Below, piece by piece: positions 1 to 64,000 of a stretch of DNA of 64,000 nt. Position 1 is the stretch's first letter. Every line of letters starts with the position of its first letter. This DNA comes from Bacteroidales bacterium (GTDB taxonomy: Bacteria; Bacteroidota; Bacteroidia; Bacteroidales; UBA932). Position numbers and translations under genes: made by a program. The stretch is taken from NCBI GenBank assembly GCA_017427885.1, contig JAFRRW010000011.1, positions 525,008 to 589,007 of the forward strand, written 5' to 3'. The notes beneath the pieces were generated by a model. It saw only the letters and a program-made list of their open reading frames with translations. It was not told where the DNA came from and made no database searches.

Positions 1-125
1 CAGGAACCGTCGGCGCTGGCCCCTCTGCTGACGATGACATTGGTGCAGGCGCCGGCTTCAGGCTGGCCGGCAAGTACCGCAACCGCTATGGCCAGGGAGC
101 CGAGTATGGCGTGGATGCTTCTCAT
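1..125 (-). CDS. C69-family peptidase (dipeptidase), N-terminal fragment
   Basis: Only the first 41 codons lie in the window; the gene runs off the left edge. The reading starts with MRSIHAILGSLAIAVAVLAG, a typical export signal, and continues to Cys27 in the context ACTNVIVSRGASADGS. In C69 (PepD-like) dipeptidases a cysteine in exactly this CTN...GAS.DGS context becomes the N-terminal nucleophile after the leader is removed. The start is fixed by a divergent promoter at 179-186 and by the signal peptide. Function beyond peptidase family is inference because the catalytic body is not visible. Confidence 0.75.
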   Translation of the reverse strand, partial: MRSIHAILGSLAIAVAVLAGQPEAGACTNVIVSRGASADGS

Positions 126-127
126 TT

Positions 128-158
128 TTTGTTCTTTATCTTTTATTGACTAATTTTG
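128..158 (+). promoter_or_regulatory. Bacteroidota promoter for the exported protein-pheS pair
   Basis: TTTG at 128-131 is followed after exactly 19 bases by TAATTTTG at 151-158, a full match to the Bacteroidota TTTG-N19-TAnnTTTG pattern. The predicted transcript start near 165 lies downstream of the in-frame ATG at 156, so the ATG at 186 is the better start for the first gene. It overlaps the region serving the divergent minus-strand peptidase. Confidence 0.7.
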
Positions 159-178
159 CCTTGTTTGTATGCAAATGA

Positions 179-186
179 CAAAGTTA
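179..186 (-). promoter_or_regulatory. -7 element for the C69 peptidase
   Basis: The plus-strand bases CAAAGTTA read TAACTTTG on the minus strand, matching TAnnTTTG, about 54 bases before the peptidase ATG. I see no clear TTTG partner at the right distance, so the assignment rests on one box and position. Confidence 0.45.
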
Positions 187-623
187 TGAAAAAATTTCTG
201 AGTCTCGCGGTCTTTTCGCTTGTTCTGTGTTCTGCTGCCCTCGCCCAGCAGCAGGAACTCACTCCCGAGGAGCAGGAAAAGAAGATGAACGAGTTTATCC
301 AGAAGAAGGTGGAGAGGTTGGAGAGTACGCTCAAGCTGGAATATTGGCAGGTTTTCTACGTTGATTCCATATTCAACCACGACTATGTGGCGATGACCGA
401 AGAGGCGGAGTCCCTCAAGAAGGACAAGGTGTCCAATACTGACATCTACATCGCGGCCCAGGACAAGTGGGCGGACCGGATCGACGCCTCCCTCCGCAAG
501 GTGCTGAATGACGAGCAGTGGGAGAAATATATGAAGAGCGGAGCCCGTAAGGAGGCCTTGCTCAGGGAAAAGAGGAAACAGAAGGCCGAAAAGGCAGGAA
601 AGGAACTAAAGAATACAGACTAA
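186..623 (+). CDS. Small exported, charged helical protein of unknown function
   Basis: The 145-residue product starts with a signal peptide (MKKFLSLAVFSLVLCSAALA, cut near residue 20). The rest is short, highly charged and probably all helical, with many Glu/Lys runs, a central aromatic patch (EYWQVFYVDSIF, about residues 48-59) and a basic tail rich in Lys/Arg. An upstream in-frame ATG at 156 exists but lies between the promoter box and the expected transcript start, so 186 is chosen. It ends one base before pheS and must be co-transcribed with it. I do not recognise a family; a periplasmic chaperone-like or heavy-metal-sensing helical protein is possible but unsupported. Confidence 0.8.
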   Translation: MKKFLSLAVFSLVLCSAALAQQQELTPEEQEKKMNEFIQKKVERLESTLKLEYWQVFYVDSIFNHDYVAMTEEAESLKKDKVSNTDIYIAAQDKWADRIDASLRKVLNDEQWEKYMKSGARKEALLREKRKQKAEKAGKELKNTD

Positions 624-624
624 A

Positions 625-1665
625 ATGACCAGAGAAGAAATTGAGAGATTGCTTTCGGGCCTCGGTGAACTGAGGTGCAAGACGGAAAAGGAAGTGGAAG
701 AGGCCAGGGTGAGGCTTCTTGGAAAAAAGGGAGAGATAACCAGGCTGTTCGAGGAGTTCCGTACGGTGGCCCCGGAGATGAAAAGGGAATTCGGTCGCAG
801 CCTTAACGAGCTCAAGCAGGCCGCGATGGCCAGGATAGAGGAATTGAAGTCTTCGGTCGCCACTTCTTCCGAGGGAGGAAAGGACGACAAGACCGACCTC
901 ACGATGCCCGGAGAGCCCTTGTCCCTCGGTTCCCGCCATCCGGTGTCGATAGTCCGCCAGGAAATCGTGGACATCTTCCGTAAATTCGGTTACGATGTGG
1001 CCGAAGGTCCGGAGATCGAGGATGACTACCACGTTTTCGAGGCCCTCAATTTCCCTCCCAACCATCCCGCGAGGGATATGCAGGACACTTTCTTCGTGTC
1101 AGCAGGGCATCTCAATCCCCTTCTTCTCAGGACTCACACGTCCAGTATCCAGGTCCGTACGATGGAGACACAGAAACCTCCCATCAGGGTTATCTGCCCC
1201 GGCAGGGTATTCCGCAACGAGGCCATCAGCGCCCGCGCCCACTGCATCTTCCATCAGGTAGAGGGCCTGTACATCGATGAGAACGTGACTTTCGCCGACC
1301 TCAAGCAGGCGATCCTCCTTTTCGCCCGAGAAATGTTCGGCGCCGATGCCAAGATCAGGATGCGTCCGAGTTATTTCCCCTTCACCGAACCTTCTTCCGA
1401 GGTTGACGTGAGTTGCAACATCTGCCACGGAAAGGGTTGCAACATTTGCAAGGGCACCGGCTGGCTGGAGATAATGGGTTGCGGAATGGTCGATCCCAAC
1501 GTATTGGAAGCCAGCGGGATAGATTCCAAGAAATACAGCGGCTTCGCCTTCGGTATGGGAATAGAGCGCATAGCGATGCTCAAGTGGCAGGTGAACGACC
1601 TGCGCCATTACTTCGAGAACGACCTCCGTTTCCTCAGCGAATTCAGCACCGCCACCGAAGTTTAG
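625..1665 (+). CDS. pheS: Phenylalanyl-tRNA synthetase alpha subunit
   Basis: The 346-residue protein charges tRNA-Phe as the catalytic alpha subunit of the alpha2-beta2 class II enzyme. The first ~90 residues are a charged coiled-coil arm that contacts tRNA. The catalytic core shows class II motif 2 around residue 190 (RVICPGRVFRNE) and motif 3 near residue 312 (GFAFGMGIERIAM). A cysteine-rich stretch near residue 263 (CNICHGKGCNICKGTGW) precedes the conserved EIMGCGMVDPNVL; this insertion occurs in many PheS proteins. Length is normal for the family. The beta subunit gene pheT is not next to it, which is common in Bacteroidota. Its start is one base after the preceding stop. Confidence 0.97.
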   Translation: MTREEIERLLSGLGELRCKTEKEVEEARVRLLGKKGEITRLFEEFRTVAPEMKREFGRSLNELKQAAMARIEELKSSVATSSEGGKDDKTDLTMPGEPLSLGSRHPVSIVRQEIVDIFRKFGYDVAEGPEIEDDYHVFEALNFPPNHPARDMQDTFFVSAGHLNPLLLRTHTSSIQVRTMETQKPPIRVICPGRVFRNEAISARAHCIFHQVEGLYIDENVTFADLKQAILLFAREMFGADAKIRMRPSYFPFTEPSSEVDVSCNICHGKGCNICKGTGWLEIMGCGMVDPNVLEASGIDSKKYSGFAFGMGIERIAMLKWQVNDLRHYFENDLRFLSEFSTATEV

Positions 1666-1726
1666 GACTTCCTGCCGGAATCCCGGCAAAACACATATAA
1701 TATATAAGGAATAGTCACAAAAGGAT

Positions 1727-3127
1727 ATGAGTTTCCCTGTGTTGTTCCAAATCCTCGCCTTGGTGCTGCCTCAGGTCTTTACCGACCATATGGTACTGCA
1801 GCAGGGCAGGGCCGTGCCCGTGTGGGGTGAAGCCTCCCCTAAAGAACAGATAGTCGTGTCCCTCCTCCCTGAGGCGGGTGGCGCGGCAGTTACCTCAGTC
1901 AAGGTCAGGGCCGACAGGCAGGGTGCCTGGCGTGTCGAACTGCCTGCAGGATGTGCGGACGGTACCACCTATGTCCTGGAGGTCAAGGGAAAAAAAGAAA
2001 CCCTGCGGTTTTCAGACGTAGTGTACGGAGAGGTCTGGCTGTGCTCCGGCCAGTCGAACATGGCCTATGAAATGCGCCGTACCTGGCAGGCGCCTCCGCA
2101 AAAGGGCGAAGACCTTGCCTCGGCGGAACTTGAAAAACCCGCCAACCCGAAGATCAGGGTCTTTCTGAGCGGCCGTCCAGTGCACGAAGAGGGGGCGACA
2201 GGAGGATCCTGGAAGGTGGCGGACGGCGAATCCTTGGCACCGGTGTCTGCGGCCGGATATTTCTTCATCAAGGCTGTCTCTGAGACGCTCGGAGTACCGG
2301 TAGGTCTGATTTCCGCCGCCGTCGGAGGTTCTTCCATCGAACGATGGATGCCTGGCGGCGACCTCGGAACGAGTATGGTCGAGCCCTTGATGCCTTTCGC
2401 AGTCGCAGGATTCCTTTGGTACCAGGGCGAGAACGACCTTGCATACCGTAACGGCCATTATCTCGAAGATTATGTGACGCTTACGTCTTTCTGGCGAAAC
2501 GGCTTCGAATCGCCCGACGCTCCGTTCTATTCCGTGATGCTTTGCCCGCATACCTTCTCCGACCGGATGCACCGCCAGTCCAAGGTCACGGCAGAAGCCC
2601 TGCCGCTGTTCTGGCAGACCCAACTCCGTACGGAACAGGCCGTTCCCAACAGCGCTGTCATTTTCATCCCCGACCTCGTGGACGACATTGAAGACATACA
2701 CCCCTCCTATAAATGGGAGATCGGACGGCGCCTGGCCCGCCTCGCGCTGGTGCGCACCTACGGCATCGCAGAAATCGGCGAACCCATCGGACCCCGTGCG
2801 GAATCGCTCTGCGTAGAGCCGGATCCGGAAAATGCCGGAGGACAGCGCCTGGTGGTCCGTTTCAGCCACTGCGGTACAGGACTGAAGGGACGCAGCAACT
2901 CCAACGAGCCGCACACCATCGCCCGGCTCAAGTGGTTTGAGATCGCGGGTGCCGACGGAATCTGGCACCCCGCATTTGCGGACATCGTGGGCAAAGACGA
3001 GGTCGCCGTGTACAGTCAGGAAGTCCCGGAGCCCAGGGCGGTGCGTTTCGCCTGGCACGAGGTCGCGCAGCCCAACCTCTTCAATGACGCCGGCCTTCCG
3101 GCCTACCCGTTTTCAATGTCCAGATAA
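1727..3127 (+). CDS. Exported sialate O-acetylesterase (SGNH fold)
   Basis: The 466-residue protein resembles 9-O-acetylesterases that remove acetyl groups from sialic acids and other sugars so that glycosidases can act. After a short hydrophobic leader comes the typical LPQVFTDHMVLQQG opening, then the nucleophile motif CSGQSNM with Ser near residue 110, the block WYQGEND near residue 228, and the DIEDIHP motif with the catalytic His near residue 325. It opens the plus-strand sugar locus that continues through GH172, DUF6786 and a permease. A small GC hairpin (1674-1687) lies between pheS and this gene but lacks a T-run. The substrate may be acetylated xylan or another acetylated sugar; the family name alone does not decide it. 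Confidence 0.88.
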   Translation: MSFPVLFQILALVLPQVFTDHMVLQQGRAVPVWGEASPKEQIVVSLLPEAGGAAVTSVKVRADRQGAWRVELPAGCADGTTYVLEVKGKKETLRFSDVVYGEVWLCSGQSNMAYEMRRTWQAPPQKGEDLASAELEKPANPKIRVFLSGRPVHEEGATGGSWKVADGESLAPVSAAGYFFIKAVSETLGVPVGLISAAVGGSSIERWMPGGDLGTSMVEPLMPFAVAGFLWYQGENDLAYRNGHYLEDYVTLTSFWRNGFESPDAPFYSVMLCPHTFSDRMHRQSKVTAEALPLFWQTQLRTEQAVPNSAVIFIPDLVDDIEDIHPSYKWEIGRRLARLALVRTYGIAEIGEPIGPRAESLCVEPDPENAGGQRLVVRFSHCGTGLKGRSNSNEPHTIARLKWFEIAGADGIWHPAFADIVGKDEVAVYSQEVPEPRAVRFAWHEVAQPNLFNDAGLPAYPFSMSR

Positions 3128-3157
3128 TGAATCCTTGAATATATAATGATTGACCAG

Positions 3158-4318
3158 ATGAAAAGAAGTCTCATTCTTTTAGCGGTTGCCATATTTTCGG
3201 TGGCTCCACTTTCGAACGCCCAGAAATTCAACGGCCTTGACATGAACCTCGGCAACCTCAGCCGGCTGTCCAATGCTGAGACCCGCTCCATTTCTCCCGA
3301 GAACTTCACTGGGGAAAAAGGCAAGGGGGGAATGGCGAAGCCGGAACTTCCTCCGACCAGGAACGTGAACAACGCCTCCCGGGCTGCCAGGGACCTTGGC
3401 GAGACCTGGAAGGTCAACCCTTTCATAACGATCGACTCCGGCGAGACCGTGACGATCGCCGAGATGGAGGGCCCCGGAGCCATCCAGCACATCTGGATGA
3501 CGCCTACCGGTGTCTGGAGGTGGACAATAATCCGCATTTATTGGGACGATGAGCCGACTCCCTCCGTGGAATGCCCCATAGCCGACTTCTTCTGTATGGG
3601 ATGGAACGAGTACGCGCCTCTTGTCTCCCTTCCTGTCTGCGTGAATCCCGGAAGCGCCTTCAACTGCTACTGGCAGATGCCTTTCCGCAAGAAGTGCAGG
3701 ATCACAATGGAGAACGTGAACGACAAGGACCCGATGAACCTCTACTACCAGATTGACTATACCCTTACAGAAGTCCCGGATGACGCCGCCTATTTCCACG
3801 CCCAGTTCCGCAGGACTCCGTACAATGAGACTTCGGACTTCACCCTCATTGACGGAATCAAGGGCCAGGGCCAGTACGTGGGCGTTTACGTCGCTCTCGG
3901 CGTGCATAACAACGGCTGGTGGGGAGAAGGGGAAATAAAGTTCTTCATCGATGACGACAAGCAGTATCCGACCATCTGCGGGACCGGTACCGAGGACTAT
4001 TTCTGCGGTTCTTACAATTTTGACCGCGGAGGCCGATTCACGGAGTTCTGTACCCCTTACGCAGGCCTTTGCCAGGTGATCCGGCCGGACGGGACCTACC
4101 GTTCCCAGGAGAGATTCGGCCTCTACCGCTGGCACATTATGGATCCGGTCCGGTTCAGGAAGAATTTGAAAATCACCCTCCAGGACCTCGGCTGGCATCA
4201 CGATGGACGCTACCTTCCCCAGCATTCGGACATTTCCGCAACGGTTTTCTGGTATCAGTCGGAGCCGCACGCCAAATTCCCCGCCTTCCCTTCCTGGCGT
4301 GAACTCGAAGTGAACTGA
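3158..4318 (+). CDS. DUF2961 / GH172-family glycosidase, exported
   Basis: The 386-residue product starts with a clear signal peptide (MKRSLILLAVAIFSVAPLSNAQ); an in-frame ATG at 3146 is possible but puts charged residues before it. The body carries the DUF2961 hallmarks, including EGPGAIQHIWMT near residue 105 and CGTGTEDYFCGSYNF near residue 275. DUF2961 defines GH172, whose studied members act on alpha-D-fructofuranosyl and D-arabinofuranosyl linkages; the conserved acidic residue in GTEDYF is in the catalytic region of that family. It lies 2 bases before the DUF6786 lipoprotein, so the two are co-translated. A role in releasing furanose sugars fits the nearby permease and ribulokinase, but the linkage is inference. 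Confidence 0.9.
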   Translation: MKRSLILLAVAIFSVAPLSNAQKFNGLDMNLGNLSRLSNAETRSISPENFTGEKGKGGMAKPELPPTRNVNNASRAARDLGETWKVNPFITIDSGETVTIAEMEGPGAIQHIWMTPTGVWRWTIIRIYWDDEPTPSVECPIADFFCMGWNEYAPLVSLPVCVNPGSAFNCYWQMPFRKKCRITMENVNDKDPMNLYYQIDYTLTEVPDDAAYFHAQFRRTPYNETSDFTLIDGIKGQGQYVGVYVALGVHNNGWWGEGEIKFFIDDDKQYPTICGTGTEDYFCGSYNFDRGGRFTEFCTPYAGLCQVIRPDGTYRSQERFGLYRWHIMDPVRFRKNLKITLQDLGWHHDGRYLPQHSDISATVFWYQSEPHAKFPAFPSWRELEVN

Positions 4319-4320
4319 TC

Positions 4321-5532
4321 ATGAGAAGAATTATTTCATCAATCACCCTCGCCGCGGCCGTTCTGGCCTTGCTCCCGGGTTGCAAAAAAGATTATAAGAT
4401 GGGAACTTACGGATATGATGCCGCCTATTTCGCAAAGCACGGCATAGGGACGGTCGAACTGGTGAACGGCCGCTCGAAGGTGATGGTTATCCCGGCCTGG
4501 CAGGGCAGGGTGCAGACCTCCACCACGGACGGAGACGCCGGAACGAGTTTCGGCTGGACAAACTACCGTTTCATCGATTCCGGGGAGGTGAGCCCCCAGT
4601 TCAATCCTTTCGGAGGGGAGGAGCGCTTCTGGATAGGGCCGGAAGGAGGGCCGTTCTCCTGGTATTTCAAGAAAGGGGACGAACAGGTGTATGCCAACTG
4701 GAAAGTTCCTTATTATATCGACACCGATGCCTATGACGTTATTGAACAGACGCCCTCTAAAGTGGTGTTGGTCAAGGAGTTCGACGCCGTCAACGCTTCG
4801 GACTGCCATTTCCGCATAGGCGTCCGCCGCACCGTATCCCTAGTGGCAGAAAGAGAATTGCGCGAATTACTGGGAATCGATATTCCCGGAGACCTCAAGT
4901 GCCTGGCATACAAGACGGAGAACACCCTTGTGAACAGGGGGGACAACCCTTGGACCAAGGAAACGGGCCTGCCTTCGGTATGGCTTCTCGGATCTTTCAA
5001 CCCCACCCCCACCACGACGGTGTTCATCCCCTGCAACAAGGATTTCGAGGGCAGGAAAATAAATGACGAATATTTCGGGAAGGTCCCCCCGGACAGGCTG
5101 GTATATGACGACGGGATGTTCTATTTCAAGATAGACGGGGAGTACCGTTCCAAGATCGGCCTTCCCGCCGGGAGCGCAAAGGATATCTGCGGCAGTTACG
5201 ATTCAGCCCAGGGTGTTCTCAACATACTGAAATACACCGTTCCCGAAGGGGATGTCGATTATGTAAACGGTCAGTGGGGGCCCCAGGAGAATCCCTTCGG
5301 CGGCGATGTCATCAACTCCTACAACGACGGACCCACCGAAACGGGAACCGTAATGGGCCCGTTCTACGAGATCGAGACCTCCTCCCCCGGAGCTGCCCTC
5401 GCTCCAGGTGAAAGCCTCACCCACGTACAATACACCATACACATCCAGGGAAACCCCGGACTCCTGTCCCCGATTGCCGAAAAAGTGTTCGGCGTGAGCC
5501 TGGACAAGGTTGCAGGAATTTTCGCGAAATAA
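4321..5532 (+). CDS. DUF6786 family lipoprotein
   Basis: The 403-residue product has a lipoprotein signal ending LALLPGC with Cys21, so it should be anchored in the outer membrane or periplasm. The body matches the DUF6786 pattern common in Bacteroidota, with AWQGRVQTST near residue 61, FNPFGGEERFWIGPEGG near residue 97 and ENPFGGDVINSYNDGP near residue 321. The fold is probably a mutarotase-like beta sandwich, judged from its many aromatic glycine-rich turns; that is inference. It sits between GH172 and a fucose-type permease with gaps of 2 and 3 bases, so it is part of the same sugar operon. No enzymatic activity is established for the family as far as I know. Confidence 0.85.
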   Translation: MRRIISSITLAAAVLALLPGCKKDYKMGTYGYDAAYFAKHGIGTVELVNGRSKVMVIPAWQGRVQTSTTDGDAGTSFGWTNYRFIDSGEVSPQFNPFGGEERFWIGPEGGPFSWYFKKGDEQVYANWKVPYYIDTDAYDVIEQTPSKVVLVKEFDAVNASDCHFRIGVRRTVSLVAERELRELLGIDIPGDLKCLAYKTENTLVNRGDNPWTKETGLPSVWLLGSFNPTPTTTVFIPCNKDFEGRKINDEYFGKVPPDRLVYDDGMFYFKIDGEYRSKIGLPAGSAKDICGSYDSAQGVLNILKYTVPEGDVDYVNGQWGPQENPFGGDVINSYNDGPTETGTVMGPFYEIETSSPGAALAPGESLTHVQYTIHIQGNPGLLSPIAEKVFGVSLDKVAGIFAK

Positions 5533-5535
5533 TTT

Positions 5536-6981
5536 ATGGCAGAGAAATCCAAACTCGTCCCCAAGGGTATCGTGTGGCCGTTCGCGCTGCTCACGGTGCT
5601 CTTTTTCGCTTGGGCTGTGCCCAACAACCTGACGGACACTATGCTGGCCGCCTTCAAGAGGATAATGAGCCTGTCGGATTCCAAGACGGCCTGGATACAG
5701 GTGGTCTGCTACTTGCTCGGATACGGCTGCTTCGCCATACCAGGGGCCATCTTCATCAAGCGGTACAGTTACAAGTCCGGCGTAATGCTGGGCCTGAGCC
5801 TGTACGCCCTGGGAACCTTCCTGTTCTATCCCGCCTCCAAGGTGGCCGTCGGCAACAACGCGGTGGGATATATCCTGTTCCTGTTCGCCATCCTGGTGCT
5901 GTTCGCCGGCCTTTCCATCCTGGAGACCTCGACTAACTCCTACGTGCTGGCCCTCGGGCCCGAGGACACCGCCACGCGGCGTCTCAACTTCGCCCAGTCG
6001 TTCAATCCCTTCGGCGCGATAACCGGCGTGGTCATCTCCCAGATATTCATACTGTCGCAACTCAACACGATGACTGCCTCGCAGAGGGCTGGCCTTTCCG
6101 AGACCGAACTGGCGGCCATCCAGATGGGGGAACTCAATTCCGTCACGACCACCTATATGATCCTCGGCGCGGTGATGCTGGTCATCCTCCTCGCCATCTT
6201 TCTCACGAGGATGCCGAACCTTAAGGAAGAGGGCGGACCGATGGACCTCAAGGGTTCGTTCAGGAGGTTGGTTAAGAATAAAAACTATGTCTGGGGCGTC
6301 GTGGCGCAGTTCTTTGACATCGGCGCACAGATAGCCGTATGGTCCTACGTGATCCGTTACGCGATGCAGAACCTGCACTTCGACAGCGTGATCGCCTCGC
6401 TCGGTCCGGACGCGCCCTCCGATGCCATCATTTCCGCCCTGCGGGGCGTCGAACCCCTTGCGGCAGGATTCTACAACATCTGCGACGCGGTCGGCCTGGA
6501 CGCCCTGCTGCCCCGTACCGCCGAGCAGGCCGGAGCCACTTATTACATTATGTCCCTGGTGCTTTTCGTGCTGATGAGATTCGTGTGCACCTGGCTGATG
6601 AAGTGGTTCAATCCCAGGAAACTGCTTGCCACGATGGCCGGCCTCGGCGTCCTGTTCTGCCTGGGAACCGTGTTCGGAAGGGGACACTTCGGAGTATATT
6701 GCCTTATGTGCATCAGCGGCTGCCTCTCTCTTATGTTCCCCACCATCTACGGGCTGGGAGTGAACGGGCTTGGTGAAGACACAAAACTGGGAGGTTCCGG
6801 AATGGTGATGGCCATCGCCGGCGCCAGCGTGCTCACGCAGATAGAAGGCATACTTTCAGACCAGTCCGGCAGTATAGCGGTAGCCTATATGGTCCCCGCC
6901 ATTGCATTCGCCATCATCCTTTATTATGCAGCCGTATTCTGCCGGAGGCAGGAGAAGGTAAAGCTGTTATCGCAGGACTAA
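5536..6981 (+). CDS. Major facilitator sugar permease, FucP-like
   Basis: The 481-residue protein has twelve predicted membrane segments and opens with FAWAVPNNLTD, the first-helix signature of the FucP branch (L-fucose, glucose/galactose proton symporters). A proton-coupled uptake of a free monosaccharide across the inner membrane is the expected role. A hydrophilic linker near residues 225-250 separates the two halves, and a second non-helical stretch near 285-330 is longer than in E. coli FucP. It follows the DUF6786 gene by 3 bases. Its TAA stop overlaps the TAG stop of the convergent ribulokinase (bases ctaa). Substrate could be arabinose, fructose or fucose; the kinase next door makes a pentose attractive. 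Confidence 0.9.
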   Translation: MAEKSKLVPKGIVWPFALLTVLFFAWAVPNNLTDTMLAAFKRIMSLSDSKTAWIQVVCYLLGYGCFAIPGAIFIKRYSYKSGVMLGLSLYALGTFLFYPASKVAVGNNAVGYILFLFAILVLFAGLSILETSTNSYVLALGPEDTATRRLNFAQSFNPFGAITGVVISQIFILSQLNTMTASQRAGLSETELAAIQMGELNSVTTTYMILGAVMLVILLAIFLTRMPNLKEEGGPMDLKGSFRRLVKNKNYVWGVVAQFFDIGAQIAVWSYVIRYAMQNLHFDSVIASLGPDAPSDAIISALRGVEPLAAGFYNICDAVGLDALLPRTAEQAGATYYIMSLVLFVLMRFVCTWLMKWFNPRKLLATMAGLGVLFCLGTVFGRGHFGVYCLMCISGCLSLMFPTIYGLGVNGLGEDTKLGGSGMVMAIAGASVLTQIEGILSDQSGSIAVAYMVPAIAFAIILYYAAVFCRRQEKVKLLSQD

Positions 6982-8537
6982 GCCAGCGCCTTGTAGAGGG
7001 CGTAGCGCCTGTCGTAGATTCCGTGACGGGCGGCGTCCGGCTCGTACAGGGCACAGATACCAGGCGTCATATGTTTCTGTGCCGTTTCCACGTCCGGATG
7101 GATCCCGGCCGCGACGGAGGCGAACATCGCAGCTCCGAGGGCGCAGGCGTTGTCCGAATCCAGCACCTTGATGGGCATTCCGAGTACGTCCGCCATCGTC
7201 TGCATCACAAATGGCGACTTGCGCGAGATCCCGCCCACGGCGATGATTTCTTCGATGGGAACTCCTTCCTGGATAAAACGCTCATTTATGGCCCTGGAGC
7301 CGAAGGCGGTGGCTTCCACCAATGATTTGAAGACCATTCCGGGAGTCGTTCCCAGCGTCAGTCCGGAGATAAGGCCTTTCACGCGGGGGTCGGCGTCAGG
7401 GGTGCGCCTTCCGTTCATCCAGTCAAGCGAAACGGGGTCGTCCATGGTCAGAGGCAGTTTCTCCGCCTCGGCAGTGAGTTCCGGTATGCCCTTGCCGGTG
7501 AAACGGGAGAACCAGGCGTAGATGTCCCCGAAAGCCGACTGTCCGGCCTCGAAACCAATTTTTCCCGGGACCACGGAACCGTCCACCTGGCCGCATATCC
7601 CTTTCAGAAGACGGTCTCCGACCTCCTCATAGGTGGCGATGGCGATATCGCAGGTCGAGGTCCCCATAACCTTTACAAGGTTCCCGGGCGTTATGCCCGC
7701 TCCCACTGCACCGACGTGGCAGTCGATGGCTCCGACGCCCACGGCGATTCCTTCCGGAAGGCCGAGCCTTTCAGCCCATTCCCGTGTCAGCCCTCCGACT
7801 TTCCTGTCGCAGGTGACGGTGTCCCTGAAAAGATGACCCTTGAATATATCCAGTTCAGGATCGACCTCGTGCAGGAATCCTTCAGTGGGAAGACCGCCCC
7901 ATTTCGCATTCCACATCGCCTTGTGGCCGGCGATGCAGCGGCTCCTTGCCATCGTCCCGGGATCGGTGTTGCCGGTCAGGAGCCCGGCGATCCAGTCTCC
8001 GTGTTCGACCCAGGACCAGACGTCCTCCTTCAACTCCGGCGAGGATTTCAGGCAGTGCAGCATCTTGGCCCAGACCCATTCGCAGGAATAGGTCCCTCCG
8101 CTGAAAGAGGTATAGTCGGGGCAATTGGAATGGGCGACCTCGTTGATCCGGTCCGCTTCGGCGATGGCCGTGTGGTCCTTCCAGAGGATGAACATCGCGT
8201 CAGGGTTGTCCCTGTACTTGTCAAGAAGCGCCAGGGGAGTCCCCTTCCTGTCCGTCAGCACAGGTGTGGAAGCCGTGGTGTCGAAGGCCAGGCCAACTAC
8301 GTCCCGGGCGGCGTCACCGGCACCCGCAAGTGTGTTCCTGACACATTTTTCAAGGGATTCGATATAATCCAGGGGGTGCTGGCGGTACCTGCCTTCTGCG
8401 GCGTCGCTGAAGAGCTGCGCTTTCCAACGGGGATATTCCACAGTTGCAGTGGAAACCTCTTTCCCGCTGACCGCATCCACGGCCACGCAACGAACGGAAT
8501 CACTCCCGAAATCGATTCCGAGAACGATTTTTCCCAT
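6978..8537 (-). CDS. araB: Ribulokinase, FGGY family
   Basis: The 519-residue protein phosphorylates ribulose, the step after arabinose isomerisation. It begins with the ATP-binding signature VLGIDFGSDSVR and carries the AraB-type motifs LWKDHTA near residue 138, GGTYSCEWVWAKML near residue 166 and GTSTCDIAI near residue 300. FGGY C-terminal domain motifs such as AVGGISRKSPFVMQTMADVLG follow near residue 435. Length is close to the family norm of about 550. It is 3 bases downstream of an unknown membrane-anchored protein and probably shares its promoter at 9281-9288. No araA or araD is visible, so the rest of the pentose pathway must be elsewhere. Substrate specificity among ribuloses is family-based. 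Confidence 0.9.
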   Translation of the reverse strand: MGKIVLGIDFGSDSVRCVAVDAVSGKEVSTATVEYPRWKAQLFSDAAEGRYRQHPLDYIESLEKCVRNTLAGAGDAARDVVGLAFDTTASTPVLTDRKGTPLALLDKYRDNPDAMFILWKDHTAIAEADRINEVAHSNCPDYTSFSGGTYSCEWVWAKMLHCLKSSPELKEDVWSWVEHGDWIAGLLTGNTDPGTMARSRCIAGHKAMWNAKWGGLPTEGFLHEVDPELDIFKGHLFRDTVTCDRKVGGLTREWAERLGLPEGIAVGVGAIDCHVGAVGAGITPGNLVKVMGTSTCDIAIATYEEVGDRLLKGICGQVDGSVVPGKIGFEAGQSAFGDIYAWFSRFTGKGIPELTAEAEKLPLTMDDPVSLDWMNGRRTPDADPRVKGLISGLTLGTTPGMVFKSLVEATAFGSRAINERFIQEGVPIEEIIAVGGISRKSPFVMQTMADVLGMPIKVLDSDNACALGAAMFASVAAGIHPDVETAQKHMTPGICALYEPDAARHGIYDRRYALYKALA

Positions 8538-8540
8538 CTG

Positions 8541-9257
8541 CTAAAGGTCGTCTATCGGGTTCCTGCCCAACGTGCCCGTGGAACCCGTCTGGACCAGGTT
8601 CGAGTAATTCAGGATCACGTGCCACGAGGTCTGGTCCTTCACGTCGGCGTCCAGGGTGATGGTGCCGTTGGGAAGATTGTAGACGGCCAGGTTGTTGTTT
8701 GTCGAAGTCTTCGGTTCGATGCCGTATTTCTGTGTCAGGGAAGCCTGAAGGTCGTCATACGACTTTTCGAGGGTGTTCCAGTCGGTTATGACAGGGAAAT
8801 CCACACGGACCTCCTTGACTGGATTGTTTCCGAGAGGTGTCACCTTGCAGCCGCTGTATCCTGCGAACTCTCCGATGTAGGTGCCGTTCCCGGCGCTCCT
8901 GAATCCGGCCTTCACCAGTTCGTTTCCGAACGACGAAAGCGAGCCCGTGATGGGAACTCCCTTGAAGGTGAGGGGGGAGGAAGAGGTCGTGGAAGGAGTG
9001 GTGGACGGAACGTTTTCGGTCGTCGTCGCCTCTTTGTCCTTGCCAATGCCAAGTTCCTTTTCAAGTTCGGCGGAAATGTCCTTAAGGGTCTTGTCGCCGC
9101 CATTGTCTTTAGGAGAGAACCATCCTCCCGAATCCTCGGAAGAAGATCCTCCCATCCCGCCCGGGAGGGTGATAACGCTGCCCATCTGACTGGTGCAGAG
9201 TCTTAAAAGCAGGTACAGGACCACGAGGGCCGCCAGTAACTTAACGATTCTTTTCAT
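8541..9257 (-). CDS. Membrane-anchored protein of unknown function
   Basis: The 238-residue product begins MKRIVKLLAALVVLYLLLRL, a single membrane anchor, followed by a Gly/Ser and then Glu/Thr/Ser-rich linker to about residue 88 and a globular C-terminal domain of about 150 residues with beta-strand character (ITDWNTLEKSYDDLQASL, then GTITLDADV). The Cys after the anchor lacks a proper lipobox. It is 3 bases upstream of the ribulokinase gene and has a -7 box at 9281-9288. I recognise no family; the linker plus globular layout suggests a periplasm-facing anchored domain. A function in pentose use is only suggested by position. Confidence 0.75.
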   Translation of the reverse strand: MKRIVKLLAALVVLYLLLRLCTSQMGSVITLPGGMGGSSSEDSGGWFSPKDNGGDKTLKDISAELEKELGIGKDKEATTTENVPSTTPSTTSSSPLTFKGVPITGSLSSFGNELVKAGFRSAGNGTYIGEFAGYSGCKVTPLGNNPVKEVRVDFPVITDWNTLEKSYDDLQASLTQKYGIEPKTSTNNNLAVYNLPNGTITLDADVKDQTSWHVILNYSNLVQTGSTGTLGRNPIDDL

Positions 9258-9280
9258 GGCAGATAGTTTTCCAATCTTCG

Positions 9281-9288
9281 CAAATATA
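9281..9288 (-). promoter_or_regulatory. -7 element upstream of the anchored protein-araB pair
   Basis: CAAATATA on the plus strand reads TATATTTG on the minus strand, 23 bases before the ATG at 9257. No good TTTG lies 19 bases further upstream. No arabinose-type operator was recognised. Confidence 0.5.
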
Positions 9289-9306
9289 AGGAATTAAAGC
9301 AAATAA

Positions 9307-10245
9307 TCAGTCGTACCCGACCACTGCTTTTATCAGTTTGTATTTGCTGACGGCATCGCTCCTGACAGTGCCGTGCGACTTGGTTATGGTATTATAGGCA
9401 AGGTATCTTTCCCCATTGATGGTGATGAATCCCGGGGCAACGAGCGCCCAGAGTTCCCCGGGTTCGATCCAACGGTTGAGGTCGCAGGGGATTTCCTTAT
9501 CGTAAAGACCATCGGTGACGAAGGTCTTGATATAACACTCGGCGTGGTCCCCGTCGTAATCGTTGAGATAAGTGGGGAACAGGACATCGTGCCTCTCGTC
9601 TGTCTTGCACGTCGCCGAATTGTACAGGAAGTCCCCAGGGAGGAGCTTGAAATCGGAAACAGGCTCTCCGTCAAGGGTGAATTCGGCCACGGCTACCCTT
9701 CTGTTCCTTCCTTCCTCCAGATTAATGCGTGTATACAGCCTGAGCCGTCCGCTCCTTTCGATCATTACATTCTGTGTATCGAACACTTCGGCGGAAAGCA
9801 CCTTTTTCTCGTCGAAGGTCAGGCCGTCCCTGGATTTCCACAGGCACAGGTTATGTCTGCCGTCGACCAGGATGTTGCCGACCATCCTGAACGGCCGGTC
9901 CCTGTCGTCAACCAGGAAGACGGTCTGTTCGACGATCGTGTCCATCACCTTTCCCTTGAATTCATAGGAAAAGCCATCGGTCGATTCGGCATAGTAAAGA
10001 TTCTGGTCCCAGTCACTCCCGTCTCCCTTTTCCTTGATGGCGGAGAAGTACATCCGGTAAGTCCCGTCAGGAAGCTGTATGATGTTAAAATAATTGATAA
10101 GCTCCATACCCACAGCCTCATTGCTCATTATCTCTATGGGCGCTTCGGGAAAACTGACGGAGGAAATGTCCTTCAACTCCTGCCGGCAACCGGACGACAG
10201 TATGGCGGTCATGAGGGAAATAGCAAGGGCGAGAGTGTTCTTCAT
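9307..10245 (-). CDS. Lipoprotein with GH43/GH32-like beta-propeller character
   Basis: The 312-residue product has a lipoprotein signal ending LSSGC with Cys20. The mature part repeats blade-like segments with the pattern of five-bladed propeller glycosidases: LPDGTYRMYFSA near residue 59, LYYAESTDGFSYEF near 83, LCLWKSRDGLTFDE near 132 and GRLRLYTRI near 156. Such Tyr-x-Ser-x-DG-aspartate repeats are typical of GH43/GH32/GH62-type proteins that act on arabino- or fructofuranosides. I could not assign all three catalytic acids, so a non-catalytic or divergent member is possible. It lies beside the araB locus on the same strand but has a 49-base gap and may be transcribed separately. Confidence 0.65.
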   Translation of the reverse strand: MKNTLALAISLMTAILSSGCRQELKDISSVSFPEAPIEIMSNEAVGMELINYFNIIQLPDGTYRMYFSAIKEKGDGSDWDQNLYYAESTDGFSYEFKGKVMDTIVEQTVFLVDDRDRPFRMVGNILVDGRHNLCLWKSRDGLTFDEKKVLSAEVFDTQNVMIERSGRLRLYTRINLEEGRNRRVAVAEFTLDGEPVSDFKLLPGDFLYNSATCKTDERHDVLFPTYLNDYDGDHAECYIKTFVTDGLYDKEIPCDLNRWIEPGELWALVAPGFITINGERYLAYNTITKSHGTVRSDAVSKYKLIKAVVGYD

Positions 10246-10805
10246 ATAGTGTTCTATTGGAATTACAAGATACGCATAATCAAGGACTATACTATAAAGG
10301 TCATAATAAAACCGGGGCGAAAAACCCCAGTTTTCGAAAGTCTAACATTATTTGATGAAAGGGTTCTCTGCGATTTAGCCCTTGTTTAAGGAAAAAAGGA
10401 TAGTACTATCCATATCGCTGTCAGCGTTATAGGCAATTATGTCCTCGGGTTTGAGTTCCAGCATTTAACAAACCGGCGGGATATGTTGGTTTTGTGTCTT
10501 TATGGCCATATATGTCGTGTTTTTGATTAGGTAAAGTCCTGCCCCATAGGTGTAATCTCATGCAAAAGAAGGGTTTTTCTTGTAAAATAGATAATGAATC
10601 CTTATTGCGAACGCAGGGAAAACAAGACTCAAACTCGCTCCCTAGAAAATCTCTTTGTATCAGTTCTCTAGTAGAGAAAGAATGCCTTGCCACAAACAAT
10701 GCTGACAAATAGTAGGCAAAAAGAGTCAAAAAGTTATACGGGTCCGATAATAAAAACATAATGCGGTTTTTTACACGATTTAATTAGTATATGAATAGAA
10801 GATAT
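10246..10805. other. AT-rich intergenic stretch with no supported gene
   Basis: This interval of about 560 bases is visibly more AT-rich than its surroundings. It contains a copy of the tRNA-Gly 3' portion (10617-10638) and a perfect inverted repeat TTCTCTA-G-TAGAGAA (10664-10678). One minus-strand open frame (10427-10759) crosses these elements but has no recognisable domain or signal, and is not called. The right end carries the promoter of the next lipoprotein. Confidence 0.6.
10617..10638 (-). repeat. Partial copy of the tRNA-Gly T-arm and 3' stem
   Basis: On the minus strand these 22 bases match the T-arm and 3' acceptor of the intact tRNA-Gly (11519-11540) at 20 of 22 positions, in the same orientation about 900 bases away. 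The match stops before the anticodon arm. A short tRNA 3' end repeated near its tRNA is the classic footprint of an integrase attachment site, but no integrase gene lies between the copies. Confidence 0.5.
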
Positions 10806-10813
10806 TATCTTTG
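10806..10813 (+). promoter_or_regulatory. -7 element for the small lipoprotein
   Basis: TATCTTTG matches TAnnTTTG and lies 22 bases before ATG 10836. Because the in-frame ATG at 10791 is upstream of this box, the box supports the shorter start. A TTTG at 19 bases upstream is not present. Confidence 0.5.
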
Positions 10814-10835
10814 TACAAACATAGCCGTTATTGAT

Positions 10836-11348
10836 ATGAAAAGAGCCTCTTTAATACCTTTGCTTTTCGCATTCATTTCGTGTGCCCCCGCAATGTATAA
10901 TCTTTCTACGTCAAAGGACATCCCATCTAGTCTTTTGAGTGAAAAGGAAATCTTGGTACTTACTCCGTCAGATGGTATAAGCGACGGGGCGATAGTTAGC
11001 GGTTCTGGTTCTAAACTGGCGAGTAAGGTCTATTACTACCTCAACACGAAAGATTGTGAGGTTGTATTAGATGAGGACCATAATACCATTAAAAAGATTG
11101 ATGAGTCCGAACTTCAAAAATATGATTATGTGGTAGTTCCCGCAATCGTGAGTTGGGAGGACAATGCGACTGCTTGGTCGGGGAAACCTGACAAATTAGT
11201 GTTTTCAATCGAGATTTACGATAAAGACAAAAAGAAGGTTGCTTCCGGAAACATTGATGCAAAGAGTACCAACACTACTATTGTAGAAAACGACCCATCT
11301 GAATTGATAGATAAGCCGCTATCGGAGTTTATCAACAAACTCTTTTGA
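10836..11348 (+). CDS. Small lipoprotein of unknown function
   Basis: The 170-residue product starts MKRASLIPLLFAFISC, a lipoprotein signal with Cys16. The mature protein has alternating strand and helix character, with a segment KILVLTP-like near residue 40, a conserved-looking DYVVVPAIVSWEDN near residue 98 and a C-terminal amphipathic helix (ELIDKPLSEFINKLF). This layout resembles small periplasmic proteins that carry a Rossmann-like or GNA1162-like domain, but I cannot name the family. The gene is AT-rich and stands alone in an AT-rich islet between a tRNA-Gly copy and the tRNA-Gly gene, so acquisition by transfer is plausible. The start is chosen by the signal peptide and the promoter. 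Confidence 0.75.
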   Translation: MKRASLIPLLFAFISCAPAMYNLSTSKDIPSSLLSEKEILVLTPSDGISDGAIVSGSGSKLASKVYYYLNTKDCEVVLDEDHNTIKKIDESELQKYDYVVVPAIVSWEDNATAWSGKPDKLVFSIEIYDKDKKKVASGNIDAKSTNTTIVENDPSELIDKPLSEFINKLF

Positions 11349-11377
11349 TAAAATAGAAAGCTATTGAAATAGTTATG

Positions 11378-11402
11378 ACCTTGCTCATATAATGGGCAGG
11401 GT
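11378..11402 (+). terminator. Weak hairpin after the small lipoprotein
   Basis: A 7-base-pair stem (ACCTTGC with GCAGGGT, one G-T pair) around an 11-base loop lies 30 bases after the stop and runs into TTATTATTTG. It is AT-poor in the stem and has only a broken T-run, so termination is tentative. Confidence 0.3.
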
Positions 11403-11473
11403 TTATTATTTGTTTCCAAATCCATCCTTGTCGCAACAAGATCTCTTTGACACAAAAATGAAACAAAATAAAA

Positions 11474-11505
11474 ATGCCTCCCAGGCATCTGGAAGGCATC
11501 TTTTT
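11474..11505. terminator. Hairpin terminator after tRNA-Gly, usable in both directions
   Basis: A 9-base-pair stem (ATGCCTCCC with GGAAGGCAT, one G-T pair) around an 8-base loop is flanked by an A-run on the left and TTTTT on the right. It therefore works as an intrinsic terminator for the minus-strand tRNA-Gly transcript and for plus-strand reading from the lipoprotein gene. Confidence 0.7.
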
Positions 11506-11515
11506 GCTTGCTTTG

Positions 11516-11585
<70 letters not shown>

Positions 11586-11588
<3 letters not shown>

Positions 11589-11704
11589 GAAAATCGAAGA
11601 TTTTCGCGCTAATTTTGGCTTAGGCTCGGAAGAAAAAAACTTTTTCTTCACTCGCCTTGCACAAAATTTCCGCAAAGTTCTTCGTGGGCCGTCTGCGGAG
11701 ACGG
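11586..11704 (-). other. Long tRNA-Gly leader with strong hairpins
   Basis: Between the predicted start near 11704 and the tRNA lie two perfect inverted repeats: 11586-11608 (10-base arms CGCGAAAATC and GATTTTCGCG, loop GAA), which includes the first three bases of the tRNA, and 11629-11649 (9-base arms GAAGAAAAA and TTTTTCTTC). A smaller GTCT-AGAC pair lies near 11690. A leader of about 115 bases is long for a single tRNA. Confidence 0.5.
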
Positions 11705-11709
11705 GACTG

Positions 11710-11740
11710 CAAATGTACTATAAAAAATAAGACTTGCAAA
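11710..11740 (-). promoter_or_regulatory. Bacteroidota promoter for tRNA-Gly
   Basis: On the minus strand TTTG (11737-11740) is followed after exactly 19 bases by TACATTTG (11710-11717), a full consensus match. It points toward tRNA-Gly with a start expected near 11704. The remaining bases to 11822 show no further signal. Confidence 0.65.
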
Positions 11741-11822
11741 ATTTTTTTCTTTGTTTCCATAAACAGATATCCCGGGCCGCCGTCTGGCAGTCCGGGATAA
11801 TCAGTTCAAAGGAGGCCGTTTG

Positions 11823-13163
11823 TCAGAAATCCAGGCTGTAACCGGGACGATAGTCGTAATGGAGCAGCTTGGTGGCCTCCGGATCGTCCATGAATTTCTG
11901 TACGATGGGGTTCCAGACGACCGGGCGGCCGAGTTCCATTGCGATGTTGCCGAGGTTGCAGACGGTGCAGGAGGAATGGCCGATCTCGACGGGCACATTG
12001 GGATCGATCCTGGACCTGATGGATTCGATGAACTTGCGGTGGTGTCCGACCTTGGTCTCGTAGGGAACGGAGCCGTCGTCCTTCGCGGAAGCCATGTCCC
12101 AGCGCTTGTCGGAGGCCTCGAAGATGCCGCGGCAGACCCTGATCCACCCCTTGTCTCCATAGATCTTGACGCCCGGGGTGCCGTCGTCGAACGGTTCCTC
12201 GGAAACTATTATGCCATTGTCATATTTATAAGTGAGGTGGTCATAGAAGCTGTATCCGGGAGGGATGATCTCGACAGGACCGGAGAGGTCCTTGCCTATG
12301 GACCACTGGGCGATGTCGAACATATGTGCGCCCCAGTCGGTCATAAGGCCGCCGCCGCTGACCTTGTACCAGCGCCAGGCGCCCCAGAGCTGCTCATCCT
12401 TTTCGGGGGTGATGATCGGGTCGAGGTCGGAGTGGTAACGGACGGTCGTGGGCAGGGGGCCGAGCCATTTATCCCAGTTGAGGCCTGCGGGAACCTCCAT
12501 ATAAGGCAGGTTGTTCGGGGCGGGCGCTCCGGTGACGGGATTGACGTTGTTGCGTCCCACATACACCTTGACCATGCGGATGGCGCCGAGTTCACCCTCG
12601 CGGGCGAGGGTGGCTGCGTGGAAGAATTCCTCGCTGGAGCGCTGCTGGCTGCCGACCTGGAGGATGCGGTTGTATTTGCGGACCGCCTTCACCAGCTGCT
12701 GTCCCTCATAGATCGTGAGGGTGAGGGGTTTTTCCAGATATATGTCCTTTCCCGCCTTGCAGGCCGCTATGGCTATGATCGCGTGCTGGTGGTCGGGTGT
12801 GGCGATGACGACCGCGTCGATGTCGGGACGGGCCAGGAGGTCCTGATAGTCCTCATATACATCCACCTTTACTTTCTTCTCCCCTTTCTTCGAATAGTAA
12901 TTGATTACCCTCCGCACGAAACGGTCCCTCTTGATGTCGTACACGTCGCATCCTGCGACCACGCGTACATCGTCCATCGAAATGAAACCGTTGAGGAGGT
13001 TCATCGCCTGCTGTCCGAGGCCTATGAAACCGAGGGTGATCTTGTCGCTTGCAGCTTTGCGGGGTTTTGCCGCAGGAGAGGCTACCGCATGTGCCAGGGA
13101 TGAGGGAAGGATGAGACCTGCCGCTCCCAGGGCCGATGTTTTGAGGAAATCTCTTCTTTGCAT
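11823..13163 (-). CDS. Exported Gfo/Idh/MocA-family oxidoreductase
   Basis: The 446-residue protein starts MQRRDFLKTSALGAAGLIL, a twin-arginine export signal, so it should be exported folded with bound NAD. The Rossmann entry is LGFIGLGQQAMN near residue 44, and the family lysine motif appears as IYLEKPLTL near residue 140. The C-terminal substrate domain holds GGGLMTDWGAHMFDIAQW near residue 270. Bacteroidota export many such proteins; a few act as NAD-dependent glycosidases (GH109, alpha-N-acetylgalactosaminidase), and that activity is a real alternative to simple sugar oxidation. It stands alone, divergent from the Hdr-like operon, with no sugar transporter beside it. The start is fixed by the Tat motif. 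Confidence 0.88.
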   Translation of the reverse strand: MQRRDFLKTSALGAAGLILPSSLAHAVASPAAKPRKAASDKITLGFIGLGQQAMNLLNGFISMDDVRVVAGCDVYDIKRDRFVRRVINYYSKKGEKKVKVDVYEDYQDLLARPDIDAVVIATPDHQHAIIAIAACKAGKDIYLEKPLTLTIYEGQQLVKAVRKYNRILQVGSQQRSSEEFFHAATLAREGELGAIRMVKVYVGRNNVNPVTGAPAPNNLPYMEVPAGLNWDKWLGPLPTTVRYHSDLDPIITPEKDEQLWGAWRWYKVSGGGLMTDWGAHMFDIAQWSIGKDLSGPVEIIPPGYSFYDHLTYKYDNGIIVSEEPFDDGTPGVKIYGDKGWIRVCRGIFEASDKRWDMASAKDDGSVPYETKVGHHRKFIESIRSRIDPNVPVEIGHSSCTVCNLGNIAMELGRPVVWNPIVQKFMDDPEATKLLHYDYRPGYSLDF

Positions 13164-13209
13164 AATTATGTGGGATTGACAAATGTTTCACGAAGATACT
13201 GAAAATTTT

Positions 13210-13217
13210 TATATTTG
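13210..13217 (+). promoter_or_regulatory. -7 element for the Hdr-like operon
   Basis: TATATTTG matches TAnnTTTG. The expected start near 13224 leaves almost no leader before an ATG at 13230 and a normal short leader before ATG 13251. No TTTG is found exactly 19 bases upstream. Confidence 0.5.
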
Positions 13218-13250
13218 TGGTGACGACTAATGCCAAAAACCTGTTCCCTT

Positions 13251-13949
13251 ATGGGCAAACTTTATGATATGCTTATGCAGGACTATCGGCTTCGCGAGGG
13301 GCTGAACGCCTGCATCAATTGCGGAACCTGCACCGCGGTATGCCCTGCCGCCGAATTCTACCGCTATGACCCCCGCCGGATAGTGGATGTCGTTCAGAGC
13401 CAAGATGACTCAAAAATAGAGGAACTCCTCAAGGGGGATGTCATATGGTATTGCGGCGAATGCATGAGTTGCGTGACGCGCTGTCCAAGGAAGAACGGTC
13501 CGGGCCTTGTCATAATGGCCCTGAGGTCCCTCTCCATTGACCTCGGTTATTTCATCGAATCTGAAAAAGGCCGCCAGCAATATCTTCTCTCCAAAGACCT
13601 TTGCGGCAATGTCTTGAACTACGGCTACTGCGTATATCCTCGTGAATTCGATTATAAATCCCACCCTGAGGCAGGACCTGTCTGGGAGTGGGAGGAAAAA
13701 CACTTGGAGGACGTGTTCGAGAGGCTGGGGGCCAACCTGGACGGAGACGGCCCCGGAGCCATGAGGAAGATACCCGACGAGGACCTTGCGCAACTTAAGA
13801 GGATATTCGACATAACCGGGGCCACGAAGAGGATGGAATCGGTGAGGGAGGCGGGTAGGAAGAAAGCCGAGGAACTCGGTCTGACCGAGGAGGAGTTCTG
13901 CACCTTACTTTATGAACAATCCAGCCCAAGACACCTGAACGGACAATGA
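13251..13949 (+). CDS. HdrC-like two-cluster iron-sulfur subunit
   Basis: The 232-residue protein carries two CxxCxxCxxxCP motifs, ACINCGTCTAVCP near residue 20 and CGECMSCVTRCP near residue 68, which bind two [4Fe-4S] clusters as in HdrC. The C-terminal half is a charged helical extension that is longer than in archaeal HdrC and ends with GLTEEEFCTLLYEQ. It should pass electrons between the flavin subunit and the HdrB-like catalytic subunit encoded next, with which its stop overlaps by 4 bases. An ATG at 13230 is in frame but too close to the promoter; MGKLYDML at 13251 is a more typical start. The electron donor is unknown. Confidence 0.85.
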   Translation: MGKLYDMLMQDYRLREGLNACINCGTCTAVCPAAEFYRYDPRRIVDVVQSQDDSKIEELLKGDVIWYCGECMSCVTRCPRKNGPGLVIMALRSLSIDLGYFIESEKGRQQYLLSKDLCGNVLNYGYCVYPREFDYKSHPEAGPVWEWEEKHLEDVFERLGANLDGDGPGAMRKIPDEDLAQLKRIFDITGATKRMESVREAGRKKAEELGLTEEEFCTLLYEQSSPRHLNGQ

Positions 13950-15016
13950 TTTACGAAGGAAAGAGAAAAATCTGGTCGGATTACCAGAAGGAAATACCGG
14001 ACGACCATTATTTCTACGTCCGCAGCTGCATCAGGCAGTCTTTTTTCCCCGCGTCGGAAGCGGCCTTCCTGAATATAACCCGTAACATCCTCGGAAGGGA
14101 CGTCTTCGAAACCGAACACCACACCACCTGCGGGGGCATAGCCTACCATTCCGACACCATTCCCCAGGAGACCGTTATGACCATTGTGGCCCGCCAGTTC
14201 GCCCTTATGCATAAGCACGGCTACGAAAACTATGTCTGCTCCTGCATCACCTCCTTCGGGGTCTATATCGAGACCCTTGAGACCTGGAGGACCTTCCCTG
14301 AACTGGAGGCGAAGATTGCCGACAACCTCAGGAAAACCTGCAACCTTGAGTTCGCGAAACCCAGGTTCGTCGTCCACGCAAGCGACCTTATATATAAATT
14401 AAGGGAGGAAATCGCCGCCAAGGCGAAATACAAACTCGTGAACGCCAAAACGGGGGAACCTCTGAAGGTGGTCGAGCATATCGGCTGCCACTATTCGAAA
14501 ATGTTCCCGTCCAAGGGAGTAGGAGGAGCAGAGTACCCATATGTCCTGACAGGAATGATTGAGGCCTGGGGAGGGGAAATCGTGGACTATCCGGAAAGGC
14601 GCCATTGCTGCGGTTTCGGTTTCAGGCAGTATTTCATCAAGGGTAACAGGGGTTACTCCCTTTCCAATACACATAAGAAATTCGAGAGCATGGAGCCCTA
14701 CGAGCCGGATTTCATCATCACCAACTGTCCTGGCTGCCCTTATTTCCTGGACCGTTGGCAGTATGTCATTGCCGAATCCGAAGGGAAGACCTACGGGAAG
14801 GACGGGCACGGGATACCTGTGCTCACCTATGAGGAAGTCGCCGGCCTGGTGCTGGGATTCGACCCCTGGGACCTCGGCCTCCAGACCCATCAGGTGGCCG
14901 TGGAGCCCCTTCTTGACAAGTTGGGCATCCCTTATGATAAAGAGAAGAAGTTCCTTGGAGCAGGGGGGAAGGACCTTGGCCGCCCCGCCCTCCCTTCGTG
15001 TCTAAAATGTATGTAA
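13946..15016 (+). CDS. HdrB-like CCG-domain subunit
   Basis: The 356-residue protein has two cysteine-rich CCG-type segments that in HdrB hold non-cubane iron-sulfur clusters. The second is complete: HIGCHYS near residue 178, RHCCGFGF near 218 and NCPGCPYF near 261. The first reads SCIRQS near 28, TTCGG near 60 and CSCITSF near 97, so one of the paired cysteines is replaced by Thr. HdrB is the site of disulfide or thiol chemistry in heterodisulfide reductases, but this organism should have no CoM/CoB, so the substrate is unknown. It follows the HdrC-like gene with a 4-base overlap and directly abuts the flavoprotein gene. Confidence 0.83.
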   Translation: MIYEGKRKIWSDYQKEIPDDHYFYVRSCIRQSFFPASEAAFLNITRNILGRDVFETEHHTTCGGIAYHSDTIPQETVMTIVARQFALMHKHGYENYVCSCITSFGVYIETLETWRTFPELEAKIADNLRKTCNLEFAKPRFVVHASDLIYKLREEIAAKAKYKLVNAKTGEPLKVVEHIGCHYSKMFPSKGVGGAEYPYVLTGMIEAWGGEIVDYPERRHCCGFGFRQYFIKGNRGYSLSNTHKKFESMEPYEPDFIITNCPGCPYFLDRWQYVIAESEGKTYGKDGHGIPVLTYEEVAGLVLGFDPWDLGLQTHQVAVEPLLDKLGIPYDKEKKFLGAGGKDLGRPALPSCLKCM

Positions 15017-16024
15017 ATGGCAAAGAACATCATCGTCATAGGCGGAGGGCCCGCCGGATTGGAGGCTTCGGCCAGGCTTGACGCCCTCGGATATACCGTC
15101 TTCCTGGTTGAACGGGACAACCACCTCGGCGGCCACCTTGCTCTCTGGGACAGGCTCTTCCCTTCCGGAGACCCCGCCGAACCGGTTCTCAGGGGCCTGG
15201 TTTCCAAGACCGGAAGCACGAAGATTCTCCTGGAGTCGGAGGTGCAGACGCTTAACCGCCTGGGGAAGTCCTTCAGGATATCCCTTTCCTCCGGAGTGAG
15301 CGTCATCGCGGACGCCGTCCTGCTCACTACGGGCTTCGACCTTTTCGACGCGTCCAAAAAGGAGGAATACGGCTATGGAATCTATGACCACGTGGTTACC
15401 AATGCCGACATCGAAAGTTATTTTCGCACCGGGAAGGATCCTAGGATCGACAACCCCGAAAGGATAGGAATAGTTCATTGCGTCGGTTCGAGGGACGAGA
15501 AGGCTGGATGCCGCAACTGCTCCAAGGTGTGCTGCGCCACCGCGGTGAAACAAGCCTGCGAACTGAAGGCCAAGTTCCCCAAGGCGAAGGTCTATTGTTT
15601 CTATATGGACCTCAGGATGTTCGGGAGGGGATATGAAGACCTCTATCTCAAGGCCCAGAAGGAATATGGGGTGAGGTTCATCAGGGGACGGGTTTCCGAG
15701 GTGTCGGAAAAGATTGACAAGACCCTGCAGGTGAAGGCGGAGGACACCCTCTCCAGCACCCCGCTGAAAGTGAGTCTCGACCTGCTTGTGCTGATGGCCG
15801 GAATGAGGCCGTCCAAGTCGGGATCGAAAGTTGCGAAAATGATCCGCCTGGACACAGGAGAGGATGGCTATCTTTCTGTCGCCGACGGGTTTACCGGGAT
15901 GCAGGCCACAACCATACCGGGCCTGTTCGTAGCCGGGGCCGCGACTGGTCCCAAGACCCTTCCTGAGACCCTGGCGGAGGCCAGGGCCGCGTCAGCCCTT
16001 ATCCACGATTATCTCAAGGGATGA
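15017..16024 (+). CDS. HdrA/QmoA-like FAD oxidoreductase
   Basis: The 335-residue protein opens with the dinucleotide-binding motif IIVIGGGPAGLEAS and holds the HdrA signature VHCVGSRDEKAGCRNCSKVCC near residue 154. It ends with the FAD motif GLFVAGAATGPKTLPETL. It lacks the ferredoxin domains of full-length HdrA and so looks like the compact QmoA form found in membrane-linked complexes. It should mediate electron transfer between the two iron-sulfur subunits. It starts with no gap after the HdrB-like gene and overlaps the next by 4 bases, so the five subunits are likely made together. Whether it bifurcates electrons is unknown; no partner hydrogenase or formate dehydrogenase lies nearby. Confidence 0.87.
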   Translation: MAKNIIVIGGGPAGLEASARLDALGYTVFLVERDNHLGGHLALWDRLFPSGDPAEPVLRGLVSKTGSTKILLESEVQTLNRLGKSFRISLSSGVSVIADAVLLTTGFDLFDASKKEEYGYGIYDHVVTNADIESYFRTGKDPRIDNPERIGIVHCVGSRDEKAGCRNCSKVCCATAVKQACELKAKFPKAKVYCFYMDLRMFGRGYEDLYLKAQKEYGVRFIRGRVSEVSEKIDKTLQVKAEDTLSSTPLKVSLDLLVLMAGMRPSKSGSKVAKMIRLDTGEDGYLSVADGFTGMQATTIPGLFVAGAATGPKTLPETLAEARAASALIHDYLKG

Positions 16025-16347
16025 TAGATTTCGGTTTCCATATAACTCCCAGCGGCACCCTGAATCTGGACGATGTCGATCAGAAAACGGTCGACACCCT
16101 CTCCCGTGCGGACTACGGATTCAGGACCTGCATCGCCTGTGGAAGCTGCACGGCTTCCTGTCCTGCCGGCGTTTTTTCCGAAACCAGCGTCCGCCAGGCG
16201 ATCCTATCCGTCCTCAACGGCAAGGATGAAAAGGCTTTGCGCCTGCTTTCTTCCTGCATGCTTTGCGGGAAATGCCTTATGGTTTGCCCGAGGGGAATAA
16301 ACACCCGTCACCTTATCCTTTCTCTCCAAAAACAATTCGAAGGATGA
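16021..16347 (+). CDS. Second HdrC-like iron-sulfur subunit, short
   Basis: The 108-residue protein has two ferredoxin motifs, CIACGSCTASCP near residue 37 and CMLCGKCLMVCP near residue 79, and almost nothing else. It resembles the short HdrC of methanogen complexes more than the 232-residue paralogue at the operon start. It overlaps its neighbours on both sides by 4 bases, so it is a stoichiometric part of the complex. It probably connects the flavoprotein to the membrane subunit downstream. Confidence 0.87.
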   Translation: MIDFGFHITPSGTLNLDDVDQKTVDTLSRADYGFRTCIACGSCTASCPAGVFSETSVRQAILSVLNGKDEKALRLLSSCMLCGKCLMVCPRGINTRHLILSLQKQFEG

Positions 16348-18206
16348 CGGTGCCGTTCCTCATATCACAGGTTTCTTCTCCTGAGATAATCGACAGGATT
16401 CCGGGGGCTTACGACCATTTCGTGCTGCCGTTCTGCATAGGGATGGTCTTCTGTCTGTGCTGGCTCGGCGTGGGGCTGGTCAGAGTGCTGGCCAACCTCA
16501 GTTCCTCCGACCGTAAGGACCTCCTCCTTTCCTTCCTCAACCCCAAGATCCTCTGGAAGGATATCAAGGACATCTTCTGCGACTGCCTGCTCCACCTGAA
16601 GATATGGCAGAGGAAACCCCTCCTGGGCTATATGCACAGCGCCATCGCCCTGGGATGGTTCCTCCTCATCGTGCTCGGCCATCTGGAAGTCTGGCTTTTC
16701 GCCCCCAGGCACCTCTACCTTGACAACGGGGCCCTTTTCTACCCCATTTTCTACAGGTATTTCATCTGGATGAATCCGGGACACACCACCCTCAGGGGCT
16801 CCCTGTTCTTCTTCCTGATGGACCTCTGCCTGCTGTATGTCCTTTCCGGAATCGCCCTGGCGGTGTTCAAGCGGTTCCGGTCGAAACTCCTGGGGATGAA
16901 ACACACCACCAAGCCCTCGCTTATGGACAGGGTGGCCCTCTATTCCCTCTGGGGAATTTTCCCCCTTAGGCTTCTGGCCGAAAGTTTTACAGCCGACCTT
17001 GCTGGCGGCAGTTTCCTCACTCTCCCGGCCAACGCCCTTTTGCGGTACCTTTTCGGTGAAAACCTTTATTTCCTGCCCTGGTGGTGGGCCTATTCCATCT
17101 GCCTCGGCCTTTTCTTCGTGAGCCTTCCGTTCACGAGATATATGCACATCCTCACCGAGCCCCTTCTGATCGTGATGAGGAACGCCGGCATCAAGGTGCG
17201 CCATCCGAGGAAGGGTTTCGCCGAGGCGGAAATCTATGCCTGCTCCAGTTGCGGCCTCTGCCTGGATGCCTGCCCGATGAACGTCCAGAAGAAGAACCTG
17301 AGGTTCTCCTCGGTCTATTTCATCCGCTTCCTAAGGAGGCATAATGAGAAGAAAATCAACAGGATAGCCGACAAGTGCCTGCAATGCGGCAAATGTCTGG
17401 CCCTATGCCCCGTCGGGGTGGATTCCCCTGCCATCCGCCGCCGCCAGAGAGCCGCGGGCAACGATCCTCTTCCTTTTGATTATTCCGCCTTGAAGAGTCC
17501 CGTTCCCGCCGGAGGGGAGGGAAAGGTGATGTATTTCGCCGGCTGTATGTCCCACCTTACCCCGAGGATAATCAAGGCCGTCCTGGAGGTGTTCCGCAAG
17601 GCCGGAGAAGAGTTCGTTTTCGCCGATGAAGACGGTGGAATCTGCTGCGGAAGGCCGCTTATGCTGGCCGGGAAGGACCGGGCCGCGAGGGAGGTCATAG
17701 AGGCCAACAGGAAGATGATCCTGGAATCCGGATGCACCACGCTGGTGCTTTCCTGCCCTATCTGCCTGAAGGTGTTCAGGGAGGAATATAATCTGGATGG
17801 AATTGAAATCCTGCACTATACTGAATATATGGACAGGCTGGCCTCCCGGGGGAGGATAATCATCGACAGGAAGGCCGTCTCCTATGTCTATCACGACCCC
17901 TGCGAACTCGGCAGGGGCTGCGGGATATACGATGCGCCAAGGAGATTGGTGGAAGCGTCAGGGGAATTGAGGAAAGCCGGCAAGGAGGGAGACGAGAGCG
18001 TATGCTGCGGCGGAAGCTTAGGAAGCCTGACCTTGAATTACGAGGACAGGGGAAAGATAACGGCCGGGGCGCTCGAGAACCTGCTCGCGAACAACCCCGA
18101 CCGTATAGTGACGGCCTGTCCCCTCTGCCTCAAGACCTTCTCCGACGCAACTCCCGGCGTTCCGGTCGTAGATATCGCCGAACTCGTGGCGGGAGATACC
18201 GTCTGA
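16344..18206 (+). CDS. Fused HdrE-HdrD-like membrane iron-sulfur protein
   Basis: The 620-residue protein joins two functions. The first ~290 residues hold about five membrane helices like the cytochrome b / NarI-type subunit HdrE or QmoC, with candidate haem histidines in the helices near residues 96 and 113. Two ferredoxin motifs follow (CSSCGLCLDACP near 300, CLQCGKCLALCP near 345). The C-terminal HdrD part has two complete CCG domains (FAGC, ICCGRP, SCPICL; then HDPCELG, VCCGGS, ACPLCL). It would link the soluble Hdr-like core to the quinone pool. The start at 16344 overlaps the previous stop by 4 bases; an earlier in-frame start would lie inside the preceding gene. Confidence 0.85.
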   Translation: MTVPFLISQVSSPEIIDRIPGAYDHFVLPFCIGMVFCLCWLGVGLVRVLANLSSSDRKDLLLSFLNPKILWKDIKDIFCDCLLHLKIWQRKPLLGYMHSAIALGWFLLIVLGHLEVWLFAPRHLYLDNGALFYPIFYRYFIWMNPGHTTLRGSLFFFLMDLCLLYVLSGIALAVFKRFRSKLLGMKHTTKPSLMDRVALYSLWGIFPLRLLAESFTADLAGGSFLTLPANALLRYLFGENLYFLPWWWAYSICLGLFFVSLPFTRYMHILTEPLLIVMRNAGIKVRHPRKGFAEAEIYACSSCGLCLDACPMNVQKKNLRFSSVYFIRFLRRHNEKKINRIADKCLQCGKCLALCPVGVDSPAIRRRQRAAGNDPLPFDYSALKSPVPAGGEGKVMYFAGCMSHLTPRIIKAVLEVFRKAGEEFVFADEDGGICCGRPLMLAGKDRAAREVIEANRKMILESGCTTLVLSCPICLKVFREEYNLDGIEILHYTEYMDRLASRGRIIIDRKAVSYVYHDPCELGRGCGIYDAPRRLVEASGELRKAGKEGDESVCCGGSLGSLTLNYEDRGKITAGALENLLANNPDRIVTACPLCLKTFSDATPGVPVVDIAELVAGDTV

Positions 18207-18209
18207 TCC

Positions 18210-19001
18210 CTATCTGCTGGCTACATACTTGACGTCAACCCCGTCTTTCCCGACGGTCACTACGTTATATCCTGGGAAACCGTGTCCCAGGGGGTTGCAG
18301 ACTGGTCCGGCGGTTATGAGGCGGATGCCTTCGACCTCCGAGAAATAGTGCCTGTGGCAGTGTCCCGAGAAGACGATGTCCACCCCGTACTTCTTTAGGA
18401 GGTCGATATATTTCCTTCTCTTTTCCATCGGAAAACTCTCATATCCTTCCTCCTCGTCCATGGACACCCGGACTATAGGGCAATGCTGGAATACGAACTT
18501 GTACTTGCAGTCTTTCGCGGCCGCGAGTTCCTTCTCCAACCACTCCCATTGCTCGGCCTCCATTTCCGGTACGTCGTCCTTTATCGTATTGGAATTGATA
18601 CCGATGAATGCACAGCCGTTCTTCTTGAAGGAGAAACGGTCGTATCCGCGGCGGTCGATATAGGCCTGGCGCTTTTCGGGAGAGCTTCCGTGGTAGTCGT
18701 GGTTTCCGGGCGTGAGGTACACGGGGGGCTCGAATTCGGCGAGACGCACCTTGAATATGGAATCCTGGACCGGATACGAATAGTCGTCCAAAAGGTCTCC
18801 GGTTATGATGACGCAGGCGGGATGAAGGGAATTGGCCCCTTCCACCGCGGCCTTCATCAAGGAATCCGAGTGGCAGAAGGCCGGGGAGTCGTCCCTGAAA
18901 CCTATCTGGGTGTCGCTCATCTGCACGAAAGTGAACGGCTCGAACCGGTTGCACGCTGCAACCAGCAGGATCAATGCAAGGGAAAAGAATCTGGTTTTCA
19001 T
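18210..19001 (-). CDS. Calcineurin-like metallophosphoesterase, lipoprotein
   Basis: The 263-residue protein has a lipoprotein signal ending LLVAAC with Cys17. Metal-binding motifs appear in order: MSDTQIGF, GDLLDD, GNHDY, FQHCPI and GHCHRHYF. The first is DxQ where most family members have DxH, as in the CSTP1-type branch, so one metal ligand differs in a known way. It should hydrolyse a phosphomono- or diester outside the cytoplasm; substrate unknown. A frame extension to 19025 overlaps its own promoter and is rejected. It is convergent with the Hdr operon, leaving only 3 bases between stops. Confidence 0.88.
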   Translation of the reverse strand: MKTRFFSLALILLVAACNRFEPFTFVQMSDTQIGFRDDSPAFCHSDSLMKAAVEGANSLHPACVIITGDLLDDYSYPVQDSIFKVRLAEFEPPVYLTPGNHDYHGSSPEKRQAYIDRRGYDRFSFKKNGCAFIGINSNTIKDDVPEMEAEQWEWLEKELAAAKDCKYKFVFQHCPIVRVSMDEEEGYESFPMEKRRKYIDLLKKYGVDIVFSGHCHRHYFSEVEGIRLITAGPVCNPLGHGFPGYNVVTVGKDGVDVKYVASR

Positions 19002-19022
19002 TGGAAATAATGACTTGATGGG

Positions 19023-19030
19023 CAAAGATA
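19023..19030 (-). promoter_or_regulatory. -7 element for the metallophosphoesterase
   Basis: CAAAGATA on the plus strand is TATCTTTG on the minus strand, 22 bases before ATG 19001. This supports the 19001 start over the longer frame. Confidence 0.5.
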
Positions 19031-19088
19031 ATCATTTAAGGCCGTTTCTTCGTAGCAACGCCTCTGAAAATATGTGACATCTTTTCGT

Positions 19089-19096
19089 TATATTTG
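19089..19096 (+). promoter_or_regulatory. -7 element for the GH92 gene
   Basis: TATATTTG matches TAnnTTTG and lies 26 bases before ATG 19123. No TTTG at the consensus distance. It probably also serves the acetylesterase 23 bases after the GH92 stop. Confidence 0.5.
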
Positions 19097-19122
19097 TAGG
19101 AGAGACCAATGCGGAAAAGAGT

Positions 19123-21480
19123 ATGAAAAGAATATGTTCTGCCCTGCTGGCGGGGCTGCTGCTGACGGTGCTGCCGATTCTTTCGGGTGCCGGGACGGGT
19201 CCGGACAGGCCGTCGAAATATGTCGATCCGATGATCGGGACATCCGGAATGGGACACACCTTCCCGGGGGCATGCGTGCCGTTCGGCGGAGTGCAGGTGA
19301 GCCCGGACACGGATACGATACCACATAACGTGGGAGGGAAATACCAGGCGGAAGTCTATTCCCTCTGTGCCGGATACAGGTATGACGATCCTACGATAGT
19401 TGGATTTTCCCATACGCACCTGAGCGGATCCGGCCATTCCGACCTGGGTGACATCCTTCTGATGCCCACGTCAGGAACCCTCCACCTGAACCCCGGCACG
19501 GCGACCAGTCCCGAATCCGGCTACCGGAGCAGGTTCTCCCACGGCACCGAGACTGCCGTTCCCGGCTACTATGCCGTCACCCTCGACGATTACGGCATCA
19601 GGGCCGAAGTATCGGCAACCCCCAGGACGGCCGTCCACCGTTACACCTATGATGCCGGAGCCAAGGACGGCCGCCATCTGGTCCTGGACCTGTCCCATGG
19701 CATATACAACTACGAAGGCAAGACCCTTTGGGCCAGCGTGCGGATGGTCGGCGACAGCCTCCTGACCGGCTACAGGATCACCCAGGGCTGGGCCCGGGAG
19801 CACTATACTTATTTCGCCATCCGTTTCTCCCGTCCCGTCAAGGATTATGGCTGCAAGGAAACCCTCAACTCCCCCTACAAGGGATTTTGGAGAAAGTTCA
19901 ACACTTCCCACGGCTTCCCCGAAATGGCCGGCCGCGGCCTCGCCTGCTGGTTCGATTTCGACTGGGACGTCGGTGACGAGCTGGTCGTGAACGTGGCCCT
20001 CAGCGCAACTTCCGTCGAAGGCGCGCTGAAGAATCTGAGGGCGGAGGGCGCAGGAAGGACTTTCGATGAAATCAGAAACGCCGCCGCGAACGCCTGGGAC
20101 GAGGAACTGGGCAAGGCGAGCGCGACAGGGACGGAGGACGAACTCCGGATGTTCTACACGTCCCTGTACCATACGATGATAAACCCGTCCATTTACGATG
20201 ACGTTGACGGGGCATACCGGGGTCTAGACGGCGCCGTCCACCAGGCTGACGGCTGGAACAACTACACCGTTTTCTCCCTTTGGGACACCTATCGGGCCGA
20301 ACATCCACTGCTTCTCCTTATGCATCCGGACCGGGCCCGCGACATGGCCCTCTCGATGCTTCACCACCAGGCCCAGAGCGCCCACGGCCTGCTGCCAATC
20401 TGGTCGTTGATGGCCAACGAGGGCTGGTGTATGAGCGGCTATCACGCCGTGTCCGTCCTGTCTGACGCCCTCATCGCAGGGGCTGACCTGGACCCGGACA
20501 GGGTGATGGACGCGATGGTTTCCACCTCCACCCTGCCGTATCTCGAAGGGGTTGGTTCGTACATGGAAAAAGGATATGTCCCCCTGGAAGATTCCTCAAC
20601 CGGGGCCTCCACGACGCTGGAATATGCCTATGACGACTGGGCTATATACAAGGCCGCCCTTTATGCCGGAAAGGATTCCCTCGCACGCATTTATAAGGAA
20701 AGGGCCCGGAGCTACCGGAATCTCTTCGACGGGAAGAGTCCTTTCGCCAGGGCCAGATATAGGGACGGAAGATGGAAAAGCCCCACCGATCCAAGGCAGA
20801 CCTATGGCGAGGGTTTCATAGAGGGAAATTCCTACAATTTCTCCTTCCACGTACCCCAGGACGTTGAGGGCCTCATATCCCTTATGGGCGGTGAAAAACG
20901 CTTCCTGAGCATCCTCGACACCCTTTTCGCCGAGCCTCTCGATCCCAAATACTATGAGGACAACGAGGACATCGAGGCCTCCTGCCTGATAGGGGGCTAT
21001 GTCCATGGCAACGAGCCGTCCCATCATATCCCCTACCTCTTCCAGTGGACCTCCGAACCCTGGCGGGGAGAGTTCTGGCTCCGAGAGATAATGGAAAGGA
21101 TGTACAGGCCGGAGAGGGAAGGCCTAGGAGGCAATGACGACTGCGGCCAAATGTCCGCCTGGTACATTTTCTCGGCGATGGGCTTCTATCCGGTCTGCCC
21201 CGGAAGCGGTGAATTCGTCCTCGGCGCCCCCTTCCTCCCTGAGATCTCCCTGCGTCTGGACAACGGGAAAACCTTTACCGTCAAGGCCCCGGCCGTAAGT
21301 TCCCGCAACCGCTACGTCAAGTCCGTGAGGTTGAACGGCCGCCCCTACACTAAACGGTACCTGACCAGGGATGACATCATCCGGGGCGGAGTGCTGGAGT
21401 TCGATATGACAAGCCGCCCGCGGAAGAAAGCGAAACCCCTCCCGTCCGACCTTCCGTATTCTCTTAGCAGGGAAATGTAA
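19123..21480 (+). CDS. GH92 alpha-1,2-type mannosidase
   Basis: The 785-residue protein trims alpha-linked mannose from N-glycans or yeast mannan. A signal peptide is followed by the GH92 opening YVDPMIGTSGMGHTFPGA near residue 26, the block IVGFSHTHLSGSGHSDLGD near residue 92, and the catalytic-region motifs YVHGNEPSHHIPYLF near residue 626 and GNDDCGQMSAWYIFSAMG near residue 670. Length and domain order (N-terminal beta sandwich, then alpha/alpha barrel) are normal. GH92 enzymes are calcium-dependent inverting enzymes. It is followed closely by a second sialate O-acetylesterase, consistent with attack on decorated host glycans. Confidence 0.95.
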   Translation: MKRICSALLAGLLLTVLPILSGAGTGPDRPSKYVDPMIGTSGMGHTFPGACVPFGGVQVSPDTDTIPHNVGGKYQAEVYSLCAGYRYDDPTIVGFSHTHLSGSGHSDLGDILLMPTSGTLHLNPGTATSPESGYRSRFSHGTETAVPGYYAVTLDDYGIRAEVSATPRTAVHRYTYDAGAKDGRHLVLDLSHGIYNYEGKTLWASVRMVGDSLLTGYRITQGWAREHYTYFAIRFSRPVKDYGCKETLNSPYKGFWRKFNTSHGFPEMAGRGLACWFDFDWDVGDELVVNVALSATSVEGALKNLRAEGAGRTFDEIRNAAANAWDEELGKASATGTEDELRMFYTSLYHTMINPSIYDDVDGAYRGLDGAVHQADGWNNYTVFSLWDTYRAEHPLLLLMHPDRARDMALSMLHHQAQSAHGLLPIWSLMANEGWCMSGYHAVSVLSDALIAGADLDPDRVMDAMVSTSTLPYLEGVGSYMEKGYVPLEDSSTGASTTLEYAYDDWAIYKAALYAGKDSLARIYKERARSYRNLFDGKSPFARARYRDGRWKSPTDPRQTYGEGFIEGNSYNFSFHVPQDVEGLISLMGGEKRFLSILDTLFAEPLDPKYYEDNEDIEASCLIGGYVHGNEPSHHIPYLFQWTSEPWRGEFWLREIMERMYRPEREGLGGNDDCGQMSAWYIFSAMGFYPVCPGSGEFVLGAPFLPEISLRLDNGKTFTVKAPAVSSRNRYVKSVRLNGRPYTKRYLTRDDIIRGGVLEFDMTSRPRKKAKPLPSDLPYSLSREM

Positions 21481-21503
21481 AGAGTATCAAGTATTTACCT
21501 AAT

Positions 21504-22937
21504 ATGAAAAAGTTCATCATAGTTTTGGCGCTGGCTATCTCCGGAGCTTTCTGGACGGGGGCCAAGGTAACCCTTCCCTCATTCATCAGCGACAACATGG
21601 TCCTCCAGCAGAACACGGAGGCGGCACTCTGGGGCTGGACGGATTCCGGCAGGAAGGTGACGGTGACCACCTCCTGGACCAGCGGAAAGTTCGTCATCTC
21701 CCCTGACAGGGACGGGAAATGGATGGTGAAGATTCCCACGCCCTCGGCGGGAGGCCCTTACAGCATCTCCTTCACGGACGGAGAGGCAGTCACCATCAGC
21801 AATATCCTGATCGGGGAAGTATGGTTCTGCTCCGGCCAGTCCAATATGCAGATGCCGGTGGGTGGTTTTGAATCCCAACCGGTCGAGGGTTCGGCGGATG
21901 TCATAATGGGTGCAAGTAAAAAGACTCCCATCAGGATGTGCACCATCCGTCACCGTTATTCGCTCAAGCCGCTTCAGGACGCGGAGGATTCCTGGCAGGA
22001 AAATACTCCCGAGGCTGTCGCCGGCACCAGCGCAGCGGCATATTTCTTCGCGCAGAAGCTACAGCAGGTTCTCGGAGTTCCCGTCGGCCTGCTCATTGCC
22101 GAATGGGGCGGAGCCACGATAGAGCCCTGGATCAGCCGCGAGGTGCTGGAATCCAAGTTCCCCGGAGAGTTCGACCTCAGTTTCCTTGACAGACAGGAGC
22201 GCCCGAAGGAAATCCCTCACGACCAGCACATACCGACCGCCCTCTTCAACGGTCAGGTCGCTCCCCTGATCCCTTTCACTTTCAAGGGTATGCTCTGGTA
22301 TCAGGGAGAATCCAACAGGGGCCGCAATGAGCAGTATACCCGTCTCCAGAAGGAATATGTGGCGATGATGAGGGACCTTTTCAAGAATCCTGACGCCCCC
22401 TTCTATTTCGTCCAAATAGCCCCCTATCCCTATGACAATCCGGACAAATGGGATTCCGGATATTTCTGCGAGGCGCAGGAGAAATCCCTTGACGTGATTC
22501 CCCGCAGCGGGATGGTGACCACACTTGACGTCGGTGAATACGGCACCATCCACCCCTGCAGGAAACAGGAGGTCGGTTACCGCCTGGCCTATCTGGCCCT
22601 GGTCAACGATTACGGCCAGAAGGGCATCAATCCGGCAGCCCCGAGATATGAGAGCGTAAGGTTCGAGGGAGACAAGGCTTTCGTGACTTTCAAGGTTGAC
22701 GATATGGGACTCGCCCCGTTCGGTACGCATCTGGATGGCTTCGAGGTCGCCGGAGAGGACAGGGTGTTCCACAAGGGCTTCGGCCTTGTCTATGGGAAGA
22801 CCGTCGAGGTGAGGAGCGAGGAAGTCGAGAAGCCCGTCGCGGTGCGCTACTGCTTCCGCAACTGGGGCGTCGGCACCCTTTTCAACTGCTACGGAATCCC
22901 CGCCGGCCCGTTCCGCACCGACGGCTGGGACCTTTAA
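21504..22937 (+). CDS. Second sialate O-acetylesterase
   Basis: The 477-residue exported protein has a signal peptide (MKKFIIVLALAISGAFWTGA) and the family opening LPSFISDNMVLQQN. The nucleophile motif CSGQSNMQMPVGG is near residue 110, WYQGESNRGRNEQY near residue 264 and the His motif GEYGTIHP near residue 347. It is closer to the standard family than the copy at 1727, which has GEND in place of GESN. It follows GH92 by 23 bases and probably removes acetyl groups that block mannosidase or sialidase action. Substrate is family-based inference. Confidence 0.92.
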   Translation: MKKFIIVLALAISGAFWTGAKVTLPSFISDNMVLQQNTEAALWGWTDSGRKVTVTTSWTSGKFVISPDRDGKWMVKIPTPSAGGPYSISFTDGEAVTISNILIGEVWFCSGQSNMQMPVGGFESQPVEGSADVIMGASKKTPIRMCTIRHRYSLKPLQDAEDSWQENTPEAVAGTSAAAYFFAQKLQQVLGVPVGLLIAEWGGATIEPWISREVLESKFPGEFDLSFLDRQERPKEIPHDQHIPTALFNGQVAPLIPFTFKGMLWYQGESNRGRNEQYTRLQKEYVAMMRDLFKNPDAPFYFVQIAPYPYDNPDKWDSGYFCEAQEKSLDVIPRSGMVTTLDVGEYGTIHPCRKQEVGYRLAYLALVNDYGQKGINPAAPRYESVRFEGDKAFVTFKVDDMGLAPFGTHLDGFEVAGEDRVFHKGFGLVYGKTVEVRSEEVEKPVAVRYCFRNWGVGTLFNCYGIPAGPFRTDGWDL

Positions 22938-22943
22938 CCGGAT

Positions 22944-22974
22944 TTTGTTTTTAGTGGAAAAATCACTTTATTTG
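22944..22974 (+). promoter_or_regulatory. Promoter for the small outer-membrane barrel
   Basis: TTTG (22944-22947), 19 bases, then TTTATTTG (22967-22974): consensus spacing with one mismatch in the -7 box. It lies 39 bases before ATG 23014 and supports that start over an upstream TTG. Confidence 0.5.
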
Positions 22975-23013
22975 CTTCCCGGACCGATAAAGAACAATAA
23001 CACATTCGATATT

Positions 23014-23589
23014 ATGAAAAAGTTTCTCACAACTATCTTCGTGGCGGCGGCGTTGCTCGTCTCCTTCAATTCTTCCGCGCAGAGCCAGTGGGGCTTCGGC
23101 GGCGGTTTCATCAGCGGATCCTTCTCCGGCCAGGACAACCCCGGGCACGAGGCCTTCCCCGGATTCTATATTGGAATCGACAGGAACTGGGCCTTCTCTT
23201 CCTTGGAGGGACTTTCCCTCGATCCCGGCGTCAATTTCGTCTATATGTCAAGGGACAAGATACGCCTTCCGATGATCCAGGTCCCCGTCCACATCAAGTA
23301 TTCGGTCGATCTCGGTCCTGACGTAAGGGGAGCACTCTACACCGGTCCGACATTCAATTTCGGAATGGTGTCGAACGGATTCTCCAAAGACGACATTTAT
23401 CCATTGCTGAGGCTGAAGAGATGGCAGGCCCAGTGGGGCGTCGGAGCTGAATTGACATTCTCCGAGTCCATCGCAGTGAAGGTAGGGTATGATCTCGGAA
23501 TGACGAGGGCTTTCGCCGTAGACGGAGAAGACCCGAAGATCCGCTACAACAGCTTCCACATCGGGGTTGTCTTCCGCGTATTCGAGTAG
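23014..23589 (+). CDS. Small outer-membrane beta-barrel protein
   Basis: The 191-residue product starts MKKFLTTIFVAAALLVSFNSSAQ, a signal peptide cut near residue 23. The mature chain alternates hydrophobic and polar residues with short Gly/Asp turns and ends in FHIGVVFRVFE, close to the terminal aromatic strand that BAM recognises. This matches the porin-like OMP_b-brl families of Bacteroidota (PorT/OmpW size class), with about eight strands. Function is unknown; no partner gene is adjacent. It has its own promoter and is convergent with the alkyltransferase gene, 9 bases apart. Confidence 0.82.
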   Translation: MKKFLTTIFVAAALLVSFNSSAQSQWGFGGGFISGSFSGQDNPGHEAFPGFYIGIDRNWAFSSLEGLSLDPGVNFVYMSRDKIRLPMIQVPVHIKYSVDLGPDVRGALYTGPTFNFGMVSNGFSKDDIYPLLRLKRWQAQWGVGAELTFSESIAVKVGYDLGMTRAFAVDGEDPKIRYNSFHIGVVFRVFE

Positions 23590-23598
23590 GAGATATCC

Positions 23599-24168
23599 CT
23601 ATAAACCGAATTCCAAGGCTATCAGGTTTCGCTTGATAGCCTTTCCGTGTTCATATTCCCCGAAGTCCACGGCGTCGAGCAGGTAGAGGTCCCTTCCCTC
23701 GAAGAGGGTGCTCTGGGCGTTCTCCCGGATTTCCGCGATCTTGTCGATGGATTCCTTGGGGACGATGAGATGGCAGGGGATGATGAAGGCCACGGGGTTG
23801 CAAGCAACGGCGTGGGCCACGGCCCTGACTCCGGCGGGATTGTCGCAGAGGGCCGCGAAATCACTGTAACTGTACAGTTTGCGCGACGGGGCATATTTCC
23901 CTTCGTTATGGTTCAGGGAGAAAAGTTTTTCCCAGACCTTTTTCTGGAAGGAAGACCCGAACAGGTAAAGGTCTTCCCAGGCGGTGTTCTTTGCAAGGGC
24001 GGTGAGGTCGGAAGTGCTTATTTTTTCAGTTGACACCGAAGCTACGAGAGAGGGACTCTGCCGGGCTATTGTCCCGGCGATCCTGGCCAGGTGGCCGTAA
24101 GTCATCGAGACGGAGGCTATCCGTCCGTCCACCCGGGTTACAATCCATTCGTTTTCAGTCTTTTTCAT
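23599..24168 (-). CDS. Methylated-DNA--protein-cysteine methyltransferase-like protein
   Basis: The 189-residue protein has the two-part Ogt/Ada-C layout. The DNA-binding helix-turn-helix region is KLYSYSDFAALCDNPAGVRAVAHAV near residues 98-122 with the Arg-finger position kept. The acceptor cysteine lies in AFIIPCHLIV near residue 131. The usual PCHR is PCHL here, a change seen in some relatives, so activity is likely but not certain. It repairs O6-alkylguanine by irreversible transfer to its own cysteine. The gene overlaps the GH88 gene by 4 bases and is the last in that minus-strand operon, an odd companion for glycan enzymes. Confidence 0.85.
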   Translation of the reverse strand: MKKTENEWIVTRVDGRIASVSMTYGHLARIAGTIARQSPSLVASVSTEKISTSDLTALAKNTAWEDLYLFGSSFQKKVWEKLFSLNHNEGKYAPSRKLYSYSDFAALCDNPAGVRAVAHAVACNPVAFIIPCHLIVPKESIDKIAEIRENAQSTLFEGRDLYLLDAVDFGEYEHGKAIKRNLIALEFGL

Positions 24169-25349
24169 TTGAAGTCGCGATTTACCAGGCGCAAGACGGC
24201 CTCGAGGAAATAATAGTCGCCATATGAGAGAGGGGTGTCGATTTCGCTGTTGTTGGGACGATGTCCCACCCCGTGTTTAAGGAGGAAGTTCCCGTTTTCG
24301 CCGGGCTCCGCAAGATACTCTGCGGAGGCGAGGGTTCGGACCTGTCTCTTCGCCGTTTCAAGGCACCTGTCGGCCAGGGCTTTCTTCCTGGCATATTTGG
24401 ACAGTTCTGCGAAGGCGGAAGCCATTATGGCCCCGGCCGATGAGTCGCGCAGGTCCCCTTCCGGGGCGTCGAAATCCCAACGGGGGATCCCGTCTTCAGG
24501 AAGCCTGTCAAGGAGCGTCCTGGCGATGTTCTCAGCCTGAGTGAGATAAGCCTTGTCCCCGGTCTCGCGGTACATCATCGTGTATCCGTACAGGCCCCAG
24601 GCCTGCCCGCGCGCCCACGCTGAGTCGTCGGAGAGCCCCTGGTGCGTCTGCTTTGCGATGACTTCCCCTGTCTGTGGATCGTAGTCCACGACGTGCCAGG
24701 TGGTGTAGTCCGGCCGGAAATGGTTGGCCTTCGTGGTGTTGGCGTGCGTCTTTGCGACCTTCAGGAATTCCTTGTCGCCGAAGAGGCGGGAGGCGGATGT
24801 GAGTATCTCGAGGTTCATCATATTGTCTATGATGACGGGATATTTCCACTTGGGGTTGTCCCAGCTCCTGGTTGCCCCGACCACGGGTGAGAACCGCGAG
24901 GCCAGGCACTCCGCTCCTTTGCGGATCGTGGGGAGCCAGGCCTCGTCGCCGGTCGCCCGGTAGGCATTGCCGAAACTGCAGTTGATCTGGAAGCCGATGT
25001 CGTGGCTGAAACCGCCGTCGGTGAGTCCGGCCAGCTTGAGGGTGTTTTTCTCCGCAAGGGCCTTGAATTCAGGATCTTCCGTGTATTTATAAATAAGCCA
25101 TAGGCTTCCGGGGAAGAATCCGCTCACCCAGTCCCCGACCGGGGCGTCCACAGCCTTTCCGTCGACGAAAGACTTCGGAATCCGGTCATCGGCGAGCCTT
25201 TTGTCCATAGCCTTGTACTGGACTTGCGCTAGGTCGAACACCCTGTCGGCCAGTTCCTGTATGGTTCCGCCTTCCTTGTCCCGGGGGCCGGAACAGGCGG
25301 TTGCCACGGAAAGCACCACGGCGAAGGTGAGGAATTTCAAGAATTTCAT
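24165..25349 (-). CDS. GH88 unsaturated glucuronyl hydrolase, lipoprotein
   Basis: The 394-residue protein removes the 4,5-unsaturated uronic acid left at chain ends by polysaccharide lyases. The lipoprotein signal ends SVATAC with Cys19. Family motifs are present: SGFFPGSLW near residue 70, SHDIGFQINCSFGNAYRATGD near 115 with the catalytic-region Asp, and DDSAWARGQAWGLYGYTMMYR near 240. The fold is a six-hairpin alpha/alpha barrel. It lies 12 bases downstream of a large lyase-fold protein, so the pair forms a depolymerise-then-trim unit for a uronic acid polymer. The exact polymer (alginate, pectin, heparinoid) cannot be read from sequence. Confidence 0.93.
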   Translation of the reverse strand: MKFLKFLTFAVVLSVATACSGPRDKEGGTIQELADRVFDLAQVQYKAMDKRLADDRIPKSFVDGKAVDAPVGDWVSGFFPGSLWLIYKYTEDPEFKALAEKNTLKLAGLTDGGFSHDIGFQINCSFGNAYRATGDEAWLPTIRKGAECLASRFSPVVGATRSWDNPKWKYPVIIDNMMNLEILTSASRLFGDKEFLKVAKTHANTTKANHFRPDYTTWHVVDYDPQTGEVIAKQTHQGLSDDSAWARGQAWGLYGYTMMYRETGDKAYLTQAENIARTLLDRLPEDGIPRWDFDAPEGDLRDSSAGAIMASAFAELSKYARKKALADRCLETAKRQVRTLASAEYLAEPGENGNFLLKHGVGHRPNNSEIDTPLSYGDYYFLEAVLRLVNRDFK

Positions 25350-25361
25350 CCCGTAATGATT

Positions 25362-27458
25362 CTAGAGTTCTTCAAGCTGGTACCTGATCTTCGGGGAAAT
25401 GTCCTCCTGAGCCTTCTGCTTCCCGTTGAACACATACCTGTTATTGCGGGAGACGAGGTTCCTGGCGGCGGAACTGCTGACCGCGAAGCCGTTGTTGTAC
25501 CAGATGGTGTTGTCTTCGACGGTTATGTTCTCCGAAGGGGCGGCAAGGTAGTCGATGAACACTCCGCAGGCGTCGTTCGCCTCAATGAGGCAGCCCTTCA
25601 CGGTAAGGTCGCGGCTGTCCGATGCCGTCACCCCGTGCCAGTTGTTCCTGGAGATTTCGCATCCTTCTATATCCACTCCGAAGCAGCTCTTGAGTACGAT
25701 TCCGGATCCCTTGAAAGAGCAGTCGAGGCGGGAATTGACTATTTTCACGTCCTCGCACCTCTGGAGGAGGAGGTTGTGCTGGATGCGGTCGCCCGGCACC
25801 ACGTGGGAGCCGTTCTCGGTGAAGTCGCAGCTTTCGATATTCAGTCCCTTCGTATCTGAAAAATACACTCCGTTGCGGGAGAAGTTCATCACGGTGAGGT
25901 TCCTGAGTGTGATGTTGGTATGCGGGGCGTCCACGTCTCCCTGGCAGAAGAGGCCGTTGAGGCTGTTGCCGAGGCGGGCGTCACGGGAAAAACGTCCGGT
26001 GTTGGGGTCGTATCCGGGACTGTGGTCCCAGGCCCCGTCGATCACGAAGTCGCAGAGGGTGACGTCCTTCTGGCCGAAGCCGCTGAAGGCGAAGGCCGCG
26101 TTGAAGATCGTCGGTTCGCACACGAATACGGTTTCCAGTCCCTCCCCCTTGAGGGTGATACCCGTGGGAACGTTGTAGGTCTTCTTCACCTTGTATTCCC
26201 CGGCTTTCAGGAGGATGGTCTTGCCTGAGCCGGCATTGGCGTCAAGGACGGCCTGGAGGTCGTCGCCGGGCTTGACCACGATGGCGTCAGCAGGGGCGGC
26301 GCTGGTCTTTTCCGCTTTCTGCGCTCCCACCATATAGGCTATGGGCGAAGGTTTGACCGGCTGGAGTTCGGCCGGAGCGTCCTTGAAACTGACGCTGTGT
26401 GAAAGGAGGAATCCCACGACGTCGCGCGTGCCGTTTTCCGTCGCTTTCCTGAGGTAGGGAAGGTCGATTCCCTGCGACGTGTAGTAGTTGAGGAACCAGG
26501 CGTACGTCTCGGAGACGGGATCGTTGCGGTTCCTCAGCGTGGCCGGACCGTAGCAATCCACGTCCTCTCCGGAAATCCATTTCGAGATGTATTCCAGTCC
26601 GAGGGCAAGCCTCTTGTCGGCCGCTTCCATAAGGTTGACTCCCTGGTTGTAGGCCACCCTGGCAGCCTTTGCGAAGAGCCTTTCACCCATCTTGACGTGG
26701 CCCATGTCGCGTGTCATCTCCTGGCACTGGCCGTTCGGCCAGATGTATTTGAGAAGGCTGCCGTTGCATGGGCTGTGGAGGTAGTGATAGACCGCATTGT
26801 CGAACATCTCGCGGTTGTCTGTGAATACCGCCGTGGAGAGGATGGCCTGCAGCAGGGAGCCGTCCCAGTTGCCGTTCGCCTCGGAGGAATAGTAGCGGAT
26901 GTAGGGGAACAGGGTCTCCATGAAGAGGGTGTTGGCGCTCCGGGTGTTCTCTTCCGTCCATCCGGGATAGGTATATCTGAGGATTTCGGCCGCGTTGCAG
27001 AATTCGGGCAGGACGAGGCCGATAATGAGTTTGGTGTCGTTCTCGTCGAAACTGCGGAGCCTGCGCGACCACTGGTCGATGATTTCGATCCCCTTCCTGG
27101 CATAGGCCTCGTCTCCGCTGAAATACCACATCAGGGCGCAGGCGTATGCCCTTCCTCCGCTTGCGCTGAACTGCGACGCCCCTATGTCGGGATTGTTGTA
27201 AGGCCCGCGGATAACCCTCGAGGTGGGCTCCGGAATGAAGTCGAGGTGTCTCCCGTTCTCAAGTTCTTCCACATACCCCTTCCAGGGCTCGTTCCCTTCC
27301 TGGACCTGCGCCTTTATCCATTCGAGGTCGGCCAGGGTCACGTCGATGCCGGGATGTACGAATCCGGAAGCCGCCTTGTCCGGCCCCTTGCAGGAAAATA
27401 CAGTCAGCGCCAGGGCGCAGAGCCCGGCCGCAAGCATTGATTTCAAAATGGTTTTCAT
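25362..27458 (-). CDS. Two-fold lyase: alginate-lyase-like toroid plus right-handed beta-helix
   Basis: The 698-residue lipoprotein starts MKTILKSMLAAGLCALALTVFSC (Cys23). Residues ~30-380 form an all-helical alginate_lyase-type domain (motifs SGGRAYACALMWYFSGD, NWDGSLLQAILSTAVFTDN, NGQCQEMTRDMGHVKMGE). After a Pro/Ala-rich linker, residues ~400-690 are a right-handed parallel beta-helix with repeated short strands and Asn/Cys ladders (LKSCFGVDIEGCEISRN, DLTVKGCLIEANDACG), as in pectate-lyase-like folds. The GH88 gene follows 12 bases later. Either half may be catalytic and the other may bind substrate. The upstream frame (to 27536) adds a non-signal peptide stretch and is not used. Confidence 0.85.
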   Translation of the reverse strand: MKTILKSMLAAGLCALALTVFSCKGPDKAASGFVHPGIDVTLADLEWIKAQVQEGNEPWKGYVEELENGRHLDFIPEPTSRVIRGPYNNPDIGASQFSASGGRAYACALMWYFSGDEAYARKGIEIIDQWSRRLRSFDENDTKLIIGLVLPEFCNAAEILRYTYPGWTEENTRSANTLFMETLFPYIRYYSSEANGNWDGSLLQAILSTAVFTDNREMFDNAVYHYLHSPCNGSLLKYIWPNGQCQEMTRDMGHVKMGERLFAKAARVAYNQGVNLMEAADKRLALGLEYISKWISGEDVDCYGPATLRNRNDPVSETYAWFLNYYTSQGIDLPYLRKATENGTRDVVGFLLSHSVSFKDAPAELQPVKPSPIAYMVGAQKAEKTSAAPADAIVVKPGDDLQAVLDANAGSGKTILLKAGEYKVKKTYNVPTGITLKGEGLETVFVCEPTIFNAAFAFSGFGQKDVTLCDFVIDGAWDHSPGYDPNTGRFSRDARLGNSLNGLFCQGDVDAPHTNITLRNLTVMNFSRNGVYFSDTKGLNIESCDFTENGSHVVPGDRIQHNLLLQRCEDVKIVNSRLDCSFKGSGIVLKSCFGVDIEGCEISRNNWHGVTASDSRDLTVKGCLIEANDACGVFIDYLAAPSENITVEDNTIWYNNGFAVSSSAARNLVSRNNRYVFNGKQKAQEDISPKIRYQLEEL

Positions 27459-27560
27459 CCGAAACGGAGTATTGGTTTCAACCCCTAAAGATAGCAAAAA
27501 ATCATCAACCCGCAAAGGCCTTTCCTGCAGTTGCACAAGCGTTTAAAGCCTGTTGAAAAC

Positions 27561-27591
27561 TTTGTTAATTGGATTTTTATATGTATATTTG
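27561..27591 (+). promoter_or_regulatory. Promoter of the str ribosomal operon
   Basis: TTTG (27561-27564), 19 bases, TATATTTG (27584-27591): a full consensus match. The transcript should start near 27597, at the base of a strong hairpin. Confidence 0.75.
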
Positions 27592-27594
27592 CAG

Positions 27595-27610
27595 CCCCCT
27601 GAAAAGGGGG
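27595..27610 (+). other. 5'-terminal GNRA hairpin in the rpsL leader
   Basis: CCCCCT-GAAA-AGGGGG is a perfect 6-base-pair stem capped by a GAAA tetraloop and lies right at the predicted transcript start, 33 bases before rpsL. It is not followed by a T-run and so is not a terminator. It may protect the 5' end or take part in translation control; neither is shown. Confidence 0.6.
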
Positions 27611-27643
27611 TATAAAACATAAATAATAGATTAACAATCATTT

Positions 27644-28027
27644 ATGCCCACAATTCAACAACTTGTTCGCAAAGGACGCGAGGTTGAAACCGTAAAGAGC
27701 AAATCTCGCGCGCTGGATGCTTGTCCTCAGAAGAGGGGCGTATGCCTTAGGGTTTATACCACAACCCCTAAGAAACCTAACTCCGCAATGAGAAAGGTTG
27801 CCCGTGTACGTCTTACCAACTCCAATGAGGTCAACGCATACATCCCGGGCGAGGGCCACAACCTCCAGGAGCACTCCATCGTGCTTGTCCGCGGAGGCCG
27901 TGTAAAGGACCTTCCCGGTGTACGTTACCACATCCTTAGAGGAGCTTTGGATACCGCAGGCGTTGAGGGCAGGACCCAGTCCCGTTCCCTTTATGGCGCC
28001 AAGAGGCCGAAGAAATCTAAGAAGTAA
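27644..28027 (+). CDS. rpsL: 30S ribosomal protein S12
   Basis: The 127-residue protein sits in the decoding centre of the small subunit. It shows the highly conserved stretches [18 protein letters not shown] (around residues 40-57, including the streptomycin-site lysine) and [15 protein letters not shown] near residue 85. Length and basic tail RPKKSKK are normal. It is first in the str operon, 30 bases before rpsG. Confidence 0.98.
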
Positions 28028-28057
28028 TCTTTTTAATCACCTAACTGTTTTTTCAAA

Positions 28058-28534
28058 ATGAGAAAAGCGAAGCCTAAGAAGAGAATTCTACTTCCTGATC
28101 CCAAGTTCCACGACATCGAGGTTACCCGTTTCGTGAACAACTTGATGCTGCAGGGGAAGAAGAGTATCGCGTATTCTATTTTTTACGATGCCATCGATTT
28201 GGTAGGCGAGAAGATGAAAGATTCTGACAAGGCTCCCATAGATATATGGAAGAAAGCTCTCGAAAACGTGACTCCCCAGATCGAGGTGAAGTCGCGTCGT
28301 GTAGGAGGTGCCAACTTCCAGGTGCCTACGGAGTTGCGTCCCGAAAGGAAAGTTTCCCTTTCGATGAAGAACCTCATCGGATACGCTCGTAAGCGCTCCG
28401 GCCACTCAATGGCCGAAAAACTCTGCGCCGAGATCGTCGCCGCCTACAACAACGAAGGCGGGGCATTCAAGAGAAAGGAAGACATGCACAAGATGGCCGA
28501 GGCCAACAAGGCCTTTGCCCACTTCCGTTTCTAA
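28058..28534 (+). CDS. rpsG: 30S ribosomal protein S7
   Basis: The 158-residue protein organises the 3' major domain of 16S rRNA. The N-terminus [17 protein letters not shown], the loop [16 protein letters not shown] near residue 86 and KAFAHFRF at the C-terminus are standard for the family. It lies between rpsL and fusA with gaps of 30 and 15 bases. Confidence 0.98.
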
Positions 28535-28549
28535 TCCTTCCGGTTGCAG

Positions 28550-30694
28550 ATGTCCCAAAGAGATCTTCAATACACCAGGAACATCGGTATCATCGCCCAC
28601 ATCGATGCCGGGAAGACCACCACGTCCGAACGCATCCTTTACTATACCGGCAAGATCCACAAGATCGGTGAGGTACACGAGGGTGCGGCCACGATGGACT
28701 GGATGGTCCAGGAGCAGGAGAGGGGAATCACCATCACCTCCGCTGCTACCACGGCGTTCTGGCACTACAATGGGAAGACTTTCCAGCTCAATCTCATTGA
28801 TACTCCGGGACACGTGGACTTCACGGTCGAGGTGGAGAGGTGCCTGAGGGTTCTCGACGGGTGTGTTGCCACGTTCGACGCCGTCGGACGCGTCCAGCCC
28901 CAGTCGGAGACCGTCTGGCGCCAGGCCGACAAGTTCCGGGTGCCGAAGATCGCTTACGTGAACAAAATGGACCGCGTCGGCGCTGATTTCCTCGCCTGTG
29001 TCGAGGATATCAGGGCCAAGTTCGGCACCAATCCTGTTCCCGTCTGCCTCCCTATCGGGGCAGAGGACAAATTCCAGGGAATCGTCGACCTTCTCGGCCG
29101 TAAGGCCATCATCTACGATTCCGACAACGAGGAACTCATCAACTTCCGTGAAGAACCCGTTCCCGAAGACATGCTGGACGAGGTCGAACTCTGGAGGGAC
29201 AGGCTGGTTCAGGCTGCCGCCGAGTGCGACGACGACCTCATGGAGAAATATTTCGACGATCCGGATTCCGTCACGGTGGAAGAAGTCGTCGCAGCCCTGC
29301 GCAAGGGTACCATTTCGATGAAACTGGTCCCCGCCACCTGCGGCTCTTCCTACAAGGACAAAGGCGTGCAGTTCCTGCTGGACTGCATAGTCCGCTATCT
29401 TCCTTCTCCCCTGGACATCGGCGCCATCAAGGGCACCGTTCCGGCTACGGGGCAGGAGAAAGAACTTCTCCCAGACGCCTCCAAGCCTTTCTGCGGACTC
29501 GTGTTCAAGATTGCCACCGATCCCTTCGTGGGTCGTCTGGCCTACATAAGGGCCTATTCGGGAACTCTCGATTCGGGCACTTCCGTCCTGAACACCCGCA
29601 CCGGCAGGAAAGAGAGGGTGAACAGGCTCTACCAGATGCACTCCAACCACCAGAATCCCATCGATGCCCTGGAGGCCGGAGACATCGGAGCCGCCATCGG
29701 TTTCAAGGATCTCCGCACAGGAGACACCATCTGTGACGAGCGTCATCCCGTTTTCCTCGAGTCGATGGAGTTCCCCGAGCCCGTCATCGGGATCGCGGTG
29801 GAGCCCAAGACCCAGACCGACCTGGACAGGCTGGACATTTCCCTGGCGAAGATTTCAGAAGAGGATCCCACGTTCACCGTGAAGGCTGACACTGAAACTG
29901 GCCAGACCATCATCAGCGGTATGGGAGAACTCCACCTGGACATCATCGTCGACCGTCTCCGCAGGGAGTTCGGTGTGGAAATCAACCAGGGCGCTCCCCA
30001 CGTCAATTACCGTGAGGCGGTCACGTCCACCGTACAGTGGCACGAACTGTTCAGGAAACAGACTGGAGGACGCGGGAAGTTCGCAGATATCGTGTGCGAG
30101 ATCGGACCTGCCGACGAGGGAGTCAACGGGCTCCAGTTCGACAGCCAGGTCAAGGGTGGTAACATTCCGAAGGAATTCATCCCCAGCATCCAGAAGGGAT
30201 TCGAGGCCGCAATGGCCAACGGAGTCCTTGCCGGAAACGAGATGCAGTCCCTGAAAGTTACCGTCCTTGACGGTTCCTTCCACCCGGTGGATTCCGACCA
30301 GCTTTCCTTCGAGATGGCGGCCCGCCAGGCTTTCCGCCATGCGTGCCCCAAATGCCATCCGGTCCTCCTCGAGCCCATAATGAGCCTCGAGGTGGTGACC
30401 CCGGAGGAGTATATGGGAGACATCGTGGGAGACCTCAACCGCAGGCGCGGCCAGATAAGTGCAATGGATTCCTCGGCCAACGGAGCCAGGATCATAAAGG
30501 CGTTCGTCCCGCTTGCCGAGCAGTTCGGCTACGTGACTGTCCTCCGTACCCTGTCCTCCGGCCGGGCCACCAGCACGATGACGTTCCATCATTATGCGGA
30601 AGTCCCCGCCTCTCTCGCCAGAGCGATCGTGGAGAGAAGCGGATATCGTCTTCCGGAAGATTTTTATTCAGATTCTACAGAGAATAACAATTAA
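28550..30694 (+). CDS. fusA: Elongation factor G
   Basis: The 714-residue GTPase drives translocation and, with RRF, ribosome recycling. G motifs are AHIDAGKTT (P-loop), RGIT (switch I), DTPGHVD (G3) and NKMD (G4). Domains II-V follow in normal order, with the domain IV motif GGRGKFADI near residue 508. ATG 28550 is preferred to an in-frame TTG at 28544. Length is slightly above the E. coli protein. tuf does not follow, as usual in Bacteroidota. Confidence 0.98.
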
Positions 30695-30699
30695 TCGAT

Positions 30700-31005
30700 A
30701 TGAGTCAAAAAATCAGAATCAAGCTCAAATCATTCGACCACTCGCTCGTCGACAAGTCGGCGGCGAAGATTGTCGACACGGTGAAGGCCAGCGGCGCAAA
30801 GGTCAACGGCCCCATTCCTCTTCCTACCAACAAGAAGATTTTCACCGTCAACCGCTCGACTTTCGTCAACAAGAAAGCCCGCGAGCAGTTCGAACTCGAC
30901 TCCTATTGCAGGCTCCTGGACATCGACGACAGCAATGCAAAGACCGTCGACGCCCTCATGAAGCTCGAGCTTCCTTCGGGAGTTGAAGTCGAAATCAAGG
31001 TCTGA
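30700..31005 (+). CDS. rpsJ: 30S ribosomal protein S10
   Basis: The 101-residue protein (also the transcription factor NusE) starts [21 protein letters not shown] and holds [10 protein letters not shown] and [31 protein letters not shown]. It is 5 bases after fusA. In most Bacteroidota rpsJ continues into rplC; here the next elements are a CCGG-rich stretch and tRNA-Met, so the S10 cluster is broken at this point. Confidence 0.98.
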
Positions 31006-31050
31006 GGCGCTGTTTAGAACAGTTTCCGAAAAGATTTTGTAAATTCGCAG

Positions 31051-31086
31051 GCCGGATTATGTCCGGCATTGCGCCGGCTTAGGCCG
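31051..31086 (+). other. CCGG-rich double hairpin after rpsJ
   Basis: Two adjacent small hairpins, GCCGGA-TTATG-TCCGGC (31051-31067) and CCGGC-TTAG-GCCGG (31073-31086), lie between rpsJ and tRNA-Met. Neither is followed by a T-run. They could be transcript-end protection after rpsJ or part of the tRNA leader. A near-consensus -7 box TAAATTCG lies just upstream (31040-31047), which may serve the tRNA. Confidence 0.4.
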
Positions 31087-31091
31087 GTTCC

Positions 31092-31165
31092 GGTCCCATA
31101 GCTCAGTTGGTTAGAGCATCTGACTCATAATCAGGGGGTCGTAGGATCATGCCCTACTGGGACCA
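31092..31165 (+). tRNA. tRNA-Met (anticodon CAT), elongator-like, or tRNA-Ile2
   Basis: Acceptor GGTCCCA with TGGGACC, D arm GCTC/GAGC, anticodon stem TCTGA/TCAGG with loop CTCATAA, 5-base variable loop, T stem GTAGG/CCTAC. The normal 1-72 pair and anticodon stem without three G-C pairs rule out the initiator. The T-loop is ATCATGC, so A54 and T58 replace the near-universal T54 and A58. A CAT anticodon can also be tRNA-Ile2 with a lysidine. Confidence 0.85.
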
Positions 31166-31170
31166 CGTAA

Positions 31171-31200
31171 GAAGCCATCGCAGACGCGGTGGCTTCTTTC
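31171..31200 (+). terminator. Terminator after tRNA-Met
   Basis: An 11-base-pair stem (GAAGCCATCGC with GCGGTGGCTTC, one G-T pair) around the loop AGAC, followed by TTTCGTG. It lies directly after the tRNA. The 31197-31314 interval after it holds no supported gene. Confidence 0.65.
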
Positions 31201-31314
31201 GTGTCTACGATGGCCTTCTGTCGAATGAGGGGGCGGACCCCCTCAAACTCCTCCCGGTCGCATCGCTCCGAGATGTTACTATCCTCTCTTCTTCGATCCG
31301 ATCGTTTAAAGTGT

Positions 31315-31322
31315 TATCTTTG
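31315..31322 (+). promoter_or_regulatory. -7 element for the dicarboxylate symporter
   Basis: TATCTTTG matches TAnnTTTG, 16 bases before ATG 31339. A weak TTCG stands at the -33 position with 19-base spacing (31292-31295). This rules out the longer in-frame start at 31189. Confidence 0.55.
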
Positions 31323-31338
31323 TACATTAAGAAACGAT

Positions 31339-32553
31339 ATGGATAAACGAAATAACGGCTTTCTTAAGAATTACAAGGTCACCTTGCTGCTCCTGTTGGG
31401 CTTGCTGGCGGGAGGCGTGCTGGGCGTCGTTCTCGGAGAAAATGCCCAGGTCCTGCGCCCCGTGGGAGCATTGTTCCTGAATCTGATTTTCGTTCTGGTC
31501 GTACCGCTGGTCTTCTTCTCCGTAGCCCGATCCCTGATATCTCTGCATCAGAGCGGCATCATCGGGAAGGTGCTTGGGACGGCCATCTGCGTTTTCCTGT
31601 TCATGTCATTGGTGGCGGGGATTTTCTCCTTCGGACTGATGTCTGTCTGGAACCCCTTTGCCCAAATGACACGTGATGGCACCGCGGCCCTTCCCGGGGG
31701 TGTATTGGGAGAAAGCGTGAACATCGGTGACGCAATCGTCGCGGCCTTTACAGTAAACGATTTCCCCCTGCTTCTCTCCCGTGAACATCTTCTACCCCTT
31801 TTGATATTCGCAGCGCTGTTCGGCCTGGCCGTAGCCCTTCTCGGTCAGAAGGCCGAAGCGGTAAGGACACTGGTCGCGGAAGGAGAGGGGGTCGTGATGA
31901 AGATGATGGAGATCATAATGAAAGTGGCTCCCATCGGCTTGGGATGCTATTTTGCAGATACCGTCGGAAAGCTTGGAGGTCAGATAGTCGGTGATTATCT
32001 GCAGGTCTTTCTCGTAGTTTGCGCGGCCTGTATTATCTGTTACCTGCTGTTTTTCTCCCTCTATGCCGTTTTCTGCCATATCCCTTTGGGCAATTTCTGG
32101 AAAGAGATGATTCCCCCGTCCGCAACGGCCGTCGGAACCTGCTCCTCGGCGGCCTGCATACCCGTCAATATGGTTGCCGCCAGGAATCTGGGAGTCAGGG
32201 ACAGCATATCCAACGGTATAATCCCGCTGGGGACCAATCTTCATAAAGACGGCTCTGTCATCACTTCCGTCGCAAAAGTTCTCTTTGCCCTTTATTTCTT
32301 CGGAGCTGCTCCCGGAGGCCTGTCCACTGCGATCCTGGTGGTCGCCCTGGCGGTTTTGGAAAGCATCGTAGTGGGGGCCATTCCCGTGGGAGGAATGACA
32401 GGAGAGATATTCATCTGCGCAGTGCTGGGACTGGATCCTTCGTTTGCCGCCACGCTCCTGATAATCGGGACCATCTGCGACATCCCTGCAACGCTTCTCA
32501 ACGCCACAGGCAACCTTGTCGCATCGCTCCTTGTCCACCGGCTGGCAAAGTAG
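31339..32553 (+). CDS. Dicarboxylate/amino acid:cation symporter (DAACS family)
   Basis: The 404-residue membrane protein resembles the GltP/DctA/GltPh family, which imports glutamate, aspartate or C4-dicarboxylates with protons or sodium. It has about eight membrane segments and two re-entrant loops; the HP1-type serine-rich tip is TAVGTCSSAACIPVNMVAARN near residue 265, and the TM7 stretch near residue 297 has GIIPLGTNLHKDGSVI. HP2 appears near residue 346 (GAIPVGGMTGE). Length is typical. It has its own promoter and stands alone, convergent with the accessory operon. Confidence 0.9.
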   Translation: MDKRNNGFLKNYKVTLLLLLGLLAGGVLGVVLGENAQVLRPVGALFLNLIFVLVVPLVFFSVARSLISLHQSGIIGKVLGTAICVFLFMSLVAGIFSFGLMSVWNPFAQMTRDGTAALPGGVLGESVNIGDAIVAAFTVNDFPLLLSREHLLPLLIFAALFGLAVALLGQKAEAVRTLVAEGEGVVMKMMEIIMKVAPIGLGCYFADTVGKLGGQIVGDYLQVFLVVCAACIICYLLFFSLYAVFCHIPLGNFWKEMIPPSATAVGTCSSAACIPVNMVAARNLGVRDSISNGIIPLGTNLHKDGSVITSVAKVLFALYFFGAAPGGLSTAILVVALAVLESIVVGAIPVGGMTGEIFICAVLGLDPSFAATLLIIGTICDIPATLLNATGNLVASLLVHRLAK

Positions 32554-32577
32554 GGAGCAAGAGCTGGGTTTGTAAGG

Positions 32578-33171
32578 CTACATCAGTTCTCGGGGGCAGT
32601 CAACGCCAAGCAATTCGAAAAGATATTTTTTGTCCAAGGAAGTATAGCCACATTCTTCTGCCATCTCTAACATCTCTCGATAGTCTGGAGATGTATGAAA
32701 AAACTTCCGTTTGAAATAGTCGAATTTGATATAAGCCCAGAACAAATAATAGACACCTCGAGGTTCAATCATCGTCGCCGCATTGAGCAAAGACTCAATC
32801 TTGTCAATCCGTGCCCTGGGAGCCAGGAAGGCTTTCTGTCCTCCAAGGAGAGAAACAGCGGCATAAAAAAAAGTTTCCGAATTGTCTATATCATTCTCGA
32901 TCGCCTTCTCAAATGCCTCATATGCCTTTGAGTATAGTTTCAATTTCAGATAGCACATGGCGATTGACTGATTCAGTTCCGGAGAATCAGGCTGTTGGGA
33001 GAGTGCTTTCTGATAAAAACGGGAATACTTGTTCAGTCCCGGCAAGGACATCTCAGCGACACTGTTGAACGTTGATATTACAAGCGGGCGGCCGCAGGAA
33101 CACTCTTTCTGGTCGAGAGCCACAGGCCTTCCGCACCCGGGGCATTCCAGGTTCAATGTTTCCGCATTCAT
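32578..33171 (-). CDS. Zinc-ribbon protein with TPR-like helices (last gene of the envelope operon)
   Basis: The 197-residue protein starts with a short zinc ribbon, ECPGCGRPVALDQKECSCGRP (residues 9-29), then about 150 residues of helical repeats of TPR type (ELNQSIAMCYLKLKLYSKAYEAFEKAIEND near residues 64-93). No signal peptide, so cytoplasmic. It overlaps the upstream membrane gene by 4 bases, so it is the terminal gene of the 40551-32578 operon. It shares the zinc-ribbon start with the first protein of that operon, which hints at a common binding partner. Family unknown. Confidence 0.75.
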   Translation of the reverse strand: MNAETLNLECPGCGRPVALDQKECSCGRPLVISTFNSVAEMSLPGLNKYSRFYQKALSQQPDSPELNQSIAMCYLKLKLYSKAYEAFEKAIENDIDNSETFFYAAVSLLGGQKAFLAPRARIDKIESLLNAATMIEPRGVYYLFWAYIKFDYFKRKFFHTSPDYREMLEMAEECGYTSLDKKYLFELLGVDCPRELM

Positions 33172-33848
33172 TTGTCGTTTCCTGAGTTAAGAATCATATT
33201 CCGTTGCTTTGCCAAAGCGGAGATCAACTCGAGAGCACCGGATATTTGGGCCGAATCGGTTGGCAATGTCGTTTCCAATTTACCAATCTCTTCGAAAATG
33301 CGTTCTTCAATGTAACGTACCGAGGACGAGGAACGAGCAGGACTGAAAGAAATGTTTTCCGCTGTTTTCTCAATCAATTTGGATATATCCGGATCTTTCA
33401 CCAGGGTTTTCAGCAGCCGTAAGCGTAAGGGAGCATCTTTAACATAATTCAATTCCGCTTGCCGCCTTTCCTGTTGGTCTGCCGTGTTCTCATTGGCTAG
33501 CAGATGGACAAGCAGGGCTATGGCAAACAGTCCAAACAGAGCGATGTTCGACAATATCACGAATTTTGTCGATACCGGTTGGGCGAACAAGACGCCGACG
33601 TTCAGAAAAAATGCGATTATGAAATAGAGGCCGGCCAGGACATAAAGAGGTCTCCGGTAATCTTTCTCCGCCTTTCCCTTTCGGACTAGTGAGGGAACCG
33701 CCAACAATACGAAATAAGCGAACACCACAAACGAGAAAGCAAGCCACGTAGACGTATCTCGCGTTTCAGTAAGAGTGAAGAAAAAAATCAGGAAAACGAG
33801 GAGAAATACGGACTCCAACATTCTCCACATGATACGGGATCGACTCAT
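33168..33848 (-). CDS. Four-helix membrane protein of unknown function
   Basis: The 226-residue protein has four predicted membrane segments in its first ~115 residues (VFLLVFLIFFFTL, AFSFVVFAYFVLLAV, YVLAGLYFIIAFFL, ILSNIALFGLFAIALLVHL), followed by a soluble helical tail of about 110 residues that would face the cytoplasm. The tail holds SSSVRYIEERIFEEIG near residue 178 and a heptad-like pattern. It overlaps the zinc-ribbon/TPR gene by 4 bases and lies 2 bases after the SPFH gene. I recognise no family. A membrane anchor or sensor for the SPFH protein is a possible role suggested only by position. Confidence 0.7.
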   Translation of the reverse strand: MSRSRIMWRMLESVFLLVFLIFFFTLTETRDTSTWLAFSFVVFAYFVLLAVPSLVRKGKAEKDYRRPLYVLAGLYFIIAFFLNVGVLFAQPVSTKFVILSNIALFGLFAIALLVHLLANENTADQQERRQAELNYVKDAPLRLRLLKTLVKDPDISKLIEKTAENISFSPARSSSSVRYIEERIFEEIGKLETTLPTDSAQISGALELISALAKQRNMILNSGNDK

Positions 33849-33850
33849 GA

Positions 33851-34924
33851 CTATAATTGGCTAAGCAGTTCTTTTTTCTTGGCCTCAAAATCTTCTTGGG
33901 AAATAAGCCCCATGTCTAGAAGTTCCTTGGCTTGTTTCAGTTTTTCCATAATGGTATTGCTGCCTGTGGGGGCGACAGGCGGTGTCTGTACATTCTGGGG
34001 AGCGCCCTGCAGGGTTTGCTGGCCAAGATTGCCCAGGATGCCGCCAGCCGCTACGCCCATACCGATTCCGGCTCCTGCTGAAGTGAGGGCTCCCGCTCCT
34101 GGATTCTGCGCAACGGTCTTAAGAATGTCCACTTGCTGCTGGGCCGCCCAGTTGGCTCCCAGGTAGTTCATCCTTGCCCGATCGGTAATCATCTTCTGAA
34201 TCTCGGGATCCTCTGAAGTAACTTTACAGGACGCTACCGAGAATGCATCCAGCGCAAGGCCATACTCTTCCACGATCTTCGCAACGTGTGGTTGGATGAA
34301 GCGAGCCATGTCGACGACGTTGCGGACTGTTTCAAAGATGACTTTTCCGTCAGCTTTGAGGGCATCAAGAGTCTGGCTTAATGTATTTACGATATGCATC
34401 TGGAATTGGTTGGCGAAATACTTGTTCAGGCCCTCCTGTGTTTCATATGGGATATTGTTTCCGATGAGCTTGGATAAGAATTTTGCACTGTCGTCAACGT
34501 GGATTTTATAGGCCCCGTATGACTTTACCTGCAGATTTCCGAAGGTGTCATCATAATACTGAATGGGCGACATCGTCCCCCATTCAATCTCCTGGCTATG
34601 GGCCGTTCGGACGAAGTAAACAACACAGTTGAAAGAACTTACACCACCGGAAAAAGCATTCCTCAGACGACTGATGACCGGATAGTTCTGCGTGTCCAGT
34701 TTGTAAGTTCCATTTGAAAAAACCTGTTCAATGATACCGCCTTTCACGAAAAGGGCTTCTTCGCCCGGCATCACGATAAGGGTCGAGTTGGTATTGAAAT
34801 CCTCTTCCGGCTGCCGCCAGATCAAGAGATTACCGTCTCCGGAATTCTTGATTATGTCCACCCAGTGTTTCTTCCCGCCAATATATGCGGATTCGTTCGG
34901 GTTTCTGTTGTTGAAAAGTCCCAT
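33851..34924 (-). CDS. SPFH-domain protein with C-terminal SHOCT motif
   Basis: The 357-residue protein belongs to the virion-core/YdjI-type SPFH (band 7) group. The SPFH domain spans about residues 25-260 (LIVMPGEEALFVKGGIIEQVFSNG-type opening, then VKSYGAYKIHVDD). A Gly/Ala/Gln-rich segment near residues 275-320 follows, and the tail is a SHOCT motif (LKQAKELLDMGLISQEDFEAKKKEL). No signal or membrane anchor is evident; such proteins are soluble or attach peripherally and oligomerise through SHOCT-like helices. In other bacteria this group often lies near zinc-ribbon proteins, as it does here. Its role is unknown. Confidence 0.88.
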   Translation of the reverse strand: MGLFNNRNPNESAYIGGKKHWVDIIKNSGDGNLLIWRQPEEDFNTNSTLIVMPGEEALFVKGGIIEQVFSNGTYKLDTQNYPVISRLRNAFSGGVSSFNCVVYFVRTAHSQEIEWGTMSPIQYYDDTFGNLQVKSYGAYKIHVDDSAKFLSKLIGNNIPYETQEGLNKYFANQFQMHIVNTLSQTLDALKADGKVIFETVRNVVDMARFIQPHVAKIVEEYGLALDAFSVASCKVTSEDPEIQKMITDRARMNYLGANWAAQQQVDILKTVAQNPGAGALTSAGAGIGMGVAAGGILGNLGQQTLQGAPQNVQTPPVAPTGSNTIMEKLKQAKELLDMGLISQEDFEAKKKELLSQL

Positions 34925-34938
34925 GATATTGTAGATTA

Positions 34939-37161
34939 TTATTTTGACAAATAACGTTCGAGATCCTTGGGGGTGATGGTTCTCTTAATGCCCTGGATGA
35001 CAACCTCGGCTTTCCCCTCCTCAAAAGGTCCGGCCTTATCAAAGATAGCCTGAGTAATCTCCCCATTGCCGAGATAACCATAATAAGTTTCAAGATAGGA
35101 ATAACAGTAATACCCTGCTTCATCAGGAAAGTCAGAGAGAATTTTGAAGTCTCCAACTAACTGATTTTCTTTAAGGAGAGTTGTTCCCCCTGCGGGATCA
35201 AACACAAACAAAATCCAGGAAGAAGGGTGATAGTAATTATTGGCAACGGCAAGAATCGCCCCGTCTCCCCAGGAATCCTCACGATACTTTAGGATAGGGA
35301 TACTGATACCGGGGCCGACAGGACATATTTTTGCCAGTTCATTTTTACCTTGTTTCCCAGCCATGGCGATAAAGGAATCCCCATACTCAGAGAGAGCATC
35401 CCATCTGTTCCAGCCCTCGATAAGAGGGACCATATCATCAGTGTACGAGAGGGTCCCGTCCTTTGTAAAACAGATAGCTTGATCCGCTCCCATGGCGTTA
35501 CCTGCTTCATAGGCGTCACCATAAGGTCCTACTCCGAATACACGGATGTCATCCTTGCATACGACTGCGGCATATGGCAGGAAATCGGCAGAATATGTCC
35601 CAAGAATACGGCCTTGGCTATCCCTCAACGTAGTATTGTAGATGCGGTTGTCATTGTGTTGGGATTTTTCTCCCTTATCTTCGGTGGCGAAGATTCTTCC
35701 GTTTTTTAGGAGCAGCAAGCAAAAACTATCCTGGCTTACCGGATGCTCGGGAGAATTGACATCTCCGTCTTCACACCAGCGTGAAACAACACGGTCGCTA
35801 CCGTCCAATAGAACATACCAACGCTGAACGAAATAGGACTGATACGGACCATCAATGAACATATTGACAGCAAAGAGCGTGTACTCATCAACCCAACCGC
35901 CTAGATAGAAAACGAAAGAGAGGCTCTTCCAATCGTGTAACAAATCTGTCCCTCGCTTCCTGTCAAAAGCCGAGACTCGGGAAGTATTGATTGTTTTGAA
36001 CAGGGAAGACAGGACATTCCTGATATTTGGACCACCGTCACTGGCCAGGTATATAATAATGTCATCCGGTCGGGTATGACTGATCGAACCAGAGCACGAA
36101 ACAATCTCACCGGACTTGTTCATGACAACGGAGCCTTTGGGCTCGGTGTCGACAAACCAGATACCATCACCGGTTTTTTTAACATCCCCCAAAGAATGAA
36201 AGATGTCAATGTCTCTCGTTGTAGAAGGAGGTAACTGCCACGAGCGGCCCGCCTCCCCTTTCATTGATGCCGGCAATATCTTATCGCTTAGATAACTGCT
36301 TTGGGATTTGCGAAGTTCCTTTTCGTATTCGAGTGCCGACAAGCAACGGCCGTCGGAAAACAGCAACCACGGTTCCCCGTCTCGGAGGAATTTCATCACG
36401 TCACCAGTAAAGAGTGGCGGATTTTGAAACAGGAAATCGGTAAGCCTTTTCCCGTCAGGTTGAAAAACAGCATACAGTCCGTCCCGTTGGGCATATAGAA
36501 GGGAATTTTTCCCACCAGGGACAATGTCATCAAACTCAATTGGCAGGATAGGAGACAGATCGATTGCATTGAGAATGCCCTGTTTATCTGTTGTCCTGAC
36601 TCTCCATGCCTTGGCGTTGAAGACGATAGGTTTCTCTGAGAATACCGGAGAAATGAGGATACTGCCGTCTTTGCCTACAGCACCCCACAAACCGTCCTGG
36701 CAGAACCAGGCATAATCCCTATTGGAGAAAGGTTCCAATTCGTCCAGATCATCCGTAACGACAGATCCTTCCAAATTAATGAACCCCTTTTTCCCGTTCA
36801 GGGAGAAATAAACGACTCCGTCTTCCAAACCGGAAAGAGAATCATAGACAGGAGGGATGAAATACAAAGCGTCCCGCTGGAGATATCCGACTTTGTCACC
36901 TACGGAAACCATTGCAAGAATCCTATTTGCAGTGCTCTTGTCTTTTCTAAAGGGTTCCGCCGCATCAAATACAGGCTTGATGATGAAATCCTCTTTCTCG
37001 TTGACATATCCCCAAAGATCTTTTTTGTTGGACTGAGGGGTTATTTCTGAAATGAGATCTTTCTCTTTCAGTTGTTTAAGTTTCGGGTATGGAGGATTCT
37101 TCTCCTGTCCGAAAGAGGAGAAACCAATCAAAACGGTAAAGAGTAACAGGATCTTCTTCAT
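34939..37161 (-). CDS. Large exported WG-repeat protein
   Basis: The 740-residue product has a signal peptide (MKKILLLFTVLIGFSSFG). It then shows many WG-type repeats of the form GY/LWGYVNEKEDFIIKPVFD (near residue 44), GKKGFINLEG, DGLWGAVGKDGSILISPVF and DGLYAVFQPDG. Such repeats build beta-propeller or beta-strand stacks that bind proteins or surfaces; many Bacteroidota envelope proteins have them. The C-terminal half is divergent and also beta-rich. The ATG at 37161 is preferred over one at 37176 because the signal peptide starts there. It is the only clearly exported large protein of the operon, so it is likely the surface-facing part. Confidence 0.8.
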   Translation of the reverse strand: MKKILLLFTVLIGFSSFGQEKNPPYPKLKQLKEKDLISEITPQSNKKDLWGYVNEKEDFIIKPVFDAAEPFRKDKSTANRILAMVSVGDKVGYLQRDALYFIPPVYDSLSGLEDGVVYFSLNGKKGFINLEGSVVTDDLDELEPFSNRDYAWFCQDGLWGAVGKDGSILISPVFSEKPIVFNAKAWRVRTTDKQGILNAIDLSPILPIEFDDIVPGGKNSLLYAQRDGLYAVFQPDGKRLTDFLFQNPPLFTGDVMKFLRDGEPWLLFSDGRCLSALEYEKELRKSQSSYLSDKILPASMKGEAGRSWQLPPSTTRDIDIFHSLGDVKKTGDGIWFVDTEPKGSVVMNKSGEIVSCSGSISHTRPDDIIIYLASDGGPNIRNVLSSLFKTINTSRVSAFDRKRGTDLLHDWKSLSFVFYLGGWVDEYTLFAVNMFIDGPYQSYFVQRWYVLLDGSDRVVSRWCEDGDVNSPEHPVSQDSFCLLLLKNGRIFATEDKGEKSQHNDNRIYNTTLRDSQGRILGTYSADFLPYAAVVCKDDIRVFGVGPYGDAYEAGNAMGADQAICFTKDGTLSYTDDMVPLIEGWNRWDALSEYGDSFIAMAGKQGKNELAKICPVGPGISIPILKYREDSWGDGAILAVANNYYHPSSWILFVFDPAGGTTLLKENQLVGDFKILSDFPDEAGYYCYSYLETYYGYLGNGEITQAIFDKAGPFEEGKAEVVIQGIKRTITPKDLERYLSK

Positions 37162-37165
37162 GAAA

Positions 37166-37576
37166 CTAAGGTTCATCTATGATGTAGGATCTACCGCGGC
37201 AAGTCCTCGTAAGTCGGATGTATATTTTCCGGAGGGCAGTATAAACATTATATTTCTGTAAACATGCTATGGCATATTCTGAGCATGTCGGTTTACATAT
37301 ACATTTTCTGCGCATTTTTTCCGGGGCATAGTGCTGATAAGCTTCAATGCATAGAATCATGCCCTTTTTTATGTCAATGAAGAGAAGGAGAATCCAGATC
37401 AAAAGAAAGGGCCCCCAGAACCTATGCCAAAAAAACAGCGTTACCAACCCTGAAAGGCAGGCAAAGAGGCCTCTGGCCAGAATAAAAAAAACAATATTCC
37501 AGAAACTTGTCTGCGGCCTGGTTAGAGGACGTTTTTCGCAATAATCCCGTACTAACGCCTCTTCTTCACGTGTCAT
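37166..37576 (-). CDS. YidD-like membrane protein, divergent
   Basis: The 136-residue protein has two membrane segments (about residues 24-46 and 50-72). Its C-terminal part carries CKPTCSEYAIACLQKYN, the invariant YidD core (C-x-PTCS-x-YA). Canonical YidD continues with a conserved HPWHPGGYDPVP tail; here the tail is LTRTCRGRSYIIDEP. The N-terminal extra membrane part is also unusual. YidD helps YidC insert membrane proteins. A divergent copy inside this operon may serve its own membrane proteins. It overlaps the next upstream gene by 4 bases. Confidence 0.75.
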   Translation of the reverse strand: MTREEEALVRDYCEKRPLTRPQTSFWNIVFFILARGLFACLSGLVTLFFWHRFWGPFLLIWILLLFIDIKKGMILCIEAYQHYAPEKMRRKCICKPTCSEYAIACLQKYNVYTALRKIYIRLTRTCRGRSYIIDEP

Positions 37577-38178
37577 CCCTGTTTAATTTTCTTCTCGCGA
37601 AGCTTCTGCTTCATCCCTTCTATGGCAGCCAGATTGCGTTCCGTCATGTCAAGATATACCGTCTTCGTTTCTTCCGGAACTACGATGGAAAAAGCGACTT
37701 GCTTTATTTCTCCCCATAAAGTTTCTTTCGTAGTATAGAAATTCACGACATCCTCATAGAAGAATTCATCCGTCATTGCCCAACTAGCATTGCAATCCAT
37801 ACAGAATATTTCACGGTAGAAATAAATCTCATGATCGCTGAAAAATATCCAAGTTACCTGATATGCGGAAGACCGCCACTCCTTATCTTTACCTTGAACA
37901 GACAGAATCTGTACCCCATTAACCGGGATGGAATATGAATAACTATGTAAACAAATCGGAGGAATCTCCTGTACCTGACTCTCATCTATTCCCAACACCT
38001 CCAATGCTTTTTCTTTGTTAAAGGAAGACTGGACCTTGGTCGCGACCATCATTTCATACTGTTCGTCAGAGATGGTCTCTTTCCCAAGACAGCCGCCTTT
38101 ATTGGTAAAATACTCAACGACTTTTTGCCCCGTTTCTCCCGAAGGGACGTTAGTATAGACAATATTGTTATTACTCAT
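37573..38178 (-). CDS. Soluble protein of unknown function
   Basis: The 201-residue protein has no signal peptide or membrane segment. It appears mixed alpha/beta with a CMDCNASW element near residue 131 and a basic helical tail (GMKQKLREKKIKQG). The region SYSYSIPVNGVQILSVQGKDKEWRSSAYQVTWIFFSDHE looks like beta strands of a PH-like or lipocalin-like fold, which is only a guess. It overlaps both neighbours by 4 and 8 bases, so it is obligatorily part of the operon. I recognise no family. Confidence 0.7.
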   Translation of the reverse strand: MSNNNIVYTNVPSGETGQKVVEYFTNKGGCLGKETISDEQYEMMVATKVQSSFNKEKALEVLGIDESQVQEIPPICLHSYSYSIPVNGVQILSVQGKDKEWRSSAYQVTWIFFSDHEIYFYREIFCMDCNASWAMTDEFFYEDVVNFYTTKETLWGEIKQVAFSIVVPEETKTVYLDMTERNLAAIEGMKQKLREKKIKQG

Positions 38179-39274
38179 GATTCTTAATGTTGATTAATTG
38201 AAGTATGGATTTTTCCTTGTTGATATACAGTTCGTGTCCCTTGAATAACACTTTAAAATAGTCTCCTTCTTCGCCAATGCAGGGAAGGACTTCTCCTTCT
38301 TCCGGGCAAAGGGCGACACCTTTGTCATCCTTAAAGATTCCGAACTCATCAGGATCAGGCCCCAGTCGCAAACGATGTTTTTTGACCCTGACGCTGTCCG
38401 GCCAGGTCTTGATAACCTCGGGTTCGACAGGAGGGGTTGGCTCCGTCTCTTTTTCTTTCTTCTTGAGTCGTTCCAGGAAAGAAGGCTTTTGTTTTGAATC
38501 CTTTGTGGCAACGGAATCCGGAGGCAGGGTGGGCTTGTTTGCCGGAGTTTCAAGCCGGGGCGACTCTTCCCGGGGAAGTTTTCTGAGAGCCTCCTTCTCG
38601 AAAGAAAGGGGTCCGTGGTCTTCAGGTAAGATTATCACCTTCATCCCCACAAATGCGTAATTGTCGTGCAGGTGTATGATGTCTTCGTCCAGAAGCCGGA
38701 TACAGCCTTCGCTCCCGCGGCCTACTTTCAGTGATTCCCTGTTGTTCGTGCTTCCGTGGATTCCGATACCGGAGTGTCCGGGAACGGCCAGACGCATGAA
38801 CCAGTGCCCGTATGCAGGGATCGAACCCCTTCCGTCTCCGAAATCGTGATGCCAGTCCGACGCGTCCTGAATCTGTGTGATGGAGAAAGGCGGGCCCGGA
38901 TAGGATTCGGGTGTCTTGTTGTCTCCCCGGACCTGTTTCTGCCCCCGGTTTTTAGCAACACAAGCCGGATATGAGGCCAGCAGGAGCGTGTCTTTCCCCT
39001 GGACTTCATAGACGTTCAGGTGCTCCGGGTGGACTTTGGATATGACGATGAAACACTTGTTCCTGTCCCTGGCAGGAGCGATGACCCTTTTGACGGGGAT
39101 ACCGTCCTTGTCAAGGTCAAAAGTGAAGTCGGTGATCGAAGGATCTGTATTTCGGATTTCCGAAACGGATTCATCGAGTTTCGCCGGGTCATCTTTCTTC
39201 TCGCGGCTGCAACCTCCGCAAGAGGTCATAGGAGCCAGAAAAAGAATAGAGAACAAAATAGAAATCAGTCTCAT
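38171..39274 (-). CDS. L,D-transpeptidase lipoprotein with C-terminal SH3-like domain
   Basis: The 367-residue lipoprotein begins MRLISILFSILFLAPMTSC (Cys19). The YkuD catalytic domain shows HGSTNNRESLKVGRGSEGCIRLLDED near residues 186-211, with the nucleophilic Cys in SEGCIR and the upstream HGS motif. After a Pro/Glu/Lys-rich linker (residues ~235-300) comes an SH3b-like domain (DDKGVALCPEEGEVLPCIGEEGDYFKV-type). It probably forms 3-3 cross-links or attaches a protein to peptidoglycan. The gene overlaps both neighbours. The upstream frame to 39307 only adds residues before the lipoprotein signal. Confidence 0.85.
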   Translation of the reverse strand: MRLISILFSILFLAPMTSCGGCSREKKDDPAKLDESVSEIRNTDPSITDFTFDLDKDGIPVKRVIAPARDRNKCFIVISKVHPEHLNVYEVQGKDTLLLASYPACVAKNRGQKQVRGDNKTPESYPGPPFSITQIQDASDWHHDFGDGRGSIPAYGHWFMRLAVPGHSGIGIHGSTNNRESLKVGRGSEGCIRLLDEDIIHLHDNYAFVGMKVIILPEDHGPLSFEKEALRKLPREESPRLETPANKPTLPPDSVATKDSKQKPSFLERLKKKEKETEPTPPVEPEVIKTWPDSVRVKKHRLRLGPDPDEFGIFKDDKGVALCPEEGEVLPCIGEEGDYFKVLFKGHELYINKEKSILQLINIKNHE

Positions 39275-40551
39275 TGTACAAGAGAAGTATAATCCTTCGA
39301 TATCCAAACCTCTTCGCCGTTATAGCGAACCTTGTAGAAATCAGAGGCTTCGCCTACGTATTCAAGATAATCTCCTTTGTTAGGATGAACGTTATTACCG
39401 TAAAAGTCCGTTACGATCTCAGCCTCAAGGCTGGGTCCCCTGCGCAGGCGTACGTTCACGCCGGTCACGACGACGGACCTGGCGAACTGGGAAGAAGACA
39501 ACCCAGCAGCAGACACCGCGGCCTTGACACTTTTGGCAAGTTCCCCTATGTTGGTCCCATACTGGGCATCGTTCTTCTCAAAGACGGATTTTGCTTTTGC
39601 TTCATCGAACGATACAGCCTGGTTATATAGCCAGGCGCATCTGCTCTTCGTGACAGGGTCTTCATCAGATTTCGCGATGGCCGCGTAAAGTGAAGCAAGG
39701 GCACACTTGTGTTCGAAAGTCAGGGAGGAAGGATCCTCATAGATCTTTTCGCAAATCTTTTTAGCATCCCCCAGTTTCCCTTTGTCGAAAAGCTTCTGAG
39801 CCTTGGAAAGGCGAAGTGTCACGATATCATCAGGATAGTCTTTTTCTAAATTTTCGAGGGTTTGAGGATCGGGCAATTGGCTATTGTAAGCTATAAGTAC
39901 GTCACCGGAACTTTCATATTCGGATTCGTGCTCAATAACGTTGCTGAGGATATCCCAATAGCGTTTCTGGGCCGTTTCGCTAATTGTTTTGTCCTTATAA
40001 TTAGACAACAGATGATAATCCTTGGTTAACTTGCTAATCTGCCTGGCATTCAACGGCTTTTGTCTCTTGAAAATTTTCTCGCATTCAGCAAAGGCGGAGG
40101 GATAATTCTGAGTGGCAATAAAAGAGTCGGCCCGCTGTAAACGCTCGTCCACAGGCCGGTTTGTCAGCCTGAAAGCAAGAAACGCCCCAAGGATGAGGAG
40201 AACAGCAGCGGCAATTGAAAAAACCCGCACAAGTAAGGCTTTCTGCTTTTTCCGGATCAGTGCTTCTTCTTCTGCCTTGATGCGGGCTCGTTCTTCCGGA
40301 GTCATCCGTGCAAGCCGTTCCGCTTCCGCTCTGGCGGCGGCTTCCTCCGCCTCCCGCTTTTCTTTCAACTCTTGCTCTTTCCTGGCCTGTTCCTCTGCTT
40401 CTCTTTGTTCTCTTTCTTGTTTTTCTTTTTCCTCCCTTTCCTGAGTCTCCCTTACTTCTTTACCTGCAGCAAGTTCGGCACCACAAGAAGGACAGGTCCT
40501 CCATTTTTGTGAGACAGGGGCTCCGCAATGGGGACAACTTCCTAAAGCCAT
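39271..40551 (-). CDS. Zinc-ribbon, coiled-coil, membrane and SH3b protein (first gene of the operon)
   Basis: The 426-residue protein has, in order: a zinc ribbon CPHCGAPVSQKWRTCPSCG (residues 5-23) in the cytoplasm; a very charged Glu/Arg coiled coil (residues ~30-100); one membrane segment near residues 105-127 (AAAVLLILGAFLAF); a helical TPR-like extracytoplasmic region (residues ~130-340); and a C-terminal SH3b domain (VRLRRGPSLEAEIV...VGEASDFYKVRYNGEEVWISKD). It thus joins cytoplasm to cell wall. Its SH3b end resembles that of the transpeptidase next to it. It opens the operon, 134 bases from the promoter, and overlaps the transpeptidase gene by 4 bases. Confidence 0.8.
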   Translation of the reverse strand: MALGSCPHCGAPVSQKWRTCPSCGAELAAGKEVRETQEREEKEKQEREQREAEEQARKEQELKEKREAEEAAARAEAERLARMTPEERARIKAEEEALIRKKQKALLVRVFSIAAAVLLILGAFLAFRLTNRPVDERLQRADSFIATQNYPSAFAECEKIFKRQKPLNARQISKLTKDYHLLSNYKDKTISETAQKRYWDILSNVIEHESEYESSGDVLIAYNSQLPDPQTLENLEKDYPDDIVTLRLSKAQKLFDKGKLGDAKKICEKIYEDPSSLTFEHKCALASLYAAIAKSDEDPVTKSRCAWLYNQAVSFDEAKAKSVFEKNDAQYGTNIGELAKSVKAAVSAAGLSSSQFARSVVVTGVNVRLRRGPSLEAEIVTDFYGNNVHPNKGDYLEYVGEASDFYKVRYNGEEVWISKDYTSLVQ

Positions 40552-40618
40552 AATAGAAATAATTGTACGGGGACGGTATCACCCACGAATTAATTGGTTA
40601 TACAAAAGCGTTATACCG

Positions 40619-40644
40619 TTTCGTAAATCAAGGATTGTACGAAA
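40619..40644. repeat. Inverted repeat in the operon leader
   Basis: TTTCGTA and TACGAAA form a perfect 7-base inverted repeat around a 12-base loop, between the predicted promoter of the eight-gene operon and its first ATG. It could be a repressor site or a leader hairpin. No family operator was recognised. The rest of 40552-40775 holds no gene. Confidence 0.4.
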
Positions 40645-40685
40645 ACGCTCTCGTTAGTTATAGCGGCCATTTGGGAATGGCAATC

Positions 40686-40693
40686 CAAAGATA
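40686..40693 (-). promoter_or_regulatory. Promoter of the eight-gene envelope operon
   Basis: CAAAGATA on the plus strand gives TATCTTTG on the minus strand; GAAA at 40713-40716 gives TTTC at exactly 19 bases, one base off TTTG. The leader to ATG 40551 would be about 125 bases and contains an inverted repeat. Confidence 0.5.
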
Positions 40694-40775
40694 CTATTTT
40701 TCCGCCTTTTAAGAAAGCCAAGAGGCTGTTTTTTGAGAATGGCATATTGAAAATAGTCACGAAAAAAACGCTTGC

Positions 40776-42137
40776 TTACATTTCGAACTTCAGCGCTATC
40801 GGTTCCTGCGGGAGGCCGGCGGGCAGTTTCAGGGAGACCTTGCCGTCCTTGACGGTGGCGCGGACCTTCCTGCCGGTGTTGAGGATCGTCACCTTGCCGC
40901 GGGAAGGGAGGTTGCCGGTCCAGGCCAGTTCCGCCGGCAAGGTTTCACCGTCGGGGAGGGCGTAAACGGCGTAGAGCGTCCTGCCGTCCTTGGAGGCGTT
41001 GAACCAGATATTGCCGTCATTGTAGTTGTCCGTGATGCGGGTGCCGTAGAGGGACTCGCCGCAGCGCCGCAACCAGTCGCCGATCTCCTGCAGGATGACA
41101 ACGGCCTTTTCTTCGATGATCCCTTCAGGAGTCGGACCCACGCCGAGGACCATGCAGCCGCCCTTCGCCGTGATTTCGGCCAGGGTGCCGATAATGCGTC
41201 GGGCGCTTTTGAAGCGCGGGTTCGGAGTCCATCCCCAGTCGGTGCCGAGGGTCATGCAGGACTCCCAGGGATATTTGAGCTGGGTGGCCGGGACGGACTG
41301 TTCCGGCGTGCGGTAGTTCTCGTTGGGCCCCTGGATGGTGCGGTCCACGCAGATGAGGCCCGGACTTACCCTGCGAGCCTCCGGAAGGACATCGTCCAGA
41401 CCCACCTGGTCGCCCCTTATCCAGCCGCCGTCCAGCCAGAGGATGTCCAGTTTCCCGTAACGGCCCCCGGTGATCTCTCCCAGCTGGTTCTTCGTGAAGG
41501 TCACGTATTTTTCCCACCAGTCCGGGTGCATTTCCGGTTTGTAGTTGATGCCGCGGCGGGGAGTGGCGTAGTAGGGGTTCCAGAACCATTCGCAGTGCCA
41601 GTCCGGCTTGGAGAAATAGGCGCCGATCATGAAACCCTTGGGCCTGAAGGCTTCGAAGACGTATTTCGCGATGTCTTTCTTGGGATTGTCGGCGAAGGGA
41701 CCTGCCTTGGCCACCGTGAAATCCGTATATTCCGAATCGAACATGCAGAACCCGTCGTGGTGCTTGGTAGTGAAGATAACATACTTCATCCCTGCGTCCG
41801 CGAACACGTCGGCCCATTGCTCCGGATTGAACCCGACGGGATTGAACTCCTTCGAAAGGCCCCAGTACCACTGTTTGTAGCCCTCATAGGTCGATCCTTC
41901 CGGCCGGACGATCCAGTCCTCGTTGCACAGGTTCCAGGATTCCACTATGCCGGGGACGCTGTAGATGCCCCAGTGGAGAAGGACTCCGAACTTGAGGTCC
42001 TGCCATTTGTCAAGTTTTTCCAGGACCGCCGGGTCTGATGGCCGGACATATCCCTCTGACGAATCGTTTCCCTGCCCGGTCAGGGAAAAGGCGGAGGCGA
42101 ACAGGAGGGATAATGCGGATATGAGGAAATTTTTCAT
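40776..42137 (-). CDS. GH29 alpha-L-fucosidase, exported
   Basis: The 453-residue protein removes alpha-linked fucose from glycans. It starts with a signal peptide (MKNFLISALSLLFASAF). GH29 motifs: FGVLLHWGIYSVPG near residue 43, YVIFTTKHHDGFCMFDS near 116, and GKLDILWLDGGW near residue 225 with the nucleophilic Asp in the LDGG context. C-terminal beta-sandwich is present. Length is normal. It is the last gene of a minus-strand run, 1 base after the phosphatase-like lipoprotein. The frame extension to 42167 is not used because it adds residues before the signal. Confidence 0.93.
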   Translation of the reverse strand: MKNFLISALSLLFASAFSLTGQGNDSSEGYVRPSDPAVLEKLDKWQDLKFGVLLHWGIYSVPGIVESWNLCNEDWIVRPEGSTYEGYKQWYWGLSKEFNPVGFNPEQWADVFADAGMKYVIFTTKHHDGFCMFDSEYTDFTVAKAGPFADNPKKDIAKYVFEAFRPKGFMIGAYFSKPDWHCEWFWNPYYATPRRGINYKPEMHPDWWEKYVTFTKNQLGEITGGRYGKLDILWLDGGWIRGDQVGLDDVLPEARRVSPGLICVDRTIQGPNENYRTPEQSVPATQLKYPWESCMTLGTDWGWTPNPRFKSARRIIGTLAEITAKGGCMVLGVGPTPEGIIEEKAVVILQEIGDWLRRCGESLYGTRITDNYNDGNIWFNASKDGRTLYAVYALPDGETLPAELAWTGNLPSRGKVTILNTGRKVRATVKDGKVSLKLPAGLPQEPIALKFEM

Positions 42138-42138
42138 A

Positions 42139-43221
42139 TCAAAGGTTTTCAATGTCAAGAGGTTCACCCTGTCCTTCGTGGGCGGGGAGTTCTATCCCGA
42201 GCCATTTTGCCGCGGTGGGGGCTATCTGGTTGGTGTAATAATTGCCGGAGGTCAGGACTCCCTTCGCGGGTATTCCCTTGCCGTAAATCATGCACCAGGT
42301 TTCTCCGGAGCCGGGAGTTCCGGGCTTGCCGTGATCGGTCCACTGCTCGCGGGCTGAGCCCCGGCCGTGGTCGGTCGTCACTATGAAAATGGTCCTGTCC
42401 TTGTAGAAGGGGTCGCTCTGGGCACAGTCCCAGAGTTCCTTCAGGTACCTGTCGAAGTTGTGGCAGGAGAATATGGTCAGGTCGTACCTGTTCCTATGAG
42501 CCCAGTCGTCGGTCTCGGCATACCCTATGAAAAGGACCTCCGGATGGCGGGAACGCATCGCCTCGAGGGCATATTCGTGGGTTATCGCATCGGAGCGTAC
42601 CGAGCCCAGATATTCGGGGACCCCGTCCTGCAACCTGTGGATATATGCCTCATTATCTGTCGGGACGTATCCTTCCGGGAAAGAATAGAAGGCACCGCAA
42701 TTCACGGGAAAACCTGCGCGTTCTTCGTTGATGATATGGGTGAATGCATCCCAGCCTCCGAAGGCGAGTACCTTCCCCCTGTATCTGTCATCGTTGTTGG
42801 CATATTCCATCACAGACACATTCCTGTTGGGTCCGGGATTGTTGGAATTGGCGAATTCGTCGTCGGCGTGTCCGCAGATGATTTCGCTCCAGCCGGGATA
42901 TGAGAACCACATGTTGTTGGTCACGTCGAAGGTGGAACCGCTTTCCCGGTCTCCTATAAGGATTCCATTTTTTGCAACGAAATTCCAAGTGAAAGGCATC
43001 AGGGCTTCCCGACGCTCTTCACGGGTGTCTTTTACATAGGGCTTACCCATAGGATAACCTCCTATCAGAACGGGATCCACCCCTGAGAACACTTCCTGCC
43101 AGCGCAGGCCGTCGGTGCCGACGATGATCACCCTTACCCTTCCGTCATCTTTTTTCCCACACCCTGTGACAAGGGTGAGAACGGTCGCGATGATTGCGAT
43201 GAACGAGAATAACTTTTTCAT
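42139..43221 (-). CDS. Alkaline-phosphatase-superfamily lipoprotein
   Basis: The 360-residue protein has a lipoprotein signal ending LVTGC with Cys21. The alkaline phosphatase fold shows the metal-site blocks VIIVGTDGLRWQEVF near residue 31, MWFSYPGWSEIICGHAD near residue 107, TDDWAHRNRYD near 238 and VTTDHGRG near 285. It is closest to type I phosphodiesterase/nucleotide pyrophosphatase or sulfatase-like proteins. The nucleophile is probably the Ser in the SYPGWSEI block but I cannot fix it. Substrate unknown. It is 12 bases after the DUF4153 gene and 1 base before the fucosidase, so it may clean phosphate or sulfate from glycans. Confidence 0.85.
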   Translation of the reverse strand: MKKLFSFIAIIATVLTLVTGCGKKDDGRVRVIIVGTDGLRWQEVFSGVDPVLIGGYPMGKPYVKDTREERREALMPFTWNFVAKNGILIGDRESGSTFDVTNNMWFSYPGWSEIICGHADDEFANSNNPGPNRNVSVMEYANNDDRYRGKVLAFGGWDAFTHIINEERAGFPVNCGAFYSFPEGYVPTDNEAYIHRLQDGVPEYLGSVRSDAITHEYALEAMRSRHPEVLFIGYAETDDWAHRNRYDLTIFSCHNFDRYLKELWDCAQSDPFYKDRTIFIVTTDHGRGSAREQWTDHGKPGTPGSGETWCMIYGKGIPAKGVLTSGNYYTNQIAPTAAKWLGIELPAHEGQGEPLDIENL

Positions 43222-43233
43222 AAATATGTGTCA

Positions 43234-44889
43234 TTAATTATTTATATGTTTTCTGAAAAGGGCTATGGGACCTCTTTGGAGGAAGGACAGGTGAGGGGAA
43301 TCTCCGTAGTCCGAAATCGATTCGAAAACGACCATATAGCCGTCATTTGCATATACGAGGATGTCCTTCGCGGACGGGTTCGGGGAGGACAGTCGTTCCT
43401 TTACAGGGCAGACAAGAAGCGTGTCCTTTTTGGATGAGTCCTTGTAAAAAATCACCACCTCCCGGTCCTCGTACAGGTGCCAGTCCGTCTTGGGAACCAG
43501 TTCCGTGTATGGTCCGACATCGACCGGTTCCTCAAGGTTCCAGACGGCAACGGCCTCGCCATACTCGGAGGGCCGGAGTTTCCATTCCATGAAGTTGTTG
43601 AAATCTCCGTATAACCCATACTTTTCCTTGAATGCCTCCGCACCCATTTCGCGTTGGAGATAGTTCCAGACGTCGCGGGCATCCAGGATTGCCTTTACTT
43701 GCAAAGAGTCCTGCGACAGGGCTTTGTAATCGAAGTCGGTCGGGATTCTTCCGTCGACCAGCACTTCCGGGAGAAGATTTTCAAGTCTCGCCCGCTGGCT
43801 CCGGATTCCGAAATCCTTTGCCCTGATGCAGGGAATCAGGGAGAATAACACTCCCGCGGCGGCAAGGATGACGGCCATAAGCCGGAAATTACGGGAACGG
43901 GGGAACAGCAGGAGGATGATGAACAAAGTCACCAGGGCCGCCAGGACTATCAGGAAGAAACGAGTTTCCGTGACGCCGTATTCACCCACCCTGCGGGCGA
44001 TTCCAATCCAGAGCAGCACCAGCGGTGCGGCGGCGATGAAGGGAAGGGTCTTGTAAAACCATTCGAAATGCCTGTCCCGGACCTGGAGGCGCATCAGATG
44101 GCAGAGAAGGCCCAGGGTGAGGAACCCCAGCACCATATATGCCACTCCTCCGCTGGGAAGTTCCCAATGCCAGATAATCCTTGCCAGATAGAGATAGAGG
44201 ATAATGGAATATATGACGAGGGCGGGGGAAAGGATATGGTCGACGACGATTTTCAGGAATCGGCATCCGTGCCAGAGAGGACCTTTTTCCGTCACCAGCA
44301 GACAGCACAGGAGGGGCATTATGACCATCAGGATGAAGGCCGCCGGGAATGAGAACCAACGGTCGTTGAGGTTGAGGTCGAAGAGGTAGTTGACCGAGGC
44401 GATGAGGGCTAGCACGATCAGGGTGGCCAGGCCTCCGACGAAAAAGCTCTTTGCCAGTCTGAGGAGGATTCCCAAAATGTCCGCGCCGAAGTCTTTATCG
44501 TCCTTGGGACGGTTGATTAAGAATAGCAGGATAAGCGCGACTGTCCAACCGATACCTGCCGCCCAGGAATTCCGGAAAAAACCAAGGCCTTTCCAGGACG
44601 GACAGGCGACAAGTGGAAGCCAGAGCAGCCAGGCGGCCGCCGCGAGGACCTTCGCCGTCGGAAAGGAGCCGCCCCTGTGGCGGAATGTGAAGACCAGGAC
44701 GTAATGCGGGAAGAACCAGAGGAACATCCAGATGAGATTCCTTTCTCCCGGCCCGGGCAGGACTCTTGTCTGAAATAAGACGAAAAGAAGGAAATATGCC
44801 AATCCAAGGGCCGCTTCCAAGGGGAAGAGCCGGAAGGCGTCAAGCAGGCTGCCGCAGATGGCGGGGATGATGGAGGATATCTTTTTCAT
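43234..44889 (-). CDS. DUF4153 polytopic membrane protein
   Basis: The 551-residue protein has about 10-11 predicted membrane segments in its first ~370 residues, then a soluble C-terminal domain of about 180 residues facing outside or inside (contains WNYLQREMGAEAFKEKYGLYG near residue 423). This layout and the pattern of short loops match DUF4153, a common Bacteroidota membrane family without a known function. It overlaps neither neighbour but is only 12 bases away on each side, so it is in the same run as the AlkZ-like and phosphatase genes. Confidence 0.75.
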   Translation of the reverse strand: MKKISSIIPAICGSLLDAFRLFPLEAALGLAYFLLFVLFQTRVLPGPGERNLIWMFLWFFPHYVLVFTFRHRGGSFPTAKVLAAAAWLLWLPLVACPSWKGLGFFRNSWAAGIGWTVALILLFLINRPKDDKDFGADILGILLRLAKSFFVGGLATLIVLALIASVNYLFDLNLNDRWFSFPAAFILMVIMPLLCCLLVTEKGPLWHGCRFLKIVVDHILSPALVIYSIILYLYLARIIWHWELPSGGVAYMVLGFLTLGLLCHLMRLQVRDRHFEWFYKTLPFIAAAPLVLLWIGIARRVGEYGVTETRFFLIVLAALVTLFIILLLFPRSRNFRLMAVILAAAGVLFSLIPCIRAKDFGIRSQRARLENLLPEVLVDGRIPTDFDYKALSQDSLQVKAILDARDVWNYLQREMGAEAFKEKYGLYGDFNNFMEWKLRPSEYGEAVAVWNLEEPVDVGPYTELVPKTDWHLYEDREVVIFYKDSSKKDTLLVCPVKERLSSPNPSAKDILVYANDGYMVVFESISDYGDSPHLSFLQRGPIALFRKHINN

Positions 44890-44901
44890 TTGGAAGAATG
44901 A

Positions 44902-45606
44902 TCAGGTGAATACCTTCAGGATGTCTTCGCGGCGCACCCGTGCAGGGAGGATGGTCCGGACATGTTCCACGAGGGCTTCGAGGGACTCTTCGGGGGTGTG
45001 GTCTGTATGCAGGGGGTCGGAGTCGGCGGCGAAAGGGAAACCGGGAAGGGAGGTGAATGAAGAGAAGGAGGCGTCCGCGGAGAACAGGTCTTCGGGGCGG
45101 CAGAAAGAGGCCACCTGCCAGCCGCTGTATTTGAGATCGGGTCCGCGATAGACGCGGGTAAGGTCGCCCGTGACCACCCGGCACTGTCTCTGCAGGCGGC
45201 CTATGGCAGCATCGGCGGCGGTTTTCTTCACGCCCAGAAGGGCCCGGACCTCCTTGATGGAAATGCTGCCGTGCTCGGAAATGTATTGCAGGATCAGCTG
45301 CCCGTCATTGTCGGGGAAGAGACGGGACCTCTGGTAATTCATCAGCTCACGGTACCATTCCGTTGTGGCGAAGGAGGCCTTGCCCCCGCATAGGAATTTC
45401 CCGTAGGCGATGTCCCCGCTGCGGACGCACTCTATCTTCCAGTCCCACGGGCCGAGGGTGTCCTCCTCCCCGTCGAACCAGAAGCCGGGCTTCGTCATAT
45501 CCTGGATGGAAAATCCCGGGATCCTGTTCCTGAAGAAAGGGACTATCCCCATCTCCCTGACGGCCCTCTCCATCGCTTCCGCGCTGTCTATCTGAAATCC
45601 GACCAT
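44902..45606 (-). CDS. AlkZ-related winged-helix protein
   Basis: The 234-residue protein has no signal peptide. It contains the block GFWFDGEEDTLGPWDWKIECV near residue 37 and a winged-helix-like segment ISIKEVRALLGVKKTAADAAIGRLQRQCRVV near residue 118. This organisation is found in proteins annotated as AlkZ-related. AlkZ (YcaQ-type) enzymes unhook interstrand crosslinks, but the catalytic QxQ motif is not visible, so enzymatic activity is doubtful and the name stays tentative. It is first in a run that continues with membrane and exported proteins, which is an odd mix. Promoter at 45629-45636. Confidence 0.55.
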   Translation of the reverse strand: MVGFQIDSAEAMERAVREMGIVPFFRNRIPGFSIQDMTKPGFWFDGEEDTLGPWDWKIECVRSGDIAYGKFLCGGKASFATTEWYRELMNYQRSRLFPDNDGQLILQYISEHGSISIKEVRALLGVKKTAADAAIGRLQRQCRVVTGDLTRVYRGPDLKYSGWQVASFCRPEDLFSADASFSSFTSLPGFPFAADSDPLHTDHTPEESLEALVEHVRTILPARVRREDILKVFT

Positions 45607-45628
45607 TCCCGAAAACGGTTACTACTTA

Positions 45629-45636
45629 CAAATATA
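45629..45636 (-). promoter_or_regulatory. -7 element for the AlkZ-like-to-fucosidase run
   Basis: CAAATATA on plus is TATATTTG on minus, 23 bases before ATG 45606. No TTTG at 19-base spacing. Confidence 0.45.
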
Positions 45637-45731
45637 CAAAAAGTTGTCGACGGAAGATTCCCGCTCAGGCCGGGAATGCCACAGAAGCCGGGAATGACTG
45701 TCGAAGTATTGCAGGATAATGATAAATACTT

Positions 45732-45739
45732 TATATTTC
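45732..45739 (+). promoter_or_regulatory. Possible -7 element for the CarboxypepD_reg protein
   Basis: TATATTTC differs from TAnnTTTG at the last base and lies 20 bases before ATG 45760. It supports that start over a longer frame from 45676. Confidence 0.35.
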
Positions 45740-45759
45740 GGAATATAAACCGAACTGTC

Positions 45760-46986
45760 ATGAATAAGCGTATCATATTGTCAGTCATTGCCCTGGCCCT
45801 TTTGGGGACGTCCGTGCTGCACGCGCAGACGGACAGTCTCCGTTACAGCGTGTCAGGAAGGGTGATCGATGCCGTGAGCGAGGGGGAACTCCGGGGCGTG
45901 GAGGTCTCCGTTCCCGGGCCCGGGTTCACCACGGTCACCAACGACGACGGGGAATTCACCATAAAGTCCGACGCCCCGATCGGAGAACTGTCCTTCTCAC
46001 ACCTTGGATATAAGAAGGAGAACCTCACTCCGGAAGGGAACAGGATAACCGTCCGTCTTTCTCCCCTTTCCCTGACCCTGGATCCGGCCGTCATCGTTTC
46101 CGCCAACCCGGAAATGCTTGTGAGGGAGGCGGTGCACAAGGTTCGCCATAATTACGTCGACCAGGACGAACTTCTGATGTGCTTCTACCGCGAGACTATG
46201 AGGAAACGCCAGAGGTACATCTATGTCAGCGAGGCCGTCGCCCGCATTTTCAAGACTCCGTACAAATTCGGAGTCAACCGCGATGCGGCCGGACTTGACA
46301 AGAGCCGCGTGGTCCTCAGCAACAGGAAGAGGGACACCCTGAGCGTGATATTCCTCGGCGGACCTACCCTGGCCACCAATTTCGACATCGTCAAGAATGA
46401 CGGCATCCTCCTGAGCGACTGGGAACTGAATCACTATACCTTCGGGATGAAGCCCCCCGTGTCCATCGGAGGACGGGAGAATTTCGCCGTGACCTTCCGT
46501 CCCAAGAATCCCGAAGACGTGCCCTATCCCCTTTATTCCGGAACCCTTTACATCGATTATGAAACCCTGGCGTTCACGAGAATAGACATGTCGATGGATG
46601 TGACGGACGAGGAAAAGGCATCCAAGGACATCCTGGTCCGCAAACCCGCCGGCCTCCGCTTCCATCCGAGGGAGGTGAACATCGTGATGAGCTACCGCCA
46701 GGACGGGGACAAATGGCGGTTGGGATACGCCAGGGTGACGATGCGTTTCGCCTGCGACTGGCGCAAACGCTTGCTCCAGACCAACTATTCCTGCGTCAAT
46801 GAACTTGTTGTGACCGGAGTGGCGCCCGAGCCCGTGCCGATTCCCCGCGAGGACCAGTTCAAGTCCAGGGACGCCCTCAGCGAAAAGGCGGAGTATTTCA
46901 CCGACCCTGATTTCTGGAAGGACTACAACATCATCGAGCCCACCGTCAGCCTTGAACACGCAATCGACCGCCTGAAGAAAAGATAA
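45760..46986 (+). CDS. Exported protein with carboxypeptidase-like regulatory domain
   Basis: The 408-residue protein starts MNKRIILSVIALALLGTSVLHAQ, then the CarboxypepD_reg-like domain (YSVSGRVIDAVSEGELRGVEVSVPGPGFTTVTNDDGEFTI, about residues 28-67), as at the front of SusC-type receptors. It is followed not by a plug and barrel but by about 300 residues of beta-rich sequence (VREAVHKVRHNY near residue 125, FDYETLAFTRIDMSMD-like near 275). Such proteins are common in Bacteroidota, membrane-associated and of unknown function. It stands alone, followed by a thioredoxin with its own promoter. Confidence 0.82.
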   Translation: MNKRIILSVIALALLGTSVLHAQTDSLRYSVSGRVIDAVSEGELRGVEVSVPGPGFTTVTNDDGEFTIKSDAPIGELSFSHLGYKKENLTPEGNRITVRLSPLSLTLDPAVIVSANPEMLVREAVHKVRHNYVDQDELLMCFYRETMRKRQRYIYVSEAVARIFKTPYKFGVNRDAAGLDKSRVVLSNRKRDTLSVIFLGGPTLATNFDIVKNDGILLSDWELNHYTFGMKPPVSIGGRENFAVTFRPKNPEDVPYPLYSGTLYIDYETLAFTRIDMSMDVTDEEKASKDILVRKPAGLRFHPREVNIVMSYRQDGDKWRLGYARVTMRFACDWRKRLLQTNYSCVNELVVTGVAPEPVPIPREDQFKSRDALSEKAEYFTDPDFWKDYNIIEPTVSLEHAIDRLKKR

Positions 46987-47012
46987 GTCTTTTTCCTTTG
47001 GAAAATAGTTCC

Positions 47013-47020
47013 TACTTTTG
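47013..47020 (+). promoter_or_regulatory. -7 element for the thioredoxin-LtaS run
   Basis: TACTTTTG matches TAnnTTTG, 20 bases before ATG 47041. The -33 position reads TTTT with 19-base spacing, one base off. Confidence 0.5.
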
Positions 47021-47040
47021 TCTTATCATTAACCACAGTC

Positions 47041-47502
47041 ATGATGAAAGCGATCAAAGTTACCATTCTGTCCGTCATTCTCGCCGCGGTGACCTGCTGC
47101 CTGTGCTCCGGACAAGTCAAAGTCAAGGTCAAGAACGGAGTTCCCAATGAACTCAACAAGGATATGTTCCGTGAGGTGGTGGCTGACTACATAAACAATC
47201 CGGACGAATTCAAATACGTTGGGAAAAAGCCGGCGATCATTGATTTCGGCGCCACCTGGTGCGGCCCCTGCAAGCAGATGGATCCCATCATAGCGCAGAC
47301 AGCCAGGGAATACAAGGGAAAGATCTATGTCTATAAGGTGGATGTGGACAAGGAGAAGGAACTCGCCTCCCTTTTCAGGGTTCAGAACATCCCGACCCTG
47401 CTTTTCATCCCGATGGAAGGCCAGCCCATCAGGTCGGTGGGCGCCCTGAGCCGCGAACAGATCAGGCATATCGTCGATACTGAATTGTTGGGGAAGGAAT
47501 AA
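47041..47502 (+). CDS. Exported thioredoxin-fold protein
   Basis: The 153-residue protein has a signal peptide (MMKAIKVTILSVILAAVTCCLCSG) and a thioredoxin domain with active site FGATWCGPCKQMDPI near residue 75. The cis-Pro loop is NIPTLLFIPMEG near residue 118. It should act in the periplasm as a thiol-disulfide oxidoreductase. It is followed 13 bases later by a lipid kinase gene. Target proteins unknown. Confidence 0.9.
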   Translation: MMKAIKVTILSVILAAVTCCLCSGQVKVKVKNGVPNELNKDMFREVVADYINNPDEFKYVGKKPAIIDFGATWCGPCKQMDPIIAQTAREYKGKIYVYKVDVDKEKELASLFRVQNIPTLLFIPMEGQPIRSVGALSREQIRHIVDTELLGKE

Positions 47503-47515
47503 GGTCCTGATAGAG

Positions 47516-48382
47516 ATGCGGGCGGTTTTCGTGGTGAATCCTCTTTCCGGCGGAAAGGACAAGGACGGGATTGTGGAGAAGATACGCAGAGAGTGCGTCC
47601 ATCCGTGCGAGATCGTATTCACCGAACGGCCCGGACATGCAACCCTGATAGCGGAAGAAAGCGATGCGGACGCGGTCGTCGCCGTCGGAGGCGACGGCAC
47701 CGTGAGCGAGGTCGCCCGCGGACTTATGGGTTCGAAGAAGGCCCTCGGCATCATTCCCTGCGGGAGCGGCGACGGACTCGCCCTCCATCTAGGAATCCCC
47801 AGGAACATCCATAAAGCGATAGGTATCATCAATTCCGCGAAAATCTCGGTAATGGACTCGGGTTCTCTCGGAGGGAAGCCTTTTTTCTGTACTTTCGGAG
47901 TCGGTTTTGACGCCGAGGTCGCCTGGAGTTTTTCCAAGGCTGGGACCCGCGGAATCTGGACATACATATCGGAAGCCTGGAAGACCTGGAAAGGATTTGA
48001 GCCGGAGACCTATGAAATCAAGGTTGATGACATTCTGTGGAAGGGACCTGCCGCCATGGTAACCGTCGGTAATGTCAACCAGTGGGGGAACAATGCCCGT
48101 ATCACATCCCTCGCATCGGTGACCGACGGCCTCCTGGACGTGACCGTAGTCAGTCCTTTCCATACCTTTGAGATTCCTGTCCTGGCGGCCAAACTTATGG
48201 ACGGATGCGCCCATACAAGCCGCAGGGTGCGGATGTTCAAAGGCCGTCATATAGAAATAACCCGCAGCAAGGAAGGCCCCGCCCATATCGACGGGGACCC
48301 TTTCATGCAGGGTTCCCGCCTGATAGCCGACATCGTCCCCTCGGCTCTTAACGTATTGGTACCCAGCAGAGATGGAATATAA
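47516..48382 (+). CDS. Diacylglycerol/lipid kinase (DagK/YegS family)
   Basis: The 288-residue soluble kinase shows FVVNPLSGGKDKDG near the N-terminus, AVGGDGTVSEVARGL near residue 58 and IPCGSGDGLALHLG near residue 82, all standard for the DAGK catalytic domain. It phosphorylates diacylglycerol or a related lipid at the inner face of the membrane. The gene end overlaps the start of the LtaS-like gene by 11 bases. LtaS-type reactions release diacylglycerol, so the pair fits a recycling loop; that link is inference. YegS-type substrate other than DAG cannot be excluded. Confidence 0.92.
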   Translation: MRAVFVVNPLSGGKDKDGIVEKIRRECVHPCEIVFTERPGHATLIAEESDADAVVAVGGDGTVSEVARGLMGSKKALGIIPCGSGDGLALHLGIPRNIHKAIGIINSAKISVMDSGSLGGKPFFCTFGVGFDAEVAWSFSKAGTRGIWTYISEAWKTWKGFEPETYEIKVDDILWKGPAAMVTVGNVNQWGNNARITSLASVTDGLLDVTVVSPFHTFEIPVLAAKLMDGCAHTSRRVRMFKGRHIEITRSKEGPAHIDGDPFMQGSRLIADIVPSALNVLVPSRDGI

Positions 48383-50414
48383 AAGAAAGATAACCGACTG
48401 GTTCGCCTTTTTTGCTCCGAGGTTCCTCGCCCTGGCCCTCATCCTGGGACTTCTGGTGCGCATTGTCCTGGTCTTCCATCCGATGACTGTCGTCGACTGG
48501 GGTATTGCGGACTGGGTGAAGATTTTCGCCCTGGGCTTCATCAACGACATCGCCTTCTCCGTGATAGCCCTCGTTCCCGCCTTCCTGGTGTACTCTTTCC
48601 TGACTGATGACAAATACCGGAAGCCTTGGGGTTGGGTCTTTTACGCCCTTCTGACGGCCCTCACGGCATATATCCTCTTTTTCAACGACATCACCGACGA
48701 GTACGGCGGCCCCCTCCCAAGGATCGTGAACGCCGTCCTGCTGTTTTTCTGGATCTGCTTCACCGTCAAGTTCTTCCTGCCGGGTATAAGGAAAGGCTGG
48801 AGGCGGGTTTCGGTGTATGTCGTGATGATGCTTTATGCCGTTGCCGCCATCGGCATTGCGATTTCCGAGGTGGTCTTCTGGAGCGAGTTCGGGGTGAGGT
48901 TCAATTTCATAGCGGTTGATTACCTGGTCTATACCAACGAAGTGGTGGGAAACATTATCGAATCCTACCCCATGGTTCCGATGACTCTTGGAATGCTCCT
49001 GGCGGCCGGTGCCATCGTATGGCTGTTGACAAGGGGCTGTGACATAAGTGAAAGCGGGAACCATTCCTGGAAACGATGGGCCCTGACCCTCGTCTGCCTT
49101 GCCGCCGGCTGTGCTGTCGGGATATCCTGGCTCCACTATGGCTATCGCAACCTTGGCGGGAAAAACCAGTTCGCAACCCAGCTGGAACAGAACGGATGCT
49201 GGGATTTCCTCGAGGCCTTCTCTTCCAATGAACTTGATTACCGGCAGTTCTATCCCCTGCTTGATCCTTCCGTGGCCGAAGAAGTCCTGGCCGGATTCTC
49301 CGCCGCCGGCAGTGCCGCCGTAGAAGCGGGTACACCGGTCCGGAAGAATATCGTCCTTATCACGGTGGAGAGCCTCAGTGCGGATTTCCTTACCAGATAC
49401 GGGGGAGAGGGTATTACTCCCAGCTTGGACACCCTGCTTGAGAAGAGCCTTGTTTTCGACAACCTCTTCGCCACCGGCAACCGGACCGTCCGCGGCCTTG
49501 AGGCGGTGACTCTCTGCATACCTCCTTCCTCAGGAGAATCCCTTGTGAAACGTCCTGGAATAAAGGGATTCCACTCCACAGGAGAGGTTCTAAGGAACCA
49601 GGGATACACCACCACATTCCTCTATGGCGGCGACAGTTATTTCGACAATATGGGAGAATTCTTCCGCTCCTGCGGATATGATGTCTTCGACAAGGGCAAC
49701 TACGATTCCGGCGCTGTCGCCTTCTCCAATATCTGGGGCACCTCCGATGAAGATTCCTACCGCGAGGCCCTCGGCCTGTCCGATGCCTCCCATTCTTCCG
49801 GGAAGCCTTTTTTCATCCATATAATGACGATATCAAACCATCGTCCATACACTTATCCGGAAGGAAGGATCAGCTATGACGGCAATCCGATGTCGCGCAA
49901 GGCTGCCGTCAAGTACACAGACTGGGCCATCGGGGACTTCCTGGCCAAGGCGGCGGAGCGTCCCTGGTTTTCCGAGACGGTGTTCGTCATAATGGCCGAC
50001 CACTGCGCTTCCTCTGCAGGGAAGACATCCCTTCCTCTTGAGGGGTACCATATCCCGGCCTTCATCTATGCTCCGGGCTTCGTGGAGCCGCAGTACGTGG
50101 ACAAGGTCTGCTCGCAGATCGACGTGATGCCTACCCTTTTCAGCCTTCTCGACATCCCTTGTGACCCCCTGTTCTTCGGCCGCGACATCCTGTCTCCCGG
50201 ATTCAGGGAAAGGGCCTTCATGGCCACATACCAGGATCTGGGGTATTATTCCGGAGGAACGCTTACGGTCCTCTCGCCAGTCCGCCGTGTCCGGCAGTAT
50301 TCCATAACGGAACGGGACGGCTGGACTTATGAGGAAACCCCGCTTGACGGGGAGGACGGAACCTCGCTCAAGGAGGCCGAGGCCTTTTACCAGAGTGCGA
50401 ACCTCTTGTATTGA
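48372..50414 (+). CDS. LTA synthase-type phosphoglycerol transferase
   Basis: The 680-residue protein has five membrane segments in its first ~260 residues and then a periplasmic sulfatase-fold domain. That domain shows NIVLITVESLSADFLTRYGG near residue 325 (first metal ligand), NRTVRGLEAVTL near residue 372 with the Thr that becomes the glycerolphosphoryl-enzyme, FFIHIMTISNHRPYTYPEG near residue 480 and IMADHCASSAG near residue 540. In Gram-positives LtaS moves glycerol phosphate from phosphatidylglycerol. Gram-negative relatives (OpgB-like) decorate periplasmic glucans or envelope glycans. Here the acceptor is unknown. Confidence 0.9.
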   Translation: MEYKRKITDWFAFFAPRFLALALILGLLVRIVLVFHPMTVVDWGIADWVKIFALGFINDIAFSVIALVPAFLVYSFLTDDKYRKPWGWVFYALLTALTAYILFFNDITDEYGGPLPRIVNAVLLFFWICFTVKFFLPGIRKGWRRVSVYVVMMLYAVAAIGIAISEVVFWSEFGVRFNFIAVDYLVYTNEVVGNIIESYPMVPMTLGMLLAAGAIVWLLTRGCDISESGNHSWKRWALTLVCLAAGCAVGISWLHYGYRNLGGKNQFATQLEQNGCWDFLEAFSSNELDYRQFYPLLDPSVAEEVLAGFSAAGSAAVEAGTPVRKNIVLITVESLSADFLTRYGGEGITPSLDTLLEKSLVFDNLFATGNRTVRGLEAVTLCIPPSSGESLVKRPGIKGFHSTGEVLRNQGYTTTFLYGGDSYFDNMGEFFRSCGYDVFDKGNYDSGAVAFSNIWGTSDEDSYREALGLSDASHSSGKPFFIHIMTISNHRPYTYPEGRISYDGNPMSRKAAVKYTDWAIGDFLAKAAERPWFSETVFVIMADHCASSAGKTSLPLEGYHIPAFIYAPGFVEPQYVDKVCSQIDVMPTLFSLLDIPCDPLFFGRDILSPGFRERAFMATYQDLGYYSGGTLTVLSPVRRVRQYSITERDGWTYEETPLDGEDGTSLKEAEAFYQSANLLY

Positions 50415-50429
50415 CAAAGCATTATTGAT

Positions 50430-51578
50430 ATGATGGAAAAAACACGCAGACAAACCACCCGCAGCATTGTGGAGGCCCTGGTCTTCCTGGCCGTTTTCAT
50501 CCTGGTCTTCGGCATACTGGGCCATTACATGGGAGGGAAGAACCTTCTGGGCACCATAATGCACACGGCCCACGACCTCCTGCTTAACACGGTGTTCTAC
50601 CTTATGGGCATCACCGTCCTCACCGGCGCCCTGAGCAAGCTGATGAGTGAATTCGGTGTGGTCTATCTGCTGGAGAAGATACTCAGGCCCCTGATGAAGC
50701 CGCTTTTCAATCTTCCCGGAGTGGCCGCCCTGGGCGGCGTGATGACCTTCCTGTCCGACAACCCGGCCATCATCGCGCTCGGCAAGGACAGTACGTTCTC
50801 CTCCTATTTCAAGAAATACCAGCTCGTTTCCCTGACCAATTTTGGCACCGCGTTCGGAATGGGTATGGTGGTGATGCTCACGATGATCTCCTTCGGACAC
50901 ACAGGAGCCGCCTTCATCGGACTTTTCGGAGCCATCTGCGGTTCGGTCATTTCCACCCGCCTGATGCAGAGGTTCACCCTGAAATCCTATCCCGAGATGG
51001 AAGCCCCAGTCCTTGCGGAGTCTCCGGTAGAGGAAGAGTCGAAGGATGATGAAACGAAGGAAAACAGCGTGTTCATGCGCTTCCTCAACGCCCTTCTCGA
51101 CGGAGGCAAGAACGGAGTCGACCTCGGCTTACAGATCATCCCGGGTGTTCTCATAATCACCACCTTCGTCATCCTCATAACCTTCGGTCCCAATGCCGAG
51201 ACCGGACTTTACGACGGAGGAGTGGGCCAGGGAGTGCCCGTCCTCCCATGGCTGGCCCAGAAGATCCACTGGGTGTTCGAGTGGCTGTTCGGTTTCGTTG
51301 ACATGAGGCTGATCGCCTTCCCTATGACGGCCCTGGGTGCTGTCGGTGCGGCTCTCGGCCTTCTCCCGACTTTCGACGCGGCAGGTTTCCTGGACGGCAA
51401 CGCCATAGCGGTCTGCACCGCGATAGGAATGTGCTGGAGCGGTTTCCTTTCTACCCACACCGCTATGCTCGACTCCCTCGGTTACCGCAAACTTATTTCC
51501 AAGGCTATCGGTGCACACACCATAGCCGGTCTATGCGCCGGAATACTGGCGCATTTCGCATACATCCTGATAATGTAA
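50430..51578 (+). CDS. Gate-domain membrane protein, CD0519/CD1768 type
   Basis: The 382-residue protein has about ten membrane segments and two nucleoside-recognition/gate-like blocks, with FLSDNPAIIALGKDS near residue 110 and GMCWSGFLSTHTAMLDSLGYRKLISKAIGAHTIAGL near residue 332. This matches the family annotated as CD0519/CD1768 membrane proteins (related to spore maturation/gate domains). Transport substrate is unknown. It lies 15 bases after the LtaS-like gene, perhaps as part of the same transcript. An ATG at 50433 is an alternative. Confidence 0.78.
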   Translation: MMEKTRRQTTRSIVEALVFLAVFILVFGILGHYMGGKNLLGTIMHTAHDLLLNTVFYLMGITVLTGALSKLMSEFGVVYLLEKILRPLMKPLFNLPGVAALGGVMTFLSDNPAIIALGKDSTFSSYFKKYQLVSLTNFGTAFGMGMVVMLTMISFGHTGAAFIGLFGAICGSVISTRLMQRFTLKSYPEMEAPVLAESPVEEESKDDETKENSVFMRFLNALLDGGKNGVDLGLQIIPGVLIITTFVILITFGPNAETGLYDGGVGQGVPVLPWLAQKIHWVFEWLFGFVDMRLIAFPMTALGAVGAALGLLPTFDAAGFLDGNAIAVCTAIGMCWSGFLSTHTAMLDSLGYRKLISKAIGAHTIAGLCAGILAHFAYILIM

Positions 51579-51605
51579 GGAGTTCCGGGACTCCGGGAAC
51601 CTTGA

Positions 51606-53852
51606 TTACAGCCAGCCGAGGGAATCCGTGTCCCCGGCAAGCCAGACCGTGTCCCCGGGTTGGAATTCCGTCTCAGGCCGGGGGTTCGTGAGGAACTCCC
51701 CGTCGTGCATCACGCTGATTATCATACATCCGGCATCCCGGAGGTTGAGATCTCCCAGCCGTTTGCCGGTTAGGAAAGAATCCTCTCCGAGAAGGGTCGG
51801 CACCACCTTGAACTCGCTGTCGGCTATGGCCTTGGGGGCTGTCTTTACGGAATCGTCCATCATATCCCTGAGCAGGGAAATCTGCTTTGTCGTGCCTACG
51901 GCCAGCAGCTTGTCATAAGGATAGAGCCTGGCGCCTCCTCCCGGGATGACCAGGGTGTGCGTCCCCCGTGTGATCTTGATGATGTTGGCCCCCGACTCGG
52001 ACCTCAGCGGGAGGTCCTTCAGTGCCCGTCCGACATACACGGAATCCGGTGAGACCGTGATTTCCTCTATGTGGACGTCATATCCCTTCATCTTGCCCTG
52101 CACCGCGCTCCTCACCGGCGCCAGCTGGCGTTCCGCCTCCTCCTTGTAGTTGAGGTTGCTGATGAACCTCTTCTCGAAGGTGTCGTATTTGTTGAAATAA
52201 TGCCTGGCCAGGACGAAGAAAACCACCCCGAAGAGGACGATCAGCACGGCCACCCATCCGGCCAGGTGGATGTGGCGGGCGATGACGGCCATCACGAAGC
52301 CCGTGGCGATGAGGATCTTGGAAAGGGCCAGGCCCAGCAGGGGCCACATATTGGATTTCTTCTTCTCCATCAGCCTCTTTTCCGCCGGTTTCACGGAGTT
52401 GGTCCCGACGCCCATCCCGTAAATGAATGGACTCATTATCAGAAGGGTGATCCCTATCGTCAGCAGGGAGGTCCAGGTCTTGCCGGCAGAAGGCAGCAGT
52501 TTTGCCACAAGGGGATCCAGCACCCGGGAAGAAAGAATCAGAAGGGCGGTCAGGATGACGCTGTAGATAAGGAGCCTCGTGCCCCAGGAGGAGAGGACGG
52601 TCTTCCAATCGCTCTTTTCCTGGGAACTGCTTGCGGTGATCTGTTCCGGATGGTCGATTTTGGACAGGAAGTTCTTCGGGAGTTTTTTCCTGAGAAGGCG
52701 GCAGGCCGGGTCGGCGAGTTTGATGTAATATGGTGTAGTGAAGATGGTTATGACTGAAACGGCTATGATGACGGGATAGGTGAAATCCCTCATCACCCCG
52801 AGGCCGACGCCAACGCTGGCGATGATGAAGCCGAATTCTCCGAGTTGGGCCAGGCTGAAACCGGTGTGGACGGCATTGTCGAGGTTACCCCCGCTGAGGA
52901 TGACGCCCGTGGAGGCGAATAGGATGTGGGTGACGACCACCACGAGGGAAAGGACAAGGATGACCACCCAGTGCTGGGCGATGACTTCCGGGGCGATCAT
53001 CATTCCCACTGATACGAAGAACACGGCCCCGAAAAGATCCTTTATCGGGCTTATCAGTTTATTAATTCTCTCGTTTTCAATAGTTTCCGAAAGGATAGAA
53101 CCCATCATGAAGGCTCCCAGCGCGGAGGAGAAACCAGATGCGGTCGCCAGCGACACCATACCGAAGCAGAGACCCAGGCTGACTATGAGAAGAATCTCGT
53201 CGTTGACATATTTCTTCGTCTTCTTGAGCAGTGTCGGTATCACGTAGATGCCGATCACAAACCAGAGAATCAGGAAGAAAAGCAGTTTGGCAAGGTTGAG
53301 GAGCATCTCCCCTCCGGAGAACTGGTGGGATATGGCCATAGTGGAGAGGAGGACCATCAGGAGGATGGCGATCAAGTCCTCGACCACCAGAGTCCCGAAT
53401 ACAATACCGGCGTAGGGTTTCTTCATCAGCCCCATCTCCCCGTAGGACTTTATGACCACGACGGTGGAGGACATCGAGAGGAGGCCGGCCAGGAAGATGC
53501 TCTCCATAACCGTCCAGGACATGGCCTGTCCGACGATGAATCCCGTCACGAAAACTCCCAGGAACTTGCTCCCGGCAGTCATCAGGGCCCGGCTCCCTAC
53601 GGAGAGCAGTTTCTTGAAACTGAATTCCAGTCCCAGTCCGAACATCATGAAGATGATACCGATGTCGGACCACTGCCGCACGGACTCCGAACTGGACACT
53701 CCGAACCAGCCGAGGTTGGGGCTTATCAGGAAGCCCGCAAGGATGTATCCCAGGATGGCCGGTTGTTTCAGGGCCTTACAGATAATGGTGAAGATACCTG
53801 CCGAAATCAGGATGATGGCAAGGTCTTTCACGAAATTCAGTTCTTCACTCAT
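51606..53852 (-). CDS. CPA2 cation:proton antiporter with two TrkA-C domains
   Basis: The 748-residue protein has a KefB/NapA-type exchanger domain (about residues 1-390, 12 membrane segments; SPNLGWFG near 43, GFSLAQLGEFGFIIASVG near 333). A second block of four membrane segments follows (about residues 425-555), then two RCK-C (TrkA-C) domains (residues ~595-675 and ~680-748). The usual NAD-binding RCK-N domain is absent. It should exchange K+ or Na+ for protons under ligand control. It is 12 bases downstream of the DUF456 gene. Confidence 0.9.
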   Translation of the reverse strand: MSEELNFVKDLAIILISAGIFTIICKALKQPAILGYILAGFLISPNLGWFGVSSSESVRQWSDIGIIFMMFGLGLEFSFKKLLSVGSRALMTAGSKFLGVFVTGFIVGQAMSWTVMESIFLAGLLSMSSTVVVIKSYGEMGLMKKPYAGIVFGTLVVEDLIAILLMVLLSTMAISHQFSGGEMLLNLAKLLFFLILWFVIGIYVIPTLLKKTKKYVNDEILLIVSLGLCFGMVSLATASGFSSALGAFMMGSILSETIENERINKLISPIKDLFGAVFFVSVGMMIAPEVIAQHWVVILVLSLVVVVTHILFASTGVILSGGNLDNAVHTGFSLAQLGEFGFIIASVGVGLGVMRDFTYPVIIAVSVITIFTTPYYIKLADPACRLLRKKLPKNFLSKIDHPEQITASSSQEKSDWKTVLSSWGTRLLIYSVILTALLILSSRVLDPLVAKLLPSAGKTWTSLLTIGITLLIMSPFIYGMGVGTNSVKPAEKRLMEKKKSNMWPLLGLALSKILIATGFVMAVIARHIHLAGWVAVLIVLFGVVFFVLARHYFNKYDTFEKRFISNLNYKEEAERQLAPVRSAVQGKMKGYDVHIEEITVSPDSVYVGRALKDLPLRSESGANIIKITRGTHTLVIPGGGARLYPYDKLLAVGTTKQISLLRDMMDDSVKTAPKAIADSEFKVVPTLLGEDSFLTGKRLGDLNLRDAGCMIISVMHDGEFLTNPRPETEFQPGDTVWLAGDTDSLGWL

Positions 53853-53864
53853 TATTTCTGTCGG

Positions 53865-54353
53865 TTATAGAAAAACTATTATATAGTAGAACATCAGCCC
53901 GGCGGCGATAAGTTTGATGCCGGTGCCGAAAAGGAAGCCCAGGAAGGCTCCGACAGCCGATTTGGCGGAAGCCCAGCCGTCCTTGCGGGCGAAGGAGATC
54001 TCGGCGATGAAGGCTCCCAGCAATGCTCCCAGGATTATTCCGACGGGAGGATATACAAGCCCGACTATGAGTCCGATGATGGCGCCCCTGCCGGCATATT
54101 TGCTCCCTCCGGTGAATTTCGTAAACCAGGCGGGGACCAGGTAATCCACGACGGTCACGATTATGGTAATCAAAAGCCAGAACAGGAGGAAACCGGTGCT
54201 CATCCCGTCCCCGGCGCCGTTAGTTCCGTGCCTGAGATAGACAAGCAGGAGCCCCGCCCAGCTGAGCGGAGGGCCCGGAAGGCCGGGGAGTACGGCTCCC
54301 GCGATACCCGCCAGGGCGAGGACGACCGCTGCTATGGCGAGGAAGGTGCCCAT
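53865..54353 (-). CDS. DUF456 membrane protein
   Basis: The 162-residue protein has about five membrane segments and Gly-rich loops typical of DUF456 (AVLPGLPGPPLSWAGLLLVYL near residue 22, GAIIGLIVGLVYPPVGIILGALLGAFIAE near residue 88). Function unknown. It lies between aminopeptidase P (3 bases) and the antiporter gene (12 bases) on the minus strand, so the three are likely co-transcribed. Confidence 0.88.
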   Translation of the reverse strand: MGTFLAIAAVVLALAGIAGAVLPGLPGPPLSWAGLLLVYLRHGTNGAGDGMSTGFLLFWLLITIIVTVVDYLVPAWFTKFTGGSKYAGRGAIIGLIVGLVYPPVGIILGALLGAFIAEISFARKDGWASAKSAVGAFLGFLFGTGIKLIAAGLMFYYIIVFL

Positions 54354-54356
54354 AGG

Positions 54357-55787
54357 CTACTGCATCGAGGCTTCGACGTCGTCAGGCTGGATGGGCAGCC
54401 TTCCGGAACCTGTCCTGCGGGCCCCGTTTTCCGTGACCAGCACGTCGTCTTCCAGACGGATGCCTCCGAACTCGTAATATTCCTCAAGCCTGCCGAAATT
54501 GACGAAGCCCTTGTCGAGGCCTTCCTTCTTCCATTGTTCGATGAGGGCCGGTATGAAGTATATGCCGGGTTCGTCGGAGATGAAGTGTCCCGGTTTCAGG
54601 ACGCGGGCCATCCTCAGGTTGCCGAGTCCAAGCTGGGGAGAACGCGTCTGGTCCGGGTCGTATCCCACGAAATTCTCTCCCAGGTCTTCCATGTCGTGGA
54701 CGTCGAGGCCGATGTTGTGGCCCAGGCCGTGCGGCATGAACATACCCGCAATTCCTTCATTTACCATATCTTCCAGGCTTCCTTTCACAAGTCCCAGGTC
54801 TTTCAGGCCTTCCAGGATAACCCTGGCGGACGCAATGTGTACATCCCTGTAGGCTATACCCGGACGGGTGAGGGAGAAGGCCAGTTCATTGGCGTCGCAG
54901 ACTATCTGATAGATGTCTCTCTGCCTGGGGGTGAATTTCCCTCCCGTAGGGAGCGTCCTGGTGAAGTCGGAGGCGTAATGGCTGTTGCTCTCCGCACCCG
55001 CGTCTATGACCAAAAGCTTTCCGGGCTCAACAATCTTGTCGTGCAGATGGTTATGGAGCGTCTCTCCGTGCTGTGTGAGTATGGTGGGGAATGAAACGCC
55101 CCAGCCTTTCGACAGGGTCACTCCTTCCATTTTCCCAACTATCTCCTGCTCAAGTATTCCCGGCTTGACGCTGTTGCGGCCGACGGTGTGCATCTCGATG
55201 CCGATGTCCGCCGCGGCGTCTATCTCGGCAATCTCGCATTCTTCTTTGATGAGCCTCATCGAAACCACCGCCTCCACGAGTTCCCTGGAGGCGTGAGAGC
55301 CTTCTCCGGGAGCCACGGTCGCGATGTCTTCCGGCGTCCATCCCGTGAGTTCCATCAGCCTCATCATGTTAAAATATCTTGAAGGAGGAAGGAAATGCAC
55401 CCTCCTGCCCTGGGCGAAGGCCTTCAGGACGGCCGAGTCGAAGGACCTGTAGGGCGCCGTCGAGGTAACCCCCACGCTGGCTGCAAGTTCCTTCACGGAA
55501 GGGAGGGGGCCGCTCCAGACGATGTCGTCTATCTCCTGGTCGTCGGCGAATATGGTCTCCTTTCCGCTGTCAAGGTCCAGGATAGCCGCATACAGGGGCT
55601 CGTCGAGGCCCCAGAAATACAGCCAGGACGAGTCCTGCCTCCATTTGTAGCAGTTGTCCTTGTATTGGGCGGGGGATTCCGCGTTCCCGATGAAGATGGC
55701 GATGCCCCTTTTCCCTTCGGCCGCCGTCCGCCCCATTTTGTCAAGCAGGGTGTTCCTCCTGCCGGCATAGACTTTCTTGTCGAACAT
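54357..55787 (-). CDS. pepP: Xaa-Pro aminopeptidase (aminopeptidase P)
   Basis: The 476-residue enzyme removes the N-terminal residue before proline. The pita-bread metal ligands are present: VIDAGAESNSHYASDFTRTLP near residue 260, PHGLGHNIGLDVHD near residue 346, ISDEPGIYFI near 409 and GGIRLEDDVLV near 448. The creatinase N-terminal domain precedes them. Start 55787 (MFDKKVYAGRRNTLL) is supported by a -7 box at 55823-55830, which lies inside the longer frame from 55835. Confidence 0.93.
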   Translation of the reverse strand: MFDKKVYAGRRNTLLDKMGRTAAEGKRGIAIFIGNAESPAQYKDNCYKWRQDSSWLYFWGLDEPLYAAILDLDSGKETIFADDQEIDDIVWSGPLPSVKELAASVGVTSTAPYRSFDSAVLKAFAQGRRVHFLPPSRYFNMMRLMELTGWTPEDIATVAPGEGSHASRELVEAVVSMRLIKEECEIAEIDAAADIGIEMHTVGRNSVKPGILEQEIVGKMEGVTLSKGWGVSFPTILTQHGETLHNHLHDKIVEPGKLLVIDAGAESNSHYASDFTRTLPTGGKFTPRQRDIYQIVCDANELAFSLTRPGIAYRDVHIASARVILEGLKDLGLVKGSLEDMVNEGIAGMFMPHGLGHNIGLDVHDMEDLGENFVGYDPDQTRSPQLGLGNLRMARVLKPGHFISDEPGIYFIPALIEQWKKEGLDKGFVNFGRLEEYYEFGGIRLEDDVLVTENGARRTGSGRLPIQPDDVEASMQ

Positions 55788-55822
55788 GAAATATGGAGCC
55801 CGGCGAATGGCGCCGGACTCCA

Positions 55823-55830
55823 CAAATATA
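55823..55830 (-). promoter_or_regulatory. -7 element for pepP-DUF456-antiporter
   Basis: CAAATATA on the plus strand reads TATATTTG on the minus strand, 36 bases before ATG 55787. No TTTG at the consensus distance. Confidence 0.5.
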
Positions 55831-55850
55831 GTCATTTTGCCGGAAAGAAT

Positions 55851-57269
55851 CTATTCCGTTTCCCTGGACTTCCCCTCCAGTGCATTGACCAGGCAGATAA
55901 GCAGATAACCGACGATTCCGGCGCAGAGGGAGCCCAGCAGGACGGCGATCTTGCCCATGTCCCTGAGCCCGGCCATTACCTCCGGGGCCTGGTCTCCGAA
56001 GGAAAGGGTGTCCACGAAGATGGACATCGTGAAGCCGATTCCTCCAAGGCAGGCCACGGCGAACAGCATCTTCCACGTGGAGTTGGAGGGCATCGCACCC
56101 ACCTTCGCCTTTATCGCAAACCAACTTGCCAGGGTGATGCCAATGGGCTTGCCGAGCACAAGGCCGAAGAATATGCCCATGCTGACGCTTCCAAGTTCGG
56201 GGGAGAAGCGGAAAATATTGAGATATGAAGGGTCGGAGATGGTGACTCCGGCATTTGCGAGGGCGAACAGGGGCATAATGCCGAAATTCACCCAGGAATC
56301 CAGGGAGTGCTCCAGCCGGTCCGTCATCCCTATGCAGTTGCGGGAGATGTGGCTGAGACGCCTCAGGCAGTGTCTCTGGGGGCCGTTCGGCCAGTCAGAA
56401 GGGTCCTCGATGGCGTCATATTCGGTGATGCGGCGGCGGTACTGGGCGCGTTTGCGGTAATAGTAGGCCCTGTTGTACCTTGGAGCCATAGGAATGAGGA
56501 AGGCCATCACCACTCCGGACATTGTGGAATGGATGCCGGCATAATAGAAGAGCACCCACACGGCGAAGGCCGGGATGAGATAGAAAATATCCCGCTTCTC
56601 CCCGAGTTTGTTCAGGAGTACCACGAAACAGATGACGAGGGCCGCGATTCCCAGAAGGAGGAAATTGATCTTTCCGCCATAGAACAGGGCAACCACCAGA
56701 ATGGCGATTAGGTCGTCGGCTACCGCGAGAGTGGTCAGGAAGATCTTCAGCGACACGGGGACCTTCCGTCCGAGCATCGAGAGGATTCCGATGGAGAAGG
56801 CGATGTCGGTGGCCGTGGGGATTCCCCAGCCGCTGGATGCCGCCGTTCCATGATTGAAGAAAACGTAGATCAGCGCCGGCGCGCAGACTCCTCCGAAGGC
56901 GGCGATGACCGGAAGGATTGCTTTCTTGGGTTCGCTGAGTTCCCCGTGGTCGACCTCCCTCCGTATCTCGAGTCCTACGACGAAGAAGAAAACCACCATC
57001 AAGACGTCATTGATGAAGGAATTCACCGTCATTCCCTTCGGGAAGGAGAGGGTGAAACCGTCCGGTGAGGCGGCGTTCAGGGACAGGCTGGTGGAGAGGA
57101 AATTATGATAGGCGTCACGTGTGAAGGGGAGATTCGCCAGCAGCATCGCGATGAGGACGCAGCCGAGCAGGATCGCCCCCTGCGCCCAGGGGAGATGGGA
57201 GAATTTATCCCTCCTGTGCTTGAAATTCCGGATTCCCCTTGTCCAGGTATAAATAGGAAATAGTTTCAT
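55851..57269 (-). CDS. nhaA: Na+/H+ antiporter NhaA
   Basis: The 472-residue protein exports Na+ (or Li+) in exchange for protons. The paired-aspartate ion site is VADDLIAILVVALFYG near residue 168, and the early motif EIRREVDHGELSEPKKAILPVIAAFGG (near residue 100) is standard. It is longer than E. coli NhaA because of a Tyr/Arg-rich insertion (RYNRAYYYRKRAQYRRR, near residue 267, running to about 330) in a cytoplasmic loop. The 5' flank to 57314 has no clear promoter. Confidence 0.92.
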   Translation of the reverse strand: MKLFPIYTWTRGIRNFKHRRDKFSHLPWAQGAILLGCVLIAMLLANLPFTRDAYHNFLSTSLSLNAASPDGFTLSFPKGMTVNSFINDVLMVVFFFVVGLEIRREVDHGELSEPKKAILPVIAAFGGVCAPALIYVFFNHGTAASSGWGIPTATDIAFSIGILSMLGRKVPVSLKIFLTTLAVADDLIAILVVALFYGGKINFLLLGIAALVICFVVLLNKLGEKRDIFYLIPAFAVWVLFYYAGIHSTMSGVVMAFLIPMAPRYNRAYYYRKRAQYRRRITEYDAIEDPSDWPNGPQRHCLRRLSHISRNCIGMTDRLEHSLDSWVNFGIMPLFALANAGVTISDPSYLNIFRFSPELGSVSMGIFFGLVLGKPIGITLASWFAIKAKVGAMPSNSTWKMLFAVACLGGIGFTMSIFVDTLSFGDQAPEVMAGLRDMGKIAVLLGSLCAGIVGYLLICLVNALEGKSRETE

Positions 57270-57313
57270 ATCATTCTTTTATCTTCCGTTAAACTCATAG
57301 TGATGATCAGATT

Positions 57314-57338
57314 AAAAATGGAAAGGCCGCGAAGCGGC
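57314..57338 (-). terminator. Terminator after ahcY
   Basis: On the minus strand GCCGC-TTC-GCGGC is followed after a few bases by ATTTTTAAT. It lies 30 bases after the ahcY stop. Stem is short but all G-C. Confidence 0.5.
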
Positions 57339-57367
57339 GTCATCTGAAAGGGAACCGGAAGATTAAA

Positions 57368-58621
57368 TTATTCTCCATAGAGGTATAAATGCTGTTTCGG
57401 AGTGAGGGTGTCGATGGAGACGCCCCAGTCGGCGAGTTTGCGGGAGGCCACTGCGCGGTCGATCTCGGCGGGGACGGTGTTCAGCATCCTGCCAGGTTCC
57501 CTGGGGATGGTTTTTTTGTTCTCCACCAGATATTTTGCGCTGAGGGCCTGAATGGCGAAACTCATATCCATTATCTCGGCCGGGTGGCCGTCTCCGGCCG
57601 CGAGGTTCACGAGCCTGCCTTCGGCGAGGATATATATCGTCTTTCCGTCCTTCAGGGTGTAGGCCTGGATGTTGTTCCGGGCCGGTTTCACGGCCACGGC
57701 CATCTTCCTGAGACCGGCCACGTCCACTTCCACGTCGAAATGTCCGGCGTTGCAGCAGATGGCCCCGTCTTTCATCTTCAGGAAATGCTCTCCGGTGACA
57801 ACTCCTTCGCAGCCGGTCACCGTCACGAAGAGGTCCCCGAGAGGCGCGGCTTCGTCCATCTTCATCACCCTGAATCCGTCCATTACCGCCTCCATCGCCC
57901 TTATCGGATCGATTTCGGTGACTATGACATTTGCTCCGAGTCCCTTCGCCCTCATGCTCACGCCCTTGCCGCACCAGCCGTATCCGGCCACCACGACGGT
58001 CTTCCCCGCCACAATGAGATTCGTGGTCCGGTCGATACCGTCCCAGACGCTCTGTCCGGTTCCGTAGCGGTTGTCGAAGAGGTGCTTGCAGTCGGCGTCG
58101 TTCACCAGCATCATCGGGAACTTCAGTTCGCGGGAGCGGTCCATCGCCTTGAGCCTCAGGATCCCGGTGGTGGTCTCCTCGCAGCCGCCGATTACTCTTG
58201 GCAGGAGTTCCCTGTGGTGGGTATGGATATGATGGACAAGGTCGCCGCCGTCGTCTATGATGATGTTCGGCCCGGCTGCGATGACGTTTTCAATACCTCG
58301 CAGGTACTCTTCCTCCGTGGCCCCGTGGATCGCGAACACGTTCAGACCCTTGTGCGCAAGGGCCGCCGCCACGTCGTCCTGGGTGGAGAGGGGGTTGCTT
58401 CCGGTGATGAACATTTCAGCCCCTCCTTCCGCGAGGATCTCGCATAGGCGGGCGGTCTTGGCTTCCAGATGGACGGAAAGGGCTATCCTGATGCCCTCAA
58501 AGGGCTTGTCCTTGATGAACTCCTTCTCAAGGCCGGCCAGCAGGGGCATATGGTGCCTCACCCAGTCGATCTTGAGTTCGCCGCTTTCCCATCTTTCGGG
58601 ATATCTTATATCACAGGCCAT
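57368..58621 (-). CDS. ahcY: Adenosylhomocysteinase
   Basis: The 417-residue enzyme hydrolyses S-adenosylhomocysteine to adenosine and homocysteine, keeping methyltransferases active. Conserved blocks: TGSNPLSTQDDVAAAL near residue 77, DDGGDLVHHIH near 132, NDADCKHLFDNRYGTGQS near 184 and the NAD motif VVAGYGWCGKGVS near 215. The C-terminus GVSIDTLTPKQHLYLYG is normal. ATG 58621 is chosen because upstream codons to 58789 would cross both promoters and the divergent gene's leader. No S-adenosylhomocysteine riboswitch fits into the short leader. Confidence 0.96.
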   Translation of the reverse strand: MACDIRYPERWESGELKIDWVRHHMPLLAGLEKEFIKDKPFEGIRIALSVHLEAKTARLCEILAEGGAEMFITGSNPLSTQDDVAAALAHKGLNVFAIHGATEEEYLRGIENVIAAGPNIIIDDGGDLVHHIHTHHRELLPRVIGGCEETTTGILRLKAMDRSRELKFPMMLVNDADCKHLFDNRYGTGQSVWDGIDRTTNLIVAGKTVVVAGYGWCGKGVSMRAKGLGANVIVTEIDPIRAMEAVMDGFRVMKMDEAAPLGDLFVTVTGCEGVVTGEHFLKMKDGAICCNAGHFDVEVDVAGLRKMAVAVKPARNNIQAYTLKDGKTIYILAEGRLVNLAAGDGHPAEIMDMSFAIQALSAKYLVENKKTIPREPGRMLNTVPAEIDRAVASRKLADWGVSIDTLTPKQHLYLYGE

Positions 58622-58645
58622 GGTATATGGTTGATTTAGGATGAA

Positions 58646-58653
58646 CAAAGATA
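58646..58653 (-). promoter_or_regulatory. -7 element for ahcY
   Basis: CAAAGATA on plus is TATCTTTG on minus, 25 bases before ATG 58621. Confidence 0.5.
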
Positions 58654-58686
58654 GCCAACTAAATTGGACTTTTGCCGAAGAAGGAT

Positions 58687-58694
58687 TATTTTTG
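58687..58694 (+). promoter_or_regulatory. -7 element for the fabG-type gene
   Basis: TATTTTTG matches TAnnTTTG; TTGG stands at 19-base spacing (58664-58667), near TTTG. It lies 49 bases before ATG 58744 and overlaps the region driving ahcY in the other direction. Confidence 0.5.
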
Positions 58695-58743
58695 CAGCAG
58701 ATATCCGCATAAGCGGAGAAAAAACCAACATACGCAAAAGAAT

Positions 58744-59490
58744 ATGGGACTTCTTGATGGGAAAGTCGCCCTCGTGACGGGCGCAGCAAGGGGAATAGGA
58801 AAGGCGATAGCCCTCAGGTTCGCTTCGGAAGGCGCAGACATCGCCTTCACCGACCTCGCAATAGATGAAAACGGTCAGAAAACGATAGACGAGATAGCCG
58901 CCTTCGGCCACAAGGTGAAGGGATACGCTTCCAACGCGGCCGATTTTGAACAGACTCACGAAGTTGTCAATCAAATACTTGCAGAGTTCGGCCACATTGA
59001 CATCCTGGTCAACAACGCCGGGATCACCAAGGATGGTCTGATGCTCAGGATGACCGAGGCACAGTGGGACGCCGTCCTCAACGTCAACCTCAAATCCGCC
59101 TTCAACTTCACCCACGCCCTCTGCCCCGTGATGATGCGCCAGAGGGGAGGGAGCATAATCAACATGTCCTCCGTGGTGGGAGTCTCCGGTAACGCCGGAC
59201 AGAGCAACTACTCCGCTTCCAAGGCCGGAATGATCGGCCTCGCCAAGTCGGTTGCAAAGGAGATGGGTCCCAAGGGCATCAGGGCCAACTGCATAGCTCC
59301 TGGATTCGTGATTACCGAAATGACCAACAAGCTTCCCGAGGACGTGCGCAAGGCCTGGGAGGCCCAGATTCCCCTGCGCCGCGGCTGCCAGCCCGAGGAG
59401 ATCGCCGGAGTGGCCCTCTTCCTGGCCAGCGACCTTTCCAGCTATGTAAGCGGACAGGTCATCAATGTCTGCGGGGCGATGAACTGCTAG
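58744..59490 (+). CDS. fabG: 3-oxoacyl-ACP reductase
   Basis: The 248-residue short-chain dehydrogenase reduces 3-oxoacyl-ACP in fatty acid elongation. NADP motif TGAARGIGKAIA, NNAGITKDGLMLRM near residue 90, and catalytic Ser-Tyr-Lys (MSSVVGVSGNAGQSNYSASKAG near residue 139) are in place; the C-terminus SGQVINVCGAMNC fits. Other fab genes are not adjacent, so an alternative SDR substrate remains possible. ATG 58744 is chosen at MGLLDGKVALVTG. The comF gene follows by 3 bases. Confidence 0.92.
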   Translation: MGLLDGKVALVTGAARGIGKAIALRFASEGADIAFTDLAIDENGQKTIDEIAAFGHKVKGYASNAADFEQTHEVVNQILAEFGHIDILVNNAGITKDGLMLRMTEAQWDAVLNVNLKSAFNFTHALCPVMMRQRGGSIINMSSVVGVSGNAGQSNYSASKAGMIGLAKSVAKEMGPKGIRANCIAPGFVITEMTNKLPEDVRKAWEAQIPLRRGCQPEEIAGVALFLASDLSSYVSGQVINVCGAMNC

Positions 59491-59493
59491 GAC

Positions 59494-60225
59494 GTGGCGT
59501 TTCCGAAAGACGTACTGGATTTCCTGTTGCCGAGGGGTTGCGTAGTGTGCGGGAGAGAGCTGGATGTCCGGGAAAGGAGCATCTGCCTTGACTGCCTTGC
59601 GGACCTTCCGCTCACTTTTTTCTCCTCCCGTTCCCGAAACCCGATGGCCGACCGGTTCAATGCCCTCATTCAGGACGCCGGAGGAGATTATGAGCCATAT
59701 TCATTTGCCACGGCCCTTTTTCATTACCGCGCCGACGACCCCTATTCCTCCATCACCAAGAGCCTGAAATACGGCCGGGACTTCGCTTCGGGGCGGTTCT
59801 TTTCCTCCCTGCTGGCGAAGGAGATCGCCGCTTCCGAACTGTTCAGCGACGTGGATCTCGTGATACCCGTACCCCTTCACTGGACCAGGTATTGGAGCAG
59901 AGGATACAACCAGGCTTTTGTCATCGCTTCCGTGATAGCCTCTCGTCTCGGGGTTCCTGTGGACAGGAGAATCATAAGGCGCTGCCGCCGTACCATCACC
60001 CAGACCAGGCTCGGGGCGGAAGAAAAGGCCCTGAACGTCAGGGGCGCTTTCCGCCTTGTCCGTTCAGGGCATTGCAATAAGGTTCTTTCAGAGGCTTCCC
60101 ACATCCTTCTGGTGGACGATGTCTTCACCACAGGTTCCACCCTGGAAGCCTGCCGCCAGGCGTTGAAGGAAGGATTTCCGTCCGGTAAGAGAATCTCCGT
60201 GGCCACGCTGGGTTTCGTGGGATGA
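59494..60225 (+). CDS. comF: ComF-family phosphoribosyltransferase-like protein
   Basis: The 243-residue protein has an N-terminal zinc finger (CVVCGRELDVRERSICLDCL, residues 16-35) and the PRTase signature ILLVDDVFTTGSTLEACR near residue 205. ComF is needed for DNA uptake in competent bacteria, and is present in many bacteria without known competence. The start codon is GTG (59494), 3 bases after the fabG stop; there is no ATG near the conserved N-terminus. Confidence 0.88.
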   Translation: MAFPKDVLDFLLPRGCVVCGRELDVRERSICLDCLADLPLTFFSSRSRNPMADRFNALIQDAGGDYEPYSFATALFHYRADDPYSSITKSLKYGRDFASGRFFSSLLAKEIAASELFSDVDLVIPVPLHWTRYWSRGYNQAFVIASVIASRLGVPVDRRIIRRCRRTITQTRLGAEEKALNVRGAFRLVRSGHCNKVLSEASHILLVDDVFTTGSTLEACRQALKEGFPSGKRISVATLGFVG

Positions 60226-60229
60226 TCCA

Positions 60230-60712
60230 TCACTTGGCCATCGCGGCCAAGGTCTCTTCGAATTGTTTCCGGTCCATCTTGCCGTCAAGGCAGATGAAGG
60301 AGACCTCATCCTTTTCCGATGCAAGGAGAACCAGTCCGTTCACGGTCTTGTCGTTTCCAATGGTGTACATCTTTACGGCCTCTCCGGCTTCCTTGGCTTC
60401 CATCAGGAGTTCATACTTCTTGGATTTGACGAATTTCGAAGCCTCGTCCCTCAGCTGGGCGCACATCTTTGGGTTGTCTGAACTCAGGATGTACATCCCG
60501 GTCAGGGACTGGATGATGGGGCTCAAGTCCACGCCGTCCTCTTCCACCTTGATTTCGGGAATCTTCCCGATAAGCTTGAACATCGCAGGCGAAATGTACA
60601 CTGCGGATACGCCTTCCTCGTTCGAATACTTATTGTAGATGGACTTTCCGTCCTGGGCCAGGGCGCTGACGGACAGCGCGATGACAGCCAGTATCAATGC
60701 AATCTTTTTCAT
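60230..60712 (-). CDS. DUF4252 protein, last gene of the ECF cassette
   Basis: The 160-residue protein has a signal peptide (MKKIALILAVIALSVSALA) and a DUF4252 domain with YNKYSNEEGVSAVYISPAMFKLIGKIP near residue 27 and MYTIGNDKTVNGLVLLASEKDEVSFICLDGKMD near residue 115. DUF4252 proteins are paired with ECF sigma factors in Bacteroidota; function unknown. It is the last gene of the 62210-60230 run and a paralogue of the first. Convergent with comF, 4 bases between stops. Confidence 0.88.
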   Translation of the reverse strand: MKKIALILAVIALSVSALAQDGKSIYNKYSNEEGVSAVYISPAMFKLIGKIPEIKVEEDGVDLSPIIQSLTGMYILSSDNPKMCAQLRDEASKFVKSKKYELLMEAKEAGEAVKMYTIGNDKTVNGLVLLASEKDEVSFICLDGKMDRKQFEETLAAMAK

Positions 60713-60724
60713 ATCCTTACTTTA

Positions 60725-61141
60725 TTATTTCCCTATTGTGTTGTTCATTATTTCCATCGGTCTCTGGATAATCGCCTCCGATTTCTCCACAGCCCCCGAC
60801 CCTTTCTTTATGCCTTCACCGATACGGTTGAATGCCATTTCTACCTGGGCGTAGGCCATCATCGGGTCCGTGAAAGTGTCCTTCGGGGTTTTCTGCTTCA
60901 ATGAAAGGCCGATTCCGGCGAAGAGAGCCAGCCCGGCGGCGATCCCCATCAGATATTTCACCCGCCGGGTCCTGAGGACCGGGGCTTCCTCTTCTGAGAG
61001 CAGGGATTCCGCCCTTGCGAGCGCGCCGATGAGGTCTTCCGCCCCGGCCTTCCCGGAAAAGTCGGCCGTTCCGGCCTCTTTCAGGGCCTCAGCCTCAAGT
61101 TCCCCGAGGCTCATTTGCTCTATTTCCCTTATGTCTTTCAT
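60725..61141 (-). CDS. Probable membrane regulator of the ECF sigma factor
   Basis: The 138-residue protein has one membrane segment (about residues 66-83, MGIAAGLALFAGIGLSL) between a charged N-terminal cytoplasmic part (IREIEQMSLGELEAEALKEAG) and a C-terminal outside part. This layout and its position, overlapping the ECF sigma gene by 4 bases, suggest an anti-sigma factor, but the zinc-binding motif of common anti-sigma proteins is absent. Function is inferred from context. Confidence 0.72.
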   Translation of the reverse strand: MKDIREIEQMSLGELEAEALKEAGTADFSGKAGAEDLIGALARAESLLSEEEAPVLRTRRVKYLMGIAAGLALFAGIGLSLKQKTPKDTFTDPMMAYAQVEMAFNRIGEGIKKGSGAVEKSEAIIQRPMEIMNNTIGK

Positions 61142-61617
61142 CTTTCGATATATTTTCTCAATAGTTTCCTGGCCTTGCTGACGTGGACCCTGACGTTAAC
61201 CTCGCTCATACCCGTTTCTTTCGCAATCTCGTCATATCCCATTTCGCGGAAGGCCCTCATTTCCAACAGATCCCTCATTTTCTCCGGGAGTCTTTCCATC
61301 GCTGCGTCAAGGGCTTTCAGGGTTTCCTTACTGATTATCGGAGAGTCGGGACCATTCCCGGGACTTTCAGGTTCGGTTTCAATTCCCTGTCGGCCAGTCT
61401 TCCGTTGCCTCAGCCTGTCCAGGCAGAGATTCCTCAGGAGAGTAATGCCATAAGCCTTCGGGTTGAGGATTTCACGGTCGCGTCCGTTCCAGAGTTTGAC
61501 GTAGAGGTCCTGGACCGCATCGCGGGCGTCGGCGGCATCTTCAAGGATATACGAGGCGACCTTGCAGAAGGTGTCTTCCAGCGGGAGCCATATTTCCTTG
61601 AAGCCTGCCTGGTCCAT
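61138..61617 (-). CDS. ECF-type RNA polymerase sigma factor
   Basis: The 159-residue protein has sigma region 2 (EDAADARDAVQDLYVKLWNGRD near residue 27) and region 4 (LPEKMRDLLEMRAFREMGYDEIAKETGMSEVNVRVHVSKARKLLRKYI near residue 107). It should direct transcription of a small set of envelope genes including its own operon. No consensus target can be deduced. The gene lies 2 bases downstream of the first DUF4252 gene. Confidence 0.92.
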   Translation of the reverse strand: MDQAGFKEIWLPLEDTFCKVASYILEDAADARDAVQDLYVKLWNGRDREILNPKAYGITLLRNLCLDRLRQRKTGRQGIETEPESPGNGPDSPIISKETLKALDAAMERLPEKMRDLLEMRAFREMGYDEIAKETGMSEVNVRVHVSKARKLLRKYIER

Positions 61618-61619
61618 CG

Positions 61620-62210
61620 TCAGTCGTTCATCGCCTTTTTGACGAATTCACCGAACTTGTCGGTGTCCAGGGTGCCGAAGAAGCAGATCAGGGTGCTGTT
61701 TTCGGGCGAGTAGAACACTATGTCCTCCAGCAGTTTTCCGTCGCGGGAAGAGTTCCCGTAGATGGACATCGATTCCCCGCCGTCCTTGGCTTCCATCAGA
61801 AGGTCGCAGCCGTCGAGAGTCTTGCCGATCTTCCGGTCAAAGTCGGAGCGCAACCTTTCCTCGCAACCGTCGTAGCTGACTATCATCAGCTTGTTCAGGG
61901 ATTTCATCAGGCGGGCGGCCTCCTTCATATCCTGGTCGTCGTCGGCGAAGGAGAGGAATTTCGCCCCGGTCTTTATCCAGAAGTTTCCGATGGTTACCAT
62001 ATCCAGGCCACCCTGGCTCGTGACTTTCAGCCCCGGGAGGGAGATGTTCGCTTCTTCATCTTCGGAACCGGTCCTTGCGGCATCGGCCTGAAGACCGTTG
62101 ACGAGGGTTGATATCCTGTTCTGGCTGATCTTTTTTCCGGGGTTCGCCCCGCAGGCCTGAATTCCGCAGAATAACAGGCACAGGCTCAAAATGGTCAAAA
62201 ATCTTTTCAT
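61620..62210 (-). CDS. DUF4252 lipoprotein, first gene of the ECF cassette
   Basis: The 196-residue product has a lipoprotein-type signal (MKRFLTILSLCLLFCGIQAC). The DUF4252 domain follows with SLPGLKVTSQGGLDMVTIGNFWIK near residue 55 and IYGNSSRDGKLLEDIVFYSPENSTLICFFGTLD near residue 151. Placed first, 2 bases ahead of the sigma gene. Two DUF4252 proteins flank the sigma and its regulator, so both are probably part of the same signalling unit. The frame extension to 62273 has no signal peptide at its start and is not used. Confidence 0.85.
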   Translation of the reverse strand: MKRFLTILSLCLLFCGIQACGANPGKKISQNRISTLVNGLQADAARTGSEDEEANISLPGLKVTSQGGLDMVTIGNFWIKTGAKFLSFADDDQDMKEAARLMKSLNKLMIVSYDGCEERLRSDFDRKIGKTLDGCDLLMEAKDGGESMSIYGNSSRDGKLLEDIVFYSPENSTLICFFGTLDTDKFGEFVKKAMND

Positions 62211-62270
62211 CTCTTTCGTTCTTACGCCATATAGACGGCACACCTGGATTTTTGTTAACGGAAAACTTGA

Positions 62271-62278
62271 CAAATTTA
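62271..62278 (-). promoter_or_regulatory. -7 element for the ECF/DUF4252 cassette
   Basis: CAAATTTA on the plus strand is TAAATTTG on the minus strand, 61 bases before ATG 62210. ECF operons are usually self-regulated, but no separate ECF-type box was recognised. Confidence 0.45.
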
Positions 62279-62298
62279 GTTTTTTCGGGAAGATTTCC

Positions 62299-62306
62299 TA
62301 TTTTTG
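62299..62306 (+). promoter_or_regulatory. -7 element for the DUF1846 gene
   Basis: TATTTTTG matches TAnnTTTG, 29 bases before ATG 62336, and supports that start over the longer frame from 62252. Confidence 0.5.
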
Positions 62307-62335
62307 TAACCCGTACACATCTAATCATCATCGCC

Positions 62336-63796
62336 ATGAAGTACGGGTTCGACAGCGAAAAATACCTCAAGATCCAGTCCGAGCACATCAAGGAACGAAT
62401 CGCCAGATTCGGCGACAAACTGTATATGGAAGTCGGAGGAAAACTCTTCGACGACCTCCACGCCAGCAGGGTCCTTCCCGGATTCCAGCCCGACATCAAG
62501 CTGAAGATGCTGATGCAGCTCAAGGACATGGCGGAAATAATCATAGTCATAAGCGCCGTCGACATCGAGAAGAACAAAATCCGCAGCGACCTCGGCATCA
62601 CCTACGACATGGACGTGCTCCGGCTCCGCCAGGAGTTCCTGAAGAGGGACCTTTCCGTCAACTCCGTGGTCATAACCCATTACAACGGCCAGACCGGCGC
62701 GGACATCTACCGCCAGAGGCTGGAATATATGGGTATAAAGGTATATTACCACCACACCATTCCTGGATATCCCCAGAACGTCGCCCTGATCGACTCGGAC
62801 GAGGGTTTCGGCAAGAACGATTTCGTGGAGACCACCCGTCCGCTCGTGCTGGTGACGGCTCCAGGGCCGGGCAGCGGTAAGATGGCGGTGTGCCTCAGTC
62901 AGTTATACCAGGAGAATCTCAGGGGCGTGAAGGCCGGATATGCGAAATACGAGACCTTCCCCATCTGGAACATACCTCTCAAGCATCCCATCAACATAGC
63001 CTATGAGGCTGCCACGGCCGACCTGGACGACGTCAATATGATCGACCCCTTCCATCTTGAGGCCTACGGCACCCTGGCGGTGAACTACAACCGCGACATC
63101 GAGATCTTCCCGGTGATGGACGCCATTTTCAAGGGCATCTACGGGGACAACCCCTACAAGTCGCCGACCGACATGGGCGTGAATATGGTTGGTTTTTGCA
63201 TCAGCGACGACGAGGTCTGCTCCGAAGCGGCGAAGAACGAGGTAATACGCCGCTACTTCACTTCCCTGTGCGACCTGGCGACGGCCCACGGTTCCGACCA
63301 GGAGGTGAACAAGATATCACTGCTGATGAAGCAGGCGGGGATAGATTCTAGCATGCGCAAGTGCATCGGCGCAGCCCGCGATAGGGCTGAGAAATCCGGA
63401 GTGGCCTCCGCCGCCATAGAGCTTGAGGACGGCACCCTCATTTCCGCCGAGACCAGCCCCCTTCTCGGCCCCTGCGCAGCCCTTCTCCTCAATGCCACCA
63501 AGCACCTGGCCGGGATACCCCACCCCCTCAAGCTCATCCCACAGAACATGATCGAGCCCATCCAGAAGACCAAGGTCTCCTATCTGCACGGGCACAATCC
63601 ACGGCTTCACACCGACGAGGTCCTCGTGGCCATCTCGATGCTCAGCCTCTTCGACGAGAACTGCAAGAAGGCTCTGGCCTGTCTGCCCCTGCTGAAAGGC
63701 TGCCAGGTCCACTGCACCGTGATGCTCAGCGAAGTGGACCGCAAGGTCTTCAAGAAACTTGGCATCGGCCTCACCTGCGACCCGATGACGGAGTAG
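62336..63796 (+). CDS. DUF1846 protein
   Basis: The 486-residue soluble protein matches the DUF1846 family over its length: MKYGFDSEKYLKIQSEHIKERI at the start, LYMEVGGKLFDDLHASRVLPGF near residue 30, and VLVTAPGPGSGKMAVCLSQLY near residue 170, which looks like a nucleotide-binding loop. Family members are widely conserved in anaerobes without an assigned reaction. It has its own promoter and is followed by tRNA-Leu 64 bases later. Confidence 0.92.
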   Translation: MKYGFDSEKYLKIQSEHIKERIARFGDKLYMEVGGKLFDDLHASRVLPGFQPDIKLKMLMQLKDMAEIIIVISAVDIEKNKIRSDLGITYDMDVLRLRQEFLKRDLSVNSVVITHYNGQTGADIYRQRLEYMGIKVYYHHTIPGYPQNVALIDSDEGFGKNDFVETTRPLVLVTAPGPGSGKMAVCLSQLYQENLRGVKAGYAKYETFPIWNIPLKHPINIAYEAATADLDDVNMIDPFHLEAYGTLAVNYNRDIEIFPVMDAIFKGIYGDNPYKSPTDMGVNMVGFCISDDEVCSEAAKNEVIRRYFTSLCDLATAHGSDQEVNKISLLMKQAGIDSSMRKCIGAARDRAEKSGVASAAIELEDGTLISAETSPLLGPCAALLLNATKHLAGIPHPLKLIPQNMIEPIQKTKVSYLHGHNPRLHTDEVLVAISMLSLFDENCKKALACLPLLKGCQVHCTVMLSEVDRKVFKKLGIGLTCDPMTE

Positions 63797-63828
63797 TCGG
63801 GAAAGATTCGCGATTCATTCTTTTTTGC

Positions 63829-63836
63829 TACCTTTG
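63829..63836 (+). promoter_or_regulatory. -7 element for tRNA-Leu
   Basis: TACCTTTG matches TAnnTTTG and lies 24 bases before tRNA-Leu. No TTTG at the consensus distance. Confidence 0.5.
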
Positions 63837-63859
63837 CCCCGTGGCAGGACTACTGTCAT

Positions 63860-63944
63860 GCCTTGGTGGTGAAATGGTAGACACGAGGGACTTAAAATCC
63901 CTTGGCCCGAAACGGCCGTGCGGGTTCGATTCCCGCCCGGGGCA
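63860..63944 (+). tRNA. tRNA-Leu (anticodon TAA)
   Basis: Acceptor GCCTTGG with CCGGGGC (two G-T pairs), anticodon arm GGGA-CTTAAAA-TCCC with anticodon TAA, a long variable arm (TGGCCCGAAACGGCCGT) of class II tRNAs, and a T arm with loop TTCGATT. CCA is not encoded. The last 56 bases of the window show nothing further. Confidence 0.95.
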
Positions 63945-64000
63945 CCTAGAGATGTTTTTGAGGTTTTTCAAGCATTTCTTAAGATTGGAAAAGTCTAACA

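What the first reader, a model, noticed from the sequence alone, without database searches (positions are those of the whole stretch)
32578..40551. Eight-gene translationally coupled envelope operon with no recognised system name
Sequence shows eight minus-strand genes, most overlapping by 4-8 bases or lying within 15, in visibly AT-richer DNA than the flanks. Order: zinc-ribbon/coiled-coil/TM/TPR/SH3b protein, L,D-transpeptidase lipoprotein, unknown soluble protein, divergent YidD-like protein, exported WG-repeat protein, SPFH/SHOCT protein, 4-TM protein, zinc-ribbon/TPR protein. Parts map to all cell layers: cytoplasm (SPFH, zinc-ribbon/TPR), membrane (4-TM, YidD-like), cell wall (transpeptidase, SH3b) and outside (WG repeats). 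I infer a membrane-to-wall machine, perhaps stress- or phage-related; no single gene gives the function.
Basis: partly seen in the sequence, partly recalled or inferred. Interest (0 to 1): 0.7.

Follow-up and report, generated by a model that had tools for sequence, protein, structure and literature searches.

The report
Five-gene membrane-platform operon plus cargo
A gut bacterium carries a foreign-looking operon whose five-gene core recurs, mostly together, in unrelated bacteria; in some relatives the same slot of the operon holds a pump-like ATPase and toxin-like genes, so the core may be a membrane platform for handling exported proteins, for which no name was found.

Summary
In detail: eight tightly packed minus-strand genes (32578-40551) in AT-rich DNA. 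They are not one unit. Five form a conserved module: C (predicted PH-like fold), D (YidD-like), F (SPFH/SHOCT), G (4-TM), H (zinc-ribbon/TPR). In 80 genome loci found with C, H is in 75, D in 70, F in 62, G or its homologue X in 54. A, B and E had no match there. E sits in the D|F gap; in 14 of 80 loci a HerA-type ATPase follows D (between D and F in all 7 where F is on the contig), often followed by acidic-leader proteins with variable ends. Of 16 such cargo proteins scanned, two match toxin families above cut-off, one beside a SUKH immunity gene. The window genome (81% complete) lacks the ATPase; PspA is in 1 of 54 core-bearing genomes, so this is not a PSP system. Best reading: a laterally acquired inner-membrane platform that joins a HerA pump in some lineages and carries envelope cargo here. 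The module is solid; its function in the window is inferred. No paper found describes it, though the library holds open-licence papers only and most listed papers were not opened.

The parts
39271..40551 (-). Gene A (not core): N-terminal zinc ribbon, charged coiled coil, one TM (about 106-124), C-terminal SH3_3
   Evidence: no A match at the 80 core loci, though other zinc-ribbon-TM proteins sit near a few
38171..39274 (-). Gene B (not core): lipoprotein with L,D-transpeptidase (YkuD) domain; HG...SxGCIR motif present; shares sequence with A
   Evidence: 37.5 bits, cut-off 23.4; A-B similarity; start codon; lipobox and motif read by eye
37573..38178 (-). Gene C (core): N-terminal helices, beta-rich domain of PH-like fold, C-terminal helix with conserved LREKK
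   Evidence: AlphaFold2 pLDDT 91.6; Foldseek and VIA-align; 80 genome loci
37166..37576 (-). Gene D (core): YidD-like membrane protein with an extra hydrophobic N-terminal half and conserved Cys
34939..37161 (-). Gene E (not core): WG-repeat protein with a Sec-type signal peptide (by eye) in the D|F slot; longer start 37176 also possible
   Evidence: two full-length homologues above 50% identity among the 8000 candidates scored
33851..34924 (-). Gene F (core): SPFH/Band_7_1 protein with C-terminal SHOCT; only PF13421 match in this genome
33168..33848 (-). Gene G (core): 4-TM protein whose fourth helix runs into a long helix and helical tail; homologous to X of other Bacteroidota
   Evidence: AlphaFold2 pLDDT 89.9; hhalign G vs X probability 96.9%, E 1.7e-10
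32578..33171 (-). Gene H (core): zinc-ribbon/TPR protein without TM
40686..40693 (-). Possible Bacteroidota -7 box TATCTTTG upstream of A
   Evidence: pattern match only, consensus recalled

Best explanation
The operon holds a laterally acquired inner-membrane platform of five proteins plus local cargo. SHOWN (by sequence or prediction): the families C, D, F, G/X and H recur together; C is predicted to have a PH-like fold and G to be a four-TM protein with a helical tail; F is an SPFH/SHOCT protein and H a zinc-ribbon/TPR protein; in one subtype a HerA-type ATPase and acidic-leader genes, some toxin-like, sit between D and F. INFERRED: F oligomerises at the cytosolic face of the inner membrane, anchored by G; C and H act as adaptors; the YidD-like D links the platform to membrane insertion or passage. 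With the ATPase, the platform is the membrane part of a pump that engages acidic-leader proteins and moves them out. In the window the ATPase and toxins are absent and the slot holds an exported WG-repeat protein (E), while A (zinc ribbon inside, SH3 outside) and B (L,D-transpeptidase lipoprotein) tie the platform to the cell wall, so here it most likely supports assembly or export of envelope proteins.
For: Core recurrence: 80 loci, H 75, D 70, F 62, G or X 54; in the 43 loci with at least 4.5 kb on both sides of C, H 42, D 39, F 38, G/X 34. ATPase (A6) in 14 of 80 loci; F is on the contig in 7 of these and the order is D-ATPase-F in all 7. In Paludibacter L022 the order is C-D-ATPase-cargo-F-G-H where the window has C-D-E-F-G-H. 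L135 adds C-ATPase-cargo-F-G-H (no D called), L132 adds D-...-ATPase-cargo-F-G (no C or H called). ATPase-first searches gave six hits below 1e-170, one being the centre genome itself (L058): L058, L132, L160 and L161 have F within three genes on the same contig; L017 has F on another contig after toxin-like genes (L194); L162 has only a SHOCT fragment at a contig end. Toxin-like cargo: Colicin-DNase/WHH in L063 followed by SUKH; papain-fold glutamine deamidase in L193, a contig of the genome of L013. Acidic leaders (D+E at least 0.25 in the first 150 residues) follow the ATPase in 11 of 16 loci. L081: core beside EssC with YukD-like and WXG100-like ORFs, the last two judged by eye. L199: zinc-ribbon-TM gene and S11 carboxypeptidase between F and G, parallel to A and B.
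Against: The ATPase is absent from the window genome (81% complete) and, at E 1e-20, from 45 of 50 other core-bearing genomes; one of the five matches is distant. Most Bacteroidota loci are the bare core, so it must have a function without the pump. HerA-acidic-leader pairs also exist without F or the core (L136, L137, L210). Of 16 cargo proteins scanned only two match a toxin family above cut-off, six match below it and eight match nothing; the L022 cargo, my closest comparison, is among those eight and has no partner gene. Nine loci hold only H-C-D, four of them with room on both sides. Near homologues of E do not share contig lengths with near C homologues, so E may be a chance neighbour. 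No experiment supports any step.
Confidence: 0.45

Rival explanations
1. The core is an envelope-stress or membrane-repair platform that works like B. subtilis YdjGHI; the HerA-toxin cassette of some lineages is a hitchhiker in the operon.
For: F is in PF13421, which rings in B. subtilis; YdjG and YdjH are needed to bring the SPFH protein YdjI and PspA to the membrane, and their loss disturbs cell shape under alkali shock (PMC8581546, abstract and passages); band-7/zinc-ribbon operons are surveyed in PMC11237479 (passages). Most Bacteroidota have the bare core.
Against: PspA is in only 1 of 54 core-bearing genomes while 9 of 14 control genomes ring. None of the eight proteins has a TPM domain. 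Strong ATPases found by ATPase-first search lie near an F gene, two of them (L160, L161) without C, D or H in the fetched stretch, which a chance landing site does not predict.
Confidence: 0.33
2. The operon is part of a biological-conflict (immunity or anti-phage) system.
For: Patchy and laterally spread; TIR/TPR proteins beside C-D or F in L082, L160, L203; the ATPase of the relatives matches PADLOC HerA and mad8 models (E down to 6e-22) and the L160 TIR protein matches PDC-S66 and ThsB models weakly.
Against: No PADLOC match for seven of the eight window proteins and only marginal ones for A; no confirmed C match in viral contigs; the window genome has no such ATPase and the operon no obvious effector.
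Confidence: 0.12
3. An eight-gene wall-building machine as first proposed, with A, B and E essential parts.
For: Tight packing of all eight genes and a shared low GC.
Against: No A, B or E match among the ORFs of the 80 core loci; a metagenome contig seems to carry C and G without E (inferred from equal contig lengths).
Confidence: 0.08

Closest known systems
B. subtilis pspA-ydjGHI (ydjFGHI) operon
   Same: SPFH protein of the PF13421 family with zinc-ribbon and membrane partners
   Different: No PspA and no TPM-domain protein; PH-like C, YidD-like D and zinc-ribbon/TPR H instead
FtsK/HerA-ATPase secretion (type VII and relatives)
   Same: Some relatives of the core carry a HerA-type ATPase with toxin-like cargo; one lies beside an EssC-type gene (L081)
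   Different: The common ATPase has one DUF87 domain and its cargo an acidic low-complexity leader; all of this is absent from the window
YidD (TIGR00278, PF01809)
   Same: Gene D scores above both curated cut-offs
   Different: Extra N-terminal hydrophobic half; lies in this operon
Polymorphic toxin systems (PMC3482391, ten passages read)
   Same: Variable C-terminal ends and, in L063, an adjacent immunity gene in ATPase-bearing relatives
   Different: The passages read describe no SPFH/zinc-ribbon export module; YidD, zinc ribbon and Band do not occur in the held text

Membership tests
PSP / YdjFGHI envelope-stress system | PspA (PF04012) in the genome | tested here: not met
   0 in the window genome (81% complete); 1 of 54 core-bearing genomes (G257 and G544 are probably one genome); 9 of 14 control genomes ring
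PSP / YdjFGHI envelope-stress system | TPM-domain membrane protein in the operon | tested here: not met
   none of the eight proteins matches it; rest of the genome not searched
PSP / YdjFGHI envelope-stress system | SPFH protein of PF13421 | tested here: met
   123.1 bits, cut-off 24
PSP / YdjFGHI envelope-stress system | zinc-ribbon membrane protein (YdjG-like) | tested here: inconclusive
   A has zinc ribbon + TM but SH3_3, not the NTF2-like domain given for YdjG in PMC11237479
HerA-type toxin-export subtype of this core | HerA-type ATPase (A6) | tested here: not met
   no match in the window genome, 81% complete
HerA-type toxin-export subtype of this core | five-gene core C-D-F-G-H | tested here: met
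HerA-type toxin-export subtype of this core | acidic-leader toxin and immunity genes in the operon | tested here: not met
   A, B, E have D+E 0.13-0.19 in their first 150 residues; no toxin family in any of the eight
Type VII secretion | EssC-type ATPase and WXG100 in the operon | tested here: not met
   none of the eight matches; rest of the genome not searched
YidD family (gene D) | score above curated cut-offs | tested here: met
   34.5 vs 27, 45.1 vs 40
L,D-transpeptidase (gene B) | YkuD domain with catalytic His/Cys motif | tested here: met
   37.5 vs 23.4 bits; motif read by eye; activity not tested
PH-like fold (gene C) | PH superfold | tested here: met
Known anti-phage system | PADLOC model match of a window protein | tested here: not met
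   only marginal DruE / REase_II matches to A (best E 5e-4), none to the other seven

The most novel reading that the evidence does not exclude
The C-D-F-G-H core is the inner-membrane part of an undescribed HerA-driven effector-export system whose substrates are marked by an acidic low-complexity leader; the window holds a derivative that lost the pump and carries cell-wall-directed cargo (E, A, B) in its place.
Probability: 0.33. Interest if true: 0.85.

Novelty: new variant of a known kind. Interest (0 to 1): 0.6.

Why it matters
YidD has long lacked a clear mechanism (recalled), and bacterial SPFH platforms are poorly understood. A module that keeps YidD-like, SPFH, PH-like, 4-TM and zinc-ribbon/TPR proteins together in distant bacteria, and in some lineages joins them to a HerA ATPase with toxin-like cargo, makes the role of such platforms in protein traffic directly testable and may mark a new export route.

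Tried and rejected
Led nowhere: searches of C, G and F against solved-structure sequences gave no useful relative. Fold searches of G gave only generic helical matches. Viral contigs with C: 102 pattern matches, none confirmed. PHROGs: no match for B, C, D, E or G; A matches an amidase family over its SH3 region, F families over its SHOCT end, H one weak match. Rfam at 30500-43500: only the tRNA at 31092. Repeats at 30500-42500 are short and give no element ends. Plasmids: one C hit, in Bacteroides finegoldii NZ_OY725907.1, but that record carries rny, obgE, an adenylate kinase and hpt, so it looks chromosomal and was not used as evidence of mobility. Broader C-like proteins: of 20 C-positive genomes among 393, 4 are strong (window included) and 16 weak; ten of the 16 were fetched and show no other core gene except a weak D match in L140. 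Six PF13421 stretches of five Bacteroidales genomes were fetched: no C or D; weak H matches lie near F in L150, L153 and L155, and A scores E 1e-5 against a protein in L155.

Rejected: membership of the PSP system; the whole eight-gene set as one machine; viral origin.

Results against my reading, and rows set aside: the phylum of a locus is the record title's, mostly of metagenome bins; only Bacteroidota (36), Bacillota (35) and Spirochaetota (5) have more than one locus; the 'Elusimicrobiota' row sits beside a Clostridia row on a short branch and the 'Pseudomonadota' row inside Bacteroidota. In the C tree the window has a long branch and no starred neighbour. 8 of 943 unassigned ORFs carry an N-terminal zinc-ribbon pattern, so A-like neighbours are rare. 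Pfam over 64 flanking genes, picked from 114, showed no enriched partner beyond zinc ribbons in 4. The genome scan kept the best 80 of 83. One search took 50 of the 80 core genomes. The genome sets overlap, and their centre G543 was chosen because it has core and ATPase. Alignments hold part of the rows: A3 79 sequences, A4 32 (27 of 30 G), A5 21 of 23 X, A10 24. ORFs were called mechanically, so starts are approximate. One search scored only 84 candidates and only 8000. Of the 15 papers listed I opened two, of the 8 one.

Full report
What is in the window. Eight minus-strand genes run from 40551 down to 32578 with overlaps of 4-11 bases or gaps of at most 14. Their mean GC is 0.463 and GC3 0.508, against 0.557 and 0.699 in 44 other window ORFs of at least 150 aa. 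The flanks are a dicarboxylate symporter (Pfam SDF) and, by eye, a glycoside-hydrolase-like gene. F had no strong match in 36 same-genus genomes (one at E 6e-4; many incomplete). The operon therefore looks acquired. The window's order is Bacteroidales by inference: the same-order contig G257:C25 has the length of the named Bacteroidales contig of L059.

The core. C matches no Pfam, NCBIfam or PADLOC family above a cut-off and has 27 homologues, itself included, at E 1e-3 in the protein search (84 candidates scored). A scan of 84,980 species genomes with its alignment kept 80 of 83 loci. By record title 36 are Bacteroidota, 35 Bacillota, 5 Spirochaetota and one each Pseudomonadota, Acidobacteriota, Elusimicrobiota and Verrucomicrobiota; the single ones are metagenome bins and two sit oddly in the tree, so three phyla are safe. 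Profile HMMs find H in 75, D in 70, F in 62 and G or X in 54 of 80. In the 43 loci with at least 4.5 kb on both sides of C the numbers are 42, 39, 38 and 34. X, between F and H in many Bacteroidota, is a homologue of G (hhalign 96.9%, E 1.7e-10). Bacteroidota order is mostly C-D-F-X/G-H; Bacillota order mostly starts H-C-D. No ORF of these loci matched A, B or E. Nine loci hold only H-C-D, four of them with room on both sides, so H-C-D may be the smallest unit; most genomes of such loci have an SPFH protein elsewhere, often distant (21 of 22 genomes searched have one, truncated loci included).

The slot between D and F. In 14 of 80 loci an ATPase of about 890 aa follows D; Pfam calls it DUF87/HerA and the nearest solved chains are HerA proteins. 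In the 7 of these with F on the contig the order is D-ATPase-F. Two more loci were found otherwise: L135 (C-ATPase-cargo-F-G-H, no D called) and L132 (D, then other genes, ATPase-cargo-F-G; no C or H called on the stretches read). In Paludibacter L022 the order is C-D-ATPase-cargo-F-G-H; in the window it is C-D-E-F-G-H.

The cargo. In 11 of these 16 loci an ORF with an acidic leader (D+E at least 0.25 in the first 150 residues) follows the ATPase. L085 is just under the limit, L058 is masked there, L057 and L083 end, and L086 ends after two membrane proteins. Of 694 other ORFs of at least 130 aa in the 80 loci 13 are that acidic: nine are this cargo, one lies elsewhere in an ATPase locus and three outside. 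I scanned 16 cargo proteins of ATPase or F contigs with Pfam. Two pass a toxin cut-off: Colicin-DNase/WHH in L063, followed by a SUKH immunity gene, and papain-fold glutamine deamidase in L193. Six match below cut-off (metallopeptidase-like DUF6782, C39-like, Colicin-DNase). Eight match nothing, L022 among them. The metallopeptidase-like genes of L063, L085, L087 and L195 have a partner of about 98 aa downstream. A repeated YMNxHNYG-type motif occurs in the cargo of L019, L058, L060, L193, L194 and L197; the last three are contigs of the genomes of L013, L017 and L083.

Is the ATPase tied to this module? Searches with the ATPase alone in overlapping sets of 197, 391 and 375 genomes round G543 gave six distinct hits below 1e-170, one the centre itself. 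L058, L132, L160 and L161 have F within three genes; L017 has F on another contig after toxin-like genes (L194); L162 has a SHOCT fragment at a contig end. L160 and L161 show no C, D or H. Weaker ATPases (E 1e-27 to 1e-65; L136-L139, L163) lie without F; L136 and L137 are next to acidic-leader proteins, and a Priestia megaterium plasmid has an ATPase followed by a repetitive protein of D+E 0.23. So the ATPase-leader pair is wider than the core. Conversely 45 of 50 other core-bearing genomes and the window's have no such ATPase at E 1e-20.

Other neighbours. L081 has the core beside an FHA-FtsK EssC protein and ORFs that look like YukD and WXG100. L082 has a TIR protein after C-D, L160 and L203 TIR/TPR proteins beside F. 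L199 has a zinc-ribbon-TM gene and an S11 carboxypeptidase between an F fragment and G, which parallels A and B. L161 has a zinc-ribbon/TM/TPR gene between G and the ATPase. Such neighbours are rare overall.

Known systems. The nearest studied relative is B. subtilis pspA-ydjGHI (PMC8581546: abstract and passages). A 2024 survey describes band-7 and zinc-ribbon operons with PspA (PMC11237479: passages). PspA is in 1 of 54 core-bearing genomes, with 9 of 14 controls ringing, so the core is not a PSP system, although it may work alike. The 2012 polymorphic-toxin survey (PMC3482391: ten passages) does not hold the word YidD. Searches for SPFH with YidD, zinc ribbon, HerA, TIR domain or WG repeat and for YidD or DUF87 with polymorphic toxin gave no paper or only PMC7159879, whose SPFH and HerA mentions are in its reference list. 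One search listed 15 papers, of which two were opened.

Gene E. Ten homologues reach 1e-10 among the 8000 candidates scored, two full-length above 50% identity. Their longest contigs (38,339 and 13,033 bases) match none of those of near C homologues. A C homologue and a G homologue share a longest-contig length of 6,329, and no E homologue has that length. This is indirect, but speaks against E as a fixed part.

Verdict. The five-gene module is real and, as far as I could search, unnamed. Its tie to a HerA ATPase and toxin-like cargo in some lineages rests on gene position. What it does in the window, without the pump, is inference: most likely an inner-membrane platform for envelope protein assembly or export, with a stress platform as the main rival.

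Noticed in passing
L063, L085, L087, L193-L197, L132, L135, L160: HerA-type ATPase loci with acidic-leader proteins of variable ends and small partner genes; also without the core in L136, L137 and the P. megaterium plasmid L210.
   Followed up: partly
L081 7862-17192: Core genes, with two C copies, next to an EssC-type ATPase and YukD-like and WXG100-like ORFs.
   Followed up: partly
L082, L160, L203: TIR/TPR proteins with zinc-ribbon-like starts beside C-D or F.
   Followed up: partly
L199 497-2987: Zinc-ribbon-TM gene and S11 D-Ala-D-Ala carboxypeptidase between an F fragment and G.
   Followed up: partly
window 10791-11348: 185-aa DUF4823 protein of GC 0.39, the lowest among the window ORFs listed.
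   Followed up: partly
L209 (NZ_OY725907.1): Record filed as a plasmid carries rny, obgE, an adenylate kinase and hpt, so it is probably chromosomal.
   Followed up: no
L202, L203, L205, L206: F-G pairs, some with zinc-ribbon or TPR neighbours, in core-bearing genomes but apart from C, D and H.
   Followed up: no
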